Shown: piece after piece, positions 1 through 55,892 of the stretch
How positions within the stretch are numbered: the stretch's first letter is position 1
Layout of the letters: the number at the start of each line of letters is the position of its first letter
NCBI GenBank assembly: GCA_013152895.1
Contig: JAADFN010000032.1
Coordinates: 1 to 55,892, forward strand
Source: Acidobacteriota bacterium
Lineage (GTDB): Bacteria; Acidobacteriota; Thermoanaerobaculia; Thermoanaerobaculales; Sulfomarinibacteraceae
Reading direction: 5' to 3'
Length of the DNA: 55,892 nucleotides
The notes under the pieces: generated by a model
What the model was told of the DNA's origin: nothing
Databases searched by the model: none
Seen by the model: the letters and a program-made list of their open reading frames with translations, nothing else
Made by a program: the position numbers and the translations under genes

Positions 1-17
1 GAACGGCTCGGGATCAA

Positions 18-92
18 GACCGCGGGCCGGCCGTAGGCCGGGCCTCCCGGGCGCTGACCGCGGGCCTGCTGCAAGCAGGGCCTCCCGGGCGC
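18..92. repeat. Two tandem 37-bp structured repeats
   Basis: Two 37-bp units (18-54 and 56-92) share the ends GACCGCGGGCC and GGGCCTCCCGGGCGC. The 11-bp centres differ (GGCCGTAGGCC versus TGCTGCAAGCA), yet both are self-complementary around a 3-nt loop. The hairpin is therefore kept while the bases change. The function is unknown; it could be a REP-like element or part of an RNA leader. The array may continue left of the window. Confidence 0.6.
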
Positions 93-133
93 CCCTCGAC
101 TCATGCCGAAACTGTCGGCGGCGCGTTCGATAC

Positions 134-196
134 AAGCCCGCATGTCTCACCGTTTCTGTGGCGACCGCGAAGACGCACGCCACCTGCGGAGGAACA
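134..196 (+). repeat. Partial MITE-like repeat, copy A
   Basis: This stretch aligns by eye with the left part of the complete copy at 53460-53603. They share GCCCGCAT, TCTC, CGTTTC, ACCGC and GCCACC in the same order. No right terminal inverted repeat is visible, so this copy looks truncated. It lies in the leader of glgP. Confidence 0.45.
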
Positions 197-307
197 CCTG
201 TGTCACGCCTTCAGTCACACCCTTGGCTCCCGATCACCCGGCGTGCCTGCATCGTGCTACTCTTTCTCCAAGCGCCATCGTGGCGCTTTCGATCTTCAGG
301 AGGGCCG

Positions 308-2800
308 ATGAACGACGTCAAACCACCGATGAGCGCCGACGAGCTGCGAGACCGGTTCGTCCGTTACCTGCGGTACCAGCGTGGCTTGCGTCTCGACGAG
401 GCCGGCCCCGCCGAGTACCTCGCCGCGCTCGAGCTCGTGGTTCGCGACGTGCTGATCGACCGTGCAATGGACACGCAACGAACGTACGATCTCGTCAAGC
501 CGAAGACCGTCCACTACCTCTCCATGGAGTTCCTGCTCGGCCGGCTCCTCCACAACAACCTGATCTCGACCGGCCTGCTCGAGCCCGCACGCGAGGCGAT
601 GCAGCAGCTCGGCCTCAACCTCGACGTGATCACCGAAGAAGAACCCGATCCCGGCCTCGGCAACGGCGGCCTGGGACGGCTCGCGGCGTGCTTCCTCGAC
701 TCCCTCGCCACCCTCGACTACCCGGCCTTTGGATACGGCTTGCGGTACGAGTACGGCATGTTCCGGCAGGAGATCCAAAACGGCTGGCAGGTGGAGCGGC
801 CGGATACGTGGCTCAAGGGCGGCTACGCCTGGGAGATTCCGCGCCCCGACCTGACAGTCCCGGTCAAGGTCGGCGGTGGGGTGGAGTGGCACCAGGGCGC
901 GAGCGGCAAGTTCCGGCCATCGTGGGTCAACTGGCGCGTCTTTTACGGCGTTCCCCACGACATCCTCGTCGCCGGCTATCAGACGGGAACCGTGTCGATA
1001 CTCCGTCTCTGGGCTGCCGAGGCGCCCCGGGAGTTCGACTTCCAGATCTTCTCCCAGGGGGATTTCATCAAGGCAGTCGCGGAACGCGAGCGGATCGAAT
1101 CGGTCACACGCGTGCTCTACCCGGCCGACGAGGTCGAGGCCGGCCGCCGTCTCCGCCTGCTCCAGGAGTACTTCCTCGTCGCCTCGTCGGTCCAGGACAC
1201 GATGCGCCGTTTCCGCGCCCGGTACGGCGAGGCGTGGGAGCTTTTGCCCGACGCGGTCGCGTTTCAGCTCAACGACACGCACCCTGCGCTGGCCATCGCC
1301 GAGCTCATGCGCTTCCTCGTCGACGAGGCCGAGCTCAGGTGGTCGAAGGCGTGGGAGCTGACCCGTGCGGTCTGCTCGTACACCAATCACACGATGCTCC
1401 CGGAGGCGCTGGAGACGTGGCCAGTCGGATTGATGGAATCGATGCTCCCCCGGCACGTCCAGATCATCTACGAGATCAACCGGCGGTTCCTCAACGGGCT
1501 CTCCCCGGCGATCCAGCAGGACGTCGAGCGGCTGAAGAGGCTTTCGCTGATCCACGAGGACGGGGAGAAGCGCTTCAGAATGGCCCATCTGGCGATCGTA
1601 GGCAGTCACAGGATCAACGGCGTTGCACGCCTGCACACCGAGCTCATCAAGACCCGCCTCGTTCCCGACTTCGCGGCCCTGTGGCCCGACCGTTTCCTCG
1701 CCATCACCAACGGCATCACACCGAGACGCTGGCTGGGCGCCTGCAACCCGAGGCTGGCAGCGATCATCTCGAAGCGTATCGGGCCCGGCTGGCTTCACAA
1801 CCTGCGGCGGCTCGTCGAGCTTGCCCCGATGGCCGGAGACGCCGGGCTCCAGGAGGAGGTTCGCCACGCGAAGCACTCCGCCAAGATCGACCTGGCGCAG
1901 ACGATTTCCGAGCTGTGCAACGTCACGGCCGACCCGGACTCGCTCTTCGACGTCCAGATCAAGCGCCTGCACGAGTACAAGCGGCAACTCCTCAACGCCA
2001 TGCACGTCATCGCACTCTACCGGCGTCTCAAGGCCGACCCGTCGGCCGCGGTCGTCCCCCGCACCGTGATCTTCGCTGCGAAGGCTGCGCCCGCGTACCA
2101 CATGGCCAAGTTGATCATCCGCCTGATCAACGGCATCGGCCACGTGGTCAACAACGACCCGGATACCGCCGGTCATCTCAGCGTCGTCTTCCTCCCCGAC
2201 TACCGCGTGACGCTGGCGGAGAAGATCATCCCGGCCGCCGATCTCTCCGAGCAGATCTCGGCCGCCGGGTGGGAGGCGTCGGGAACCGGCAACATGAAGC
2301 TCGCCCTCAACGGCGCGTTGACGATCGGCACCCTCGACGGCGCGAACATCGAGATCCGGGACGCCGTCGGTCCCGAGAACATCTTCATCTTCGGGCTGAC
2401 CGCCGACGAGGCGCTCCGGCTGACCACCGTCAGCCAGTACGACCCGTGGAACTACTACCGATCGGATCCGGAGCTCGCCGGAGTCATGGACGACCTCCAC
2501 ACCGGCCGCTTCACCCCCGGCGAGGAGCACGTCTCCAGGGAGATCTGGTCAGCGTTGATGGAACACGGCGACCGCTACCTGCACCTCGCAGACTTCCGTT
2601 CCTACGCCGACACCCAGGCCCGCGTCGCCGCGCTCTACACCGATCCCGCCGCATGGACGGCCATGGCCATCAAGAACATCGCCGCCATGGGTTACTTCTC
2701 CTCCGACCGCGCCATCCGCGAGTACGCCGAAAAGATCTGGAATCTCCATCCCGTTCCGGTCAACGCGAACCCCAAGATGCCCACGGACACCTCCACGTAA
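308..2800 (+). CDS. glgP: Glycogen/alpha-glucan phosphorylase
   Basis: This cytoplasmic enzyme splits alpha-1,4-glucan with phosphate to release glucose-1-phosphate, using pyridoxal phosphate. The product is 830 aa, normal for the family. The N-terminal signature VHYLSMEFLLGRLL and the glycine-rich GLGNGGLGRLA are present. The cofactor-binding stretch EASGTGNMKLALNGA places the Schiff-base lysine at about residue 664. The ORF is open further upstream (from 158), but the ATG at 308 has AGGAGG just before it and matches where the family starts, so it was chosen. The gene stands alone, followed by a 570-bp non-coding stretch. The long ORFs in the other frames here are GC-driven shadows. Confidence 0.97.
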   Translation: MNDVKPPMSADELRDRFVRYLRYQRGLRLDEAGPAEYLAALELVVRDVLIDRAMDTQRTYDLVKPKTVHYLSMEFLLGRLLHNNLISTGLLEPAREAMQQLGLNLDVITEEEPDPGLGNGGLGRLAACFLDSLATLDYPAFGYGLRYEYGMFRQEIQNGWQVERPDTWLKGGYAWEIPRPDLTVPVKVGGGVEWHQGASGKFRPSWVNWRVFYGVPHDILVAGYQTGTVSILRLWAAEAPREFDFQIFSQGDFIKAVAERERIESVTRVLYPADEVEAGRRLRLLQEYFLVASSVQDTMRRFRARYGEAWELLPDAVAFQLNDTHPALAIAELMRFLVDEAELRWSKAWELTRAVCSYTNHTMLPEALETWPVGLMESMLPRHVQIIYEINRRFLNGLSPAIQQDVERLKRLSLIHEDGEKRFRMAHLAIVGSHRINGVARLHTELIKTRLVPDFAALWPDRFLAITNGITPRRWLGACNPRLAAIISKRIGPGWLHNLRRLVELAPMAGDAGLQEEVRHAKHSAKIDLAQTISELCNVTADPDSLFDVQIKRLHEYKRQLLNAMHVIALYRRLKADPSAAVVPRTVIFAAKAAPAYHMAKLIIRLINGIGHVVNNDPDTAGHLSVVFLPDYRVTLAEKIIPAADLSEQISAAGWEASGTGNMKLALNGALTIGTLDGANIEIRDAVGPENIFIFGLTADEALRLTTVSQYDPWNYYRSDPELAGVMDDLHTGRFTPGEEHVSREIWSALMEHGDRYLHLADFRSYADTQARVAALYTDPAAWTAMAIKNIAAMGYFSSDRAIREYAEKIWNLHPVPVNANPKMPTDTST

Positions 2801-2949
2801 CGGCACCACGGACGGCGACCAAGGCCGCGGAACGCTCCGTCCACATCATTCCTGAGTATCTCGTGCCACCCGGGAGCGGCCCATCACGGTGCTGACGATC
2901 CGCGAGACACATCATGGCCCACCGCTCGTGGTCATGCCCGGCCCGGTCC

Positions 2950-2965
2950 GGTGATTGATATCACC
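2950..2965. promoter_or_regulatory. Palindrome GGTGAT-N4-ATCACC
   Basis: GGTGATTGATATCACC is a perfect inverted repeat with a 4-nt centre. It uses the same hexamer half-sites as the element at 3081, in the opposite arrangement. This suggests a dimeric DNA-binding protein; the LuxR-type regulator encoded at 8584-9792 is a candidate only by proximity. Confidence 0.4.
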
Positions 2966-3080
2966 TCTTCCGGATACCCGTCCGTGCCGTCGCACGCACC
3001 GTCCCCCGTCGGCCAGCCGGCCCAAAGCGGGCAATCGAGAAGGCGCCATCGGGCTGCCGAGCCGGGGCCCGGATTCCGGA

Positions 3081-3101
3081 ATCACCTGTTTGGGTGATGA
3101 C
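3081..3101 (+). promoter_or_regulatory. Operator-like element shared with 8465-8485
   Basis: The 20-mer TCACCTGTTTGGGTGATGAC, with one extra leading A, recurs without mismatch at 8465-8485 on the other strand. Both copies have the same orientation relative to the gene downstream. It contains ATCACC-N6-GGTGAT. Two identical 21-mers ahead of two functionally similar gene sets point to common control. Confidence 0.6.
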
Positions 3102-3372
3102 GGCGCAACTCCGGAAGATGTATTCACGGTAATAGATGTCACGTTGTAATCACGGGGCCGGATCACGGCTCGTTCGGTCACCAGGCCGGGCTGCTCACGG
3201 TCGCCGTGGACAGTGAGATCGCCCGGCGGCGGCGAGCCTCCGGAGGTCCAGGAGGAAAGGGGGTGGCAGAGAGAGCTTATTGAAGGAAGGATCGAAGGCT
3301 GTGACGGTTACTGGTGCACTCCGCACGGATTGTGCCGGTCCCGCCGATGATGGCAACCGAAAGGAGAACACG

Positions 3373-4557
3373 ATGGGAAAGATTGAATTGCAAGAGGCAC
3401 GACGGCTGGCTGGACTGGAGTTGAACGGGTTGGCAATAACCGGGGCGATCGCCGTCGAGGAAATCGGTGGCGCACGCGTCGGTGCGAGAGGCACCACGAT
3501 CTACGATCCCAGCGGCGAGCCACTGTTCTACCGCGTACCGTTGCACCGCGGAAGGGGAAGGATCGGCTTTACCGACGTGGCCGCGGACGAAGCTTTAGGG
3601 GAGCCACTGCTCGCCACGACGTACGGTGCGGCCTGGGACGAGACGAAGATCAAGCGGGAAGCCATGGTGCACGCCAGAAGGCTGCGGCGCAACCTCAGGT
3701 ACACGAGGATCCGGTTCGTCGCCTACAGCTATCCGAAAGTGGCGGTCCAGTTTCTGCACGGATCCGAAGAAGTGTTGATGCTGGAATGGGGATCATGGGC
3801 GAAGGTGCCACCAGCGAGTGTCGGTGACCGTCACCCCATGGAGCCCGGAAACTTCGAGAGATGGTCGTTGCTCGAAGAGATGCCCGATCGGGTCCGGAGA
3901 GCGAACGAAGAATCGTTCAGAGCTCGTGTCGGCGCCTGGCGCGAGGCGACCGCCGTCCGGGCCTTCCGGGGGTTGGATACCTTGCGGGTGAGGCCCGATC
4001 TGGTGCGGATCAGGCCGGAGATGATTCGTCTTTTCGGCTCGAGAGAGCTCCATTTTTCGGGAGACGCCGGCACGCATCATCCGTGTTATGAGCTCACCGG
4101 CCAGGCCACAAGCGTCTGGTGCGTGGCGGCAAGCACGCAGATGCTCCTGGCGTTCTGGCGCTACGGGTACACCCAGGACCGAATCGCCCAGGCATTGGGG
4201 CTTGGCACCCGCGCTCATCCGAGCGGGCTGCCCTACTCCCGGGTCGGGGACGTCGTGACACAGATCGAGGCCCTGACCTCCCACGCCCTGGACGCCACCA
4301 TGGTTGTCAACCCCGGGTTCAACGTCTTTCGCGACGAGATCGATGAGAATCGTCCATTGATCAGCTTCATCCCCGGTCATTCACGCACGGTTGCGGGCTA
4401 CTATTACACGATACTTCATCTGCCCGGGCAGCTCGCGTTCCGGGGTCTGTTGGTGTACGACCCGTGGCCCCCGAACACCGGTACAATCCACAGGTATGAG
4501 AACTTCAACGTGCAAACCTACCAGTACGCGTACCACGCCCATCTGACCCTGGTGTGA
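3373..4557 (+). CDS. C39-like papain-fold cysteine peptidase
   Basis: The 394-aa product has no signal peptide. The C-terminal ~150 residues look like a papain-fold (peptidase C39-like) domain. The likely nucleophile is Cys250 in SVWCVAASTQMLLAF, the His is 336 in FIPGHSRTVAGY, and the third residue may be the Asp of VYDPWPPN. The N-terminal half includes a beta-rich stretch (EPLFYRVPLHRGRGRIGF) that resembles the protein encoded at 4554 and the C-terminus of the 5227-6417 product. The ATG at 3373 follows AAGGAGA and is preferred to the TTG at 3280. The gene overlaps 4554-5072 by four bases, implying coupled translation. The substrate is unknown; a C39-like domain need not be an active protease. 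Confidence 0.7.
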   Translation: MGKIELQEARRLAGLELNGLAITGAIAVEEIGGARVGARGTTIYDPSGEPLFYRVPLHRGRGRIGFTDVAADEALGEPLLATTYGAAWDETKIKREAMVHARRLRRNLRYTRIRFVAYSYPKVAVQFLHGSEEVLMLEWGSWAKVPPASVGDRHPMEPGNFERWSLLEEMPDRVRRANEESFRARVGAWREATAVRAFRGLDTLRVRPDLVRIRPEMIRLFGSRELHFSGDAGTHHPCYELTGQATSVWCVAASTQMLLAFWRYGYTQDRIAQALGLGTRAHPSGLPYSRVGDVVTQIEALTSHALDATMVVNPGFNVFRDEIDENRPLISFIPGHSRTVAGYYYTILHLPGQLAFRGLLVYDPWPPNTGTIHRYENFNVQTYQYAYHAHLTLV

Positions 4558-5072
4558 CCGTGTCCATGGATCGTGAGCTGCACGCCGTGTTGCGGAGAGC
4601 TGCGGAGCTCGTGCGGGCTGGCGTGGCCGGTGATCCATGGGTCCAACTCCACGGACGCTTGCGCGATCCGATGGTGGTCGTCCACCCCTGGGGCGACGCG
4701 CAATCCTGGCTCGTTCCCGTCACTGCCGGAGACCGGATGGTCGGCTACGTGCAGTTGAATCCCGACCTTCAATTCATGCGATACGTATCGTTCCAGAGAG
4801 TGCGCGGCAGCTTGAAGGACACACCGTTGGCGGCGGACTGGTTGGAAACCGAGCGTATCCGGGAGCGGGCGGCGGCTTTCGCCAGGCCTGACGAGATACT
4901 CGATGAGCCCGTTCTCACCTACGACCGGTATCCGGATCGGCTTGCATGGAGGGTCCAGGCTCGAAGCACGGATGGTGGAACGCGGGAGATCATGGTTGCC
5001 GGCGACATGGTTTACGAACCGGTCCAGCCCGGTGACGTGATCGGTGGTCCGGGAAACCAGGGAGCACCCTGA
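4554..5072 (+). CDS. Stand-alone accessory domain of papain-fold system
   Basis: I do not know this 172-aa protein as a named family. It starts at a GTG overlapping the stop of the peptidase gene (GTGA). Its second half resembles the C-terminus of the product of 5227-6417: YPDRLAWRVQARSTDGG and GDMVYEP here, YLPAWRIETPGG and GTVYKLP there. The same domain therefore appears as a separate protein beside one peptidase and fused to the other. A PepSY/propeptide-like inhibitory or chaperone role is possible but unproven. There is no signal peptide or membrane segment. Confidence 0.6.
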   Translation: MTVSMDRELHAVLRRAAELVRAGVAGDPWVQLHGRLRDPMVVVHPWGDAQSWLVPVTAGDRMVGYVQLNPDLQFMRYVSFQRVRGSLKDTPLAADWLETERIRERAAAFARPDEILDEPVLTYDRYPDRLAWRVQARSTDGGTREIMVAGDMVYEPVQPGDVIGGPGNQGAP

Positions 5073-5093
5073 TACCCGGATACGGCAAAATGG

Positions 5094-5130
5094 TCGGCCC
5101 CTGCCATCGAGGCAGGGGCCGATTCATCTT
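5094..5130. terminator. Strong hairpin terminator between convergent genes
   Basis: A perfect 12-bp stem (TCGGCCCCTGCC / GGCAGGGGCCGA) closes a 5-nt loop, ATCGA. It is followed by TTCATCTT. It lies between the ends of the genes at 5072 (plus) and 5227 (minus) and could stop transcription from both sides. Confidence 0.75.
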
Positions 5131-5226
5131 GGGACTTCCGGGCCGGCCGGAAGGATCAACGATGCGTTGGGCCGAGCCATCTTACACGCCGTTGTCCCTT
5201 CAGCTCGCAGCCGCCCATCGGCGAGA

Positions 5227-6417
5227 TCACCGCATCTTCGACCTCGGCCGTAGTTTTCGTGAGGGCGGGAGCTTGTACACGGTGCCACGTCCGGTGACCA
5301 CGGCCGAACCTCCCGGGGTTTCGATCCGCCACGCAGGGAGGTAGCGGGGAGCAATGCCGGGGCCGGAAACCGTATACGCCCGAGCTTCGCTCAGATCCCG
5401 AAGCCGCAACACCGCAGCGGATCGGCGGATGGCCTCCCGCTCGTCGAGCAGGGGGCGCGGGCTGAACCGGTCGATCTCCTGGAATTCGCCGGTGTACGCA
5501 TTGACGAGAACCGCCAGCGACGGAGCTTCCCCTCGGCGGGCGAAGGGAACGATGTAGTAGCCCCCTCGCTTCGGGTTGACGAGAATGGGCGCCTGGGGCC
5601 GGGCGCTCTGAGCTCCGCAGAACGGTTCCATTTCGGCAAGCCTCAGCTTCCGGATCCAGCGTCTTGCAAACGCAGCCGCCTTTTCGGGGGGGATCGGCCG
5701 GCCCGTCATGATTTCGCGCCTGACGCGAACGATGCCCCTGCGAGCGGGGGGCTCGATCACCGCCACGTATTTCCCGTTGAAGGCGCTGCTGGCCTTGTTC
5801 ACGGGGCTGAGCTCGCCAAGGAAGATACTGGCCGAAACGTACCTTTCGAGGGGAGGATCGCCCAGGGGGACACCCGGATCGACGAGCCAGACGTACGTGA
5901 GGTCCACCGTCGAGTGGGTCGTCGGGTCCTGGTCGGTGACGATTCCCCTGATGACGATCCAGTGTTCCCGGTGGGCGGTGTACGAGTTGTGCGGATCCGT
6001 GTCAAGCAGCAATGGTACCGGGAAGTTGTTTCGGGTCATCCAGTAGGCGACCGAGTACATGAGCTTGTTGGCGTTCGTACGGGCATAGACGACCCAATGA
6101 CCGGAGGCCGGGGGCGGACACAGGCTCATCAGTGCGCCTCGCAACCCCGCAGGGTCCGTATCCCATGCCGTTTCGGACTTGTTGGCCAGGATGGACAGCC
6201 AGGCGTCGGCCTGACTGATGGTGCACGCCCCGGAGGGGTATCCCTGCATAACCATTTCCGCCGTCGCGGGGCCACACCACGTCACGGCTTCCTCAGAATG
6301 GGGCGGAACGCTCAGCAAGACGCTGTGAAGCTGAGCGAGGCACGGAGACGTCCATAATGTCACCAGGACCGTGCCGAGGAGCGCTCGTTGTACGGTTCTC
6401 CAAGCCGGAGTTCTCAT
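5227..6417 (-). CDS. Secreted C39-like papain-fold protein with C-terminal beta domain
   Basis: The 396-aa product begins with a clear signal peptide ending near SPCLAQ, so it acts outside the cytoplasm. A papain-like domain follows: Cys48 in AVTWCGPATAEMVM, a His in REHWIVIRGI and an Asp in WLVDPG. The last ~130 residues form a second domain (GGYYIVPFARRGEAPSLAVL ... LPAWRIETPGG) matching the free-standing protein at 4554-5072. The start has AGGAGC upstream. It lies 19 bp after the 6437-8257 gene, so the two probably form one operon. It converges on the 3373-5072 pair, giving a mirrored arrangement of related peptidases. Confidence 0.7.
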   Translation of the reverse strand: MRTPAWRTVQRALLGTVLVTLWTSPCLAQLHSVLLSVPPHSEEAVTWCGPATAEMVMQGYPSGACTISQADAWLSILANKSETAWDTDPAGLRGALMSLCPPPASGHWVVYARTNANKLMYSVAYWMTRNNFPVPLLLDTDPHNSYTAHREHWIVIRGIVTDQDPTTHSTVDLTYVWLVDPGVPLGDPPLERYVSASIFLGELSPVNKASSAFNGKYVAVIEPPARRGIVRVRREIMTGRPIPPEKAAAFARRWIRKLRLAEMEPFCGAQSARPQAPILVNPKRGGYYIVPFARRGEAPSLAVLVNAYTGEFQEIDRFSPRPLLDEREAIRRSAAVLRLRDLSEARAYTVSGPGIAPRYLPAWRIETPGGSAVVTGRGTVYKLPPSRKLRPRSKMR

Positions 6418-6436
6418 GGTTGTGCTCCTTTCTGTC

Positions 6437-8257
6437 CTACGGCGCGCACGTCGAGCCGGTGATATTGATGGTCACCGATTGATGGGCATCGCCGCGGATG
6501 ATGTAGTTATACCCGTTGATCGTTCGTTTCCAGGTCCGGAGATAGAATGTGTACGCACAGTCACAGGGTGCAGACCATCCGCTCGGGGGCACGATGGCGT
6601 TGACAACGCCGCTCCACAGGAAAGGTCCTTCGGCATTGACGTTCGACGCGTAGCTGTCGCTGAAGATCGACGCCGACTTGTTGTGCCCCCAGAGCGCCCT
6701 CAGGGAGTAGCTGAGAAGGTGATGGTTTGGATCGTACGCCTTGATCCGGAAGTCGAACGTGTTGGAACCCGATAGGACGATCCCGCATGCGCTCACCGGT
6801 CCCCCGGGGACCTGCCGGACCGCGAGCACATCCGTGTCCACCGGGCTGTTGTCGATCATCAATGACAGGCTGTTCTTGGCTGCCGGGAGAAGGTGGGTCA
6901 GCGGCGTGTACGTCGCTCCGGTCTTCTTGTAGAGCTCAACACCGAAGGTGTGCAGGCCGTTGGTGGAGCTGTGCCAGCGCATCATGAGGAACGACGGGTA
7001 CCAGCGGTACGGCGCTCCCGGGTATTCGGGAGGAATCGCGTAGTAGCCCCCTCCCCCGGGGACCGGCCCAACGGGGGTGAGCTCGTACGTGCTCGTGGCC
7101 GGGTTCCATCGATAGGCCTTCCACCCGGACTGAAGGGGCGTCGGCGATCCGCCGGGCGAGGTCATCAGCACCCGGTAGTGCGTCGCTCCGAGACTCTTGA
7201 AGTTGGAGAGATTGCCCAGGATATTGATCGTCCCACCGAACGGAGCGTGAGTGACCTTGAAGAAGTAACCCGGACCGGTGGTTGCGTAGCCATCCACGAT
7301 ACTGGTGGAAGGCACGTGGCCGACACCGAGGAATACGGGCTCTCCCATGGGCAACTGGGCGAGCTGGACGCGCATCAGCTTGCTGTCGGTCGTCACATAC
7401 GCGGTACCCGAGGCGAGGTTGAAGGTAAGAGCCGAGGGTCCGGAAGGCAAACCCGTGATGATGGGGCTGTGCGTCACGGTGACGAGATCGATGAGAGACA
7501 CCTGCCTGGCCGGATTCCTCTGAACGACCCAGAGGGAGGTCTCCGCCGGATCGCTCCACGAGAGGAAGAACGGCGCCGTGAGGCCCGTGGCGACGTTTCG
7601 CACGCGGGTTCCGGTGGAAAGCTCGATCTCGGCGACTCGCGAGCCCGTTTGTTCCGTCACGTAGGCCAGGGTTCGATCCGTCGTGATCGCAAGGCCTACG
7701 GGATGGCCGAGGCCGCCGGTCACCGGGACTTTCACGCCGGTCGTCAGGTTGACCTTCCAGAGCCGGCCGATATCGTATCCGACCACATAAGCAGTACCGT
7801 GGGCTGAATCGAGGGCCAGTTGCTGTGGTGCGCCAAGGTTGAAGGTGACAAGGCTCCTGGCTCCCGTGCCCAGGTCGACTTTCCACAAAGCCCCGCTGGT
7901 ACCGGGGTCGTCGCGAGTCGTGACATACCCCGTGCCGGAATCGAGGTCCAGCGCGATGTCCTCGGGATGGGAGAAGCCGCTCGCGAGCGTTGTCACGGCA
8001 CAGGTGGGCGGGCTCGCGACCTCGCAGCCCGGAACGAGGTCCATGCGCCGAAGCGTTCCCGAGTTGTACTCGACGAAATACAGGGCGTTGGCGGTGGGAT
8101 CGTACGCAATCCCGACCCCAGCTCCGAGCCCTGAGGCGAGCTCGGTCGTGGTTACCGCTGCGACCTGGCTGGCGAGGCACACAACGAGTACGGCCACCAG
8201 GAGGGCACACGCAACAGCCGGGGACCCGTGATGCACGTGGGGGGTGTGGTGTTTCAT
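6437..8257 (-). CDS. Secreted beta-propeller protein
   Basis: The 606-aa product carries a signal peptide (ACALLVAVLVVCLASQVAA). Residues about 35-300 contain repeated blades such as GVGIAYDPTANALYFVEYNSG, LDSAHGTAYVVGY and ITTDRTLAYVTEQTGS, typical of NHL/YVTN-type propellers. The C-terminal 300 residues are not recognised; they include paired cysteines (APCDCAY) and are rich in Tyr and Trp. The gene heads an operon with the secreted peptidase downstream. Its leader contains the operator-like element at 8465. A cell-surface binding role is likely; the ligand is unknown. Confidence 0.65.
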   Translation of the reverse strand: MKHHTPHVHHGSPAVACALLVAVLVVCLASQVAAVTTTELASGLGAGVGIAYDPTANALYFVEYNSGTLRRMDLVPGCEVASPPTCAVTTLASGFSHPEDIALDLDSGTGYVTTRDDPGTSGALWKVDLGTGARSLVTFNLGAPQQLALDSAHGTAYVVGYDIGRLWKVNLTTGVKVPVTGGLGHPVGLAITTDRTLAYVTEQTGSRVAEIELSTGTRVRNVATGLTAPFFLSWSDPAETSLWVVQRNPARQVSLIDLVTVTHSPIITGLPSGPSALTFNLASGTAYVTTDSKLMRVQLAQLPMGEPVFLGVGHVPSTSIVDGYATTGPGYFFKVTHAPFGGTINILGNLSNFKSLGATHYRVLMTSPGGSPTPLQSGWKAYRWNPATSTYELTPVGPVPGGGGYYAIPPEYPGAPYRWYPSFLMMRWHSSTNGLHTFGVELYKKTGATYTPLTHLLPAAKNSLSLMIDNSPVDTDVLAVRQVPGGPVSACGIVLSGSNTFDFRIKAYDPNHHLLSYSLRALWGHNKSASIFSDSYASNVNAEGPFLWSGVVNAIVPPSGWSAPCDCAYTFYLRTWKRTINGYNYIIRGDAHQSVTINITGSTCAP

Positions 8258-8377
8258 GAAGACATCTCCTTTCTTTCAGCCGGATGTCCCGGCCGAGGTT
8301 GACGAGCTCCCCCGGAAGACGGGGGCCGCAGTGCTCGTGAGAGTCACCACGGTTTTTCATCTCCCGTTGGTGCGAAT

Positions 8378-8408
8378 CCCGGGGACAAATACCGCGTTCG
8401 TCCCCGGG
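8378..8408. promoter_or_regulatory. 9-bp inverted repeat in leader of propeller gene
   Basis: CCCGGGGAC and GTCCCCGGG form perfect arms around a 13-nt centre. It lies about 120 bp upstream of the start codon at 8257. It could be the terminator of the LuxR-type gene or an operator; there is no T-run on either side, so I cannot decide. Confidence 0.4.
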
Positions 8409-8464
8409 AGGCGATCCGATGTCAGAGGCCTCTTGAGGCATATGTACCGGTTCACCGTCCGGGG

Positions 8465-8485
8465 GTCATCACCCAAACAGGTGAT
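8465..8485 (-). promoter_or_regulatory. Operator-like element, second copy
   Basis: On the minus strand this reads exactly as 3081-3101. It sits between the LuxR-type gene and the propeller/peptidase operon, about 210 bp before the start at 8257. In both copies a GC-rich patch and an ATGTAT/ACATAT-like stretch follow. Confidence 0.6.
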
Positions 8486-8583
8486 CGGCCCGGTACAAAC
8501 CCACCGATCCGCCGGCGGTAGCACGCCGATCCAGTTGTCATCACTTGAATAACCCGGAGGTACGTCTCTGGCCGCGCGGAGCG

Positions 8584-9792
8584 TCAGACCAGATCGCGGG
8601 GGGCCTCGGGAGGTTTGACCGGGACGTAGAAGCCCGACGAATCATCGGGTCCCTTGATGGGCGCTATGGCACGAAGAACGAGTCTCACGAGGTCGCTTTG
8701 GCGCCCGGCGCCGGTCTTGCGGAAGATGTTCGAGAGCTGGGAATGCACCGTGTTTCTCGAAAGACCGAGCGTGTTGGCCGCTTCGGTCAGGTTCTTCCCG
8801 GCAAGAAGCTCCATGACGAGCCGCACTTCGGCCCCGGTGAGGCCAAAGAGGTCCCGCACGAGATGGTCGACGGGAGTGTGGAATCTCTCCGGATCCGTGA
8901 TGAACAGGATGGCGATGATGGAGCCTTCCGTCATGGGCTGGCAGCTTCGAGGAAGCGGGAGAACAACGACCTGGTAGTCGGATCGGCCCGACGGCCTGGG
9001 GAGCCGGAGAGCTCTTCCCGCGGGTTGCTCCGCTCGCGACCGGGTTCCGCTCGCCTCGCGGATAGTGGCTCGAAGCGTCGTGGTATCGCTGTGGCTGGCT
9101 GCGGCGGGTCCGTCCTCGCGGATGGTGAACCCGTCGTTGTTCCTGCTGATGCGGCGTGCCTCGCGGTTGACCAGCAAGGGACGGCCCTGCCCATCCATCA
9201 GAACGACGCCCGTGGCCATGCGATCGAGGGCGCCAGCCGTGACGTCCGACAGTCGCTCCGCTCGCAGGATTCGGCGTTGAACGGTGACCGCCCGGGCCAT
9301 GTGGGGAAACAGCTCGCGGAGGGTCTGACGCTCCAGCTCCGTGAACGGCGTAGAATCCGTCCCGCGGGCGATCCAGAGAGCCGCGTACAGATCTCGTTCT
9401 GCGAGGAACGCCGCTCCCGCGGCCTCGACGAGCCCCGCAGGCTGCAAGAGGCGCTGAAAAACCGTGGATTTCAGGAACTCCCGTCCCCGAAAGACGACCC
9501 TGGTTGAGAGAACCATCTTGAGAGGGCGGCGCCGTGCCTCCATGACGAGCTCATCGCCGTTCATGTGGCGCTCGTTATACGCGCTGACGACCTCTTCCGG
9601 GAATCCTGTGAATGCGCTGATCCGAACCGTGTTCGTGAGGGGGTCGGTGCAGTGCAGCCATACGGCAGCCGATCCAAGGATCTCCCGCATTGCCACCAAC
9701 GCCTCGTTCCAACGGCCGGGCTTCGTTGCGGCCTCGTAGATGAGCGGGATGACCGAGGCGATCTCGGCGGCATCGTTCATGCGAACCACCAT
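8584..9792 (-). CDS. LuxR-family transcriptional regulator
   Basis: The 402-aa product ends in a GerE/LuxR helix-turn-helix: FGLTGAEVRLVMELLAGKNLTEAANTLGLSRNTVHSQLSNIFRKTGAG. The N-terminal ~300 residues look like a GAF/PAS-type sensing region rather than a receiver or an acyl-homoserine-lactone domain. I see no ligand-specific motif. The start at 9792 has GAGGGAGAA upstream; a second ATG lies four codons in. It lies upstream of, and on the same strand as, the propeller/peptidase operon. It is the natural candidate to bind the shared 21-bp elements, though this is inferred only from position. Confidence 0.85.
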   Translation of the reverse strand: MVVRMNDAAEIASVIPLIYEAATKPGRWNEALVAMREILGSAAVWLHCTDPLTNTVRISAFTGFPEEVVSAYNERHMNGDELVMEARRRPLKMVLSTRVVFRGREFLKSTVFQRLLQPAGLVEAAGAAFLAERDLYAALWIARGTDSTPFTELERQTLRELFPHMARAVTVQRRILRAERLSDVTAGALDRMATGVVLMDGQGRPLLVNREARRISRNNDGFTIREDGPAAASHSDTTTLRATIREASGTRSRAEQPAGRALRLPRPSGRSDYQVVVLPLPRSCQPMTEGSIIAILFITDPERFHTPVDHLVRDLFGLTGAEVRLVMELLAGKNLTEAANTLGLSRNTVHSQLSNIFRKTGAGRQSDLVRLVLRAIAPIKGPDDSSGFYVPVKPPEAPRDLV

Positions 9793-10157
9793 GGCGGGGG
9801 TTCTCCCTCACACGGGCGTGCCCGTACATCCCGAGACCGCTCACGGGGGCGAAGGAGACGTGAAGTTGAATTCTGGTTCTCACGCCAACTCATCCACGGC
9901 CTTTGTCGTCCACCGAGCATATCTCCTATCTCCTCCCGGTCCCTCCAGCTCCGATGCGCCCGCCGGGCTCGCTGAGGCGTTCGTCTCCGAGCCACAATCT
10001 TTGATCACGCCTATATGAATCCATGTTACTCAACCTGAGACACTCGCGTCAATACGACGTGATCTTCGACACACAAACAGGGTGCACAACGAGGGGAAGC
10101 GGACGCCGGGGAGGCGGCCGAGCCTGCCAACGACGATTCCTGTGCAACCCAGCAACA

Positions 10158-10203
10158 GTGGAATCATCCCCAACTCGCGGGCGGGGCTGTGGAACAATCC
10201 CCA
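10158..10203 (+). promoter_or_regulatory. Paired activator-type sites, 31 bp apart
   Basis: GTGGAATCATCCCCA (10158-10172) and GTGGAACAATCCCCA (10189-10203) are 13/15 identical to each other and lie exactly 31 bp, or three helical turns, apart. They end 75 bp before the -24 box of a sigma-54 promoter, a usual place for enhancer sites. The same motif and spacing recur at 18382 and 24751. I propose they bind the NtrC-type regulator encoded at 20108. Confidence 0.65.
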
Positions 10204-10277
10204 CACACCACCCCTGGTGCAGCTGCACAATCCAGCGTTGCCGGCGCCGTTGCGGCTTTCACAACCTTGAAGACGGT

Positions 10278-10293
10278 TGGCACGGTTCTTGTA
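10278..10293 (+). promoter_or_regulatory. Sigma-54 promoter of pentaheme gene
   Basis: TGGCACGGTTCTTGTA matches the -24/-12 consensus TGGCACG-N4-TTGCW except for T in place of C in the -12 GC. The spacing of ten bases between the GG and GT pairs is correct. The gene start lies about 60 bp downstream. Confidence 0.65.
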
Positions 10294-10355
10294 TTTCTAA
10301 TGAACGCTGTGTGGGTGCGAGCACTGAACATCCGAAAACCGGGGAGGTGAGAACA

Positions 10356-11084
10356 TTGTCACATTCCAGAGCGAGGCATCTGGTTCCGGTCCGGCTGGTA
10401 GGGATTCTTGGGGCGCTCGTTGTCGTGGCATCCGCCGGCGTCGTCATCGGTGCCAGCATCATCGGTTCAAAACACGATCTCTCCACGACGGGTGGCGACC
10501 CATACTCCGACCGGGTCTGCGTTTTCTGCCACACTCCTCACCACGCCAACGACACCCTGCCCATTCAGGCGCCGTTGTGGAACCGGTTCATCGACACCAA
10601 CGAGACCTTTACCGTGTACACAAGCCCGACCATGGACACCACTCCGGGCAATCCAAATACGACGGTTTCCATGCTGTGCCTCGGCTGCCACGACGGGACC
10701 AATGGCACGGCGGTGGTCAACGGCATCACCGGGAGCACCAAGCACGACCTGATCAATGCGCCCGGCCCGGGGGGGATCCCGGACACGACGTCGGAGCCCA
10801 ACTGTCGGCGCTGTCACGGCCAGATGTACGGCGACCCGCCGGCGGTCTGGCAGGGAACGGATCTTTCCAACGACCATCCTATCGCCATGACCTACCCCAC
10901 CTCGGCGCAGGATCCAATGTTCAACACGCCGCCAGATCTCAATACCGGATGGGCTCTGGTTCCCCTCTACAACGGGAAGGTGGAGTGTCCGACCTGCCAC
11001 GATGTCCACAATCCGGCCAATACGCCTTTCCTCCGCATGCCGAACGATGGCAGTCAGCTCTGTGTCACCTGCCACATCAAGTGA
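10356..11084 (+). CDS. Pentaheme c-type cytochrome, filament-cytochrome-like
   Basis: The 242-aa exported protein has five CXXCH motifs (CVFCH, CLGCH, CRRCH, CPTCH, CVTCH). It shares a framework with the tetraheme proteins at 25253 and 29814: GSKHDLS near the mature start, CVFCHTPHH, PLW, CLGCHDGT, NDHPI, CPTCHDVHN and a terminal CVTCHIK. The CRRCH between the second and third framework haems is extra. No ATG fits; the TTG at 10356 follows GGGGAGGTGA at good spacing and gives a signal peptide, so I chose it. The function is probably periplasmic or extracellular electron transfer. The end overlaps the convergent HD-GYP gene by eight bases. Confidence 0.85.
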   Translation: MSHSRARHLVPVRLVGILGALVVVASAGVVIGASIIGSKHDLSTTGGDPYSDRVCVFCHTPHHANDTLPIQAPLWNRFIDTNETFTVYTSPTMDTTPGNPNTTVSMLCLGCHDGTNGTAVVNGITGSTKHDLINAPGPGGIPDTTSEPNCRRCHGQMYGDPPAVWQGTDLSNDHPIAMTYPTSAQDPMFNTPPDLNTGWALVPLYNGKVECPTCHDVHNPANTPFLRMPNDGSQLCVTCHIK

Positions 11085-12249
11085 TGATCTCGCGAAGCGG
11101 CTGGGCGGCGGGAAAGAGGTGCGCGACGCCAACGGTTGTTACCGTGAGGGTGAGCGCCTCTGCTATCCGCGGATCGAACTGGCTGCCCGCGCACGCCTCG
11201 ATCTCGGCCAGCGCTTCCTCGATCGTGCGACCCATCCGGTACGGCCGCGGCATCAGCATGGCGTCCAGGGCATCGGCCACCGCGATGATTCGGCTGTGAA
11301 GCGGAATCTCCTCGCCCCGCAGGCCGTCCGGATAGCCGCCGCCGCCGAAGCGCTCGTGGTGTCCCCGCACCACCGGCGCAAGGTCCGAAACCAGCGGGAT
11401 TTCCTCGAGCATCTCTGCTCCCACGACGGGATGTTGCTGGATCCGCAATCGTTCCGCCGCATCCAACGGCCCTGGCTTGCCGAGCACGCTCTCGGGGACA
11501 CCGATCTTGCCGATGTCATGAAGTGATGCGGCAACTTCCAGGCGCTCCAGGGGCGGGCGTTCGATTCCGAGTGTGCGCCCGATGTGGTGACACATATGTG
11601 CGACTCTCGCGGAGTGTCCCCGCGTCACGGCGTCCTTGGCCTCGAGCGCCGTGGCGAGCCCACGGATGATTCCCAGGTAGTTTCGCGCCTCCGCCTCACG
11701 GTAACGCCGGCAGCGCAGGCCCAGGGCCAGGTTCGTCGCGAGCGCCTCGATCACCAGCAAGTCCTCGGCCGCGAAAGCGTTGACCTCGGGGCTTGCCAGC
11801 GTCAGCACGCCAAGAAGCTCACCGTCGTGTTCGATGGGTACGCTGGCCGCGGACAGGCGACGGTACCCGAGAACCGACACCGGGCCGAAACGGCCGTCGG
11901 CCTCCACGTCGTTGACGACGACCATCTGGCGGGTGGTGGCCACCCATCCGGACAGCCCCTCGTGCAACCCGATGGTCGGCACATCGGGGAAGCACCCCGA
12001 AAGTCCCTGGCTCGCCATGAGCTCGAGAGCATTCCCCCCTGGCCTGAGTATGAAGAGCAGGCCAACGGGGCAGCCGATCTGAATGCAGGAGCTGGCAAGC
12101 GCCCGTTCGTAGGCCCTCGCCCCTTGCTCCAGGAGATGGTGGCCGGCCACGACCACCGAACGAAGCCGCCCGAGGGCGGTGCCGGTCGGTGCGTCTTCCT
12201 CCGGCGTTACAGCATTCCAAAACGCCTCGGCCTGCGAACTTTTTCCCAC
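11077..12249 (-). CDS. GAF-HD-GYP protein, probable cyclic-di-GMP phosphodiesterase
   Basis: The 390-aa product has a GAF domain at about residues 50-200 (EGLSGWVATTRQMVVVNDVE). An HD-GYP domain follows with the metal-binding HDIGKIG, the signature HHERFGGGGYPDG, and IAVADALDAM. HD-GYP proteins with these residues hydrolyse cyclic-di-GMP; the ligand of the GAF domain is unknown. The GTG start at 12249 follows GGGAGGGGA; further in-frame upstream codons exist. It ends by overlapping the pentaheme gene. Its place beside surface cytochromes suggests a link between second-messenger state and surface electron transfer, which is inference. Confidence 0.85.
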   Translation of the reverse strand: MGKSSQAEAFWNAVTPEEDAPTGTALGRLRSVVVAGHHLLEQGARAYERALASSCIQIGCPVGLLFILRPGGNALELMASQGLSGCFPDVPTIGLHEGLSGWVATTRQMVVVNDVEADGRFGPVSVLGYRRLSAASVPIEHDGELLGVLTLASPEVNAFAAEDLLVIEALATNLALGLRCRRYREAEARNYLGIIRGLATALEAKDAVTRGHSARVAHMCHHIGRTLGIERPPLERLEVAASLHDIGKIGVPESVLGKPGPLDAAERLRIQQHPVVGAEMLEEIPLVSDLAPVVRGHHERFGGGGYPDGLRGEEIPLHSRIIAVADALDAMLMPRPYRMGRTIEEALAEIEACAGSQFDPRIAEALTLTVTTVGVAHLFPAAQPLREIIT

Positions 12250-12332
12250 TACTCCCCTCCCGGGTGGTTGAAGATCCGCAGATGCGCCCTGTCTCCACCC
12301 TGTCTCCACGTCATAGCAGGAATCATGCCGGG

Positions 12333-15161
12333 TCAATGGCAACCACTCACCGTCGCACAGGAGAACCTCCTGTAATTCCGGCTGTTCGAGATGCTCCAGG
12401 AGTTAATCCGCGCCGTGTTCCCCCCGGCGTTGTAAGGGGCCGGATCGGACGTCAGGACGATGAGCGCCTTGCGGTGCCAGCCGTGGGGTACCGCGGAGTG
12501 ACACCACGCGCACTTGAAGGTATTGGGAAACGCCGCGGAGTGGGTCCCGTGCAGGTTGATATACCCTCCCATCCACCGGGAGAAACCGGTCTGGCCGGTG
12601 CTGCTGCTCTTTCCGGCATAGGTCTTGTAATCGTGACACTCGAAGCACAGGCCGTTGGGAGTGTTGATCCCGCTGCTCGCATCCCAGGGCTTTTTGAGCA
12701 CCGGTGCGTTCGCCGAACCGTGCGGGCCCTGGACGCCCGAAGAATCGTCGTTCCCGTGGCAGTCGGAGCACACCATGGGCGAGCTCTTGGTCCATGGCGA
12801 GCCCGCGACAAAGGTCATGTAACGGCTCGTGCTGTTGGTACGCGGCGTGTTGTTGGCCGTGGTCCAGTCAGGGGGTTGCGTCGCCGTCTGGTCAGTCATG
12901 ACCCAGTGGTAGGCGTCGTTATTGACGTTGAACTCCAGCGCCTGGTCGGTTTCGCCCGTCGGCAGCGAGGTTCCATAGGCAAAGGAGCTGTGGCACTTCA
13001 AGCAGATCTGGTACTCCGCCGACGCGGCCGCCGGGTGCGAGGTGAAATTCGCGGAGGTGAAAACGGACCACTCGTTTGGAAGAGAGGCCACGCCGACCCC
13101 CGTGGCGCCCGTCAGGGCTCCGGCCAGACCCGCCGAAGCCGGAGTGTGCAGGCCGGCCTGCGCCCGGTGCGTGTCGTGGCAGTCGAGGCAATTGACGTGC
13201 CGGTTCGCCCCGGAGAAGGTCCCGTCGTTGAAGGTCGCCCCTTCCTCGGCCACGGTATTGTGGACGGAATCGGCCTCCACCGGGTGGCTCGATGCCTTGG
13301 CGATCACGGTCGCCACGTCCTTCCCCGAAAGGTTGACTCCCGTGGTCCCGTTTCCGTGACAGTTGTAACAGATGAAGTCGGAGGCGTTTCCTGCTGGGTT
13401 GATCGATCCCGAAAGTAGATCTGGATAGTCGGAGAAGTGGACGGCCCCGAACGGGCTGGAAGAGGCATCCGGTCTGCCGTCGCCACGATCCGCGTGGCAC
13501 TTGGTGCAGTTGCGTTTGAACGTGGAGCCGTCGTGAATCGTGTAGGTCCACGTACCGTAGGCGTTGGAAGTGTAGTTGTGGGCCGAGGCGCTGAAGGCCG
13601 TCTTGTCGATGGTAGGCCTCCCCGAAGCCACGGCGTTCTTGTGGCAGGAGACGCACATCCCGCCGTTGGCTTGGCTGGCGTCAAAATCCGTCTGGGCAGG
13701 CGTCCCGGAGATGATCTCGCCGTTGACGTTCCGGCCCACCGCCCGGCTCGCCTGGGTCGAGGCATCCTGATGGACGTTGTAGTTGTGTGTGGTTCCACCG
13801 GGCGTGTTGTGCACGTGATCCGGGTGGCACATGTTGACGCAGGAACGATCGGCGGGCGCCACCGCCGAGAGCGGCGCCGTCCAGGCGACACCGCTGTCTG
13901 TGAAGCTGTCGTTGACACCCAGCACGGAGCCAATGGAATGCCGGCTGGTCTTGGCCGTCGTGCCATTCATGCCCTCCCAGATCGTCGCGTGGCACCCTGC
14001 GCAGTTTGTGCCGCCCTTGCTCTCCGTGGCTGCGAAGCCCCGATTGTGGGGATGGCAGTTGACGCAGCGCGTGCCAGCATTGTGGGTGTGATTGCCACTG
14101 GCGTTGTTCCGGTGGTACTTGGTTCGTGTATGACAGGCTTCGCAAATGCCGTCATCGTAAGGAGCCGGCGTCGGAGAGGTGACCCCGAGGTAGCTCCGGT
14201 TCGGATTCGTTCCCCCGGTCCTGTCGTCCTCCCAGAACGTGATGTCCTTGGGACCGCTCGAGGGCGTCTCGATCGTTCCCCGGATCAGGTAGATGTTGAG
14301 CGTCCTGTGGGGCGTATGGCAGGTGAGACAGTCCACGGCCCAGTTGCCGTACTTGGTCCCCGTGAATTGGCTCGAATGGGTCGCCAGGTTGTGGCAGTCC
14401 ACGCAGAGCTCGGAGCCATTCGTACGCCGGAGGAGCTGCCCGCTGCCCGCCGGCCGCGTCCCATTGTTTCTCACCGAGACGCCCCGGACCGCGCGGGCGA
14501 CGTTGCCCGCTGCATCGGTGACCTCGACGGTGATCTCGTGCCAACCCCGCGCCAGGGCCGTCAGGTCAACGTTGAACTCCCATACCGAGCAGTTGGTTCC
14601 GCAGTCGTAGTTGGAGTTGACGGTCGCCGTCGTCGATGGTGCTCCCCCATCCACGTACCAGGCGAGCGGCGTGGCCGCAAGACCCCCCTCATCCCACACC
14701 TGGACCTTGACCCGCTCCGTGCCGCCGACCACCGCCCCCTGCGCGGGCACGAGGATGAGGACCGTCGGCGCGACGGTGTCCGCGCCACACGAGGGAAGGG
14801 TGAACGGCCCCAGCACCTCGGGGTTCGAACCGGAGACACCATCGGGATCGCTGAATGTCACGCGTACCCAGTAGCTCTGGCCCGCGGTCAGGCCGGGAAC
14901 CAGACACTGGCGCGGAGAGCCGCCGGAAAGTGCGCTACAGGCCACCGTTCCGGGCCAGCTATTCGCCGTGTTGTACTCCACCTGCGTGGCGCCATCACCG
15001 TTGTCGTCTCCCGTGAATCTGGACGTCACCGTCAACTCCGAGCAGGAAGACACCAGAACGTCGGACCCGACGACAACCGTATTGTTGCCAGCGAACGCGA
15101 TCATGGGAACAGCCAGGATCATGGCGAGGAACGGTCCCGTCAACGTACGTCGAAGCATCAT
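12333..15161 (-). CDS. Exported ~15-heme c-type cytochrome with Ig-like N-terminal region
   Basis: The 942-aa product has a signal peptide (LTGPFLAMILAVPMIAFA). About 250 residues of fibronectin/Ig-like sequence follow (SYWVRVTFSDPDG, WHEITVEVTDAAGN). Then come 13 CXXCH motifs, from CVDCH to CAWCH. Two variant motifs are present: CVNMCH (CX3CH) in the middle and CATVSGCH (CX5CH), which forms the last residues of the protein. Similar odd spacings are known in Geobacter-type multihaem proteins. The ATG at 15161 overlaps the stop of the upstream fusion gene (ATGA), indicating a two-gene operon. It is probably an outer-surface electron carrier. Confidence 0.85.
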   Translation of the reverse strand: MMLRRTLTGPFLAMILAVPMIAFAGNNTVVVGSDVLVSSCSELTVTSRFTGDDNGDGATQVEYNTANSWPGTVACSALSGGSPRQCLVPGLTAGQSYWVRVTFSDPDGVSGSNPEVLGPFTLPSCGADTVAPTVLILVPAQGAVVGGTERVKVQVWDEGGLAATPLAWYVDGGAPSTTATVNSNYDCGTNCSVWEFNVDLTALARGWHEITVEVTDAAGNVARAVRGVSVRNNGTRPAGSGQLLRRTNGSELCVDCHNLATHSSQFTGTKYGNWAVDCLTCHTPHRTLNIYLIRGTIETPSSGPKDITFWEDDRTGGTNPNRSYLGVTSPTPAPYDDGICEACHTRTKYHRNNASGNHTHNAGTRCVNCHPHNRGFAATESKGGTNCAGCHATIWEGMNGTTAKTSRHSIGSVLGVNDSFTDSGVAWTAPLSAVAPADRSCVNMCHPDHVHNTPGGTTHNYNVHQDASTQASRAVGRNVNGEIISGTPAQTDFDASQANGGMCVSCHKNAVASGRPTIDKTAFSASAHNYTSNAYGTWTYTIHDGSTFKRNCTKCHADRGDGRPDASSSPFGAVHFSDYPDLLSGSINPAGNASDFICYNCHGNGTTGVNLSGKDVATVIAKASSHPVEADSVHNTVAEEGATFNDGTFSGANRHVNCLDCHDTHRAQAGLHTPASAGLAGALTGATGVGVASLPNEWSVFTSANFTSHPAAASAEYQICLKCHSSFAYGTSLPTGETDQALEFNVNNDAYHWVMTDQTATQPPDWTTANNTPRTNSTSRYMTFVAGSPWTKSSPMVCSDCHGNDDSSGVQGPHGSANAPVLKKPWDASSGINTPNGLCFECHDYKTYAGKSSSTGQTGFSRWMGGYINLHGTHSAAFPNTFKCAWCHSAVPHGWHRKALIVLTSDPAPYNAGGNTARINSWSISNSRNYRRFSCATVSGCH

Positions 15162-18100
15162 GGCCCGTCCTCCGTGAAGGTATTGCTGTCGGCGTAATGA
15201 ACCCCGTGGCACGTCAGGCACTGGACACGGCCCCCGGCATCCAGGCGAAGGTTATCGGAGCTCACACCGTCCCCTCCGCCTCCCCCCTGGACGGCGCCGT
15301 TCCCGTCGAGGGGCACCGAGCGGTCGTATCCCCGCCCGTTGGCATTGAGGGCCACGCCGACCGGATGACTCTTCCATTTCCAGTCGAAGACCTCAACCTC
15401 GTTGTAATCCATGGTCCAGAGGGAATGACAGTCACGACAGAACTTGTCGCCGCTGGTATTGTCGCCCTGATCCAGGGGCGCGCGGAGGAAGGGATACGAC
15501 GCCGAAAACCGCCAGCGCTCTCCCAGGACGAAGGTCCCACCGGAGAAGGTTACCGTCAGGCCGTTGTCCAGGGGGACGCCGGTGCCGATGTCCGCTTCAC
15601 CGGCCCAGGTGGAGCCGCCGTCCTTGGAGTACCGAAAGTGGGCATTGGCGATGGTGATCTCGATCAGGTAGGACGAGCCCCCCGCACCGGTGTACGTCCC
15701 GCCCACGGTAACCTGCCCCGTACTGCCCAGGGAGGTGATGCGTTCCGGCGGTGACACGCGGAGTTGGCCGCGGTTGCTGGCCCTGGCCTTGTGCTGATCG
15801 TGGCATGTGGAGCAGACGACGTTGCCATTCATGATCCGTTTGACCATCTCGGGATTTGTTGGCATCTGGGCGCCCCACTGGGACGCATCGACCGGAACAT
15901 CGAAACGGTGCGTCGTTCCCGCCTGGCCCGGCACGGCCCTGTCCGACGAGTTGATGGGCAGAGCGGACGCAAGCCCGCCGGGGCTGTGACATGACTGACA
16001 GAGGTTAACGTTCCCGGCCGAGGTCGTCAGCGAGCCGCCCGCCGCATGGTGCCCCGTGTGGCATGAGGCGCAGTCGATGCCGAAGTACCAGTGAGGCGGG
16101 TCCACGGCCTGGACGGTCGCGGTCCCGGCGAGAAAGACGCCGATGAACACCAAGACCAGCGTGCGGCGCCGGAGAGCTGCCCACCCGGCAAGAGCGAGCA
16201 GCATCGCCATGAGGGCAAGGCCCCAGGGACCCACGGTGGGGATGCTTGCCGCCTGTCCGCCTTCGCCCGAGAGCGTGGCCGTCACCGGACCACCGGACGA
16301 CGTGCTCTCGACGGTCAGAGTCGCTTCCATGTGGCCCGTGGCATCCGGTGAGAACCGGACCTCCAGGGTGCAGGACTCCCCCGGCCCGATGGTGGCGCCG
16401 GTACACGGGTCGGCGACGAGAACGAACTGGGCGGCGTCCTCACCACCGATCTGAACGCTCGTCACGTCCAGAAAACCACCGCCGGCGTTGGAGAGCGTCA
16501 GGGTCCCCGGACCGCTGCTGTGACCCACAGCTACCGTTCCGAAATCCAGGCTGCCTGGCGACAGCTGCGCCAGGGCCGCGGGCGCCGCGATACCCCTCGC
16601 CTGAAGCGCGACCGTCTGGGAACCCTCTCCGCTGCACTGGAAGCTCAGGTCTCCCGCCACCCGGCCGGACCGGACCGGATCGAAAACAACCGTGGCGGTG
16701 CAGCTTTCACCGGGCGCAAGTCCATCGCCGCAGGTGGTCTGCGTCTCGAAGGCGGCGGGCCAATGGATACCGTAGATCCCCACGGGGACAGGACCCGTAT
16801 TGGTCAACTTGACAACGCGGGGTTCGCTCGTCTGTCCCACGGTGACATCTCCAAAGTCAAGAAGCGCCGGACTGGCTTCGGCCTGGGGAACCTCGGCTTC
16901 GGTGCCATCGAGCCGGAAGATCTGGACGCTGGAGGAATTGACAGAAGCTATCGCGAGACGTGGCGGGTTCTCCAGCACGGCAAGCCCCATGGGAGTGTGA
17001 AAACGCCCGGACTCGTCCCCGTACGTCCCCAGGCTTTCCCGGAAGCTGCCGTCGGCGTTGAAGGTCTGGATCCAGCTCTGGAAGGCGTCGGAAACGTACA
17101 GCACGTTCCCCGGTCCCACGGCGACACCGGCGGCCCGCGTCAGCTCTCCTTGACCATTGCCGAGGGAAGAAATGCTCTTGAGAAAGTTCCCCGCAGGATC
17201 GAAAACGAGGACCTGGCCGAGCACGGCGTCAGCCACCAGAACCTCTCCCGCGGGCGACCAGGCCAGCGCCACCGGTTCGCGAAATTCGCCGGAATTCTTC
17301 CCGCGCCGGCCGAAGGTGGCGGTAACGGTGCCCGACCCGTCGAAGGAAACCACCCGGCCAGTGGCGCCGTACAGGACCCAGATCCGATGGCCGGCCTGGT
17401 CGATCGCCACGTCGGTGACGGGACCGAGGGGAGCCCCAGGATCGAGACTACTCAGGATGCTGCCCGTGGCGGACAGCAGAAGCAGTCCTGTCCGGGTTCC
17501 CACCACGAGCCGGCCGAGCCAGTCCCCGGCCACGGAGGTGACGCCAGGGACCCGAACGGTTCCCAGAAACTCGCCCGTAACCGGGTTCACGAAATCCAGC
17601 CCGTCCACGGCCGCATCTGTCACCGCAAGGTCGCCCCACTCGTTGACACCGACGTCGAACGGAGCGGCCAGACCGCTGTCCAACGCCGTCTCCGCTACGG
17701 CGTTCGAGATGGTGAAATCCAACGTCTTGGAGGAGCTGTTGCCGCTTGGATCGCTGGCGGTGCACGTGACGGTTTCCCGTCCCGGAGCGGCCGGCGCGTG
17801 ATACGTGGCGGCGCCGCCGGAGCCGGGCGACACCGTGCCAAGGGCCGCAGACCAGCTGAAGGTAACGGGATCCCCCTGCGGATCTACCGCAGTCGCCTGC
17901 AACTGGGCGTTGCCGTCGACCAGAACCGGGTCATGGTCGACGGTCAGCGAGGTGATCACCGGCTCCTGGCCGGCGGTTGCGCTCACCTTGATCACGACCT
18001 GGGCGCTGGTGGTCTGACGGCCCCCGCACAAGGAGGTTCCGCTGTCAGCGAGTGTGATCGTCACGGTGACCGTTCCCTCCGTGGACGGCGCCCTCCAGAC

Positions 18101-18436
18101 GGCCGAGGCGGAGTATGGCGAGCCGCTGACCCCGTTGTCGATACTGTCGAAGGAGCCGAGGGATGCGTCCCACTGGGTCAAGTCCGCCCGGATGACCTGG
18201 CCACACCCGGTGGTGCAGGTGCCGGGACAATCGGGATCGTGGGCATCGACGGCGAGCGATACGGTTTCACCGGGTTTCACAACGGATGGCGTGGCCGTGA
18301 AGGTATCAATCACCGGTTCGGCCGCTGGGAGGACGGTCGCTCCGGCCACCATCAGCGCTCCGGCAAGCAGAATGCGAAGATGGGGAATAATCCCCAAATC
18401 TCCGCCCTTACCGGTGATGATTCCCCAGCATTCCAC
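15158..18436 (-). CDS. Fusion: Ig/NHL/HYDIN-like protein with IPTL-CTERM-like segment plus pentaheme domain
   Basis: This 1092-aa product joins parts normally found in separate proteins. In order it has a signal peptide (LRILLAGALMVAGATVLPAA), Ig-like domains, an NHL propeller (EPVALAWSPAGEVLVAD), and two choice-of-anchor D/HYDIN repeats (LDFGDVTVGQTSEP, LDFGTVAVGHSSGP). Next comes an IPTL-CTERM-like segment (IPTVGPWGLALMAMLLALAG, then Arg-rich). A second export-signal-like stretch (FIGVFLAGTATVQA) follows directly, then a cytochrome region with CASCH, CQSCH, CSTCH, CRDCH and CLTCH. The reading frame is open throughout. The GTG at 18436 has GGAGGGAGG before it. The real start is uncertain because the paired regulatory sites lie inside the first codons. 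Confidence 0.75.
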   Translation of the reverse strand: MECWGIITGKGGDLGIIPHLRILLAGALMVAGATVLPAAEPVIDTFTATPSVVKPGETVSLAVDAHDPDCPGTCTTGCGQVIRADLTQWDASLGSFDSIDNGVSGSPYSASAVWRAPSTEGTVTVTITLADSGTSLCGGRQTTSAQVVIKVSATAGQEPVITSLTVDHDPVLVDGNAQLQATAVDPQGDPVTFSWSAALGTVSPGSGGAATYHAPAAPGRETVTCTASDPSGNSSSKTLDFTISNAVAETALDSGLAAPFDVGVNEWGDLAVTDAAVDGLDFVNPVTGEFLGTVRVPGVTSVAGDWLGRLVVGTRTGLLLLSATGSILSSLDPGAPLGPVTDVAIDQAGHRIWVLYGATGRVVSFDGSGTVTATFGRRGKNSGEFREPVALAWSPAGEVLVADAVLGQVLVFDPAGNFLKSISSLGNGQGELTRAAGVAVGPGNVLYVSDAFQSWIQTFNADGSFRESLGTYGDESGRFHTPMGLAVLENPPRLAIASVNSSSVQIFRLDGTEAEVPQAEASPALLDFGDVTVGQTSEPRVVKLTNTGPVPVGIYGIHWPAAFETQTTCGDGLAPGESCTATVVFDPVRSGRVAGDLSFQCSGEGSQTVALQARGIAAPAALAQLSPGSLDFGTVAVGHSSGPGTLTLSNAGGGFLDVTSVQIGGEDAAQFVLVADPCTGATIGPGESCTLEVRFSPDATGHMEATLTVESTSSGGPVTATLSGEGGQAASIPTVGPWGLALMAMLLALAGWAALRRRTLVLVFIGVFLAGTATVQAVDPPHWYFGIDCASCHTGHHAAGGSLTTSAGNVNLCQSCHSPGGLASALPINSSDRAVPGQAGTTHRFDVPVDASQWGAQMPTNPEMVKRIMNGNVVCSTCHDQHKARASNRGQLRVSPPERITSLGSTGQVTVGGTYTGAGGSSYLIEITIANAHFRYSKDGGSTWAGEADIGTGVPLDNGLTVTFSGGTFVLGERWRFSASYPFLRAPLDQGDNTSGDKFCRDCHSLWTMDYNEVEVFDWKWKSHPVGVALNANGRGYDRSVPLDGNGAVQGGGGGDGVSSDNLRLDAGGRVQCLTCHGVHYADSNTFTEDGP
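18382..18427. promoter_or_regulatory. Paired activator-type sites, 31 bp apart, between fusion gene and kinase
   Basis: GGGGAATAATCCCCA (18382-18396, part of the perfect palindrome TGGGGATTATTCCCCA on the other strand) and GGTGATGATTCCCCA (18413-18427, 11/15 to consensus) are again exactly 31 bp apart. They lie at the 5' end of the fusion cytochrome gene and about 190 bp upstream of the sensor kinase gene. They could control either gene, including feedback on the regulators. Confidence 0.55.
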
Positions 18437-18466
18437 GATTCGTTCCCTCCCTCCAAATATACCTGA

Positions 18467-18482
18467 GCAAGAACCATTCCGC
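18467..18482 (-). promoter_or_regulatory. Weak sigma-54-like promoter of fusion cytochrome gene
   Basis: On the minus strand GCGGAATGGTTCTTGCTC has GG-N10-GC spacing and a good TTGC -12 element. The -24 box lacks CAC. The predicted transcript start would fall right at the ribosome-binding site of the GTG at 18436. It is a candidate only. Confidence 0.3.
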
Positions 18483-18613
18483 CAACGGGGCTTCGCGCGG
18501 TGGCGGCGCCAAGAAGGCGCGAGATCGTCTCGCCCCTGAGAACACGCCTCGTTCATGTACCGCAAAGACCACGTGAGCTGCGATACAATCAACGCGCCGG
18601 GGAGGGTCCACGA

Positions 18614-20104
18614 GTGTCATCCGAGCCGTCCGCAACGAGCCACCGCTTCCGATTGCCATGGTCCCCGCGGACCTTGCTGATCCTGGTGCCCCTGCACCTC
18701 GTGGCCTTCCTGCTCCTGTACGTGGCCGTGCTGCACCTCGTCGTTCACGAGGTCGCCATGACGTACGAGGCGGAGAGCGGAGCGTTGCTCAACGCGGCCG
18801 TCAGCAAAATCCACTCCTCCATGGTGTGCTCGCAAGGAGGCGGCCTGCACGAACGGCTGGGGGACTTGATGGTATCTCACGAGATCCTGGGGCTTTCCGT
18901 CTTCAACGCATCGGGGCACCCCGGTTCTCCCGTCAGGCCGCCCAACCCCAGGGTATCGGCCTTTCTCGCCACTGACGCCGACGAGAATGTCCGCATCGAC
19001 AAGAACGGGGGAAAGACCACGCTGATCGCCATGGCGCGAATCCGGGCGACGAGCGAGTGCAAGCCGTGCCACATCCCGGGAGCGACCATCGGCGCGCTGA
19101 TGGTCACCCGGGATATCAGCGACGCCTTGAGTGCGACACGCCGCCGCACGGGGATCGGTCTCGCCTTGCTGATCGGGGGCTGGGCCGGACTCGTGGTCGT
19201 GGTCAACTTCGCCACGAAACGTTTCGCCACGGCGTCCGTTGACGCCCTCAAAGCCAGGGTGGCGGCAGAGCCCCCCAGTGCGGCGCCCACGACCGGCGTG
19301 CGGCTGGGCATGGACTCCCTGTCCCACGAGCTCTACCGGAGCCTGGAGAGCACGCTTCGCGAACACCGCAAGGAGCGCGCCGCCATGGAGAGCCGTTTCG
19401 AAAACGCCGAGCGGCTGGCCAGCATGGGGCAGCTCGCTGCGGGACTCGCTCACGAGATCAAGAACCCGGTGGCGGGCGTCCAGGGTGCCCTCGAGCTTCT
19501 CGTCGAGGAGTGCCACAACGACGATCGGATCGACCTCTACCAGCGCATGCTCGACGAGCTGAGGCGGGTGAACGAGACACTTCATTCACTGCTCCACTTC
19601 GCCCGTCCCCGGAAACCCCAGCGCCTCTCGACCGACATTCCGCTCCTCCTCAAAGACATCGCCGACCTTGCCCGGCCCGGGCTTTCCCGCCGGGGCATTA
19701 CCCTGAGCATCCGGGTGGATGAACGCGTGCGGACCTTCATCCTCGATCCGGGCCAGATTCGCCAGGTCGTCGTCAACTTGATCACCAACGCTGCGGACGC
19801 CATCGGTAGCTCGGGGAGCATCAAGCTCCTTGCAACGCCCTTCCCGGAAGGGAATGGAATGATCCTGGCCGTGGTGGACGACGGTCACGGCATGGACGAG
19901 GAGACTCTCAAGGCGGTGTTCGAGCCATTCTTCACCACCAAGCTGCACGGAACGGGGCTCGGACTGGCGGTCGCCCAGAAAATCGTCGAGAAGCACGGTG
20001 GGAGCATCCAGATTACCTCGGCGCCGGGAGAGGGGACGACGGTCTTCCTGCTGTTCCCCGATCCGGGCGAGGAGATTTCGTACAGCGGTGGAACGGAGGC
20101 CTGA
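18614..20104 (+). CDS. Sensor histidine kinase with periplasmic c-haem motif
   Basis: The 496-aa inner-membrane kinase has a first membrane helix (LLILVPLHLVAFLLLYVAVLHLV) and a periplasmic domain of about 130 residues. That domain carries a haem-attachment motif, CKPCH, at residues 149-153. A second helix (GIGLALLIGGWAGLVVVVNF), a linker and a HisKA domain follow; the phosphorylated His is at about 280 in LAHEIKNP. The ATPase domain shows NLITNAADAI, DDGHGMDE and GTGLGLAVAQKIVEKHGG. The GTG at 18614 follows GGGGAGGG. The CXXCH suggests it senses redox state, oxygen or NO, or haem maturation, by covalent haem. It is three bases from its likely partner regulator. Confidence 0.9.
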   Translation: MSSEPSATSHRFRLPWSPRTLLILVPLHLVAFLLLYVAVLHLVVHEVAMTYEAESGALLNAAVSKIHSSMVCSQGGGLHERLGDLMVSHEILGLSVFNASGHPGSPVRPPNPRVSAFLATDADENVRIDKNGGKTTLIAMARIRATSECKPCHIPGATIGALMVTRDISDALSATRRRTGIGLALLIGGWAGLVVVVNFATKRFATASVDALKARVAAEPPSAAPTTGVRLGMDSLSHELYRSLESTLREHRKERAAMESRFENAERLASMGQLAAGLAHEIKNPVAGVQGALELLVEECHNDDRIDLYQRMLDELRRVNETLHSLLHFARPRKPQRLSTDIPLLLKDIADLARPGLSRRGITLSIRVDERVRTFILDPGQIRQVVVNLITNAADAIGSSGSIKLLATPFPEGNGMILAVVDDGHGMDEETLKAVFEPFFTTKLHGTGLGLAVAQKIVEKHGGSIQITSAPGEGTTVFLLFPDPGEEISYSGGTEA

Positions 20105-20107
20105 GCC

Positions 20108-21466
20108 ATGGCATTGATTCTGCTCGTGGAGGACGAAGAGCTGCTCAGGTGGGCGCTGAAAAAGAGGCTTGCCAAGGCGGGACATGCCATCGACGAGGCG
20201 GGCTCCCTGGCCGAGGCGGCCGATCACCTCAAGCGTCGCCAGCCGGACCTGATGTTGCTCGATCTGGCACTCCCGGATGGCCATGGGCTCGATTTCTTCG
20301 AGGATCACCAGGCCGACCTGGAAAGTACCGTCACGATCATCATGACGGCCGTTGGCGAAGTGGAAGATGCCGTTCGCGCCATGAAGCTTGGCGCCTTCGA
20401 CTTCCTCTCGAAACCCGTAGATACCACCGAGCTCCTCAAGCTCATCGACCGCTCTTTGGCCCGCCGGCAGGAGTGTCTCACCGCCCAGGTCGCCCGCCGT
20501 GAGCAGGAGACCCGGACGAGCACCGATATCGTGGCACATTCGGCCGTGTTCAAGAAAGTACTGAACATCGCCTGCCAGGTCGCCCAGTCCCACGTCGACA
20601 CCATCCTGGTCCAGGGGGAGAGTGGCACCGGGAAGAACGTGGTCGCACGCTATATCCACGCGGTTTCGCAACGCCGGGACAAGCCGCTCCTCGAGATCAA
20701 CTGTGCTGCGCTTCCCGATCACCTGGTAGAGAGCGAGCTCTTCGGCCATGAACGGGGGGCATTTACCGATGCCAAGACGAGCAAGAAGGGAACCCTCGAG
20801 CTGGCCGCGACCGGCTGCCTCGTCCTCGACGAGATCAGTGAGCTGAAGCTCGAAGTCCAGGCCAAGCTCTTGCAGTTCCTGGAATCCAGGGTTTTCCGGC
20901 GTGTTGGCGGACTGCGGGAAATCCACGTGGAAACGCGCGTGATCGCCTTGACGAACCAGGACCTCCGGGAAATGGTGGCGGAGGGCAGGTTCCGGGCGGA
21001 TCTCTACTACCGGCTCGCCGTTTTCCCCATCACCGTTCCGCCCTTGCGGGAGCGCCACGAGGACGTTCTCCCGCTCGCATGGGCCTTTCTCCGGAAGTTA
21101 CAACCGGCGCTCGGACGCCGTTTCAACGGACTGACACGGGAGGCCGAAAACCTGTTGCTGGGGTACTCGTGGCCCGGCAACGTCCGCGAGCTGCGCAACG
21201 TGGTGGAGCGGGCAATGATTCTCGAAAAGGGCCCAGAGATCACCCCTTCGTCCCTGATCCTCGATCCGGAAACCGGGGCGCCCGCGCCTTCGGGCAGAAC
21301 CGAACCCCTGGCGGGGATCGTCCCCCTCGAAACCGCCGAACGAGAGCTCGTCCGGAGGGCCATGCGGGCGACGGGAGGCAACCAGACACGCGCGGCCGAG
21401 CTCCTGGGAATCACGCGGGATCAGCTCCGCTACCGGCTCAAGCGCTTTCCCGAGGCCAGCGAGTAA
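20108..21466 (+). CDS. NtrC-family sigma-54-dependent response regulator
   Basis: The 452-aa cytoplasmic activator has all three domains. The receiver has VEDEE and the phospho-acceptor Asp52 in MLLDLALPDG. The AAA+ domain has Walker A GESGTGKN at about 170, the sigma-54-contact loop ELFGHERGAFTDA, and FRADLYYRLAVFPI. The C-terminus has a Fis-type helix-turn-helix (GGNQTRAAELLGITRDQLRYRL). It follows the kinase by three bases. Proteins of this type bind upstream enhancer sites and open sigma-54 promoters; such promoters occur at 10278, 21473 and 25170 ahead of cytochrome genes. I infer it is their activator. Confidence 0.95.
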   Translation: MALILLVEDEELLRWALKKRLAKAGHAIDEAGSLAEAADHLKRRQPDLMLLDLALPDGHGLDFFEDHQADLESTVTIIMTAVGEVEDAVRAMKLGAFDFLSKPVDTTELLKLIDRSLARRQECLTAQVARREQETRTSTDIVAHSAVFKKVLNIACQVAQSHVDTILVQGESGTGKNVVARYIHAVSQRRDKPLLEINCAALPDHLVESELFGHERGAFTDAKTSKKGTLELAATGCLVLDEISELKLEVQAKLLQFLESRVFRRVGGLREIHVETRVIALTNQDLREMVAEGRFRADLYYRLAVFPITVPPLRERHEDVLPLAWAFLRKLQPALGRRFNGLTREAENLLLGYSWPGNVRELRNVVERAMILEKGPEITPSSLILDPETGAPAPSGRTEPLAGIVPLETAERELVRRAMRATGGNQTRAAELLGITRDQLRYRLKRFPEASE

Positions 21467-21472
21467 CCCACG

Positions 21473-21488
21473 TGGCACGATCCTTGCT
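21473..21488 (+). promoter_or_regulatory. Near-perfect sigma-54 promoter
   Basis: TGGCACGATCCTTGCT matches the -24/-12 consensus at all key positions with ten bases between GG and GC. It begins six bases after the stop of the activator gene and drives the receiver-like gene and probably the 21-haem operon. A GC-rich palindrome at 21312-21326 (CGGGGATCGTCCCCC), inside the activator gene, matches the paired-site consensus at 11/15 but has no partner at 31 bp. Confidence 0.8.
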
Positions 21489-21511
21489 GATGCTGCAGTG
21501 CAGGTGGAACG

Positions 21512-21898
21512 ATGCGGATCGCGATTCTCGACTGCTCGCCGTTGACGGCGTGGACCATTGTACGGCTGTTGCCTCCGAATGTGGATTACGACGTGCTGCC
21601 CTCCTTCGAAGAGGCACATCGCGTGCTCTGCGAGGCCCCGCCGGACGCGGTCCTCATCGGTCTGACCGCCGGCCGGTTGCCGTGGGAGGACCTCCTCGAG
21701 CTCTGCAGGTCCAACCATCCGGAGATTCCCTACCTTCTCTACTATTCCCTCAACGCTCTCCCGCCGGGAGAGCCCGTGCCGCAGGCGGTGGCCAACGCCG
21801 CCGTTTCGCCCGTGGAGATCGCGGAGCTGAGGCTGGCCGTTCGGGGCCTTCTCGATCGCGCCAGGTCCCAGGATCGTGCCACACGATCGCCAGGGTAG
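21512..21898 (+). CDS. Degenerate receiver-like protein
   Basis: This 128-aa protein has the hydrophobic pattern of a response-regulator receiver: MRIAILDCSP, DAVLIGLTAGRLPWEDLLELCR, IPYLLYYSLN. The phospho-acceptor Asp is replaced by Gly (VLIGLT) and the conserved Lys appears to be missing (AAVSP). It therefore probably cannot be phosphorylated and may act by binding the kinase or the NtrC-type regulator. There is no output domain. The gene is the first after the sigma-54 promoter at 21473, and an AGGTGG site precedes the ATG. It may be a pseudo-receiver that feeds back on the switch. Confidence 0.6.
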   Translation: MRIAILDCSPLTAWTIVRLLPPNVDYDVLPSFEEAHRVLCEAPPDAVLIGLTAGRLPWEDLLELCRSNHPEIPYLLYYSLNALPPGEPVPQAVANAAVSPVEIAELRLAVRGLLDRARSQDRATRSPG

Positions 21899-21929
21899 GC
21901 ATCGTTTGTTTCCCAGAGGAGGCCGAACA

Positions 21930-23681
21930 GTGTTGAAGCAGATTGCCCGAATCGGTTCCATAATGCTGGTTGCCGTTGGCGTCTCCGTCCCCGTTGCGAT
22001 TGCGGGCCACCATCCGCAGCTCGTCTCGGTTCAAGCCTCGAAGTGCACAAACTGCCACGGCGACCTCCTGCGGGGCATGGTCTCCGTTCACCCTCCCGCC
22101 AAGGAGGACTGCACGAACTGTCACGACGTGCAGATTACTGCCACGAGCACGACGATCGGGCTCAACGAGAAGGAACCTGCCCTCTGCCTGGAGTGCCACG
22201 ACGGCCTCCAAAAGGCCGTCGACGGAAAGCTGGCGAGCCCCCATCCGCCGGTCGGCGACTCGTGCCTCAACTGCCATTCGCCCCACGCAAGCGCCAACAA
22301 ACACCTCCTCAACGAGGCCATTCCCGCCCTGTGCCTCGCCTGCCACGATCTCGATGAGCTTCAACCGAAGCACGGAGGGCAGCTCACAGAAGACGTCAAT
22401 TGTCTCGCCTGCCACTCCCCCCACGGCAGCGATGCGCCCAACATGTTGCGCGCCAAGCACCAGCATCCACCCTTCGGTGCGGGAGAGTGCGACGCCTGCC
22501 ACCGCAAACCGTTCGCGGGCCGCGTCAGGCTGCGCGCGTTCGGCGCCAAGGTGTGCACCGCATGCCACGGAGAAATCATCAATCCCAAGGCCGTCAGTAT
22601 CCATCCCGCCCTCGACCGCCGGCGGAACCGGAAGGTCTGCGTCGCCTGCCACGACCCGCACATGAGCGACAATCCTTCGCTCCTGATCGTCACCGGCCCC
22701 GACCTTTGCAAGAAGTGCCATCCAGGTATCGTCAAGGCTGCTCGCGCCGACACGGGTCATCCGGCCGCTTCCGAGGATTGCACCAACTGCCACAAGCCTC
22801 ACGACGCGTCCCAGCCCAACCTCCTGACCGAAGCCACGCCGGCTCTCTGCCTGGAGTGCCACGATGCCGATGACGCCCAGCTTCGCAAGGCGCACCTCGG
22901 CGCGGATATGACCACCCTGCCGTGTGTCAGCTGCCACACGCCCCACGGTGACGGCAACAAGTACCTCCTGGCGAAGACCGTCCATCCGCCCGTGCTCGAT
23001 GGCTGCGACACCTGTCACGAGGGGGCGTACAACAAGCTGATGGACGACGGGGGCTCCGCCCTCTGCCTGGAGTGCCACGACGATATCGGCGAAGAGGCCA
23101 AGAAGGCCAAGTTCCCCCACCCGGCGATGGAAATGGCCGAGTGCACCGATTGCCACAACCCCCACGCTAGCGCCCAGGACCACCTGGTGAAGGAACCGTC
23201 CGGCAAGGAGTGCCTGGCGTGCCACGACGACATCGGGCCGGGCAAGAACGAGGTGGCCCACGGCGTGATCACGCTGATCGGGTGCCGGGTCTGTCACGAG
23301 CCCCACGGGGGTTCCAGGCCGCACCTCCTGCGCATGGATCCGGACGCGCTGTGTCTCAGCTGCCATGACGCCAAGCACTCGCCACCCCCGAATTCCACGA
23401 AGCCGGTCAAGGTGCTCGGTCAGTTCGAGATACCCGCCGAGATCGCCCGGGTCATGGCATCTCTCAGACTCAGCCCCGACGGAACCCGGGACCACCCCGT
23501 GACCAACCACCGTGTGCTGGGAACGCCGAGCAAGAAGGAGCTCAAGCGCAACGATGCACACTTCAAGGGAGAGCTCCACTGTCTCACCTGCCACAATCCC
23601 CACAAGGGGGCGTCGCGCCTGCTGCTCCGCTGGGGAGCCGCCAACTCGTACCAGGCCTGTGCCCACTGTCATCCCAAGTGA
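21930..23681 (+). CDS. Exported 21-heme c-type cytochrome
   Basis: The 583-aa protein has a signal peptide ending about PVAIAGHH and 21 CXXCH motifs, one per ~26 residues. They follow a repeating paired pattern: CLNCHSPHAS...LCLACHD, CVSCHTPHGDGN...CLECHDD. This is the doubled-CXXCH domain arrangement seen in large outer-membrane decahaem-type proteins. The density implies an extended haem wire across or outside the outer membrane. The GTG at 21930 follows AGAGGAGG; a TTG is the next codon. It is followed 18 bp later by a propeller lipoprotein gene, and the whole set probably reads from the sigma-54 promoter at 21473. Confidence 0.93.
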   Translation: MLKQIARIGSIMLVAVGVSVPVAIAGHHPQLVSVQASKCTNCHGDLLRGMVSVHPPAKEDCTNCHDVQITATSTTIGLNEKEPALCLECHDGLQKAVDGKLASPHPPVGDSCLNCHSPHASANKHLLNEAIPALCLACHDLDELQPKHGGQLTEDVNCLACHSPHGSDAPNMLRAKHQHPPFGAGECDACHRKPFAGRVRLRAFGAKVCTACHGEIINPKAVSIHPALDRRRNRKVCVACHDPHMSDNPSLLIVTGPDLCKKCHPGIVKAARADTGHPAASEDCTNCHKPHDASQPNLLTEATPALCLECHDADDAQLRKAHLGADMTTLPCVSCHTPHGDGNKYLLAKTVHPPVLDGCDTCHEGAYNKLMDDGGSALCLECHDDIGEEAKKAKFPHPAMEMAECTDCHNPHASAQDHLVKEPSGKECLACHDDIGPGKNEVAHGVITLIGCRVCHEPHGGSRPHLLRMDPDALCLSCHDAKHSPPPNSTKPVKVLGQFEIPAEIARVMASLRLSPDGTRDHPVTNHRVLGTPSKKELKRNDAHFKGELHCLTCHNPHKGASRLLLRWGAANSYQACAHCHPK

Positions 23682-23699
23682 TTCGGAGGCATCTGATCC

Positions 23700-24759
23700 A
23701 TGAACCGACTCATCTTCCCTATTCTCGCCCTGGCGCTGGCCGCCGGGACCATCGGCTGTACCACCATTCCCAAGGCGGAGCCCACGCAAACCAAGAGCCG
23801 TGAGCAGAAATACGCCGCGTACGTGTGGCCCCCGCCCCCCGACCAGCCCCGTATCCGGCTCGTGGACATTCTGCACAGCCGCCTCGACGTGGAACCCAGC
23901 TCGCACTTCGAGAGAGTGCTTCTCGGTTCGAGCCCCCACAGCCCGTGGGACTTCCTCAAGAAGCCCTTCGGGGTCGCCATCGACAGCCACGACCGTATCC
24001 TGGTGACCGACCCCGGGACTGGCGCCCTGGTGCGTTTCGACCGGGCCGGCCGCAAGATGGACGTCATCGGCGTCAAGGGACCGGTCCGCCTCAAGGTCCC
24101 GCTCGGCGTCTCCATCGGACCCGACGGAACCATCTACGTGGCGGATGCAGGCCTGACCAAGGTCGTGGCCTTTTCCCCGAAGGGCAAGCTGGTGAAGGTT
24201 TACGGCCACGAGGGTGAGCTGCTCAACCCCACGGATGCGGTCGTATCCCCGGATGGGACCAAGCTCTACGTGACCGACTCCAAGGCCCACAAGGTCGTGG
24301 TATTCAACGTGGCCAACGGCAAGATCGTCATGAGCTTCGGTTCCCGGGGCACCGAGCCGGGCCAGTTCAACTTTCCGACGGCCCTGGCCTTCTCGCCCGA
24401 CGGCGATCTCTTCGTCGTGGACCAGATGAACTCCCGGGTCCAGGTGTTTACCGGTGATGGCGATGTCCTGGAGACTTTCGGCGCCCTGGGCGTCGGTTTC
24501 GGAAACTTCGTCCGGCCCAAGGCCGTGGCCGTCAACCACGACGGCCTGGTCTTCGTCACCGACGCCGCGTTTGGCAACGTACAGATTTTCGATTCCGACC
24601 TGCGCCTGTTGACCTTCGTCGGTGAAAACGGCCACGGGCCGGGTCAGTTCCAGCTCCCCGCAGGCGTGGCGGTCCACGGGGAACCAGTTCGCCGTCGTGG
24701 ATCAGCTCAACAGGCGGGTTCAGCTCTTCCGCTTCATCAAGCCGAAGGGTGGGAAATAA
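23700..24759 (+). pseudogene. NHL-propeller lipoprotein with a one-base frameshift near the end
   Basis: The protein begins with a lipoprotein signal (lipobox TIGC) and contains six-bladed NHL repeats: KPFGVAIDSHDRILVTDPGTG, LGVSIGPDGTIYVADAG, FNFPTALAFSPDGDLFVVD. At about 24678-24681 (CACGGGGAACC) the frame breaks. Removing one G restores HGNQFAVVDQLNRRVQLFRF and a stop at 24759, giving 352 aa. The end of the paralogue at 28831 (VVVADSLNRRLQVF) matches the restored version. The annotated ORF to 25256 is therefore wrong past 24681. A homopolymer sequencing error is as likely as a true mutation. Such propellers accompany porin-cytochrome conduits and may organise them at the membrane. Confidence 0.8.
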
Positions 24760-24796
24760 TCCCCACCAATCCGCGGGATGGTGGGCGTTTTCCCCA
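24751..24796 (+). promoter_or_regulatory. Paired activator-type sites, 31 bp apart, upstream of tetraheme gene
   Basis: GGGAAATAATCCCCA (24751-24765) overlaps the restored stop codon of the propeller gene. TGGGCGTTTTCCCCA (24782-24796) lies exactly 31 bp on and is weaker (10/15). They are about 375 bp before the sigma-54 promoter at 25170, against 75 bp in the pentaheme locus. A repeat element lies in between. Confidence 0.55.
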
Positions 24797-24898
24797 GGCC
24801 GGTTTTCCGGGTTCACACCGCAAGATGAGGAACGTGAGCCATGGACGGCGGCCCCGGGCGGGTGCAACGGACGCGAAACACGCACCAGGAACGCCTCC

Positions 24899-25070
24899 AG
24901 CCCGCGTCTCTCACGAACGTTCGTTGCGAGGCCATGGAGGCACCGATCAGCATGACGTTCCGACCAAGGTGGCGAAAAGCCCGCTCGTGGCACGTAATCA
25001 GCGCCACCGCCGCGAGAAACGCGGCTATGGCGGGCACATTCGCGGTCGCAGCAGGAAGCCGGCGAGCTTT
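24899..25070 (-). repeat. MITE-like repeat, copy B
   Basis: Imperfect terminal inverted repeats are visible: AGCCCGCGTCTCTCACG at the left and GCGAGAAACGCGGCTA near 25012-25027. The interior aligns with copy C (38097-38242) over about 140 bp, sharing GCGAG, ACCAAGG, CGTGGCACG, GCCGCGAGAAA and GGTCGCAGC-GGAAGCC. No transposase is present, so it would need to be moved in trans. Confidence 0.6.
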
Positions 25071-25169
25071 GTGGGCCGGGGCCGTGCAAACAGCTCCTGC
25101 GCCGCGCTACCCGGGCGGTTGCGGCTCAGGCCCCCCTTCGGCATCGCCGGCCCCCCGATTCTGCGTGGC

Positions 25170-25186
25170 TGGCACGGAGGTTGCAA
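25170..25186 (+). promoter_or_regulatory. Perfect sigma-54 promoter of tetraheme gene
   Basis: TGGCACGGAGGTTGCAA matches the consensus at every key base with ten bases between GG and GC. Transcription would start near 25196. The coding start at 25253 follows AGAGAGGGAGGA. Confidence 0.85.
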
Positions 25187-25252
25187 ACTGCAAAGGTACG
25201 CGCTTCTCGTCGGTGCGGGAGGCGGGATATTAACCAGAGAGGGAGGATCATT

Positions 25253-25921
25253 ATGAAGAAAGTCCTAATTATCTGCCTGGCGGTGCTCGTCACCGCTGTC
25301 ATGGCCAACGCCCAAACGGTGGTTGGCACACCCCACGACCTGAGCGCAACGGGGCCGGGCGCCACAACCAACGTCAGCCGGGTCTGCGTCTTCTGCCACA
25401 CGCCTCACCAGGCCAGCGCGGCGGCCGGCCAGTACCCCCTCTGGAACCACACGCTGTCTTCAACCGCCAGCTACGGCGTGTACTCCAGTCCCACGCTCAA
25501 TGCCAGCCCGACCGACATCGGCGGGGCGACGGCAGGATCCGCCGCCGTGTCCAACCTGTGCATGTCCTGTCACGACGGCACGGTCTCCGTGGCCAGCATG
25601 TACAATCCCCCCAACGAGGTGAGCTCTGTCACGCTTACCGCCGGTGGTAACGTGACGTCGGCCGGCCTCATCACAGGCACGCCGGATCTGGGGACAGATC
25701 TCAGCGACGACCACCCGATCAACTTCACCTATGACACGGCTCTGGCCACCGCTGATGGCGGCCTCAACGATCCGGCCACGGATACCGCTGTGGCGGACCT
25801 TCTCATCGGTGGCGAGGTCCAGTGCTCCTCGTGCCACAATCCCCATGACAACACCTACGAGCCCTTCCTGGTGAAGGACAACACGGGCAGCGCACTCTGT
25901 ACGACCTGTCATATCAAGTAG
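25253..25921 (+). CDS. Tetraheme c-type cytochrome, possible nanowire subunit
   Basis: The 222-aa exported protein has four CXXCH motifs (CVFCH, CMSCH, CSSCH, CTTCH) and five other histidines. That is enough for bis-His ligation of all four haems. Length, haem number and order (PHDLS, CVFCHTPH, PLWNHTL, CMSCHDGTV, DDHPINF, CSSCHNPHD, terminal CTTCHIK) resemble the OmcE-type family that polymerises into extracellular filaments. It has a strong sigma-54 promoter, its own terminator and nearby chaperone, porin and propeller genes. Together these suggest a highly made structural cytochrome. Filament formation is inferred, not shown by sequence. Confidence 0.85.
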   Translation: MKKVLIICLAVLVTAVMANAQTVVGTPHDLSATGPGATTNVSRVCVFCHTPHQASAAAGQYPLWNHTLSSTASYGVYSSPTLNASPTDIGGATAGSAAVSNLCMSCHDGTVSVASMYNPPNEVSSVTLTAGGNVTSAGLITGTPDLGTDLSDDHPINFTYDTALATADGGLNDPATDTAVADLLIGGEVQCSSCHNPHDNTYEPFLVKDNTGSALCTTCHIK

Positions 25922-25946
25922 GCTTGTGACCTGAACGAACGATGGA

Positions 25947-25981
25947 CCGCGGGGGCCGGAAAACCGGTCCCCGCGGGTTTG
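25947..25981 (+). terminator. Hairpin after tetraheme gene
   Basis: A 13-bp stem (CCGCGGGGGCCGG / CCGGTCCCCGCGG, one G-T wobble) closes an AAAA loop and is followed by GTTTG. It lies between the tetraheme gene and the chaperone gene. It could be a partial terminator that makes the cytochrome message more abundant than the downstream genes. Confidence 0.65.
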
Positions 25982-26059
25982 TAGCGGGCAGACACCATTC
26001 CATGAGAAAATGAGTACGGATTGGATGTCTGCATCGCTCAGCAGCACGAAGGGAACAAC

Positions 26060-27049
26060 ATGGTGCGCCACCTTACCGTCCGGCTGGTTGGAGTGATCAT
26101 GGCGGCGGGGCTCATGGCCTCGCCGGCTGCGGGTTCTCAGCCGAAGATCGCCGCCCGGGTGGGCGACAGGATCATCACCCGCGGCGAGCTCGACCGGGAG
26201 GTCCAGCGGGCTATCAACACCGGTTACTTCCACAGGCGGCTCCCGGAAAACGTGCTCCGGGCGCTGCGCCTCAAGCAGCTCGAGAAGCTCATTCACCGCG
26301 ACCTGGACATCCTGGGCGGCTACGACCGGGGCCTCAAGCTGCCGCTGGCCGATGCCAAGGGACGGCGCGCCGCCATGGAGATTCAGCTCGGCAAGAAGAC
26401 GTACGAACGCTCGTTGAAGATCAACGGGTGGACGCGGGCGGACCACGTGCGCATTCTCGCGGAAACACTCATGGGGCAGGAGGCGTACCGCAGATTCGTC
26501 TTGGAGAAAGCCAAGGTTCCGGAAGGTGCCGTGCACCGGGCCTATGAGGCCAACCCCGGACGGTGGAAGATGCCTCCGTCTCTCCACATCTTCCACATCC
26601 TGCTCAAGGTTCCCCCGTCGGCCGGTGGTGCGGTGTGGGCGAAGCGTGAGGCCGAGGCCCGAAAAATCAAGGCCCAGGTCCTGGCGGGAACGCCTTTTAC
26701 CGACCTTGCGGCGCGCCGCTCGGAGGGAATGTACCGGATCAAGGGCGGCGACCTGGGGTGGGTTCACAAGGGCCGTCTCGAGCCCGAGCTCGAGAAAGCG
26801 GCATGGAAGGCGAAGGTGGGTTCCGTGGTGGGCCCCATACGGACCTTGGAGGGGGTACACCTGTTGCTGGTCACGGCGCGCCGGCCAGCGCGGCAGCTCA
26901 CATATAAAGAGGCAGCGCCGATTCTCCGCAAGGAGCTCGAGAAAAAAGCCCTGGCGAATGCCGAGAAGCGCTGGTACAGCGAGGTGCGGAAGCGGCATCC
27001 CGTGGTCATCCTCGATCCGGCTTTGCGTCAGAGCGACGGGGGACGGTAG
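26060..27049 (+). CDS. Periplasmic parvulin-type peptidyl-prolyl isomerase (SurA/PrsA-like)
   Basis: The 329-aa protein has a signal peptide (LVGVIMAAGLMASPAAG). A SurA-like N-terminal part follows (IAARVGDRIITRGELDREVQ). A rotamase domain lies at about residues 175-285, with HIFHILLKVPP, FTDLAARRSEG, GGDLGWVHKGRLEPELEKAAW and GPIRTLEGVHLLLV. Enzymes of this type fold outer-membrane barrels or secreted proteins. Its place directly before the barrel gene and after the tetraheme gene suggests it helps assemble the barrel or the cytochrome. The start at 26060 is preceded by GAAGGGAA. Confidence 0.88.
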   Translation: MVRHLTVRLVGVIMAAGLMASPAAGSQPKIAARVGDRIITRGELDREVQRAINTGYFHRRLPENVLRALRLKQLEKLIHRDLDILGGYDRGLKLPLADAKGRRAAMEIQLGKKTYERSLKINGWTRADHVRILAETLMGQEAYRRFVLEKAKVPEGAVHRAYEANPGRWKMPPSLHIFHILLKVPPSAGGAVWAKREAEARKIKAQVLAGTPFTDLAARRSEGMYRIKGGDLGWVHKGRLEPELEKAAWKAKVGSVVGPIRTLEGVHLLLVTARRPARQLTYKEAAPILRKELEKKALANAEKRWYSEVRKRHPVVILDPALRQSDGGR

Positions 27050-27055
27050 CTCCGC

Positions 27056-28834
27056 GTGCGCAGGTGGGGTGCGACGCTGCTCCTGCTGGGGGCAACAGCA
27101 CTCGTCCCGCGAGCAGCTTACGCCCAGCTCTTTGGTCAGTGGTCCTGGAACGCCCTGCTGAGCTTGGAGCAACGTTCCTTCCTGACCGAGACGAAAGGGA
27201 GCGCCTTGACCGATTACAAGGAACGCGGCTTCCGCCTGGATTTGGGCATGAATGGTTTTATCATCCATCCGGCCATCGCCCGCTTCCGCCTCGGCCTCGA
27301 CACCTTGGTTTCCAACTATACGGGAACGGCGGCCCCGGACAACAAACGCTGGGGACTGCACGCGCAGCTCACCCTTCTGCCGTACAGCCGGTACCCCACC
27401 TATTTCCACCTGACCCGCACCCGGTACAACTACACGCTGAATTCCGAGGATCCACTGGCAACGACCGGCCTTGCCGATACGACGAGGAACTGGGGGGCGA
27501 GGATCCGCTTTCGCGGCGGGCTCCTCCGCGGCCTGGCGGCCAGCACTGACCGAACGGACACGAGCTTTGTCGACCCCGCGGTCCGCAACGAGGTCTTTCT
27601 CCGCCAGTACCTGGACTGGGCCGGTGCCTCCGGGCGGATCAACCACCACTACCGCCTCGAACGGCAGTACCGCCGCTACGGCCGGACTCGCTATACCACC
27701 GACGACTACACCCTGACGGTGGACGAGCACGGCCTCCTCTCGGACCGCTGGCGCTGGGACCTCAGCGGTGTCGGCTTTCACCGCAGCTTCGATTACGAGA
27801 ACACCAACAACACGGTGGACACGGCCCGGCTTCGGAATCGCATCGTCTACACGACACATCGTGATGACCTCATAGATCTCTCGTATACCGGTGGTTTTAG
27901 CCATGCCAAGGCCGGGCGCACCGCGACGACCAATGCAGTGACCGCTCGCTACGTCTGGAACGCCGCGAGCGGCCTGCAGGTGACTCCCACGGTGAGCTAC
28001 TCCGTGCAACATGCGGGTGACACAACTGTCAACGCACCGGCGACCGGAGTCAGCCTGTCGTGGAGCCACATCGCGGACCGGTACGACCTCAGTCTCAACG
28101 GGGGCTTAAGCGGCGCGTGGATCGACACGTCCTGGAATGACGGCTCGCAGAAAACAACCGTGATGGCCTGGACCGCGGGTTCCACGGTCGGAACCGGATC
28201 AGAAGATCACGTGCGGGCCGAGCTGGACCTGTCTCTGGCCCACAACGAGCTGCGCACCGTTGGCGACGCCCTGGTGGAGCTCCCCGATCTCGGCACGGAG
28301 TACGAGCGCATCGGCCTCCAGAACAGCTTCCGGAGCCGCCTGACCCTGCGCCGCCGCATTCGCCGATGGCATCTCAGCACCTACCTGGAGCACCGGCATC
28401 GTGAGCAGGAGAGCGCGCGGATCAATCCGGTCCGTGTGAGCTCCAACATCCTGGACGTCACTCTCAGCGGACCCGGCATCGGGTTCACCCTCGACACCGG
28501 CAAGACCCAGGGGCGTTCTGGATTTCAGCAGGATGTGAGCTTCTTCGCTGCGAATATTCACTGGATGCCGCTCCGGTACCTGACGCTGAGATCCACGTAC
28601 CTGACCAACGTGAGCAACGTCTCCCAAGGGCCCGACATCCATCTCCAGCGGATCGAGGGGACCGCCCAGCTCCACTTCGGGCGCTACACCCTCGATGCCA
28701 AGTTGTGGGACCAGACGGAGACGATCGAAGGGAGCCTGCAGCGAACGCGGGGAGTGCTCCTGACCTTCTCCGCCCGCTTCGCCGGATGGCTCCCCTTCGT
28801 CAGCGCTCCACAGCGGCGGGGGATCATCCGATGA
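27056..28834 (+). CDS. Outer-membrane beta-barrel, probable porin of cytochrome conduit
   Basis: The 592-aa protein starts at a GTG six bases after the previous stop and has a signal peptide ending near AAYAQ. The rest is a series of alternating amphipathic strands rich in Tyr, Arg, Asp and Thr (YFHLTRTRYNYTLN, HYRLERQYRRYGRTRY, FSRLTLR-type turns). This is typical of a large barrel and there are no cysteines for haem. I cannot assign it to a named porin family. Its neighbours (chaperone, propeller lipoprotein, multihaem proteins) fit the barrel of a porin-cytochrome complex that lets electrons cross the outer membrane. Confidence 0.75.
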   Translation: MRRWGATLLLLGATALVPRAAYAQLFGQWSWNALLSLEQRSFLTETKGSALTDYKERGFRLDLGMNGFIIHPAIARFRLGLDTLVSNYTGTAAPDNKRWGLHAQLTLLPYSRYPTYFHLTRTRYNYTLNSEDPLATTGLADTTRNWGARIRFRGGLLRGLAASTDRTDTSFVDPAVRNEVFLRQYLDWAGASGRINHHYRLERQYRRYGRTRYTTDDYTLTVDEHGLLSDRWRWDLSGVGFHRSFDYENTNNTVDTARLRNRIVYTTHRDDLIDLSYTGGFSHAKAGRTATTNAVTARYVWNAASGLQVTPTVSYSVQHAGDTTVNAPATGVSLSWSHIADRYDLSLNGGLSGAWIDTSWNDGSQKTTVMAWTAGSTVGTGSEDHVRAELDLSLAHNELRTVGDALVELPDLGTEYERIGLQNSFRSRLTLRRRIRRWHLSTYLEHRHREQESARINPVRVSSNILDVTLSGPGIGFTLDTGKTQGRSGFQQDVSFFAANIHWMPLRYLTLRSTYLTNVSNVSQGPDIHLQRIEGTAQLHFGRYTLDAKLWDQTETIEGSLQRTRGVLLTFSARFAGWLPFVSAPQRRGIIR

Positions 28835-29817
28835 GGAGATTGGCGTGGCTCCTGGTGGCTGCCGGGGCGCTGGCGGGCGCCTGCACCGTGGTCCATCACG
28901 CACCATCGGCCCACGAGGGGGCCGGGGTCCGGTTGTGGCCGGCGGAGCACCCGCGTATCGAGCTCGTCCGGGTTCTCGGTGTCCGGGGTGACCTGCGCGG
29001 TGGCGGGCTCCTGCGTTGGCTCCGGGGCGGACGCAAGGATCCACTCTTCGCCAGGCCTTACGGCGTGGCCTGGGATGGCGAGGCGCTCCTCGTGGCTGAT
29101 CCCGGGGCTGCCCGAGTCCTGAGGATCGCGCCGGGCGGCGGCATCCGCCAGAGCAAGGAGGGCCTCTTCGTGGCGCCAGTGGCCCTGGCCGCCTGCGAGG
29201 GAGGCATCGTCGTCACCGATCCGGCGGCCGGAAGCGTCGCCCTCCTCGACCGTGACCTCCGGCTTTCCCGCTGGCTGGCTCGCGATCTCCAGCGCCCCAC
29301 GGGCGTGGCGTGCGTGGGTCCCCATGTCTACGTGCTGGAGACCGGCGCCCACCGGCTGGTGGAGATCCGGGATCAAGCCGTGGTTCCCGTGCTCGGAGGG
29401 CGGGGAGATGGACCCGGACAGTTCAACTTCCCCACGGCCCTGACGGCCGACGGGTCCACCCTCTGGGTGGGTGATACGCTTAATTTCCGGGTCGTGAGGG
29501 TGGATCCGGCGAGCCGCCAGGTCCTGGAGACCTTCGGAACCCTGGGTGATTCCCCGGGAGAGATGCCCCGGCTCAAGGGGCTGGCGGTCGATCGGGAGGG
29601 ACGCCTGTGGATCAGTGACGGTCTTCTTGACCAGATCGCCCTGTACACCCGGGGAGGAACGTACCTCATGTCGATCGGACGACACGGAAGCGCTCCGGGT
29701 GAGCTGAGCTTCCCCGCCGGGCTCGCCACCGGGCCACACGGACGGGTCGTGGTGGCCGATTCCCTCAACCGGAGGCTCCAGGTTTTCGCGCCCGTCCCAA
29801 CGGAGGCAATGCCATGA
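28831..29817 (+). CDS. NHL-propeller lipoprotein
   Basis: The 328-aa protein is a paralogue of the 23700 product. It has a lipoprotein-type signal (LLVAAGALAGAC) and six NHL blades, for example RPYGVAWDGEALLVADPGAARV, FNFPTALTADGSTLWVGDTLNF and LKGLAVDREGRLWISDG. The ATG overlaps the stop of the barrel gene, and its own stop overlaps the next gene, so the run is translationally coupled. It probably sits on the inner face of the outer membrane or in the periplasm and supports the conduit. No haem motif is present. Confidence 0.85.
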   Translation: MRRLAWLLVAAGALAGACTVVHHAPSAHEGAGVRLWPAEHPRIELVRVLGVRGDLRGGGLLRWLRGGRKDPLFARPYGVAWDGEALLVADPGAARVLRIAPGGGIRQSKEGLFVAPVALAACEGGIVVTDPAAGSVALLDRDLRLSRWLARDLQRPTGVACVGPHVYVLETGAHRLVEIRDQAVVPVLGGRGDGPGQFNFPTALTADGSTLWVGDTLNFRVVRVDPASRQVLETFGTLGDSPGEMPRLKGLAVDREGRLWISDGLLDQIALYTRGGTYLMSIGRHGSAPGELSFPAGLATGPHGRVVVADSLNRRLQVFAPVPTEAMP

Positions 29818-30512
29818 ACGGCCCACAACGATCGTCCCGATTTCTGGCGGCCGGCCTGGTTGTGTGCCTGTGGACCGTGCTGCCCAGCCCTGCGGTGGCC
29901 CAGCAGCGGGTCGCAGACACGCTCCACAACCTCTCGGTCAGTGGCCCCGGCGCGATTCATTCGGTCAGCGAGACGCAAGTGTGCAAGTTCTGCCACATCC
30001 CGCACAACGCCGTCGTCCCCCATCCCCTCTGGGGGCACACCCTTTCCTCGGCCGACTACCGCGTACCCGACGTGATTTCGCCCTCGGGAGGAAAGCTGCC
30101 AGCGCCCCAACCCGACGGCTCCTCCCGGCTCTGCCTGTCCTGCCACGACGGTACGGTGGCGCTCGGCGACCTGGGCGGGAAACGGCCCATCCCCATGCTG
30201 GGGAGCCAGCGCCTGACCCCCGGACGGCGCGGTTTCATCGGCACGGATCTCAGCGGAAGCCATCCCATCTCTTTCGTCGTTCGTGACGCTACCGGTGCCC
30301 GTGGCGCGGCAACTGAACGGGACATGGGGCTCCGTCCCCTTTCCTCCATCACGGCAGATCCGGACGTCCGGCTGGACGCCATGGGAAAGATGCAGTGCAC
30401 CACCTGCCACGATCCCCATAGCGATCAGTATTACAAAAAGGGCCAGGTCCCCCACTTCTGGGTCAAGCCGACGGTCCAGGAGGTCTGTATCACATGCCAC
30501 GCCCTCCGGTAA
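29814..30512 (+). CDS. Tetraheme c-type cytochrome, paralogue of 25253 product
   Basis: The 232-aa exported protein has four CXXCH motifs (CKFCH, CLSCH, CTTCH, CITCH). It repeats the framework of the 25253 protein: TLHNLSVSGPGA, CKFCHIPHNA, PLWGHTLSS, CLSCHDGTVALG, GSHPISF, CTTCHDPHSD. Seven further histidines can serve as axial ligands. The ATG overlaps the propeller stop (ATGA). It may be a second filament subunit, a cap, or the periplasmic partner of the barrel. Confidence 0.85.
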   Translation: MNGPQRSSRFLAAGLVVCLWTVLPSPAVAQQRVADTLHNLSVSGPGAIHSVSETQVCKFCHIPHNAVVPHPLWGHTLSSADYRVPDVISPSGGKLPAPQPDGSSRLCLSCHDGTVALGDLGGKRPIPMLGSQRLTPGRRGFIGTDLSGSHPISFVVRDATGARGAATERDMGLRPLSSITADPDVRLDAMGKMQCTTCHDPHSDQYYKKGQVPHFWVKPTVQEVCITCHALR

Positions 30513-31714
30513 TCGCACCGTTTCTCGCGTTTCTCCTGGGTGTCGCGGCTCTCGCTGCCGGCCAGACGCCCCACATGGACCCCAGCCGCGTGCCCGGGTC
30601 GTGCATGGCCTGCCACATGGGTCACGGGGTCAGCGGCTCACCCATGCTCTCCGAGCCGGTTGACGCCGTCTGTCTGCGCTGCCACGGAACCCTCAGCGAT
30701 CGCAACCGCATGATCATGGAAGGATTGCTGGCCGGTGACGCCACGCCCCTGTCTTTGAGCTCAGTCCTCGCCCAGCCGTACACCCACCCGCTCGATGCCT
30801 CCGCCACCTCGGCCGAAACTGCTTCCACGGCCACCTGTACCTCGTGTCACGCACCACACCGTGGGTTCGAGGGCGCCGGGAACCAGCCGGCCGGCATACC
30901 GAAACGCTCCCCGAAAAACCCGAACCGCTTCGAGTATCAGCTCTGTGAGGGGTGCCATGGCAGTGCAGGCGCCACCACCACGAGCGTCTCCGATATCAGC
31001 CGGCTCTTTTACCCTGGTAACGCTTCCTACCACCCGGTAGAGGCGCCAGCCAACGACAGCTCCCCCTCCGTCATCGCATCACTGAGGGGCAAGCAGATCA
31101 GCTGTACGGATTGCCACGGCAACAGCAACCCGGCCGGGCCCCGGGGTCCTCACGGGTCCGCCGTACAGTACATCCTACGCCTCAATTATGTGACAACGGA
31201 TGGACCGGAAAGCCCGAACGCCTACGCCCTGTGCTACGCCTGCCACGATCGCAAGAAGGTGCTCGACAGTACGGCATTCCCGGAGCACGGCGAGCACATC
31301 GTGAAGATCGGGGCCTCCTGCGCCACCTGCCACAATCCGCACGGCTCCGTGATCAACCGAGCCCTGATCCGTTTTGGCGAGGAAACCATCATCTCGGGAG
31401 TGGCACCGTCACCCTCGACGGGCCGGCTCGCCTTCGTGTCGACGGGCCCAGGGTCCGGGGCGTGCTACCTGCTCTGCCACGGGAAGGACCACGGTCCGGC
31501 GACGTACGGATCGGTGAGCCTTCAGCGCCTCCAAAGAAGGATGGCGCCCGGGCCGTCCCGGGTTCCAGCAGAGACGACGCTCCCTTCACGAAGGGTCCTG
31601 AGGGGTTCGGGCGTTTCTCCACGCAAGCACAACCCCCAGGATGATACCGAGCCGCACGGCCGACCCCCAGTCCACGCTCCCGCTCCCGTGCGCCACCAGG
31701 CTCCACAGGAATGA
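30494..31714 (+). CDS. Octaheme-type c-type cytochrome
   Basis: The protein is up to 406 aa, with a signal peptide (FLAFLLGVAALAAG). It has seven CXXCH motifs (CMACH, CLRCH, CTSCH, CEGCH, CTDCH, CYACH, CATCH) and an eighth CX3CH motif, CYLLCH. The gene overlaps the end of the tetraheme gene by 19 bases. After KDHGPATYG the last ~60 residues are Arg/Pro-rich without haem motifs and overlap an opposite-strand gene (31586-31786). The natural C-terminus may therefore be shorter, or a frameshift may be present. It closes the cytochrome run and is probably the terminal component of the conduit. Confidence 0.8.
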   Translation: MPRPPVIAPFLAFLLGVAALAAGQTPHMDPSRVPGSCMACHMGHGVSGSPMLSEPVDAVCLRCHGTLSDRNRMIMEGLLAGDATPLSLSSVLAQPYTHPLDASATSAETASTATCTSCHAPHRGFEGAGNQPAGIPKRSPKNPNRFEYQLCEGCHGSAGATTTSVSDISRLFYPGNASYHPVEAPANDSSPSVIASLRGKQISCTDCHGNSNPAGPRGPHGSAVQYILRLNYVTTDGPESPNAYALCYACHDRKKVLDSTAFPEHGEHIVKIGASCATCHNPHGSVINRALIRFGEETIISGVAPSPSTGRLAFVSTGPGSGACYLLCHGKDHGPATYGSVSLQRLQRRMAPGPSRVPAETTLPSRRVLRGSGVSPRKHNPQDDTEPHGRPPVHAPAPVRHQAPQE

Positions 31715-31786
31715 AACCGCCGCCGTCACCACGAAAGTCAATGAAAAAAAGAGTGCAAACTCCCGGAACGATCTAAGGGCGTTCAT
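31586..31786 (-). CDS. Small membrane protein
   Basis: The 66-aa product has two hydrophobic segments (FALFFSLTFVVTAAVSFLWSLV and VRLGIILGVVLAW) and a short polar tail. The ATG at 31786 follows GAGGAGG, which is a better start than the one at 31816. The family is not recognised. Its 3' part overlaps the tail of the octaheme ORF on the other strand by about 130 bp. Confidence 0.55.
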   Translation of the reverse strand: MNALRSFREFALFFSLTFVVTAAVSFLWSLVAHGSGSVDWGSAVRLGIILGVVLAWRNARTPQDPS

Positions 31787-31905
31787 GGTGTGTCCTCCTC
31801 GATCCCCTTTCTTCACAGAGGGATGCTATTCCAAGGTACGCACCGCCGCGGAAAAGATTCCGACCTGACAACGGTGTTCCCAGTGTTCCCAGGTATCCTA
31901 CCAGT

Positions 31906-32140
31906 ATGGCGAGGCGGCTTCTCGTGGTTCAGGATGGCGTGCGCAGAATGATCGCGGGCGCCTCGCGGATCACGATCCCAACGTGGCGGTGGTTCACCAT
32001 CCGGATCGTCCAGAAGGGCGACCACATCGAGGGTTGGCTCGACGGGAAGAAGCTCCCGGATGTCCACAACACGACGTTGAGCAAGGCCGGCGGAGCCGGT
32101 CGCTCCTCCCCCACATTGCGCACGTGCCAGCGTGGCGGCA
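31906..32140 (+). pseudogene. Remnant of a DUF1080-like (glycosidase/LamG-fold) protein
   Basis: The frame reads WRWFTIRIVQKGDHIEGWL then DGKKLPDVHNTTLSKAGGAG. This closely resembles the C-terminal part of DUF1080/3-keto-disaccharide hydrolase-like proteins (WHTIRI..KGD.I..YLDGK.LLDV.D.TF..AG..G). No start, signal peptide or catalytic part is present, and after AGGAG the sequence diverges. It appears to be a decayed fragment. The surrounding 31787-32152 holds no other gene. Confidence 0.4.
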
Positions 32141-32152
32141 GCTCGACCTTCG

Positions 32153-32890
32153 TCACGGCGATCCCTCGAGCGTCCGCTGGAGCCTTGCAAACAGCGGGGT
32201 CAACCGGTCGGGGTCGCCCGTCGCGGCGAGGATGACCCGGTAAAGCACCCCGACGTCCGTGTGTCCGAACGAGGTCGCGGCAGCCCACCGGGGTTTCGTG
32301 TCCGCGATCAGGCGGTCCAGGGCGTGACCCGCCTCCGGATCGAAGCCTTCGGGGTCGACGAGCTGGCCGAGACGCCGGGATACCGGCAGCGTCAGCCAGA
32401 GATGCGTGCACCGCTCCGCATCCCGGTGGGAGAACGCACGTTCGAGACGGTGGGCCAGCCGCTGGAGGCTGGGACCGACCGCGATCAGCCGCGGCTCACC
32501 GTCCCAGCGTTGACGAACGACGAGGTTGTACACGTCATCGGGACGGCGCAGCGTTTCGGCGACGCGGACCAACGTGTCGATGAGATCCGTCCGGACCCGG
32601 GCCTCGTCCGCCAACGGCGCGTCGATCTCAAGATCCAGGCGCCACGACTCATCTCCGGCGATCGCGCCGGCTTCGCGCCGCGACGCACCGTGGCCGGACG
32701 CCCCCGCGAGCTGCCAGCGAACATGGCAACCCCGGCCACGACGCGAGGCACGCACGGTGCGGACGAGCGCAGCCCAGGGGGCGAGAAGCACGAGGAACAC
32801 GGCGCCGGCCGCGGCCCGCAGGCATCCCCCCCGCGGTGGTTTCCCCGCTGCATCACACCGTTCCGGTTGGCGCAGCGCGCCTTCAGTCAT
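32153..32890 (-). CDS. Unknown membrane-anchored protein at end of ccm operon
   Basis: The 245-aa product starts at an ATG overlapping the end of ccmF by eight bases, so it is the last gene of the ccm operon. One hydrophobic segment (AAAGAVFLVLLAPWAALV) lies near residue 30. The rest is soluble, with no Cys pair and no TPR pattern that I can see. It is not recognisably CcmG, CcmH or CcmI. Its position suggests a part in cytochrome maturation, but this is only context. Confidence 0.55.
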   Translation of the reverse strand: MTEGALRQPERCDAAGKPPRGGCLRAAAGAVFLVLLAPWAALVRTVRASRRGRGCHVRWQLAGASGHGASRREAGAIAGDESWRLDLEIDAPLADEARVRTDLIDTLVRVAETLRRPDDVYNLVVRQRWDGEPRLIAVGPSLQRLAHRLERAFSHRDAERCTHLWLTLPVSRRLGQLVDPEGFDPEAGHALDRLIADTKPRWAAATSFGHTDVGVLYRVILAATGDPDRLTPLFARLQRTLEGSP

Positions 32891-35426
32891 CCCTGAGCGG
32901 AATCGAGGCAATGTCTCTCCGGCGGTAGACCATCGCAAGAAAGATGCCCAGGATGAGGATGATGGTTCCTATCCACACCAGGGAAATGCCAGGCTTCGTC
33001 GAGACGTCCAGCACGAGGCTCGGCCGCGCCGGCGGCTGGGGCGGAAGGGACGGATCGTAGAGCTCGAGCTCGACGGCCCCCCCGTTGGCGTCGATCTTTC
33101 CGAGCGTCAGGGCGAGGCCCCCGCTCCCGGGAATCCCGGCTGGAATCACCCGTTCGGAGGACGCGGTGTCCTTGAGATACTTCGGTTCCAGCGCGTACGT
33201 CTTCCCCTCCCGCGTGACCTTGAGCTTGACGCCGATGTGAATCCGTCCGGCCTCGGGTTTGAAGTCGGAGAGATCGAACCCCTCGAACGTCGCCGTGACG
33301 CCGTCGTATTTCAAGCTCTGGCCCACTCGAAGCAATGCCTTACGCGCGATGCCACCGCCAAGACCGAGGAGCTGAACTCTGATGACGCCCGAATTCGCAT
33401 CCATCCCGCTGAGCCGAATCTTGCCGGCGCCGGTGCCTGGGATCGTCACCGGGACCGCCTGGACCCCCTTGTTCGTCGAGATGATCGAGGGCTCGACCTT
33501 CACCGGCTTCTCGCCGGGGCGGTCGATCTCGACGACAGCGCCGACGGTGATCGCATTCGGAACGGCATTCTGACGGGACAGGTCGAACCCCTTGAAAACC
33601 ACGTGCCAGCTCCTGAAAGCGACCGGCCGATCCTTCGCCAACCTTAGCGTGCCACTGACGGGCGCTTCCTCCCCCGGATCGTACTGGGCCGGCGCCAGGT
33701 AAAGATCGCCCATGATAGATTTCTTGATATCCGGTTTGGCGACGAGCTGATTCGTCTTGCGGTTGATCCACATGTGCGGTTTGAGCACGTAGCTCTTGCC
33801 CTTGGGGGCCGTCACATCGACTACCATTGCATTGTGAGATTCTGGGGTCGACTGCTCAACACCCTTGAAGGTCAGCGTATAACCGAGCACCTTCGTCGGA
33901 TGACCCTCGACGAGCCGGAGCTTCACCCTCTGCGAGTACACGCCCGAAACCAGGAAAGAAAGCAGCATGATCCCCACGCCGATGTGCGTCAGAGGCCCCC
34001 CCACCTCCTTCCAGCTCCCGTGGCGGACACCCCTGATGAGCTTGCTCGCGTTCGCGACGATGGCGAAGAAGGCAACGGCGACGTACGCAAGATAAAGCGG
34101 CTGCCGGGCACCCAGGACGGCTGCCAGCGCCGTGAGCAACGCCGTGATCCCGAGAACAACGGCCAGGCGCCGGCCGGCCTGACGCATCGGTCCCTTCCAC
34201 GTGAGGAAAGGGATGATCCCCAGGATCAACGCCAGGGCCATGGCCAAGGGCAGACCGACCCGGTTGTAGAAGCTCGGACCGACCTGGGCCGGCTTCGTGA
34301 AGAGCTCCGTAATCAACGGCGCCGACGTGCCGACGGCGACGAAAAGCCCCGTCGCCAGAAGCAGGAGAATGCCAATAACCGAGATTATGGTCAACGACCA
34401 GAACGGCTCCTCTCCGCTCTCGGCTGGAATCTCCTTCCAGCGTAACGCGAGCAGGCCGACGGAGATGATCAGGAAGAACGCGAGGTTGAAGACGAGCCAG
34501 GCCGTGATCCCGAGATTGACGAACGAGTGAACCGAGAAATTGGCCAGGACGCCGGACCGGGTCAGGAACGTTCCGTACACGACGAAGAGAAAACCCAGGA
34601 CGGCCAAGACGATGTTGAGACGCCGGAATCGCTTTCGCGCCCTTTGAAGCACAAGCCCGTGGGTCAGGGCTGCCGTCATCAGCCACGGGACCAGCGATGC
34701 GTTTTCAACGGGATCCCAACCCCAGTAGCCACCCCAGCCGAGCGTCTCGTACGACCAGTAGGCGCCAAGCATGATCGCCGCACCCAGGGTTACGAGGGCG
34801 AGAAGCACCCACGGCATCGAGGCCTTCGTCCACTCGTCGTACCGTCGCATCCACAGGGCCGCCATGGCGAACGCGAAGGGAACCGCCATCGCCGCGTAGC
34901 CGATGAACATGACCGGCGGATGGATGACCATCCACGGGTTCTGCAAGAGTGGATTGAGCCCGGCGCCGTCCAGCGGGATTCTCGCCGCCGTCAACCCCGG
35001 GTGGAAGTGGAACGGGTCCTGCTTCACCAGGAGCATGATCAGCGAAAGAACGGTCAGGTTGTAGAAAATCATGGCCCTCGACTCGTAATGCCGGGCGTAG
35101 CGCATCAGCGGCAGGCCCAGGAGCGAGGCGAAAAAGACCCACAGAAGGAAGCTTCCCTCCTGCCCCGCCCAGAAGCTCGAAACCAGGTATTGCCAGGACA
35201 GGGAATTGTCCGAATACGCCGTCACATACGAGAGGCGGTAATCGTGCGTCAAGAGCAGGTACATCAACAGGCCGGAGGCCGCAATCACGGCCACCGTCAT
35301 CAGCACGTAAGCTTGGTGCGCCGTCGTGCGCCAGCGATCCTCGCGCAGGGACAGGACATAGGCGACCGTTGACGCAATGCCGAAAAGCAATGCCGCCCAG
35401 AGCAGAATGGACCCAGGGTAGTACAT
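32883..35426 (-). CDS. ccmF: Cytochrome c haem lyase subunit CcmF
   Basis: The 847-aa protein is long for CcmF, which is often near 650. The extra length is a soluble C-terminal region of about 250 residues rich in beta structure. The N-terminal part is polytopic with the haem-binding tryptophan-rich motif WGGYWGWDPVENASLVPWL, preceded by NPWMVIHPPVMFIGY. CcmF passes haem from CcmE to the CXXCH of apocytochromes in the periplasm. The gene is separated from ccmE by 101 bp. It serves the many haem sites encoded next door. Confidence 0.93.
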   Translation of the reverse strand: MYYPGSILLWAALLFGIASTVAYVLSLREDRWRTTAHQAYVLMTVAVIAASGLLMYLLLTHDYRLSYVTAYSDNSLSWQYLVSSFWAGQEGSFLLWVFFASLLGLPLMRYARHYESRAMIFYNLTVLSLIMLLVKQDPFHFHPGLTAARIPLDGAGLNPLLQNPWMVIHPPVMFIGYAAMAVPFAFAMAALWMRRYDEWTKASMPWVLLALVTLGAAIMLGAYWSYETLGWGGYWGWDPVENASLVPWLMTAALTHGLVLQRARKRFRRLNIVLAVLGFLFVVYGTFLTRSGVLANFSVHSFVNLGITAWLVFNLAFFLIISVGLLALRWKEIPAESGEEPFWSLTIISVIGILLLLATGLFVAVGTSAPLITELFTKPAQVGPSFYNRVGLPLAMALALILGIIPFLTWKGPMRQAGRRLAVVLGITALLTALAAVLGARQPLYLAYVAVAFFAIVANASKLIRGVRHGSWKEVGGPLTHIGVGIMLLSFLVSGVYSQRVKLRLVEGHPTKVLGYTLTFKGVEQSTPESHNAMVVDVTAPKGKSYVLKPHMWINRKTNQLVAKPDIKKSIMGDLYLAPAQYDPGEEAPVSGTLRLAKDRPVAFRSWHVVFKGFDLSRQNAVPNAITVGAVVEIDRPGEKPVKVEPSIISTNKGVQAVPVTIPGTGAGKIRLSGMDANSGVIRVQLLGLGGGIARKALLRVGQSLKYDGVTATFEGFDLSDFKPEAGRIHIGVKLKVTREGKTYALEPKYLKDTASSERVIPAGIPGSGGLALTLGKIDANGGAVELELYDPSLPPQPPARPSLVLDVSTKPGISLVWIGTIILILGIFLAMVYRRRDIASIPLRDD

Positions 35427-35527
35427 GAACCCCCCTCACATGCGGAATACCGCTCATCGGTTCAAATGATCACAACTCCGAATGTCATCAGCAACCAGGG
35501 ATATCGGGACTCGCCGAGGCCGCACTG

Positions 35528-35938
35528 TCATGAACCGCTCGTTGCACCCGGTTTTTCGAGCCCCTGGTACTTGGAAGGACACTTGACAAGCATCTGCGTG
35601 GCGTAGAACGCGCCGTTGTGGTACCTGCCGATGACGACGATTTCTTTCGCGTCCTCGAAATTCCCGGGTTTGACGCCCTTGTACAGAACGCGCATCTTCT
35701 CGCCGTGCTTGTTCATGATCATAAAACTGAGCTCGTTGGCGCCCTTGACAAAGCTCGAAGAGCCCCGGACCAGCTCGCCCGCGACCTGGACCTGCCGATG
35801 TCCCGACATCGCGTCGCCGAAGGACACGTACGGCGTCAGGTTTGACTTGAACGATGTCGCTCCGAACGCGATGAAGGCAATCAGGAGGACACCGCCGATG
35901 ACGTACCAGAGCTGCCGCTGTCTCTTCGGATCCTTCAC
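35528..35938 (-). CDS. ccmE: Haem chaperone CcmE, Cys-type variant
   Basis: The 136-aa protein has one N-terminal membrane helix (LWYVIGGVLLIAFIAFGATSF) and the OB-fold of CcmE (VQVAGELVRGS, VLYKGVKPGNF). The residue that binds haem is usually His in an HXXXY motif. Here it is Cys120 in KCPSKY, a CXXXY motif known from some sulfate reducers and archaea whose Ccm system often lacks CcmH. The GTG start overlaps the ccmD stop (GTGA). The variant implies a different haem bond from the E. coli type. Confidence 0.92.
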   Translation of the reverse strand: MKDPKRQRQLWYVIGGVLLIAFIAFGATSFKSNLTPYVSFGDAMSGHRQVQVAGELVRGSSSFVKGANELSFMIMNKHGEKMRVLYKGVKPGNFEDAKEIVVIGRYHNGAFYATQMLVKCPSKYQGLEKPGATSGS

Positions 35939-36048
35939 AGATCTTCCCTTTCCAGGCGCCTGACCTTGCGATCCAGGCGATAGATGTAGCTGAAGAGCCC
36001 CGCCCAGATAATAAGCGTGACCAACATGATTCCCAGCAGGTCATTCAT
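35935..36048 (-). CDS. ccmD: Small membrane protein CcmD
   Basis: This 37-aa gene is too short for the ORF track. It encodes MNDLLGIMLVTLIIWAG then LFSYIYRLDRKVRRLEREDL: one membrane helix and a basic tail, the usual build of CcmD. AGGAGG precedes the ATG, which directly abuts the ccmC stop (TAAATG). Its stop overlaps the GTG of ccmE. CcmD helps release haem-loaded CcmE from CcmC and the ABC transporter. Confidence 0.85.
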   Translation of the reverse strand: MNDLLGIMLVTLIIWAGLFSYIYRLDRKVRRLEREDL

Positions 36049-36729
36049 TTACAGCACCTCCTGCTGCCTGCGCCGCCGGATCCTCTCGATCCGGCACGCC
36101 ACAGTGTACAACCAAACAAAGAGCCCGGAAAATCCCACAAGTGATCCCATGAGCACCTCGAACATCCGCGAGCCCATCTTGATCTTCGCCTGGGCGTTGA
36201 TGATGGTATCCGGGTGGAGCGACCAGTAGATCCTTGGCACGACGAAAACGAGGAACGGAACCGTGACGAACGCAAGGATCGAATAGACCGCCGCCAGGGA
36301 CGCCCGGCGCTCCGGATCGGCCACCGCGGCCCGGAGGGCGAAGTACGCCGCGTAGATCAGCAAAAGAAACGTAATCGACGTCTCCCGCGGATCCCAGTTC
36401 CAGTACGAGCCCCACATGATCCGCGCAAAGATCGATCCCGTCACCGTCGCGAGGATGGCGAAGAGCAGCCCGAGCGAGCTCGCAACCTCGGCGCGCACGT
36501 CATCGGCCATGGAACGGGTCCGCAAGTACCGGATCGAGGCGACGCACGAGACCAGAAATGCCAGAGTCGCAACCCACGCAATCGGCACGTGGAAGAATAC
36601 GATGCGGCTCGACTGTCCCTTGAAACCGGCTGCCGCCGGGGCGTAGAAGAACGCGGCCCAGATGATCACACCGATCCAGACGAAGAGGATCCACTTGAGG
36701 ACCTCCCCACGCGAGCGGCGGCTACTCAT
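36049..36729 (-). CDS. ccmC: Haem handling protein CcmC
   Basis: The 226-aa integral membrane protein has six hydrophobic segments and the motif WGSYWNWDPRETS, which marks CcmC. CcmC loads haem onto CcmE. FFHVPIAWVATLAF before the motif contains a conserved axial His. It overlaps the ccmB end by eight bases. Confidence 0.95.
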   Translation of the reverse strand: MSSRRSRGEVLKWILFVWIGVIIWAAFFYAPAAAGFKGQSSRIVFFHVPIAWVATLAFLVSCVASIRYLRTRSMADDVRAEVASSLGLLFAILATVTGSIFARIMWGSYWNWDPRETSITFLLLIYAAYFALRAAVADPERRASLAAVYSILAFVTVPFLVFVVPRIYWSLHPDTIINAQAKIKMGSRMFEVLMGSLVGFSGLFVWLYTVACRIERIRRRRQQEVL

Positions 36730-37402
36730 TCCACACCGCCGGAAACAGAACGATTGAAACGATTGTCATGACGCCTCCCAAGGATACAACGGCCCGCAGA
36801 GCGCTCCCGGCGCCCTGGGCCGATCCCTCCGCCACCGCTCTCGTTCCCTGGATGACGAAGATCAGCAGCGGAAGCAGCAACGGCAACGAAAGCACCGAGA
36901 ACAGAGCGCCGCGCGACGAGGCACGGGCGATGATTGCCGCCACGATCGTTGTCGTCACCGCCAGAGTATACCCCCCGGCAAGCAGGATCCAGATCAACCC
37001 GCCCACGGAAAGGACCTGGAAACCCATCAGGACGACGTAGAGCGGCACGAGAATGACCATCAGCAATTCGAGCACGACAAAATTGAAAAGCAGCTTGCCA
37101 CCCCACACGACCAGCGGCCGCGCCGAGAGGCGCAGGAGCGCAGCCGTGTGCGAATCCTCCTCCTTGACGAATGAGCGGTCGAGACCAGCCATCGCCGCGA
37201 AGAAGATGACGATCCACAGGAGCGCGGAGAGCAGGTACGGCCGGTCGGCTTGAGCAATCCGGTACGGACCGATCGTGTAGGAGATCGCGGCCAGCGTGGT
37301 GATCGCGAAGAGCCCAAGCGCATTGAAAGCCACGCGGGTCCGCAGCTCAGTCCTCAAGTCCTTGACGAAGACTGCCCCTGCCTCAGCCAGAAAGCGCCAC
37401 AC
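36722..37402 (-). CDS. ccmB: Haem exporter ABC permease CcmB
   Basis: The 226-aa protein has about six membrane segments (LLSALLWIVIFFAAMAGLDR, LLFNFVVLELLMVILVPLYV) and the soluble N-terminal ELRTR region typical of CcmB. The GTG at 37402 gives the normal length and has GGGGGA upstream; the ORF runs open to 37480. It overlaps the ccmA end by 20 bases. With CcmA it forms the transporter that frees haem-loaded CcmE using ATP. Confidence 0.9.
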   Translation of the reverse strand: MWRFLAEAGAVFVKDLRTELRTRVAFNALGLFAITTLAAISYTIGPYRIAQADRPYLLSALLWIVIFFAAMAGLDRSFVKEEDSHTAALLRLSARPLVVWGGKLLFNFVVLELLMVILVPLYVVLMGFQVLSVGGLIWILLAGGYTLAVTTTIVAAIIARASSRGALFSVLSLPLLLPLLIFVIQGTRAVAEGSAQGAGSALRAVVSLGGVMTIVSIVLFPAVWNE

Positions 37403-38015
37403 GGCTCGTCCCCCATTCCATTTCCCTGAGATCGTTCGTCGCGAGCACGATCGTCTTCCCGGCCCTCCGCTGGCCACCAACCAGCTCCTCCAGCCAGCCC
37501 TGCCCGGCCGGGTCGAGATTGGCTCCCGGCTCGTCGAGGAACAGGACCTCCGGATCGTGCAGGATCGCCTGTGCGATCTTCAACCGCTGGTGCATCCCGG
37601 TCGAAAAACCGCGAACCTGCGTCTTTCGCTCAGGATCCAACCCGACACGTTCCAGGGAGGCGCGGCACCGCTTCTCGGCGTCCCGGACACCTCGGACCAG
37701 CGCGAAGAATCGCAGGTTCTCCAACGCGTCCAGCTCCTCGTACAGGCTCATCGCGGGCGCCACGATCCCGAGATGGTCGCGCCAGCTCTCGCGGGGAATC
37801 TCCCCGTCGGAGCCAGCCCGGTACCGGACCGTGCCGCGCGTCGCCCGCACCAGCCCGCACAGGATCGTCACGAGCGTCGATTTTCCAGATCCGTTCGGGC
37901 CCGTGATCGCCAACACCTCTCCGGGCCCCACGCGCCCGGACACGCTCCGGAAAACCACCCGCATGTCGAACCGCTTGGCCAACTCCTCGAACTCGATCGT
38001 GATCCCACCGCTCAT
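37383..38015 (-). CDS. ccmA: Haem exporter ATPase CcmA
   Basis: The 210-aa ABC ATPase has Walker A GPNGSGKST, the signature FSTGMHQRLKIAQA and Walker B VLFLDEPGANLD. The ATG at 38015 is chosen because the much longer ORF upstream is GC-rich noise over a repeat element. It is the first gene of the ccmABCDEF operon. The signature lacks the usual SGGQ and reads STGMHQR, as in many CcmA-like ATPases. Confidence 0.9.
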   Translation of the reverse strand: MSGGITIEFEELAKRFDMRVVFRSVSGRVGPGEVLAITGPNGSGKSTLVTILCGLVRATRGTVRYRAGSDGEIPRESWRDHLGIVAPAMSLYEELDALENLRFFALVRGVRDAEKRCRASLERVGLDPERKTQVRGFSTGMHQRLKIAQAILHDPEVLFLDEPGANLDPAGQGWLEELVGGQRRAGKTIVLATNDLREMEWGTSRVALSG

Positions 38016-38311
38016 GAACGAGAAGATACCATGCCCCCGACCGGTGCCGCACGCGCCAGACCTGTCCCAACGGCCTCGGCCGCGTATCTTGAGGTCTTTC
38101 GTCGCGAGAGGGTGGAGACGACCTGACGTTTCGACCAAGGTCGAGCCACGGCGTGCTCGTGGCACGCCGTCGGCGGCGCCGCCGCGAGAAATACCGACCT
38201 GGCGGGCGTCCGCACGGTCGCAGCGGGAAGCCGACGAGAGCTGCTGATGGATGACAGGGGATGTGGAGACCCGTGGCTCTTCCTCTTTTCCGGCTCTGTG
38301 GCAGGAGCGGG
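38016..38311. other. Intergenic gap before ccm operon
   Basis: This 296-bp gap separates the end of the flavin dehydrogenase gene from ccmA on the same strand. It contains copy C of the MITE-like repeat; the promoter of the ccm operon must lie here or read through from upstream. I see no clear -35/-10 pair. Confidence 0.45.
38082..38242 (-). repeat. MITE-like repeat, copy C
   Basis: The left end CCGCGTATCTTGAG and the following CTTTCGTCGCGAGAG match the end of copy D (rc GCGTATCTCGC, CTTTCGTTGCGAGAG). GTGGAGAC, ACCAAGG and CGTGGCACG, then CCGCGAGAAAT and GGTCGCAGCGGGAAGCC, follow as in copy B. It is in the same orientation as B and opposite to A and D. Confidence 0.6.
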
Positions 38312-39913
38312 TTACAGGCTCTGGGCGGCAATCCTTCCGGTGAGAATACTCGTGCCCAGGAAGGTGCCTTCCAGCGTGCCACGGCCGTGGATGCCACCAC
38401 CGCCGAACCCGGCGGCTTCGCCGGCGGCCCACAGGCCCGGGATCGGTGCGCCGTCCCGGCCGAGCGCGCGGGACTGGAGATCGGTCTCGATGCCTCCCAG
38501 GCTTTTCCGGGCGAGGATCAGCTCGCGGATGGCCACGAGCGGACGGGCCTTGAGATCGAGGATCCGCTGGAATTTGCAGGTTCGAACCCGGTCCCCCCGG
38601 TACTGCCGGCAGTGGGCGATGCGGCGGAGCTGCTCGTCGTTGTGCAGCTTCGGCCCCCGGGCGATGTTGGCGTCGTAGCGGCGGATCTCCTCTTCGAGCA
38701 CGGCGGGATCGACGCGGTTTTCCCCCGTCAAGGCGTTCATCCCGGCGGCCAGCCCCTCGACCGTGTCCGCGACAACGAAGTCCTCGCACTCCGCGGCGAG
38801 CCGTTCGACGAGCTTCGGGTTCCCGAACAGGACTTCGCGGATGAACCTCGCGAACTGCTTGTTCCTGACGGCGTCGTTGTACTCCGAGCCCGACACCGCC
38901 AGCTCTTTCGTCGCAATCTTCCAGTTCATCACCTGCCAGGAGTACTGGCCCGGCTGGCGCAGGATCTGCTCGACCAGGAACCGCGTGTCGTACGCCGTGA
39001 TCAACGGCATCGGTCCGATCCGGCGCCCGTCAGCGTTCATCCAGAGCGCCGACTTCGGCGGGACCAGGCTGAGGCCGTGCCGCTCCCGGTCCGGATGGGG
39101 GTGGTGGATTCCGGCAGCGTAGTGCCACTGCAGGTCGAGGTGCGTGATCCTGCCGCCCAGCTTTTCGACGAGATCCTGAAGCTCGCCATCGCCGAACCGG
39201 TGGGCGCCGTTGAGGAGCTGGGCCGGAGGCGCGCCCCACGGCGTGTACCAGTGCCGGTGCAGCTTCTCCAGCGAGCCGCAGATCCCTCCCGCCGCCACGA
39301 TGACGGCGTCCCCGTGGGCAACGAGCTCCTCGCCGGTATCCTCGAAGACGCCGGAACATCCGGTCACCGCTCCGCCCGAGGTTTCCAGCCCGTTGATGTG
39401 GCAGCCAAAGTGCATCCCGAGGTTGCTCCGGCGCGGGTGATTCTCAAGGGTCGCGACGAGCGCCTCGATCAGGCCGTGCCCCGTTCCCCACACCATGTGG
39501 AAACGCGGCACCGAGTTGCCGGGCCCGTACAGGCCGCGCTCGACCCAGTGGACCACGGGGAAGAATGTCACCTTGCACGCCTTCAACCAGGTGTAGACGT
39601 CCTCGTGGCAGCGGTTGACGTAGGCCTCGGCCCACCGACCCGGCCAGGCGTCATCCTCGCCGAGATGCGCCACCGAGAGCCAGTCCCGCAACGCCAGATC
39701 CGGGCTGTCGTGGATCCCGAGCCGCCGCTGTTCCTTTGATCCGACGACGAAGATGCCGCCGAACGACTCCCTGGCGAGCCCCCCGAACCGCTCCGGCGTA
39801 TCGCGGTCGAGGAGCGTCACCTTCATCCCTCGATCGAGCAGCTCCAACGCCGCCGCAATCCCCGCGATCCCCCCGCCAACGATCACAACATCGCTTTGCA
39901 GTTTCCGTACCAT
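38312..39913 (-). CDS. FAD-dependent dehydrogenase of the ketosteroid dehydrogenase/fumarate reductase flavoprotein type
   Basis: The 533-aa cytoplasmic protein opens with the dinucleotide fold DVVIVGGGIAGIAAALELLDRG. It has the C-terminal FAD motif GLWAAGEAAGFGGGGIHG followed by RGTLEGTFLGTSILTGRIAA. This is the pattern of FAD-binding dehydrogenases related to 3-ketosteroid delta-1-dehydrogenases. The substrate cannot be read from the sequence. No Tat or Sec signal is present. The ATG at 39913 has GGAAGGGG upstream. It is divergent from the kinase gene with a 72-bp gap. Confidence 0.85.
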   Translation of the reverse strand: MVRKLQSDVVIVGGGIAGIAAALELLDRGMKVTLLDRDTPERFGGLARESFGGIFVVGSKEQRRLGIHDSPDLALRDWLSVAHLGEDDAWPGRWAEAYVNRCHEDVYTWLKACKVTFFPVVHWVERGLYGPGNSVPRFHMVWGTGHGLIEALVATLENHPRRSNLGMHFGCHINGLETSGGAVTGCSGVFEDTGEELVAHGDAVIVAAGGICGSLEKLHRHWYTPWGAPPAQLLNGAHRFGDGELQDLVEKLGGRITHLDLQWHYAAGIHHPHPDRERHGLSLVPPKSALWMNADGRRIGPMPLITAYDTRFLVEQILRQPGQYSWQVMNWKIATKELAVSGSEYNDAVRNKQFARFIREVLFGNPKLVERLAAECEDFVVADTVEGLAAGMNALTGENRVDPAVLEEEIRRYDANIARGPKLHNDEQLRRIAHCRQYRGDRVRTCKFQRILDLKARPLVAIRELILARKSLGGIETDLQSRALGRDGAPIPGLWAAGEAAGFGGGGIHGRGTLEGTFLGTSILTGRIAAQSL

Positions 39914-39985
39914 GGATCCCCTTCCGCGCCCTCCATTTCGTTCTGTTCCCAGTGTACAACCAGCTGCTCCGGCCATGGCCGCGTT

Positions 39986-42628
39986 ATGATGATGAGGATG
40001 TTTGTCGATCTGAAGCCAGGAATGCTGCTCGGGGATTACCGGCTGGTCTCCGTTATCGGTCATGGCGGCATGGGGACCGTCTGGCGCGCCACCCACGAGG
40101 CTCTTGGCCGCGAGGTCGCGGTCAAGGTTCTCCCCGAGCACCTCGTCAACGATGAGAGCGCCAGGAAGCGTTTCTACCGGGAAGCCCGGGTGCTGGCCCA
40201 GCTCGTTCATCCAAATATCGTGACGATCTTCGACGTCGGGTCGGTTGAGGTCGAGCGGGAGACGATGCCGTACATCGTCATGGAGCTCCTGCACGGCCGC
40301 TCTTTGGACGTCAGGATTTCCGGGGGCGATCTGGGCCCGCAGGAGGCCGTCCGGATCGCCATGCAGATCGCCCGGGCCCTCGGCGCCGCGCACCGGGCCG
40401 GTATCGTGCACAGGGATCTCAAGCCGTCGAACGTCATCGTCGATAGCTCCGGACACGTCAAGGTTCTCGACTTCGGCTTGGCGCGTCTGCTGCAACCTGG
40501 AGCCGCGTCGGAGACCACGCTGACCGAGACCGGAATCGTCCTCGGCTCGTGCGCCTACATGTCCCCGGAGCAGGCCAGCGGCGATACGATCGGGCCACCG
40601 TCGGATGTCTTTTCCTTCGGATCTCTCGTCTTCGAGATGCTCACCGGGCGCCGTGCCTTCGAAGGGCCGACTCCCGTTACCGTCCTCGAACAGGTTGCAA
40701 AGGCGAAGAAGCCTGCGATCGAAGAGGTGGCCCCGCAGCTTCCTCCCTCCTTGGTAGCCATCATCGAGAGGTGCATGGAGAAGAATCCCGAGCGGCGTTA
40801 CGCCGATGGAGAAGAGCTCGCCCAGGACCTGGGAACGATCGACGCTTCGGCCATCGGATCATACAGCCAGCGCGCGACCCAGAGCTCGCCCGTCGTCAGC
40901 CGCCCGCAGGCACTCGCCAGCCGGAGGCGCAAACGCCTGAAACGGGCTCTCGTCTACGTGTTGGCCGGGCTGACCGCCGGCGTTCTGGCAGGGTTTCTCA
41001 CGGCACGGCACGGGTACGAGCCACTTCGCCCCGATCCGGGGCTGTGGACGAGCCAGGAGGTGCTTCAAACACGGGGGCAGCTTGCCCATCCAGACTGGAA
41101 CCCCTCGGGAAAGTGGCTGGCCGTCGAGCATCTCCAGGGTGCGGAGGGGGAGATCATTCTCGTCGCCTCCAACGGCGCCCGGCGGCGGAGGCTTGCCCGG
41201 GCGGTGCCGGGGCATATCCTCGCATGGCCGCATTTCTCGCCGGACGGATCTGCGCTGGCCGTCACCGAGATCGGAGGGCCGAGCTCGCAGGCGCTTATCT
41301 ACCCGGCCGTGGGAGGCTCGCCGACGGCGAAGATCGCCAACGCTGCTCATGCCAGCTGGGTCGGGCCACACCTCGTGGCGTTCTCACGTTTCGCCGGAAC
41401 CTCAAGCTCACTGTGGGAACACGACCTGACCACGGGGAACGAGCGCGAGCTGCTCCCCGCGGACGGTGGCACCTGGTGGTGGGCCGCCGAGCGCAATGCC
41501 TCCGGCCGGATGGCCGTCCTCGGCGGGCCGAACGATGTCCGGGGCGGGATCTGGATCATGGGCCGGCCTGGCGGCCGGCCAGTGCCGTGGTTGCGGCCCG
41601 GGCGGAAGGTGGCCGGGTTCAGCTGGGCGTCCGGGGGACGATCCCTGGCGGTTTCGATCGACGACAGGCTGGCACAGCTCGGACCGGAAGGCCTCCGGCC
41701 CCTGGTCCCCAGCCTCGATCACCTGACGAATCCCGCATTCGATTCGAGCGGAACGCGTCTCGCCATCGTTCGAAACCACCGCCAGACGGAGCTGGTTGCG
41801 GTCCCGCCAAGCGGAGGGTCATGGTCATGCCTCGCGTGCAACGTGCCGGGAATGGGCTGGGGCAGCACCGGGCCCGGGGGTACCGTCCTGTACGGACGCG
41901 TGCGCGGCCACCATCGTGAAATCGAGATGACGAGCCCTCGCTCCGCCCCGCGGGTCGTCAGCCCTCCTGGAGAGGATGCGTCCTGCCCGGTGCTCTCGCC
42001 GGACGGGGCCCGGGTCGCCTACCTCTCACGCACCGCCGGCATGGGCACGGAGTTGCGGGTCATCGCCCTCGACGGCGGCGAGCCCGTCACGCTGGCGACC
42101 GGCGTCGAGGGATCCGAGCTGGTCAGCTGGTCGCCTGACGGCCGTTTTCTGACCTATGCCGGGGGCTCCCCGACCTCCGTCTTCACCGTCGCAACCGCGG
42201 GAGGCGCGCCAAACCGGCTGACGGAGGGCGATTATCCCGCGTGGAGTCCCAGGGGAACGTGGATCGCCCTCGCCGTCTGGACGGACGAGAGCGATCCCAG
42301 GCAAGGGACATGGGTCATCCATCCCGATGGAACGGGCGCCCTCAAGGTCAGCGACAGCCCCACCCGAACCGTCTGGCGTCCCGACGGCCGCGCGCTGTGG
42401 CAACTGCGCCGGGGCAAGAACGCCCTCGAGCTGTGGGAATGCTCCGTCAAGGGATGGAGGTGGCGCCGACGCTCGGTCCTCGATCTCGGAGTGCCCCCCG
42501 TCCCCTACGCCGAGTACTTCCCGTTCAGCGTCGACCCGGGCACCGGCGCTCTCGCCATCCATCGCCGCACGACGATCGGGGAGCTGATCGTCTTCTCCGG
42601 CATCGATCCCAGGCGGTGGAAACCGTAG
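39986..42628 (+). CDS. Ser/Thr protein kinase with C-terminal WD40-like (PD40/TolB) repeats
   Basis: The ~880-aa protein has a complete Hanks-type kinase domain: IGHGGMGTVWRA, VAVKVL, HRDLKPSNVIV, DFGLA and MSPEQASG. A membrane helix (RALVYVLAGLTAGVLAGFL) follows at about 315. The extracellular region has TolB/PD40-like blades (FSPDGSALAVTEIGG, LSPDGARVAYLSRTAG, WSPDGRFLTYAGG). This architecture is frequent in Acidobacteriota. Four ATGs lie close together (39986, 39989, 39992, 39998) and none has a clear ribosome site, so the start is uncertain by four residues. The extracellular blades may sense a surface or envelope signal. Confidence 0.9.
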   Translation: MMMRMFVDLKPGMLLGDYRLVSVIGHGGMGTVWRATHEALGREVAVKVLPEHLVNDESARKRFYREARVLAQLVHPNIVTIFDVGSVEVERETMPYIVMELLHGRSLDVRISGGDLGPQEAVRIAMQIARALGAAHRAGIVHRDLKPSNVIVDSSGHVKVLDFGLARLLQPGAASETTLTETGIVLGSCAYMSPEQASGDTIGPPSDVFSFGSLVFEMLTGRRAFEGPTPVTVLEQVAKAKKPAIEEVAPQLPPSLVAIIERCMEKNPERRYADGEELAQDLGTIDASAIGSYSQRATQSSPVVSRPQALASRRRKRLKRALVYVLAGLTAGVLAGFLTARHGYEPLRPDPGLWTSQEVLQTRGQLAHPDWNPSGKWLAVEHLQGAEGEIILVASNGARRRRLARAVPGHILAWPHFSPDGSALAVTEIGGPSSQALIYPAVGGSPTAKIANAAHASWVGPHLVAFSRFAGTSSSLWEHDLTTGNERELLPADGGTWWWAAERNASGRMAVLGGPNDVRGGIWIMGRPGGRPVPWLRPGRKVAGFSWASGGRSLAVSIDDRLAQLGPEGLRPLVPSLDHLTNPAFDSSGTRLAIVRNHRQTELVAVPPSGGSWSCLACNVPGMGWGSTGPGGTVLYGRVRGHHREIEMTSPRSAPRVVSPPGEDASCPVLSPDGARVAYLSRTAGMGTELRVIALDGGEPVTLATGVEGSELVSWSPDGRFLTYAGGSPTSVFTVATAGGAPNRLTEGDYPAWSPRGTWIALAVWTDESDPRQGTWVIHPDGTGALKVSDSPTRTVWRPDGRALWQLRRGKNALELWECSVKGWRWRRRSVLDLGVPPVPYAEYFPFSVDPGTGALAIHRRTTIGELIVFSGIDPRRWKP

Positions 42629-42692
42629 GCGCTACCCGGATCATTCACCTCTCGCCGCGCCACTCGCCACGACCGCTGATGCACCATCCGCG

Positions 42693-43721
42693 CTACGCAA
42701 CGCCGTAGTAGTCGCGGTACCACGCCACGAAGCGGCGGATCCCCTCCTCGATCGGCGTGGCGGGTTTGAAACCGACCGCCTCCGTGAGGCTTTCAACATC
42801 GGCGTAGGTCGCCGGAACATCCCCGGGTTGCAACGGAAGCATCGTCTTCTTGGCCGTGCGCCCGAGCGCCCGCTCGATCGCGGAGATGAAGTCCATCAGC
42901 TCGACGGGGTTGTTGTTGCCGATGTTGTACAGGCGGTACGGCGCCGGGCTCGTCCCGGGATCGGGCCTGTCGCCCGACCAGTCCGGGTCGGGCCCGGGGA
43001 CCCGGTCCAGCACACGGACCACGCCCTCGATGATGTCATCGATGTAGGTGAAGTCGCGCCGCATCCGGCCGTGGTTGAACACGTCGATCGGCTTGCCCTC
43101 CAGGATCGCCCTGGTGAAGAGGAACAACGCCATGTCGGGCCGGCCCCACGGGCCGTAGACGGTGAAGAACCTCAGGCCGGTCGTCGGCACGCCGTACAGG
43201 TGCGCGTAGGTGTGTGCCATCAGCTCGTTGGCCTTCTTCGTCGCGGCGTAGAGGGATACGGGATGATCGACATTGTCATGCACCGAAAACGGCATCTTCG
43301 TGTTGAGACCGTAGACGGACGACGATGATGCGAAGACGAGGTGCCCGACGCCGGTGTGACGGCATCCCTCGAGGATGTTGAGAAAACCGACGACGTTGGA
43401 GTCGATGTAGGCGTACGGGTTTTCGAGCGAGTACCGGACGCCGGCCTGCGCCGCGAGGTTGACCACCTTGCCGAACCGGCTTTCCTCGAAGAGCGACTTC
43501 ATGCCCGCGCGGTCGGCGAGATCGATGCGGACGAACCGGAAACCCGGGTGGGAGTCAAGCCGGGCGAGTCGCGCCTGCTTGAGGGCGGGATCGTAGTAGT
43601 CGTTGAGGTTGTCGAGACCGGTGACGCTCTCGCCCTGCTCGAGCAGCCGTTTCGCGAGGTGAAAACCGATGAAACCGGCGGCGCCGGTGATCAGGATTGG
43701 AGACTTCGTCGAGCTCGTCAT
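42693..43721 (-). CDS. UDP-glucuronate 4-epimerase-like NAD-dependent epimerase
   Basis: The 342-aa short-chain dehydrogenase-type enzyme has the NAD motif [17 protein letters not shown], the substrate-linked [17 protein letters not shown] typical of UDP-glucuronate epimerases, and the catalytic YAATKKANE (YXXXK). It would interconvert UDP-glucuronate and UDP-galacturonate or a related sugar. It is the last gene of the exopolysaccharide operon, 12 bp after the UDP-sugar dehydrogenase. Confidence 0.88.
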
Positions 43722-43733
43722 CGGCCGTCCTCC

Positions 43734-45056
43734 TCAGGCCCGAACGACGTTGGGTCGCGGGTCCCGGTAGACGCCGCGGGTGTCGACGATCAACGGTGCG
43801 GAGCGGGCGACACGATCGTAATCGACGGCGGAGTGATCCGTTGCGATGAGCACCGCGTCGCAGGCGGCGAGCCCATCTTCTGTCAACGCCACCGATTCCA
43901 TCGGAGGCAGATCGGGCCAGGAGCGCATGCGCGGCGCGCGCGGGATGTGTGGATCGTGATAGCTGACTTCGGCGCCACGCTGGAGCAGCCGGTGGATCAG
44001 CTCGAAGGAAGGGCTCTCGCGGGGATCGTCGATGTCCTTCTTGTACGCCAGACCGAGCACGAGAATCTTCGACCCGTTGATCGCCTTGCCACGGTCGTTG
44101 AGCGCCATCTGGAGCTTTTCGACAACGTAGTGAGGCATCTCCACGTTGATCTCGCCCGCCAGCTCGATGAACTTCGTGGGTTGGCCGTACTCGCGCGCCT
44201 TCCAGGCGAGGTAGAACGGGTCGAGCGGGATGCAGTGTCCACCCCAGCCGGGTCCCGGGTTGAACCGCATGAAGCCGAACGGCTTGGATTCCGCGGCGTC
44301 GAGAACCTCCCAGACGTCGATCCCCATGGCGTCGTAGACGACCTTAAGCTCGTTGACGAGGGCGATGTTGACGGCCCGGAAGATGTTTTCCATCAGCTTG
44401 GTGGCTTCCGCAGTCCGCGCCGACGAGACGCGGACCGTCCGGGCGATCGCCTGCGAGTACAGGAGCTCGGCGAGATCGCCCGAGGCTGGATCGACCCCAC
44501 CCACCACCTTGGGAATGGTCGTCGTGCCAAAATCGGGATTGCCCGGATCCTCGCGCTCCGGCGAGAAGGCGAGGAAGAAACCAGTTCCACACTCCAGACC
44601 GGACTCTTCGAGGATGCCTCGAATCAACTCGTCGGTCGTGCCGGGGTAGGTCGTCGACTCCAGGACGACGAGCTGGCCCCGCCGGAGCCGCGGTGCGATC
44701 TGCCGCGCGGTCTTTTCCACGTAGCTCATGTCTGGCTCGCGCTGGGGCGTCAACGGCGTCGGTACGCAGATGAGGATCGCATCCGGTTCGTCCAGGCGAT
44801 GGAAATCTGCCGTCGCGTGCAACCGGCCCGCCTGGACGGCCGCCGCGAGCCGGCCCCCGTCGAGGTGCTTGATGTACGACTCCCCACGGCCGATGGCGCC
44901 GATCTTCGCCTGGTCGATATCGAAGCCGAGGACGTCGAACCCACGCTCGGCGAAAGCGATGGCAAGGGGGAGGCCGACGTAGCCCAGGCCGATGACGCCG
45001 ATGGCCGCCTCGTGGTGAACAATCTTTTCACGCAGCGATGTCGCGAGCTCCTTCAT
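43734..45056 (-). CDS. UDP-N-acetyl-hexosamine/UDP-glucose-type dehydrogenase
   Basis: The 440-aa enzyme has the NAD fold [21 protein letters not shown], the central [16 protein letters not shown] and the catalytic-Cys loop [16 protein letters not shown]. This sequence and the PTPL stretch fit the WbpA/TviB group that oxidises UDP-HexNAc to the uronic acid. Substrate choice is not certain. The ATG at 45056 overlaps the upstream stop (ATGA); the ORF shown to 45710 is an open extension. Confidence 0.88.
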
Positions 45057-45919
45057 TGATCCAACAACTCCACGAGATACCTCCCGTACCCGCTCTTGGC
45101 GAGTGGCTCTGCAAGCTTCTTCAACTGTTCGCCATCGATGAATCCCATCCGCCATGCGACCTCTTCCGGGCTCGCGATCTTGAATCCCTGGCGTTCTTCG
45201 ACGATCTGGATGAACTTGGACGCCTTGAGAAGCGACTCGTGGGTGCCGGTGTCCAGCCACGCGTACCCGCGGCCGAGCAGCTCGACGTGAAGCTCGCCGG
45301 CGTCCATGTACCACCGGTTGACGTCGGTGATCTCCAGCTCGCCGCGCGCCGATCGCTCGATCGACTTTGCAATACCGATAACGCGCCGGTCGTAAAAATA
45401 AAGGCCGGTCACGGCAAAGTTGGATCGCGGGCTGGCGGGCTTCTCTTCGAGGCTCACGGCGCGGCCGTCCGGCCCGAGCTCGACGACGCCGTACCGCTCG
45501 GGATCGTGGACCCGGTAGGCGAAGACCGTCGCTCCCTGGGGATCCGCCGCCACACGCTGCAGGCGCTTGGCGAAGCCGTGTCCGTAGAAGATATTGTCGC
45601 CGAGGATCAGGCACACCGTCTCGTCCCCGACGAACCGCTCGCCGATCAAGAACGCCTCGGCCAGGCCGCCGGGAAACGGCTGGACGGCGTACTCGAGCTC
45701 GATCCCCCACTGGCGCCCGTCACCGAGAAGCCGGCGGAATTGTTCCTGCTCGTGGGGCGTCGTGATGATCAGGATCTTCCGCAGGCCCGCCAGCATCAAC
45801 GTGCTGAGCGGATAGTAGATCATCGGCTTGTCGTACACCGGCATGAGCTGTTTCGAAACCGCGATCGTCAATGGGTGCAGCCGGGTCCCCGCTCCTCCGG
45901 CGAGGATGATCCCCCTCAT
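45053..45919 (-). CDS. rmlA: Glucose-1-phosphate thymidylyltransferase
   Basis: The 288-aa enzyme has the nucleotidyltransferase signature [18 protein letters not shown], then [18 protein letters not shown] and [12 protein letters not shown], which identify RmlA/RfbA. It makes dTDP-glucose, the first step of dTDP-sugar synthesis. No rmlB, rmlC or rmlD lies in the window. Both ends overlap neighbours by four bases. Confidence 0.93.
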
Positions 45920-48087
45920 GTCGTCACCCTCGGCTTTTTCTTCTTTTTCCGCGCATCCCCGCCCTCGGTGGCGTCGGTTCCATACCCGTACCGGTAATAG
46001 CTGTAATAACCCGCGTAATAATAATGATCCCTTTCCAGATCGACGTAGTTGAGCACCACGCCGGCGATCCGGGCGCCCGTCCGCGTCAACTGCCGCATCG
46101 CATCGTTGATCACCTTGCGCTTCGAAAAACCGTAGCGGACGACGACCAGCACAAGGTCGGAGGCCTGTGCGGCGATGACCGAATCGGTGACCGAGGCCAC
46201 CGGCGGAGAATCCATGATGATCCAGTCGTACTTTTCGCGCGCCCGTTCCAGCATCCTGACAAACGACTTCTTGCTGAAAAGCTCGGGCGGGTTCGGAGGC
46301 AGAGGACCGGTGGTCACGATGTCAAGGTTGGGCACGTCGGCAATCGTGTGCGCGACGTCCAGGATCTCCCGCTCTCCCAGGACGACGGAGGTCAATCCAC
46401 GCACATTCTTCGTGTTGATCAGGTGGTGAAGACTCGGCTTCCTCAGATCGGCATCGAGGATCAGCACCTTGCTCCCGCTGACCGCCAGCGTCTTGGCAAG
46501 GTTGAACGCCGTTGTCGTCTTTCCCTCCTGGGGTGTCGCAGAGGTTACCAGGATCACCTGGGATCCCTCGTTCCTCGCGGCCACCATCAACGCAGTTCTC
46601 AGGGAGTGGTACACCTCCCGTGCGACGCTTGAAGTCTCGCCCGTGTACGCGGGGACCGCGACCAGCGGCTCGCTTCCGAGATAGCGCTCGACGTCCTCGG
46701 GAGTGCGGATCGTCTGATCGATGTAATCCAGGCCGAGCACCAGGCCAACCCCGAGAAACAGTCCGAGCACGACCGAGAGCAGCAGCGTACGCCGCGGATT
46801 CGGCCGGTACGGCGCCGTCGGGGCCACGGCCGGATCGATAACGCGCACGTTGTTCAAACCCGCCGTCGACGAGATGTCGGTCTCCTTCGACCTTTGGAGC
46901 ATCTCCTCGTAGAACCGCTTGTTCTGTTCATACTCATGCTGAATCTTGTCGTACTCCAGGGTCTGCTTGGAAAGCTCGATGGCCTGCTGCCTGAGATTCT
47001 GGAGGTTCGAATACAACGCCAGCTCCCGGGCCTTCTTGATCTGGTAATCCGTCTGGAGCGATCTTACGATCCTCCTGATCTGCTCGCTGATCTTGTTGTT
47101 GAGACCCCGGATTCGCGAGCGCAGATCCTTGATGATCGGGTGGCCGGACTTGTAGGTCTGCAGCTTCTCGGCCAGCTCGATCTCGAGTTGGTTCTGCTGC
47201 TGCCTCAGTTGCTGGATCGTTGGATCGTTCATGATCTCCGGGAGGCTCGCGCCCGACAGGTTCTCCGCCCGGAGCCGTTTCAACGCCGCGATCTTCGTCT
47301 CCAGCCTGATCCGGCTCGTCTTGGCCTGGGCGTACGCCGAGGTCAGCGTGTTGACCTGCTCGGTGATCACGTTCTTGTCCTGGTCCCCGACAAACAGGGC
47401 GTCCTTGCGCTCCTTGAACTGCAGTAGTTTCTGCTCGGAAGCTTCGAGCTGCTTGCGTAACGGGGCGAGCTTACTCTGAATGACCTCGTACACCTTGCGC
47501 GTCCGGTCGAGGTTGTCCTCGATATTCATCGCGATGTACTCCTGCACGTACAGGTTGAGCCACTCGGCCGCCTTCTTCGGATCGGTATTGATCAGGGAGA
47601 GCTCGAGCACGTTCGTATCCTTGACCGGCTTGACGGTCAGGTTGCCAAGAAGCTGGTACGCAGCGGAATTGCTGTTCGGATTGTCCAGGCCGAGCTTCCT
47701 GGCAACCCGTTCGGCGAGCCGCCGCGTTTCGAGAACCTGCACCTGGTCCTGGGCGTAATGTTGGAGCTCCCACCAGCTCACGCCGCTGTAGATCTGATTC
47801 TTGATGATTTGTGGCGCCTGCTCCAGTGCGATTCGCGTCGAAGCCCGGTAGAGCTTCGTACGCGTAAACGCCCACGCACCCCCAACAAGAATGGCAACCA
47901 GGACGACAGCCGCAATGATCCACTTCTGACCCCAGAGGAGGTGGACATAGTCCATCACATTGATCTCGGGCTCCGTCTCCTCGGCGAACCAGCCGCCATC
48001 CGCAGGAGGTGGCGCCCACATTGGAGGCACACCCGGAGGCATCACGTACTGAGGTCCGCCCGGGTTGTTGATTGGCACGTCAGGCAT
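45916..48087 (-). CDS. Wzc-like polysaccharide co-polymerase and tyrosine autokinase
   Basis: The 723-aa inner-membrane protein has a Pro-rich N-terminus and a first helix ([19 protein letters not shown]). A Wzz domain with long coiled-coil segments follows at about residues 190-400. The second helix is [20 protein letters not shown]. The cytoplasmic BY-kinase has [31 protein letters not shown] and WIIMDSPP. The tail carries a tyrosine cluster ([15 protein letters not shown]) for autophosphorylation. It controls chain length and export of exopolysaccharide. Confidence 0.93.
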
Positions 48088-48261
48088 AAAACGTTCTCCT
48101 TAGAAAAAACGAAGGCGGCGAACCACTCTTCGAGAGTGTGCGGACTTCGGACCACGACCAGTCTCTCCGTGCACATCGGTAGAAACTCCCGATGGACGAA
48201 AGCTCTGCGGCAGAAACGTGCTCCAAACGAGTGAAAGAAAACCCACCATACACCGTCACCA

Positions 48262-48792
48262 TCAGGCAACCACTGACAACGACGCCACGTCTACCTCGAC
48301 GAGGCGTTGCGCCCTGAGAAGTCCGAGCAACACCTGGGCGCGTTGGCCACCCTTGACATACCCGTTAAACATGCCTTCCAATCCCTTCAAGGGTCCCCCC
48401 ATCACCCGCACGCGGCACCCCTTGGACATCGGACGTGCGACGTCTTCATGAATGATAAACCCGCGGTCTCCCTCAAGGTCCCGTAGGCTCATGATGAACG
48501 CCTCGTCGACCATTGCCGGCCGCCCGTCGAAGCTCACTGGCCTGAGCACGCCCGGGCAATACCGTACGGCGTTGAGCTGACGGCCGCTGTCACACCTGAC
48601 GAAGATATACCCTGCAAAGAGAGGAACCGGTCCCTTGGGGGCGCGCAGGTGCCACACCGGCTCGAGAAACAGCGGACAGTACGGAACCACTTCACGCTGC
48701 GCAAGATGTGACACTGCGACCCGCTCCTGTCGTGGCTTCGTCTGGACGACGAGCCAGACCTCACGATCGTCATGGGGGCTCGTCGGCATCAT
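48262..48792 (-). CDS. NusG-like specialised antiterminator (RfaH/LoaP type)
   Basis: The 176-aa protein has an NGN domain (WLVVQTKPRQERVAVSHLAQR, LFAGYIFVRCD, VRYCPGVLRPVSF) and a C-terminal KOW segment (CRVRVMGGPLKGLEGMFNG). Such NusG paralogues ahead of polysaccharide operons keep RNA polymerase moving through long transcripts. It lies 174 bp before the wzc-like gene; that gap may contain its recruitment site. The start is 48792 or the adjacent ATG at 48789. Confidence 0.88.
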   Translation of the reverse strand: MMPTSPHDDREVWLVVQTKPRQERVAVSHLAQREVVPYCPLFLEPVWHLRAPKGPVPLFAGYIFVRCDSGRQLNAVRYCPGVLRPVSFDGRPAMVDEAFIMSLRDLEGDRGFIIHEDVARPMSKGCRVRVMGGPLKGLEGMFNGYVKGGQRAQVLLGLLRAQRLVEVDVASLSVVA

Positions 48793-48869
48793 GGCATCCC
48801 GCCCTGCAGGAAGCAGATGGGTCGTACTACACGCGGACTTACACGGATTTCAACGCTCATCGCGTCCGT

Positions 48870-48898
48870 ATTATGTGTGTGCATCGAACAAGCGTCAA
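48870..48898 (-). promoter_or_regulatory. Sigma-70-type promoter of the exopolysaccharide operon
   Basis: On the minus strand TTGACG and CATAAT are separated by 17 bp. It lies about 80 bp upstream of the antiterminator start and is divergent from the thioredoxin promoter. Confidence 0.55.
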
Positions 48899-48937
48899 GC
48901 GTTTCCAGCGGTACGTTCTCCTGCTTCTCCAGGATTT

Positions 48938-48966
48938 TTGACACGCTCAAGCGCCTGTGCTAGATT
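48938..48966 (+). promoter_or_regulatory. Sigma-70-type promoter of thioredoxin gene
   Basis: TTGACA and TAGATT are separated by 17 bp, close to consensus. The 100-nt leader that follows contains the palindrome CTCTCCGGAGAG at about 49039-49050; a similar CTCTCCGGAGAG recurs near 49640. Confidence 0.65.
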
Positions 48967-49073
48967 TTGCTTTCGGCCTGAGATCGTCGACAGATCTCGG
49001 CCATATTAATAACTGGAGTTTCTCTGGAGACTTCAACCTCTCCGGAGAGCCGAGCGCCCCGGGAGGCTTTTTC

Positions 49074-49454
49074 ATGGCCGTTATCGATCTTACAAGCGCC
49101 AACATGAACGAGACGATCGAGAACAACGAGATCGTCATCGTAGATTTCTGGGCATCGTGGTGCGGGCCGTGCATGGCTTTCAAGCCCATTTTCCACAAGG
49201 TGTCCGAGAAGCATCCGGAGATTGTTTTTGCGTCCTGCAACACCGAGGAAGAGATGGATCTGGCGGCGATGTTTCAGATTCGCTCCATTCCAACCTTGAT
49301 GATCTTCCGCGAGAAGATTCTCATTTTCGCCCAACCCGGCATGCTGCCCGAAGAGGTGCTCGAGGACCTGATCGGAAAGGTTCTCGCCCTGGACATGGAC
49401 GAGGTCCGGGCCGAAATAGCCAAGCAGGACAAGCAAGAAGCCGCCAACGCCTGA
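49074..49454 (+). CDS. Thioredoxin
   Basis: The 126-aa protein has the redox site WCGPC (Cys30 and Cys33) in VDFWASWCGPCMAFKPIF and the cis-proline segment IRSIPTLMIF. It has no signal peptide, so it works in the cytoplasm and is not the periplasmic CcmG. The tail is acidic and about 15 residues longer than usual. The ATG at 49074 follows GGGAGG. Confidence 0.93.
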   Translation: MAVIDLTSANMNETIENNEIVIVDFWASWCGPCMAFKPIFHKVSEKHPEIVFASCNTEEEMDLAAMFQIRSIPTLMIFREKILIFAQPGMLPEEVLEDLIGKVLALDMDEVRAEIAKQDKQEAANA

Positions 49455-49803
49455 CCATCGTTCGCGGCGCACGTTCCTCCACCGCGCCGCCGGCGGCACT
49501 CGCCGAAGGCACGTGGCGACAACGTCCTTTCAGAGCGCCATGCGCCCTGGCCCAGGCGGCGCGGGACAATGGCCCGATGTGCGGACGCTTGACGCTGATG
49601 ATTGGCGGCAAGGCGCTCTGCAAGCTTTTCGGGCTCTCCGGAGAGCTTGAGCTTACCGTGTTTTTGCATCTTCGAGCCGTGTGCCCCCGACGAGATGGAA
49701 GACCGCCCCGTCCCGCGGCTGGCCGACTCTCCCGCAGATGAGGGATCACCCTGTCTCACGGAGGACGTGGCACAATAGGGGCGTAGAACACGGGAGCACG
49801 ATC
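49455..49803. other. Gene-poor stretch with SRAP remnant
   Basis: This 349-bp gap holds only the decayed gene start described at 49577 and GC-rich inverted sequence near 49490. A ribosome site for the next gene (GGGAG) lies at about 49792. Confidence 0.4.
49577..49741 (+). pseudogene. N-terminal remnant of SRAP (YedK/HMCES) gene
   Basis: The 54-aa frame begins MCGRLTLMIGGKALCKLFGL. SRAP proteins start MCGR(F/Y)TL...L...FGL, with Cys2 as the catalytic residue that crosslinks abasic DNA. After about 25 residues the similarity stops and no NIAPTQ or RWGL motif follows. It is probably a degraded fragment. Confidence 0.45.
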
Positions 49804-50157
49804 GTGAAGAAATTGCTTCTCTTCCTCATCGTCGTCTTGATTGGGCTTATCGCATACAACTACGTGAAGACCGGCACACTCCGCATCATCCCCGCCAGGC
49901 CGGCGCCTGCCTCACAGCAGCTTGACCGGCTGACCGCCCGGTTCCACACCCTCGTCCGCGAGTACAACAACGCGGGCCGGGCGGCCGCGATCTCAGGCCT
50001 CGACACATCGTACGACGCGGGCGCCATCCGCTTGAAGATGCTCGCGCTTCAGGAGAACGTCGACGAGCTCGCCCTCAAGCTCACGAATCCCGGGGAAAAA
50101 GAAGACCTTCAGAAGCTTCAGACCCAGATCAAGAGCTTCCTGGCGCAGTTGCAGTAG
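49804..50157 (+). CDS. Small membrane-anchored hypothetical protein
   Basis: The 117-aa product has an N-terminal hydrophobic helix (LLLFLIVVLIGLIAYNYV) and a helical, charged remainder (RLTARFHTLVREYNNAGRAA, EDLQKLQTQIKSFLAQLQ). The GTG at 49804 follows CGGGAG. The family is not recognised. It is probably a single-pass inner-membrane protein with a periplasmic coiled segment. Confidence 0.6.
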   Translation: MKKLLLFLIVVLIGLIAYNYVKTGTLRIIPARPAPASQQLDRLTARFHTLVREYNNAGRAAAISGLDTSYDAGAIRLKMLALQENVDELALKLTNPGEKEDLQKLQTQIKSFLAQLQ

Positions 50158-50488
50158 CCTGCAACGGCCAGGAGCCCCGGCCCACCGCAGTTCCACGTCC
50201 CCACTCGGACGAACCACCGGGGCCGAGGCACGGCGGCGAGCGCTCTCCACAGGTCCGGACGTGCGGGACGACCCCATCCGGCTCCTCGGCACGTGGCTTC
50301 GCTCGCCCATGGATCCGTAGTTTCGGCAGCGGCATGGGGTTGTCCTGGGAATACCTCCAGCACCGCTCCCATGGCATGGTCCGGTGTTGAGATCGCGGGT
50401 TCCGCCGGCATCGCCGGTGCGTCCCGCGCTTCGCTTCCGGAGACGGTGAGAATTGCGGGCTCGGGTTTCCGGGGTATGATGAGCCGAG
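50158..50488. other. Intergenic stretch without a recognised gene
   Basis: This is 331 bp of GC-rich sequence. A stretch near 50290 (CGGCACGTGGCTTCGCTC) superficially resembles a sigma-54 promoter but lacks TTGC. I see no supported gene or repeat. Confidence 0.4.
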
Positions 50489-51601
50489 ATGACGAGCCGG
50501 AATGATTCTCCCGAACGTGTGATCCGCGACAAGATCGCGGACCTGCTCGCGCAGTGCGAGCACTGGAGCGAGCTGCGGAGATACCGGAAGATCCTCGAGG
50601 CGGTGGAACGCGCCCTGCCTACAACGGATGATCTTCCCGAGCTCAGGACCGAGCTGCTGATCTGGAAAGCCCACGCCATGGGCGCGATGGGCATGCCGGA
50701 TCGCGCCTATGCCGCGGCGGCCGGGGCCTGGGAGCTTGAGCCATCCTCCCAGGCGGCTCATCTCATGGCCCTCGCCCTCATCCAGGAGGGTGAGGACGAT
50801 CATGCGGAGGAGATCCTCCGTTTCGGGCTGCAACGGTTTCCCGGCGCAGCGCACCTCGTCTTCCAGCTCGCGCTCCTGATGGCCGAGCAGGGCCGCGTTC
50901 CGGAGGCCATGGACCTCGTCAACGATATCGAGATCGACGCGGGAGAGGAGGATGAGCAGGTTTTCGCGTTACACGTCGGGATTCGGGCGAACCTGCTGGC
51001 GCGTATGGGCCGGTGGGATGAGGCCATGCAAACCATCCAGGGCGGCCTCGAGGCGCATCCCGACATCTTCGAGCTCCGAAGAACGTATGACACTCTCAAG
51101 AAACAACATGATCTTCATCACGCTCGAGATCATCTCGCCACCGTCTGGCAAACGTCCCTGCAACCCCTTCACGAAGCGTCGACAGCCGGGGTCGACGCCT
51201 CCATCGAAACTCTCGGTGTCTCAATGGAGCTCCCCCGCCTGGTGATCCTTGCAGCACAACGCCTCTGGCGGCGGTTTCTCGACGCGGATCCCGTCCAGCC
51301 ACGGGCTCACGAGGCCTGGGCAGCCGCCCTCCTGGCGTCGGTTTTTGTGATCGATGGTGGATCCGCTCCGCTTTCTTTCTTCGCACGCTACGCCGGGACG
51401 AGCTACGAAACGGTCCGCTCCGCATACCGGCGTATCGATACATTCCTCGGCCGGCTACACCCGGAGGAGAGGCTCTGCGCATTCGCCGTCCGCTTGAATC
51501 CGCAGCTCGATCCATCGCACCCCGGCCCTCCAGGAGCCCCGGCCCCCCAAGCAGGTCAGCTCATCCTCTTTCCTCACCATGGAGAAGGGAAAACGTCATG
51601 A
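50489..51601 (+). CDS. TPR-repeat protein
   Basis: The 370-aa cytoplasmic protein has tetratricopeptide-like helices at about residues 50-210 (AHAMGAMGMPDRAYAAAAGAWEL, HLVFQLALLMAEQGRVPEAM, RMGRWDEAMQTIQGGLEAHPDIFEL). The C-terminal ~130 residues (AWAAALLASVFVIDGG, YAGTSYETVRSAYRRIDTFL) are helical and resemble the cyclin-like end of some TPR regulators, though I do not know the family. Its stop overlaps the ATG of the next gene, so it is coupled to the DUF4097-like gene. Confidence 0.7.
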   Translation: MTSRNDSPERVIRDKIADLLAQCEHWSELRRYRKILEAVERALPTTDDLPELRTELLIWKAHAMGAMGMPDRAYAAAAGAWELEPSSQAAHLMALALIQEGEDDHAEEILRFGLQRFPGAAHLVFQLALLMAEQGRVPEAMDLVNDIEIDAGEEDEQVFALHVGIRANLLARMGRWDEAMQTIQGGLEAHPDIFELRRTYDTLKKQHDLHHARDHLATVWQTSLQPLHEASTAGVDASIETLGVSMELPRLVILAAQRLWRRFLDADPVQPRAHEAWAAALLASVFVIDGGSAPLSFFARYAGTSYETVRSAYRRIDTFLGRLHPEERLCAFAVRLNPQLDPSHPGPPGAPAPQAGQLILFPHHGEGKTS

Positions 51602-52599
51602 AGACAGACCGCGCACCCCTCGTTTCGTTCGTGATGATCCTGTGTCTCGCCAGCCTGGCGCCGGCTGCTCACGCGTATGAGCGCTCCATCAACCAGACGT
51701 GGACCTATCCCGCCAAGGCCGGGAAAAAGGTCATCATCGATGCTGGAGACGTGGACGTCCACGTTCGCGCCGGGGATGTCAACCGCGTTCACGTCACGGC
51801 CCAGCTCAAGATATCCGGGGTCACCGTGACCCGCGCGTTGAGCTGGATCAAGTATCACATGCCCACCATGACGGACCAGGACGATGCGCTGACGATCACC
51901 ATACCCCGCCACAAGGAGGGATTCCTCGGCCTTGGCTACCTGACCGGGAAAGCGCATCTCGGCGTGATTCTCCCCATTTCGATGATTCCGGACATCACCA
52001 CCCGGGGAGGCACCATTGAGCTGTGGGGAGACTTTCCCGGCGCGGATCCGCTGCGCCTCCGGACGGCAACGGGTGCCATTCACGCCGTTGGGGCCGCGGT
52101 GAGCGTCGATGCCCGGTCGGTCTCGGGCGACATTCGCATCGACGTCGTCAGACCCCTGGAGAGCTTTTTCGCCAGGACGGCCGGCGGCGACGTGACATTG
52201 ACCGGTGGCGCCAAGAAGGTACACGTCGACACCGCTTCGGGCGATATCTGGCTCAACGCCCTGTCCGGTCCGGCGAGTATCGTTACATCAAGCGGAAAGG
52301 TCACGTTGCGTTGGGATCGCATCGATCCGAGCGACACCATCAAGGTGCGTGGTACGTCCGGCGACGTCCGTCTTGTACTTCCCAAAGGCGTCAAACCCTC
52401 CGGTCATCTTCGTACCGTGAAGGGAAAGATCAGCACCGATCTCGCCGCGACCATCAGCCCAGACGGCATGAGCGTAACGTTTGAGGGCGCGGGCCCGCTG
52501 CTGGACGTCGAAACTGCTTCCGGCAAGATCGAGCTCGGGGAAAGGGGCGGGGGGTGGGAAATCTCGCCGCCGGCGTTCAGGGCGGGGCGCACCCGGTGA
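51598..52599 (+). CDS. Exported DUF4097-like beta-repeat protein
   Basis: The 333-aa protein has a signal peptide (LVSFVMILCLASLAPAAHA) and short beta-strand repeats of the DUF4097/adhesin type: VDVHVRAGDVNRVHVTAQL, VSVDARSVSGDIRIDV, VHVDTASGDIWLNALSG. These build a right-handed beta-helix-like surface. The role is unknown; such genes often sit beside regulators of envelope stress. It forms an operon with the TPR gene. Confidence 0.75.
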   Translation: MKTDRAPLVSFVMILCLASLAPAAHAYERSINQTWTYPAKAGKKVIIDAGDVDVHVRAGDVNRVHVTAQLKISGVTVTRALSWIKYHMPTMTDQDDALTITIPRHKEGFLGLGYLTGKAHLGVILPISMIPDITTRGGTIELWGDFPGADPLRLRTATGAIHAVGAAVSVDARSVSGDIRIDVVRPLESFFARTAGGDVTLTGGAKKVHVDTASGDIWLNALSGPASIVTSSGKVTLRWDRIDPSDTIKVRGTSGDVRLVLPKGVKPSGHLRTVKGKISTDLAATISPDGMSVTFEGAGPLLDVETASGKIELGERGGGWEISPPAFRAGRTR

Positions 52600-52745
52600 T
52601 ACGCTTCGCCCGAAAGGGCGCCGCCAGAACTTTCCACCTCCTCCCAGCGTTTTTCTTCATGTGGGCATGAACCCCGCGCGCCGGAAGCTGCATCAGGGCC
52701 GCAGTGGCCTTTGAAAGAGGGTTTCCGGTGAAAGAGAGGACGGCG
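52600..52745. other. Short gap between DUF4097-like genes
   Basis: This 146-bp gap has a small hairpin (GCCCGAAAGGGC) just after the stop codon. There is no convincing strong terminator, so the second gene may belong to the same operon. Confidence 0.35.
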
Positions 52746-53459
52746 ATGAGAAAGCACACACTGATGGCAATGATCCTCCTGCTCGCCGGGGCGGCCGGCG
52801 TCAACGCCGCGGCCGGGGAACGTGTGATCAGCGGCACATACCCGGCCAAGGGGCTCGAAGGCATCGAGCTGAACGTCGCCGTCGGCGATGCCAGGATCAC
52901 GGTTGGAAAGCCCGGAATCATCGAGTTTCACGTTCGTCTGACACCGCGCCGCGGTGGCGTCTTCTCCTCCATGGCCGAGGCCCGCAAACAGGTCGATGCC
53001 GCCCGGCTCGACATGACGCCCGCCGGGAAGACGCTCAAGCTTTCGATCCAGTCGAACGGTCAGAATCCAAAGTTCGAAGCCACGTGGAGCATCTCCATCC
53101 CCGCCCGTCTTGGGGTCTCCGTCCGCACCGGCGTCGGCGACGTCATGATCCGAGGCGTGACGGGAGCGGTCAAAGTCAAGGACGGCGTCGGCGATGTCAC
53201 GGTGACAACCCACGGCTCACACGTCACCGTTGATACCGGGGTTGGCGACGTCACGATCCGCGGTGACCTGGCCCGGTTCGGCCGTATCACCGGCGCCGCC
53301 GGCGTCGGCGATGCGACCCTGACGACGCCGAACACGACGATCGATGGGAGCGGCATGGTCGGCAAACGGCTGAGCTGGACCGGCCCAGGGCCCGGCGTGA
53401 TGCGCATCAAGGCCGGCGTCGGCGACGTCGAGATCAGCCTGGTGGTCTCCCCGCACTGA
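52746..53459 (+). CDS. Second exported DUF4097-like protein
   Basis: The 237-aa protein has a signal peptide (LMAMILLLAGAAGVNAAAG) and repeats built on V-GVGDV: VRTGVGDVMIRGV, VKDGVGDVTVTTHG, VDTGVGDVTIRGD, IKAGVGDVEISLV. The ATG at 52746 was chosen over a GTG at 52728 because the signal peptide is then normal. The C-terminus ends within a strand repeat. It is related to the preceding gene in fold but not closely in sequence. Confidence 0.7.
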   Translation: MRKHTLMAMILLLAGAAGVNAAAGERVISGTYPAKGLEGIELNVAVGDARITVGKPGIIEFHVRLTPRRGGVFSSMAEARKQVDAARLDMTPAGKTLKLSIQSNGQNPKFEATWSISIPARLGVSVRTGVGDVMIRGVTGAVKVKDGVGDVTVTTHGSHVTVDTGVGDVTIRGDLARFGRITGAAGVGDATLTTPNTTIDGSGMVGKRLSWTGPGPGVMRIKAGVGDVEISLVVSPH

Positions 53460-53603
53460 TAGCCCGCATTTCTCCCGCGTTTCCAGCTGCAACCGCAGAA
53501 ACGCGTGCCACCGCGCCGTTTTGGTGGTGCCTTGCTTGAAACGCCACGCGTTGCAGGCAGTCTCCACGCTCTCGCAACGAAAGTGCGCGAGATACGCGGG
53601 CTA
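53460..53603. repeat. Complete MITE-like repeat, copy D
   Basis: This 144-bp element fills the gap between convergent genes. Terminal inverted repeats are TAGCCCGCATTTCTCCCGC at the left and, read in reverse, TAGCCCGCGTATCTCGCGC at the right, with about four mismatches in 19 bp. The interior shares GTGCCAC, CCTTG and CTCCACGCTCTCGCAACGAAAG with copies B and C. Confidence 0.65.
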
Positions 53604-53619
53604 CCTGGAACGGCCACCG

Positions 53620-55263
53620 TTACGGCTTGAAAACGACAACGTGGAAACCCGTCTGCACCGCGTTTCCCGAAAGATCATAGATCTGCACCAGCAACTTCCC
53701 GCCGACGCTACCGGTGGTGGCAAACCTCGGGGTATTCGAGGCAGTCGTCGGGGTCACCTCGGTCACGTACTGTTGATAGTAATAGGTAACGTTAGCAATT
53801 GTGATTTCATACCTCTTGTACGTGGCGTTCCATGTCGAGCTGACGTTCGGCGTTCCTTTGAAGACCGCGCCATCTTGCTTGATTACGGCATACGCGATCG
53901 GCAGGGACACATGCGCCGTCCCCGCCGAGACCCGCCCGGTCGAATCCACCGTAAAGACATTCTGTGAGCTCCCGTCTTGGACCTGAAGCAGTGTGCTACC
54001 GCCACCCTGCACAAAAAGCGGAATCCCGGACGAGCTTCCGGCCGTGACGCCGTACCCCGAGCTCGAATAGCCCCGGACCCCGGTGCCGCCGGCAGAAGCG
54101 TACCCGTACACGCCGTACATGGCGCCATCAGTGACCCCCTTGATGCCGAATCCAGAACCCGTGTTCTTGACGCTGAAGGCCACACCCGAGCTGCTCACCG
54201 CGCCCGAGTACGGCAGGCTCAGCCCGCCCTCGGCATCGGCAGCCCAGCCGACGGACGATCCGTTGAACTTGAGCACCTGGCCGCTGGACGCACCCGAGCC
54301 GCTGATCTTGGCGGTTGTTACGGCCCCGTTGGCGATCTTCGCGCTCGACACCGAACCATCCGCAAGCTTCGCCGCCGTGATCCCGCCGTTCGCAACTCCG
54401 AGCGGGCTCGACGACGTCCCGTCGCCAGCCAGCGTGCTATCGTGCGCCACCTGTGTCAGCCCCGACCCCGAGCCCTGCGTCAGCTCGTACTCCATCTCCA
54501 GCGTCGACGGATCCTGCGACACCGTGCCGTTGCCAACCATGGAGGCGAACGTCAGCACCTTTCCCGTCCCCGACAGCACCTCAACATCCATCCGCCCGCC
54601 GTCCACCGTCGCGCCGGAGTTGAACGCGTGCAGGCTGACCTGGATCGGCTCGTACGGCGAGAGCGTGTACATCTTCGTCGCGACCGGCACCCCGTCCCGG
54701 TCGTACAGCGTCACCTGGACGTTCGCCGTCCCCCCGGCCGTCTCCACCAGCGCGAAGTTGCTCCGAAAGCTCCCGTCCGCAGGCTGCGTGATCCCAGGAA
54801 TCGACGTCTTCTGACCCGAGCCGATCGCCAGCTCCGACGGCATCGCCGCCACGAACTGCCCCTGCGAGTCCGCCAGCCCGGCCGCCGTCAGGTTGTACGA
54901 GCGCGCCGAGACCACTACCTTGTGGTCGCTCTGGAACCGCAACGCCCCCTTGGCGTCGCTCAACCCGAACAGGTCCTGGAATACGTCCCCGAGCTTCATC
55001 GTCTCGCCCGGATTTACCGTCACCGTCTGGCTCATCGGCGACACGTTCGAATGATCTCTGACGAGGAAGCTCACCGTCACCTGGGCCGCCTGCGTCCCCG
55101 GGTTGTGGATCCACACCGTCGCGTACCACTGCGAGCCGTTCTGCCCGGGTGTCCGCGCCAAAGATGGCTCCCACAGGTCCGTGCCGGGAATTCCAGCCCA
55201 GGCCCCGGCCACCAGGAATACCACCACAACAATCACGACAACGCCTAATACTCTCCCTTTCAT
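53620..55263 (-). CDS. Large secreted repeat protein, possibly surface or fibre-like
   Basis: The 547-aa protein has a signal peptide (VLGVVVIVVVVFLVAGAWA). The N-terminal half is Ig-like (YATVWIHNPGTQAAQVTVSFL, DRDGVPVATKMYTLSPYEPI). Then come tail-fibre-like repeats: ITAAKLADGSVSSAKIANGAV and GVYGYASAGGTGVRGYSSSG. The C-terminal part resembles a beta domain of trimeric fibres. The ATG at 55263 follows GGAGGACA. Proteins of this shape occur in Acidobacteriota; the function is unknown. Confidence 0.75.
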   Translation of the reverse strand: MKGRVLGVVVIVVVVFLVAGAWAGIPGTDLWEPSLARTPGQNGSQWYATVWIHNPGTQAAQVTVSFLVRDHSNVSPMSQTVTVNPGETMKLGDVFQDLFGLSDAKGALRFQSDHKVVVSARSYNLTAAGLADSQGQFVAAMPSELAIGSGQKTSIPGITQPADGSFRSNFALVETAGGTANVQVTLYDRDGVPVATKMYTLSPYEPIQVSLHAFNSGATVDGGRMDVEVLSGTGKVLTFASMVGNGTVSQDPSTLEMEYELTQGSGSGLTQVAHDSTLAGDGTSSSPLGVANGGITAAKLADGSVSSAKIANGAVTTAKISGSGASSGQVLKFNGSSVGWAADAEGGLSLPYSGAVSSSGVAFSVKNTGSGFGIKGVTDGAMYGVYGYASAGGTGVRGYSSSGYGVTAGSSSGIPLFVQGGGSTLLQVQDGSSQNVFTVDSTGRVSAGTAHVSLPIAYAVIKQDGAVFKGTPNVSSTWNATYKRYEITIANVTYYYQQYVTEVTPTTASNTPRFATTGSVGGKLLVQIYDLSGNAVQTGFHVVVFKP

Positions 55264-55291
55264 GTTGTCCTCCAGATTTGTTTTGATTGTA

Positions 55292-55320
55292 ATTATGGTC
55301 CTCTCGCGGTGTAATTGCAA
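55292..55320 (-). promoter_or_regulatory. Sigma-70-type promoter of the secreted repeat protein gene
   Basis: On the minus strand TTGCAA and CATAAT are 17 bp apart, about 30 bp before the start codon. The region is AT-rich compared with its surroundings. Confidence 0.5.
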
Positions 55321-55892
55321 GGTCCTGAGGCCGAGGTTGTTGCGCTGTACCCATTTTGGAGGAGGGGGGGTTGTCGTCAATGGCACGGGTTGTCGGCTTC
55401 GCGTGTGACCTCCGTGGTGAAATCCCGCGCCTTCGCGCCTCGGCGTCGCCTTCTCTCCGATCGATGGAAATCCGCAAAATCCGTGACCTCCACTTGTCTC
55501 CGGGTTTGGCGCTCCCCCACCCGGATCCTTCGCCACGGGCCGATGGCCCTTCGCTCTCGACGAACAAGCATTTCCGGTCAACGGGGAATGTCGTGTATGT
55601 CACTGTCATCGCACGCCTTGCTGAGGCCACCCCCCCCTTGTTCATCCGCAGACGTGGTACTGCTCGTGGGGCATGACGGTGCTCAGGATGACAGGCTGAG
55701 GAGAGGCCTCCGGCTCCTCCGAGTGAAGGGACACGCCTCCGGCTCATCAGCGGCCGCAGGGCGTCGGATGCCACCGCTCATCTTTGCGAGCGGCGGGTGT
55801 CTCGCCCGCCCGGCGGAGAGAGCTCACATTACGTGCTGGGCCGAAAAGCCTGTTCCCCCACCCAGGCGGCGGGACCCCTGCCGCTACCAAGG
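55321..55892. other. Gene-free end of window with simple GCG-type repeat
   Basis: No gene is supported in these 572 bp. Around 55425-55455 there are imperfect 8-bp units (GCGCCTTC, GCGCCTCG, GCGTCGCC), followed by AAATCCGCAAAATCCGTGA. Such sequences occur as dispersed intergenic repeats in many metagenome bacteria. The short ORFs have no features. Confidence 0.4.

Follow-up and report, generated by a model that had tools for sequence, protein, structure and literature searches.

A predicted 21-bp operator before two gene sets with C39-like peptidases, and its probable LuxR-type reader, in an acidobacterium

Two identical copies of a 21-bp element stand before two gene sets with C39-like cysteine peptidases in an acidobacterium of the family Sulfomarinibacteraceae, and with high confidence the element is predicted from its sequence to be an operator. 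It is most likely bound by a dimer of the LuxR-type regulator encoded alongside, which would be a direct activator of both gene sets. An operator had been proposed in the preliminary description, and the joint occurrence of regulator and motif, the proximity of the motif to LuxR orthologues, its association with one recognition helix and its fixed distance from a -10 hexamer all support that proposal; the activator model is favoured by these same observations together with a footprint conserved in another family (genome G036) and the rarity of the element. The window, that is the whole stretch of DNA analysed, comprises 55,892 nucleotides of contig JAADFN010000032.1 (assembly GCA_013152895.1), and holds the following features:

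2950-2965: perfect palindrome GGTGATTGATATCACC, following the gene for glycogen phosphorylase
3081-3101, plus strand: predicted operator copy 1, ATCACCTGTTTGGGTGATGAC, with the core palindrome ATCACC-N6-GGTGAT at 3081-3098
3119-3126, plus strand: candidate -10 for copy 1, TGTATT (3119-3124) or TATTCA (3121-3126), with an inferred start at about 3131-3133
3373-4557, plus strand: C39a, a 394-aa Peptidase_C39_2-like cysteine peptidase (PF13529)
4554-5072, plus strand: partner protein of 172 aa and no known family, its gene sharing 4 bp with the end of C39a
5227-6417, minus strand: C39b, a 396-aa secreted C39-like cysteine peptidase, second gene of its set
6437-8257, minus strand: 606-aa secreted protein, first gene of that set, with weak similarity to PF08450
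8441-8446, minus strand: candidate -10 for copy 2, TACATA, with an inferred start at about 8434
8465-8485, minus strand: predicted operator copy 2, ATCACCTGTTTGGGTGATGAC, identical to copy 1
8584-9792, minus strand: LuxR-type regulator of 402 aa, with a GerE helix-turn-helix (HTH) and the recognition helix SRNTVHSQL

The two gene sets had been described as divergent, which is wrong: one runs from 3373 to 5072 on the plus strand and the other from 8257 to 5227 on the minus strand, so that they are convergent. Their description as peptidase gene sets holds for the plus strand, where C39a belongs to Peptidase_C39_2 with 27 bits against PF13529 (curated cut-off 24), but the minus-strand set opens with a propeller-like protein and is C39-like in its second gene alone. 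That 606-aa protein has a signal-like N-terminal stretch, judged by eye, and its similarity to SMP-30/NHL-type beta-propellers falls under the cut-off (PF08450, E 0.0026). C39b, at 21.6 bits, lies just beneath the PF13529 threshold and outside the family by that measure; the motifs WCGPA, HWIVI and VDPG and a secretion signal can be recognised by eye. By the same kind of inspection C39a has an extended N-terminal region and lacks an obvious signal peptide, and structure prediction from its single sequence was uninformative (pLDDT 32). Unlike Peptidase_C39_2 systems, the locus shows no ABC transporter or bacteriocin leader, and the pairing of a C39 protein with the 172-aa partner or with a propeller protein carries no family name here. 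On inspection the 172-aa protein was suspected of resembling C39b, which BLASTP did not support. Searches for plasmid relatives of C39a found none, and PADLOC gave no convincing match to defence-system cargo.

The presence of an adjacent LuxR-type gene is confirmed: it lies directly upstream of the minus-strand set and on the same strand. Its product has a C-terminal HTH of the LuxR type (GerE, PF00196), scoring 23.0 bits against a cut-off of 23.5 in the protein scan and 26.8 bits, above the cut-off, in the genome scan, and its profile matches solved LuxR/NarL HTH domains. A confident AlphaFold2 model built on 22 homologues (pLDDT 84.6) is read as a predicted succession of GAF-like domain, long helix, PAS domain and LuxR-type HTH, and a Foldseek search with this model returned phytochrome PAS-GAF cores and, among its best matches, VqmA, at modest TM-scores. 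Pfam scans gave no receiver-domain match in the protein and no match at all in its N-terminus, the autoinducer domain included. The CviR N-terminus shows weak profile similarity (E 1.5e-4 over the whole chain), with no stretch passing alone. Seven proteins of the genome hit the GerE model; the helix SRNTVHSQL is absent from the other six, two of which resemble sigma-factor regions. No viral relatives of the regulator were found, and a literature search found no paper on it or on LuxR proteins in Thermoanaerobaculia. Beside the gene lies a CxxCH-rich, multihaem cytochrome-like ORF (10023-11084), and nearby are ORFs for a GAF-HD protein (11077-12342) and for a large secreted product rich in CxxCH (12333-15221).

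Further genera of the family, and one more family of the order, have orthologues of the regulator (33-68% identity). The element is present at several of these loci, frequently right after the regulator gene. The consensus TCACCC[AG]TTTGGGTGATG recurs among these Thermoanaerobaculia relatives; the window copies differ from it in carrying T where it has C at the sixth base of the left arm. At one mismatch or fewer, TCACCNNTTTGGGTGATG has 27 matches over 40 related genomes and its reversed control none, and across 149 genomes of the class perfect copies are concentrated in the same two families as the LuxR orthologues. Regulator and motif are found together in 10 of 37 genomes, the motif alone in 1, the regulator alone in 2 and neither in 24 (Fisher test, 1.9e-6, treating genomes as independent and ignoring their relatedness). 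Genome G019 was left out of the motif-bearing set because its single match lies inside a coding frame. The two genomes with the regulator alone are G018, where the gene is cut by a contig end, and G035, where the site is degenerate; the one with the motif alone, G014, has three sites and no LuxR orthologue that could be found. The only congener in the set, G001, has neither, and in G011 the sites do not adjoin the regulator gene.

The association extends to the part of the protein that would contact DNA. A search with the regulator alignment gave 77 loci. A perfect TCACCC-N4-GGGTGA lies within 2 kb in 7 of the 11 whose helix reads [SA]RNT[VA]H[ST]QL and in none of about 66 with other helices, an approximate figure, as two HTH genes are present at some loci. 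Of the seven, two belong to Geminicoccaceae (Alphaproteobacteria), where the LuxR-type protein shares the helix SRNTVHSQL. At both of these loci (L149, 4301-5602; L168, from 7235) the LuxR-type gene is followed directly by the site and then by an acetamidase/formamidase gene, a family scanned for in L149 only, the L168 protein being a close look-alike; this placement suggests amide or nitrogen control there.

Could another protein read the palindrome? The closest known operator is that of the Group I targets of BldM in Streptomyces, a NarL/FixJ-family regulator whose homodimer leaves a footprint on the 16-bp palindrome TCACcCgnncGgGTGA and activates target promoters (PMC4125116). The consensus of 28 aligned sites is the same 16-bp palindrome with a 4-bp spacer, TCACCC-N4-GGGTGA, and both are read, or would be, by an HTH of the LuxR (NarL/FixJ) type. 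The likeness ends there: the spacer here is [AG]TTT, the hosts belong to another phylum, and BldM is an atypical response regulator, whereas the protein here pairs its LuxR-type HTH with no matched receiver and is predicted to carry GAF-like and PAS domains, which places it outside the BldM type. Since BldM binds this palindrome, the palindrome alone is not diagnostic, and for that reason we retain as an unlikely alternative a BldM-like NarL/FixJ response regulator encoded elsewhere in the genome, the neighbouring LuxR gene being incidental. The genome does encode other GerE-type proteins, and the palindrome precedes DUF4199 genes in genomes of families f8, f12 and f14 without a LuxR orthologue, so other regulators can use it; it also occurs three times in G014, again with no such orthologue found. 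Against this stand the co-occurrence with the LuxR family, the lack of both in the congener, the fact that site and gene lie tightly together in several genera and also in Alphaproteobacteria, and the helix-specific association, all of which favour the neighbouring LuxR-type protein. The DUF4199-linked palindromes are probably read by another regulator. At loci L111, L114 and L117, in three other families of the class, the palindrome has the form [AT]TCACCCGTT[TC]GGGTGATG and precedes genes for DUF4199-type membrane proteins (assigned by Pfam in L111, by eye in L114 and L117).

The promoter geometry points to how the LuxR-type protein might act. When the 28 sites are aligned on the motif, their flanks are unrelated save for a -10-like hexamer (approximately nAtnTT) 20-21 bp behind it; this offset is the strongest of all those scored, and 0 of 2000 flank shuffles reach its score at any offset. 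Among seven distant sites held out, offset 38 was not the top one and 196 of 2000 shuffles did equally well; TAnnnT lies within two bases of that offset in four of the seven. With the transcript start taken as seven bases after the hexamer, the fixed offset would centre the palindrome near -42.5, in phase with the -10, the arrangement of a class II, LuxR-activated promoter. A lux box is likewise an inverted repeat centred at -42.5 (PMC3376562) and read by a LuxR-type HTH; it is 20 bp long and of other sequence, and no LuxI gene is seen near the regulator here. VqmA of Vibrio and phage also fuses a PAS sensor to such an HTH, with one sensor domain where the present protein would add a GAF-like one, and the similarity is weak (TM about 0.2-0.4).

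Computation shows the sites, how rare and how conserved they are, the fixed -10 spacing and the link with this regulator family and its recognition helix; that the protein binds, that it activates and does not repress, that it senses a cue, and any role of the peptidases are inferences. In the proposed mechanism the GAF-like and PAS domains would probably respond to a small molecule or some other cue, and the HTH, as a dimer, would bind TCACCC-N4-GGGTGA, which overlaps the -35 position and extends just upstream of it. The bound protein, at about -42.5 as at lux boxes, would then recruit RNA polymerase to a weak promoter, so that both operons would be turned on together, C39a with the 172-aa gene on the plus strand and the propeller gene with C39b on the minus strand. 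A site that overlaps the -35 region could also serve repression, with the dimer blocking RNA polymerase until a signal lifts the block. This alternative is also improbable: apart from the palindrome itself, nothing recognisable as a -35 hexamer was seen, and class II activation typically shows such a fixed phase relative to a weak -10.

It is very doubtful that the 21-mer works as RNA, as a leader hairpin or a terminator of the preceding gene. The 31-mer around copy 1 does fold well (-15 kcal/mol, z -3.4) and several sites closely follow the LuxR gene, but no T run follows the element, many sites are not behind a gene end, conservation extends to the loop TTT and the flanking GATG, and there is no Rfam match. 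The -10 downstream moreover places the element upstream of its own inferred transcript start, and the RNA reading was rejected.

The distribution of the element in the genome bears on a last alternative. The preliminary description reported the same 21-mer with ATCACC-N6-GGTGAT arms at both places, in the same direction relative to the genes, and this is what is found: each copy is oriented toward its own downstream gene set, which the fixed -10 geometry explains. Many copies in unrelated regions would have pointed to a repeat; a scan of the whole assembly for ATCACCTGTTTGGGTGATGAC (2.99 Mb, up to 3 mismatches) returned these two alone, so that objection fails, and the reversed pattern, used as a control, had 0 matches. 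Elsewhere in the genome the looser ATCACC-N6-GGTGAT is perfect at just two places, where the spacers are unrelated. That the element is a dispersed repeat, or the end of a mobile element, copied before both gene sets, as identity over 21 bp might suggest, is scarcely credible and was rejected, since there are two copies only, their flanks are unrelated, and the short consensus is intergenic in many genera amid unrelated flanks.

Two further sites in the window resemble the element in part. A half-site-like sequence, GTGATGAC, lies at 8530-8550, about 55 bp upstream of copy 2. The palindrome at 2950 had been described as built of the same half-sites, and these are indeed present; they are everted, however, in the order GGTGAT-N4-ATCACC, a geometry different from that of the operator. 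The genome contains GGTGATTGATATCACC perfectly at one place, and a one-mismatch copy with the same spacer (C102:52969) lies inside a coding frame. As a third operator it was rejected, on the everted half-sites and the near-copy in a coding frame, and it is probably unrelated to the predicted operator; it can be read as GGTGA-N6-TCACC, a spacing that we take to resemble the CRP type.

What follows the element in relatives varies greatly, while the regulator and the site are retained; gene calls at those loci are our own simple calls, some of them uncertain. In G036, a genome of the other family (locus L102), the element is followed by the same two-gene operon, C39a being 67% and the 172-aa partner 52% identical, and in the upstream regions of the two genomes the sole conserved block is the 21 bp, at 90% identity, next to genes 68% identical in DNA. 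C39a occurs in only these two of the 149 genomes, and C39b in no other genome of the class; a homologue of the 172-aa protein at locus L088 (53% identical) is also linked to the putative operator. Elsewhere the element precedes genes for a B12-radical SAM enzyme with a small protein, CHAP/peptidoglycan-binding proteins, an exo/endonuclease and a patatin, and in other genomes lipoprotein, DUF6345, GEVED and kinase genes.

Some of these loci deserve mention in their own right. At L085 (2191-4170) and L086 (from about 7559) the gene behind the element encodes a conserved protein of 82 aa that has no known family, and at L085 it is followed by the gene of a B12-binding radical SAM enzyme, possibly a modified-peptide pair. 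At L101 (about 7400-8164, minus strand) an operator-like site precedes a pair that by eye resembles the MazE/MazF toxin-antitoxin genes. L102 holds a second, degenerate operator-like element, TAGCCCAAATGGGCGATGAC, at about 3500-3650, before a metallo-beta-lactamase-fold gene (3780-5234).

A model in which this GAF-like/PAS/LuxR-HTH family has retained a single operator in both Acidobacteriota and Alphaproteobacteria, with almost complete turnover of its targets, could have merit, and we put it forward tentatively. If it is true, each genome couples rare or orphan cargo (C39 operons, the small protein with its B12-radical SAM enzyme, CHAP, patatin, nuclease, formamidase) to one promoter module. 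That the palindrome is the one described for BldM hints that several unrelated sensor architectures read one site. For an uncultured clade of Acidobacteriota, the analysis provides a concrete predicted regulator-operator pair with its promoter geometry. If a conserved switch does govern changing cargo, as the analysis suggests, scanning for the operator would find unknown accessory functions that answer one signal, and could bring together secreted peptidases and modified-peptide genes, as yet unstudied, that respond to a single cue.

Follow-up and report, generated by a model that had tools for sequence, protein, structure and literature searches.

An acidobacterial cytochrome cluster with a proposed OmcE-type filament subunit and a probable conduit cytochrome, encoded by two genes, that carries an OmcE-like domain

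The way in which the outer membrane anchors cytochrome nanowires and lets them be supplied with electrons is still to be explained. A block of eight genes, all on the plus strand (21930-31714), in a 55,892-nucleotide stretch of the genome of an uncultured Acidobacteriota bacterium (the window hereafter) was interpreted by the original prediction as a nanowire or porin-cytochrome system outside the Geobacter group. All eight genes are found, with the gaps and overlaps that had been described, and the host lineage, being acidobacterial, indeed lies outside Geobacter. Chance does not explain the CXXCH-rich cluster: the CXXCH-type pattern is found 348 times genome-wide and the reversed control pattern 158 times, and the gene order is shared with relatives and with many phyla. 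The island to which the block belongs is accessory, which is a new observation.

The first gene of the block (21930-23681, plus strand) encodes a cytochrome that matches PF09699 (E=4e-87) and in which 21 CXXCH motifs can be counted, as had been claimed; it is kept in all nearest loci that cover its position. A small receiver-like protein encoded upstream (21512-21898, plus strand) is kept in place among relatives and yields no Pfam match. The two predicted NHL beta-propeller lipoproteins (23700-24759 and 28831-29817, both plus strand) each match PF01436, with the correction that the first gene is frameshifted by one base at a GGGG run (24678-24681); the intact gene of a relative (G005) reads straight through and has the same C-terminus as 23700-24759. 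A 518-aa NHL reading frame with a true C-terminal extension was rejected as an artefact of this one-base shift. The same island includes, on the minus strand (12333-18592), linked surface cytochromes, namely a 13-haem Ig-domain protein and a protein combining NHL, Ig and pentahaem parts.

The candidate filament subunit is the tetrahaem cytochrome encoded at 25253-25921 (plus strand), which resembles UetA of the Uet pathway discussed below. A search started with this protein identifies Geobacter OmcE (7TFS) with E=1e-34 over the full length (residues 6-222 on 9-232) and, also over the full length, 9YUQ with E=3e-32. The protein has a signal peptide and four CXXCH motifs, and all eight haem-ligand histidines are kept, that is, the distal H28, H52, H154 and H198 together with the four CXXCH histidines. 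The homology search thereby places it with the OmcE filament subunit and not in a soluble periplasmic family. A pentahaem cytochrome encoded at 10356-11084 (plus strand) proves to be a true paralogue, as had been proposed (7TFS, E=7.5e-27), and its gene adjoins the cluster in the relatives G002 and G021. The motif string that the three small cytochromes were said to share holds only approximately, the pentahaem protein having CLGCHDGTN and CPTCHDVH. A haem-free AlphaFold2 model of the tetrahaem protein, built from 9 sequences, has a pLDDT of 36 and supports no claim. The phylogenetic tree has two sides (SH-aLRT 95), with OmcE, 9YUQ, the 25253 product and the pentahaem protein on one and, on the other, the N-terminal domains of undecahaem proteins together with the product of gene 29814. 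These observations lead us to propose that the 25253 product is an OmcE-type filament subunit that would polymerise.

Upstream of the block lie genes for a sensor histidine kinase (18500-20104, plus strand; PF00512/PF02518), in which two membrane helices predicted from the sequence flank the haem-c motif CKPCH, and for a response regulator (20108-21466, plus strand) with a receiver domain (PF00072), a sigma-54 activation domain (PF00158, E=6e-63) and a Fis-type HTH (PF02954). Relatives, and other phyla too, have kinase orthologues with one CXXCH adjoining the cluster, and rpoN is present in the genome. The regulator has GAFTDA in place of GAFTGA, a variant counted against the mechanism proposed below. 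Only two perfect matches to the sigma-54 (-24/-12) promoter exist in the window, one ahead of the 21-haem operon (TGGCACGATCCTTGCT, 21473-21488, plus strand) and the other 67 bp 5' of the filament gene (TGGCACGGAGGTTGCA, 25170-25185, plus strand); both predicted promoters are identical in G005. A sigma-54-like site with 1 mismatch, kept in relatives, precedes the pentahaem gene (10278-10293, plus strand). Sites with at most one mismatch are located 5' of 22 of the 107 filament-type genes, where about 0.4 are expected, and of none of the 56 fused undecahaem genes. The filament gene is followed by a terminator-like 13-bp hairpin (25947-25976, plus strand) whose stem is perfect and whose T-run is weak (the stretch enclosing it has z=-4.3); the terminator consensus scan does not list it. 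Both consensus scans are uninformative: the 3 sigma-70 promoters predicted (1.4 expected) lie without exception on the minus strand, and 6 intrinsic terminators are predicted (8.1 expected). The promoter pair next to a haem-motif kinase and a sigma-54-type regulator is a new observation, and we propose that this two-component system controls the cluster.

The separate transcription unit also bears on whether the tetrahaem protein forms a polymer at all. The parts of a porin-cytochrome conduit are complete without a wire, and the 25253 product could stay a monomer, serving as a surface or shuttle cytochrome docked to the octahaem protein, so that electrons leave through it one molecule at a time. 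OmcE homology alone is no proof of polymerisation because, of four OmcS-type paralogues in G. sulfurreducens, just one is a known wire former (PMC12977616), and for UetA of Tenderia the published description goes no further than an extracellular tetrahaem protein (PMC10734462). Nevertheless, the position of the 25253 product on the filament-OmcE side of the tree, the retention of all eight histidine ligands, and a gene that forms its own unit with a predicted sigma-54 promoter and hairpin, as expected if the subunit is needed in excess, make a system without a polymer rather unlikely, and the filament subunit remains the preferred assignment.

The other tetrahaem protein of the block, encoded at 29814-30512 (plus strand), was originally described as similar in layout to the first, and in this respect the description stands: it matches OmcE with E=4e-19 and has the same layout and histidine set. 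Its role as another filament subunit probably does not. In other phyla, fused 4+7-haem proteins occur, with a CX3CH motif in 63 of 64. The 29814 product matches the first ~210 aa of these undecahaem proteins, and the product of the following gene (30494-31714, plus strand) matches residues ~220-560. The latter contains 7 CXXCH motifs and one CX3CH (CYLLCH), so that 'octahaem' is a fair name; its similarity to MtrA extends over just ~60 residues (E=1e-5). The two genes overlap and jointly cover the fused homologues, and a single-chain undecahaem protein is absent here. Judged from these matches, the two products are the N- and C-terminal halves of the UetJ-like conduit cytochrome that is a single chain in other phyla, an arrangement newly recognised here. 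As to the direction of change, by splitting or by fusion, the split genes fall inside the fused group in the first tree, but a grouping of all fused genes together is not rejected (p-AU 0.82).

The conduit protein therefore carries an OmcE-like domain. In the tree, this domain is a branch of its own, opposite true OmcE and the 25253 product, which is likewise a new observation. An independent second subunit, giving two wires or a mixed wire, would account for the OmcE layout and histidine set of the 29814 protein, but the protein groups with the N-terminal domains of fused undecahaem proteins, its gene and the octahaem gene overlap in the manner of a protein that has been split, it carries HNLS and lacks the C-terminal lysine, and the sigma-54 site is absent from all 56 fused genes. 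A second wire subunit is accordingly very improbable, and the interpretation of both tetrahaem proteins as filament subunits was rejected on account of the tree and the fused proteins.

Between the filament gene and the split cytochrome are encoded the predicted chaperone and barrel. The product of 26060-27049 (plus strand) is, as claimed, of the parvulin type (PF00639, E=3e-18), a peptidyl-prolyl isomerase (PPIase) of the OscH/UetB kind with a SurA-like N-terminus (PF13624). The product of 27056-28834 (plus strand), of the UetC/OscG kind, has no family match in Pfam or NCBIfam and no sequence match in PDB. Its AlphaFold2 model bears out the predicted outer-membrane barrel, with 28 beta strands, a mean pLDDT of 85.7 and a pTM of 0.71. 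The PDB structures listed as matching the model are outer-membrane barrels, and the highest TM-score among them, 0.48, belongs to MtrB. Comparison by hhalign gives a probability of 93% with the Nitrospirae barrel and 80% with the Bacteroidota-type barrel, these two-profile values being uncalibrated, and near nothing with the Geobacterales candidate. The profile matches are no more than suggestive of homology with the barrels of other phyla.

The original prediction had asked whether the genes for the chaperone, the barrel and the NHL proteins stay beside the tetrahaem gene in other genomes, and they do. At least 10 phylum-level groups have the module tetrahaem–NHL–cytochrome–barrel–NHL–undecahaem, which is therefore not a new kind of system. 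The 80 named loci include NHL genes in 76 cases (in 46, immediately 5' of the undecahaem gene), standalone tetra- or pentahaem genes in 65, undecahaem genes in 57 and a PPIase in just 7; the PPIase is also absent from the G041 cluster, and both observations count against the mechanism proposed below. The Geothrix fermentans locus comprises genes for NHL, OmcE-type, octahaem and PPIase proteins and a 587-aa barrel-sized gene. In the omcE loci of Geobacterales, omcE is accompanied by an NHL gene, genes for two multihaem cytochromes and a barrel-sized gene of 750-800 aa; those examined differ from the present locus in having no undecahaem, octahaem or PPIase gene within ~10 kb.

The closest layout is the Uet ('undecahaem') cluster, uetABCDEFGHIJ, of Candidatus Tenderia electrophaga and some Gallionella, with a tetrahaem protein, PPIase, barrel porin, two NHL proteins and an undecahaem cytochrome (PMC10734462). 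The general design has thus been described before, as Uet in Tenderiales and, in terms of function, as osc in Geobacter. Compared through the published gene list and two gammaproteobacterial loci of Uet-like order (L042 and L056), UetA, UetB, UetC and UetH/I are all matched in kind, and the order A-B-C-(H/I)-J is the same. In contrast to Tenderia, the acidobacterial cluster has two overlapping genes instead of single-chain UetJ, a 21-haem protein instead of the three trihaem proteins UetD/E/G (no trihaem reading frame is found in the cluster), no TPR protein, an extra upstream NHL gene and the sigma-54 two-component system. The osc (omcS companion) cluster of Geobacter encodes large cytochromes, channel proteins, a chaperone of the PPIase type and a protein for nanowire morphology, and OscC/GSU2501, a paralogue of the wire subunit, is always found with the osc block (PMC13194489, PMC12977616). 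The wire in that case is hexahaem OmcS, unrelated in sequence to the tetrahaem subunit, and the present cluster contains no hexahaem gene. If the nanowire-morphology protein is a propeller, proteins of the kinds represented by OscH/G/D, namely PPIase, channel and propeller, are present in the acidobacterial cluster. MtrCAB likewise spans the outer membrane by means of a large barrel and cytochromes; MtrB has 26 strands compared with 28 in the model, and no decahaem MtrA or MtrC is found in the cluster.

The OmcE homology of the 25253 product, the conserved companions and the acidobacterial host support the nanowire or porin-cytochrome interpretation, and we consider it probable that the locus is a two-component-regulated module that makes an OmcE-type extracellular filament and wires it through an outer-membrane conduit. 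The filament gene and the 21-haem operon would be activated by the kinase and the sigma-54 regulator. The 21-haem protein would collect electrons in the periplasm, and the parvulin would keep the barrel, the cytochromes or both foldable there. The barrel would cross the outer membrane and, with the split UetJ pair, form the porin-cytochrome conduit, with the two NHL lipoproteins as outer-membrane scaffolds, and the tetrahaem protein would be exported and polymerise into the wire. Electron flow is more likely outward, given that homologous loci exist in Geothrix and Geobacterales, which reduce Fe(III) and electrodes. Conduits are often reversible, and a cluster running inwards would take electrons from minerals or partner cells. 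Such uptake has been proposed for Uet in cathode-oxidising Tenderiales, and the architecture is the same (PMC10734462, PMC12575090), yet the loci of known reducers make this direction improbable here.

The OmcE-like copy in the conduit cytochrome suggests how the wire could plug into the cell: this half would be a docking or first subunit, probably joining conduit to wire. A more specific version, in which the 29814-type half is a dedicated dock or starter seated in the barrel, continues the haem chain of the octahaem protein and receives the first filament subunit as another OmcE would, is put forward tentatively, as an idea with somewhat less than an even chance of being correct.

A conduit cytochrome that occurs in many phyla includes a domain with homology to the wire subunit. 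Because this domain is a separate small protein in the Acidobacteriota lineage studied here, the docking idea is open to direct tests by co-expression and structure determination. The comparison joins three literatures, on OmcE filaments, the Uet pathway and the osc assembly genes, and the sigma-54 sites with the haem-motif sensor offer a regulatory handle with which wire genes could be predicted among those of OmcE type. If the starter version of the docking idea is correct, the OmcE-like conduit domain would be a general socket across many phyla that anchors OmcE-type nanowires and links them electrically to the cell, and the osc block of Geobacter, in which an OmcS-like paralogue is obligatory, would be a parallel solution.

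The cytochrome locus (21930–31714, plus strand) lies on contig C32 of a 3.0 Mb draft genome that is 97% complete. As originally predicted, a single strand encodes a 21-haem cytochrome, an NHL lipoprotein, a tetrahaem protein, a parvulin-type peptidyl-prolyl isomerase (PPIase; 26060–27049), an outer-membrane barrel, a second NHL lipoprotein, a second tetrahaem protein and an octahaem protein, with two refinements. The reading frame of the first NHL gene (23700–24759) is broken by a one-base shift in a GGGG run (24678–24681); given that the counterpart in the related genome G005, from the same family, is intact, the break appears to be either an assembly error or a recent mutation. The octahaem gene (30494–31714) does contain eight haem motifs, but these are seven CXXCH and one CX3CH.

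A PDB search started with the product of the first tetrahaem gene (25253–25921, plus strand) matches OmcE, the tetrahaem filament subunit of Geobacter (7TFS), along the whole length with E=1e-34, and also 9YUQ, an entry with 16 identical chains (E=3e-32), so that the suspected relationship to OmcE is apparent. The second tetrahaem protein (29814–30512, plus strand; E=4e-19) and the upstream pentahaem paralogue (10356–11084, plus strand; E=7.5e-27) match OmcE more weakly. Across 174 OmcE-like domains, there is hardly any variation at the eight histidines that ligate haem.

Relatives from the same family, order and class have their genes arranged in the same way (kinase, regulator, 21-haem, NHL, tetrahaem, PPIase, barrel, NHL, tetrahaem, octahaem), with the NHL, barrel and PPIase genes conserved beside the tetrahaem genes, except that the cluster of the related genome G041 lacks the PPIase. 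Among 80 named loci, all retrieved with the tetrahaem protein as the sole query, 76 contain an NHL gene, 65 a standalone tetra- or pentahaem gene and 57 an undecahaem gene, which directly follows an NHL gene in 46. The records span at least 10 phylum-level groups, including Pseudomonadota, Bacteroidota, Verrucomicrobiota, Planctomycetota, Calditrichota, Desulfobacterota, Nitrospirota and KSB1. Genomes denoted Geobacterales-like, solely on the basis of 59% identity to OmcE, have the OmcE-type gene beside genes for two large cytochromes, an NHL protein and a barrel-sized protein of 750–800 residues; in Geothrix fermentans, the OmcE-type gene is accompanied by NHL, barrel-sized, octahaem and PPIase genes. 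OmcE-like pentahaem proteins and a fused multihaem protein are also encoded in Candidatus Frackibacter (L071), a member of the Halanaerobiales, which are usually grouped with Firmicutes.

In the majority of other phyla, the second NHL gene is followed by one that encodes a single protein of roughly 560 residues carrying 11 CXXCH motifs; the first 210 or so residues of this protein match the 29814 tetrahaem protein and the remainder the 30494 octahaem protein. The tree of OmcE-like domains (FastTree; IQ-TREE on a subset, SH-aLRT 95) has two sides, one with OmcE, 9YUQ, 25253, the pentahaem protein and other standalone cytochromes, and the other with all fused N-terminal domains, 29814 and its relatives. 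The residue after the first histidine is Asp on the former, filament side vs Asn on the latter, conduit side, and a C-terminal Lys differs as well. Thus, although both tetrahaem proteins match OmcE, 29814 does not group with the filament side, and these sequence comparisons identify it, together with 30494, as a conduit cytochrome split over two genes. Of 64 homologues, 63 retain the C-terminal CX3CH, and the one that does not is on a truncated contig, so that the "undecahaem" protein is probably a twelve-haem cytochrome. Another split pair, from Nitrospirae (L032, 14070–15970), falls outside the Acidobacteriota clade. The gene may have been split in this lineage or fused elsewhere, and given the Nitrospirae pair either event may have occurred repeatedly.

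No family library recognizes the barrel gene (27056–28834, plus strand). An AlphaFold2 model built from eight sequences has 28 strands (mean pLDDT 85.7, pTM 0.71), and its listed PDB neighbours are outer-membrane barrels, the highest TM-score among the 50 matches listed being 0.48, to MtrB of the Mtr conduit; at the level of the predicted fold, the barrel assignment holds.

Only two perfect sigma-54 (-24/-12) sites are present in the 55.9 kb, both on the plus strand and identical in G005: one at 21473, just after the regulator gene and before the 21-haem operon, and one at 25170, which is 67 bp from the start of the candidate filament gene (25253); a strong hairpin follows this gene. The pentahaem gene is preceded by a site with one mismatch. 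Across all genomes, with one genome counted twice, sites with at most one mismatch precede 22 of 107 other standalone tetra- or pentahaem genes, against about 0.4 expected by shuffling, and none of the 56 fused conduit genes. The adjacent regulator (20108–21466, plus strand) contains a sigma-54 activation domain with a variant motif, GAFTDA; the adjacent kinase (18500–20104, plus strand) has two predicted membrane helices with a CXXCH motif in the segment that separates them, and the genome encodes rpoN.

In G005 (L131, G005:C121), the glycogen phosphorylase and Ccm genes that flank the cytochrome island here (2800–32150) share a contig and are separated by only about 6 kb, which contains no island genes; the island is accessory and relocates. 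The island copy of G005 is on another contig, and a 99% complete genome of the same genus yields no matches to the tetrahaem protein. Two Peptidase_C39-like proteins (3280–4557, plus strand; 5227–6417, minus strand) adjoin the island. A single minus-strand ORF (15158–18592), which is also one ORF in G005 (L022) but two genes in G041, joins an NHL/Ig-domain protein to a five-haem domain, with an IPTL-CTERM motif at residues 782–809, an odd position for a sorting signal, internal and ahead of the haem domain. A second cytochrome region (G000:C47:5935–17493 and 34600–39300; L129, L130) encodes Rieske and cytochrome b proteins with a 9-haem protein, a NapC/NirT-type pentahaem protein, a 23-haem protein, and a DmsE/MtrA-type decahaem protein adjoining a 658-aa protein without an NCBIfam match and a 7-haem protein; this region possibly serves for the entry of electrons from quinol and holds a further, Mtr-like conduit.

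Among named systems, the Uet pathway (uetABCDEFGHIJ), reported in Ca. Tenderia electrophaga and some Gallionella (PMC10734462; PMC12575090), comes closest. Here, however, the undecahaem cytochrome UetJ is split into two genes, a 21-haem protein takes the place of trihaem proteins, and regulators are attached. The osc cluster, which serves OmcS in Geobacter, is a functional parallel. In the papers searched on Uet and osc, other than the primary descriptions, an OmcE-like domain in UetJ is not mentioned, so that priority for this observation is not certain.

We infer that the 21-haem protein would receive periplasmic electrons, which would cross the outer membrane via the barrel together with the split cytochrome (29814 and 30494) and then pass outward along a filament polymerized from the 25253 protein. 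By analogy with OscH and OscD of the osc cluster, for which such roles have been reported or proposed (PMC13194489), the PPIase and the NHL lipoproteins would assist folding and surface scaffolding. For the wire, the "natural" place to dock would be the tetrahaem, OmcE-like part of the split conduit cytochrome.
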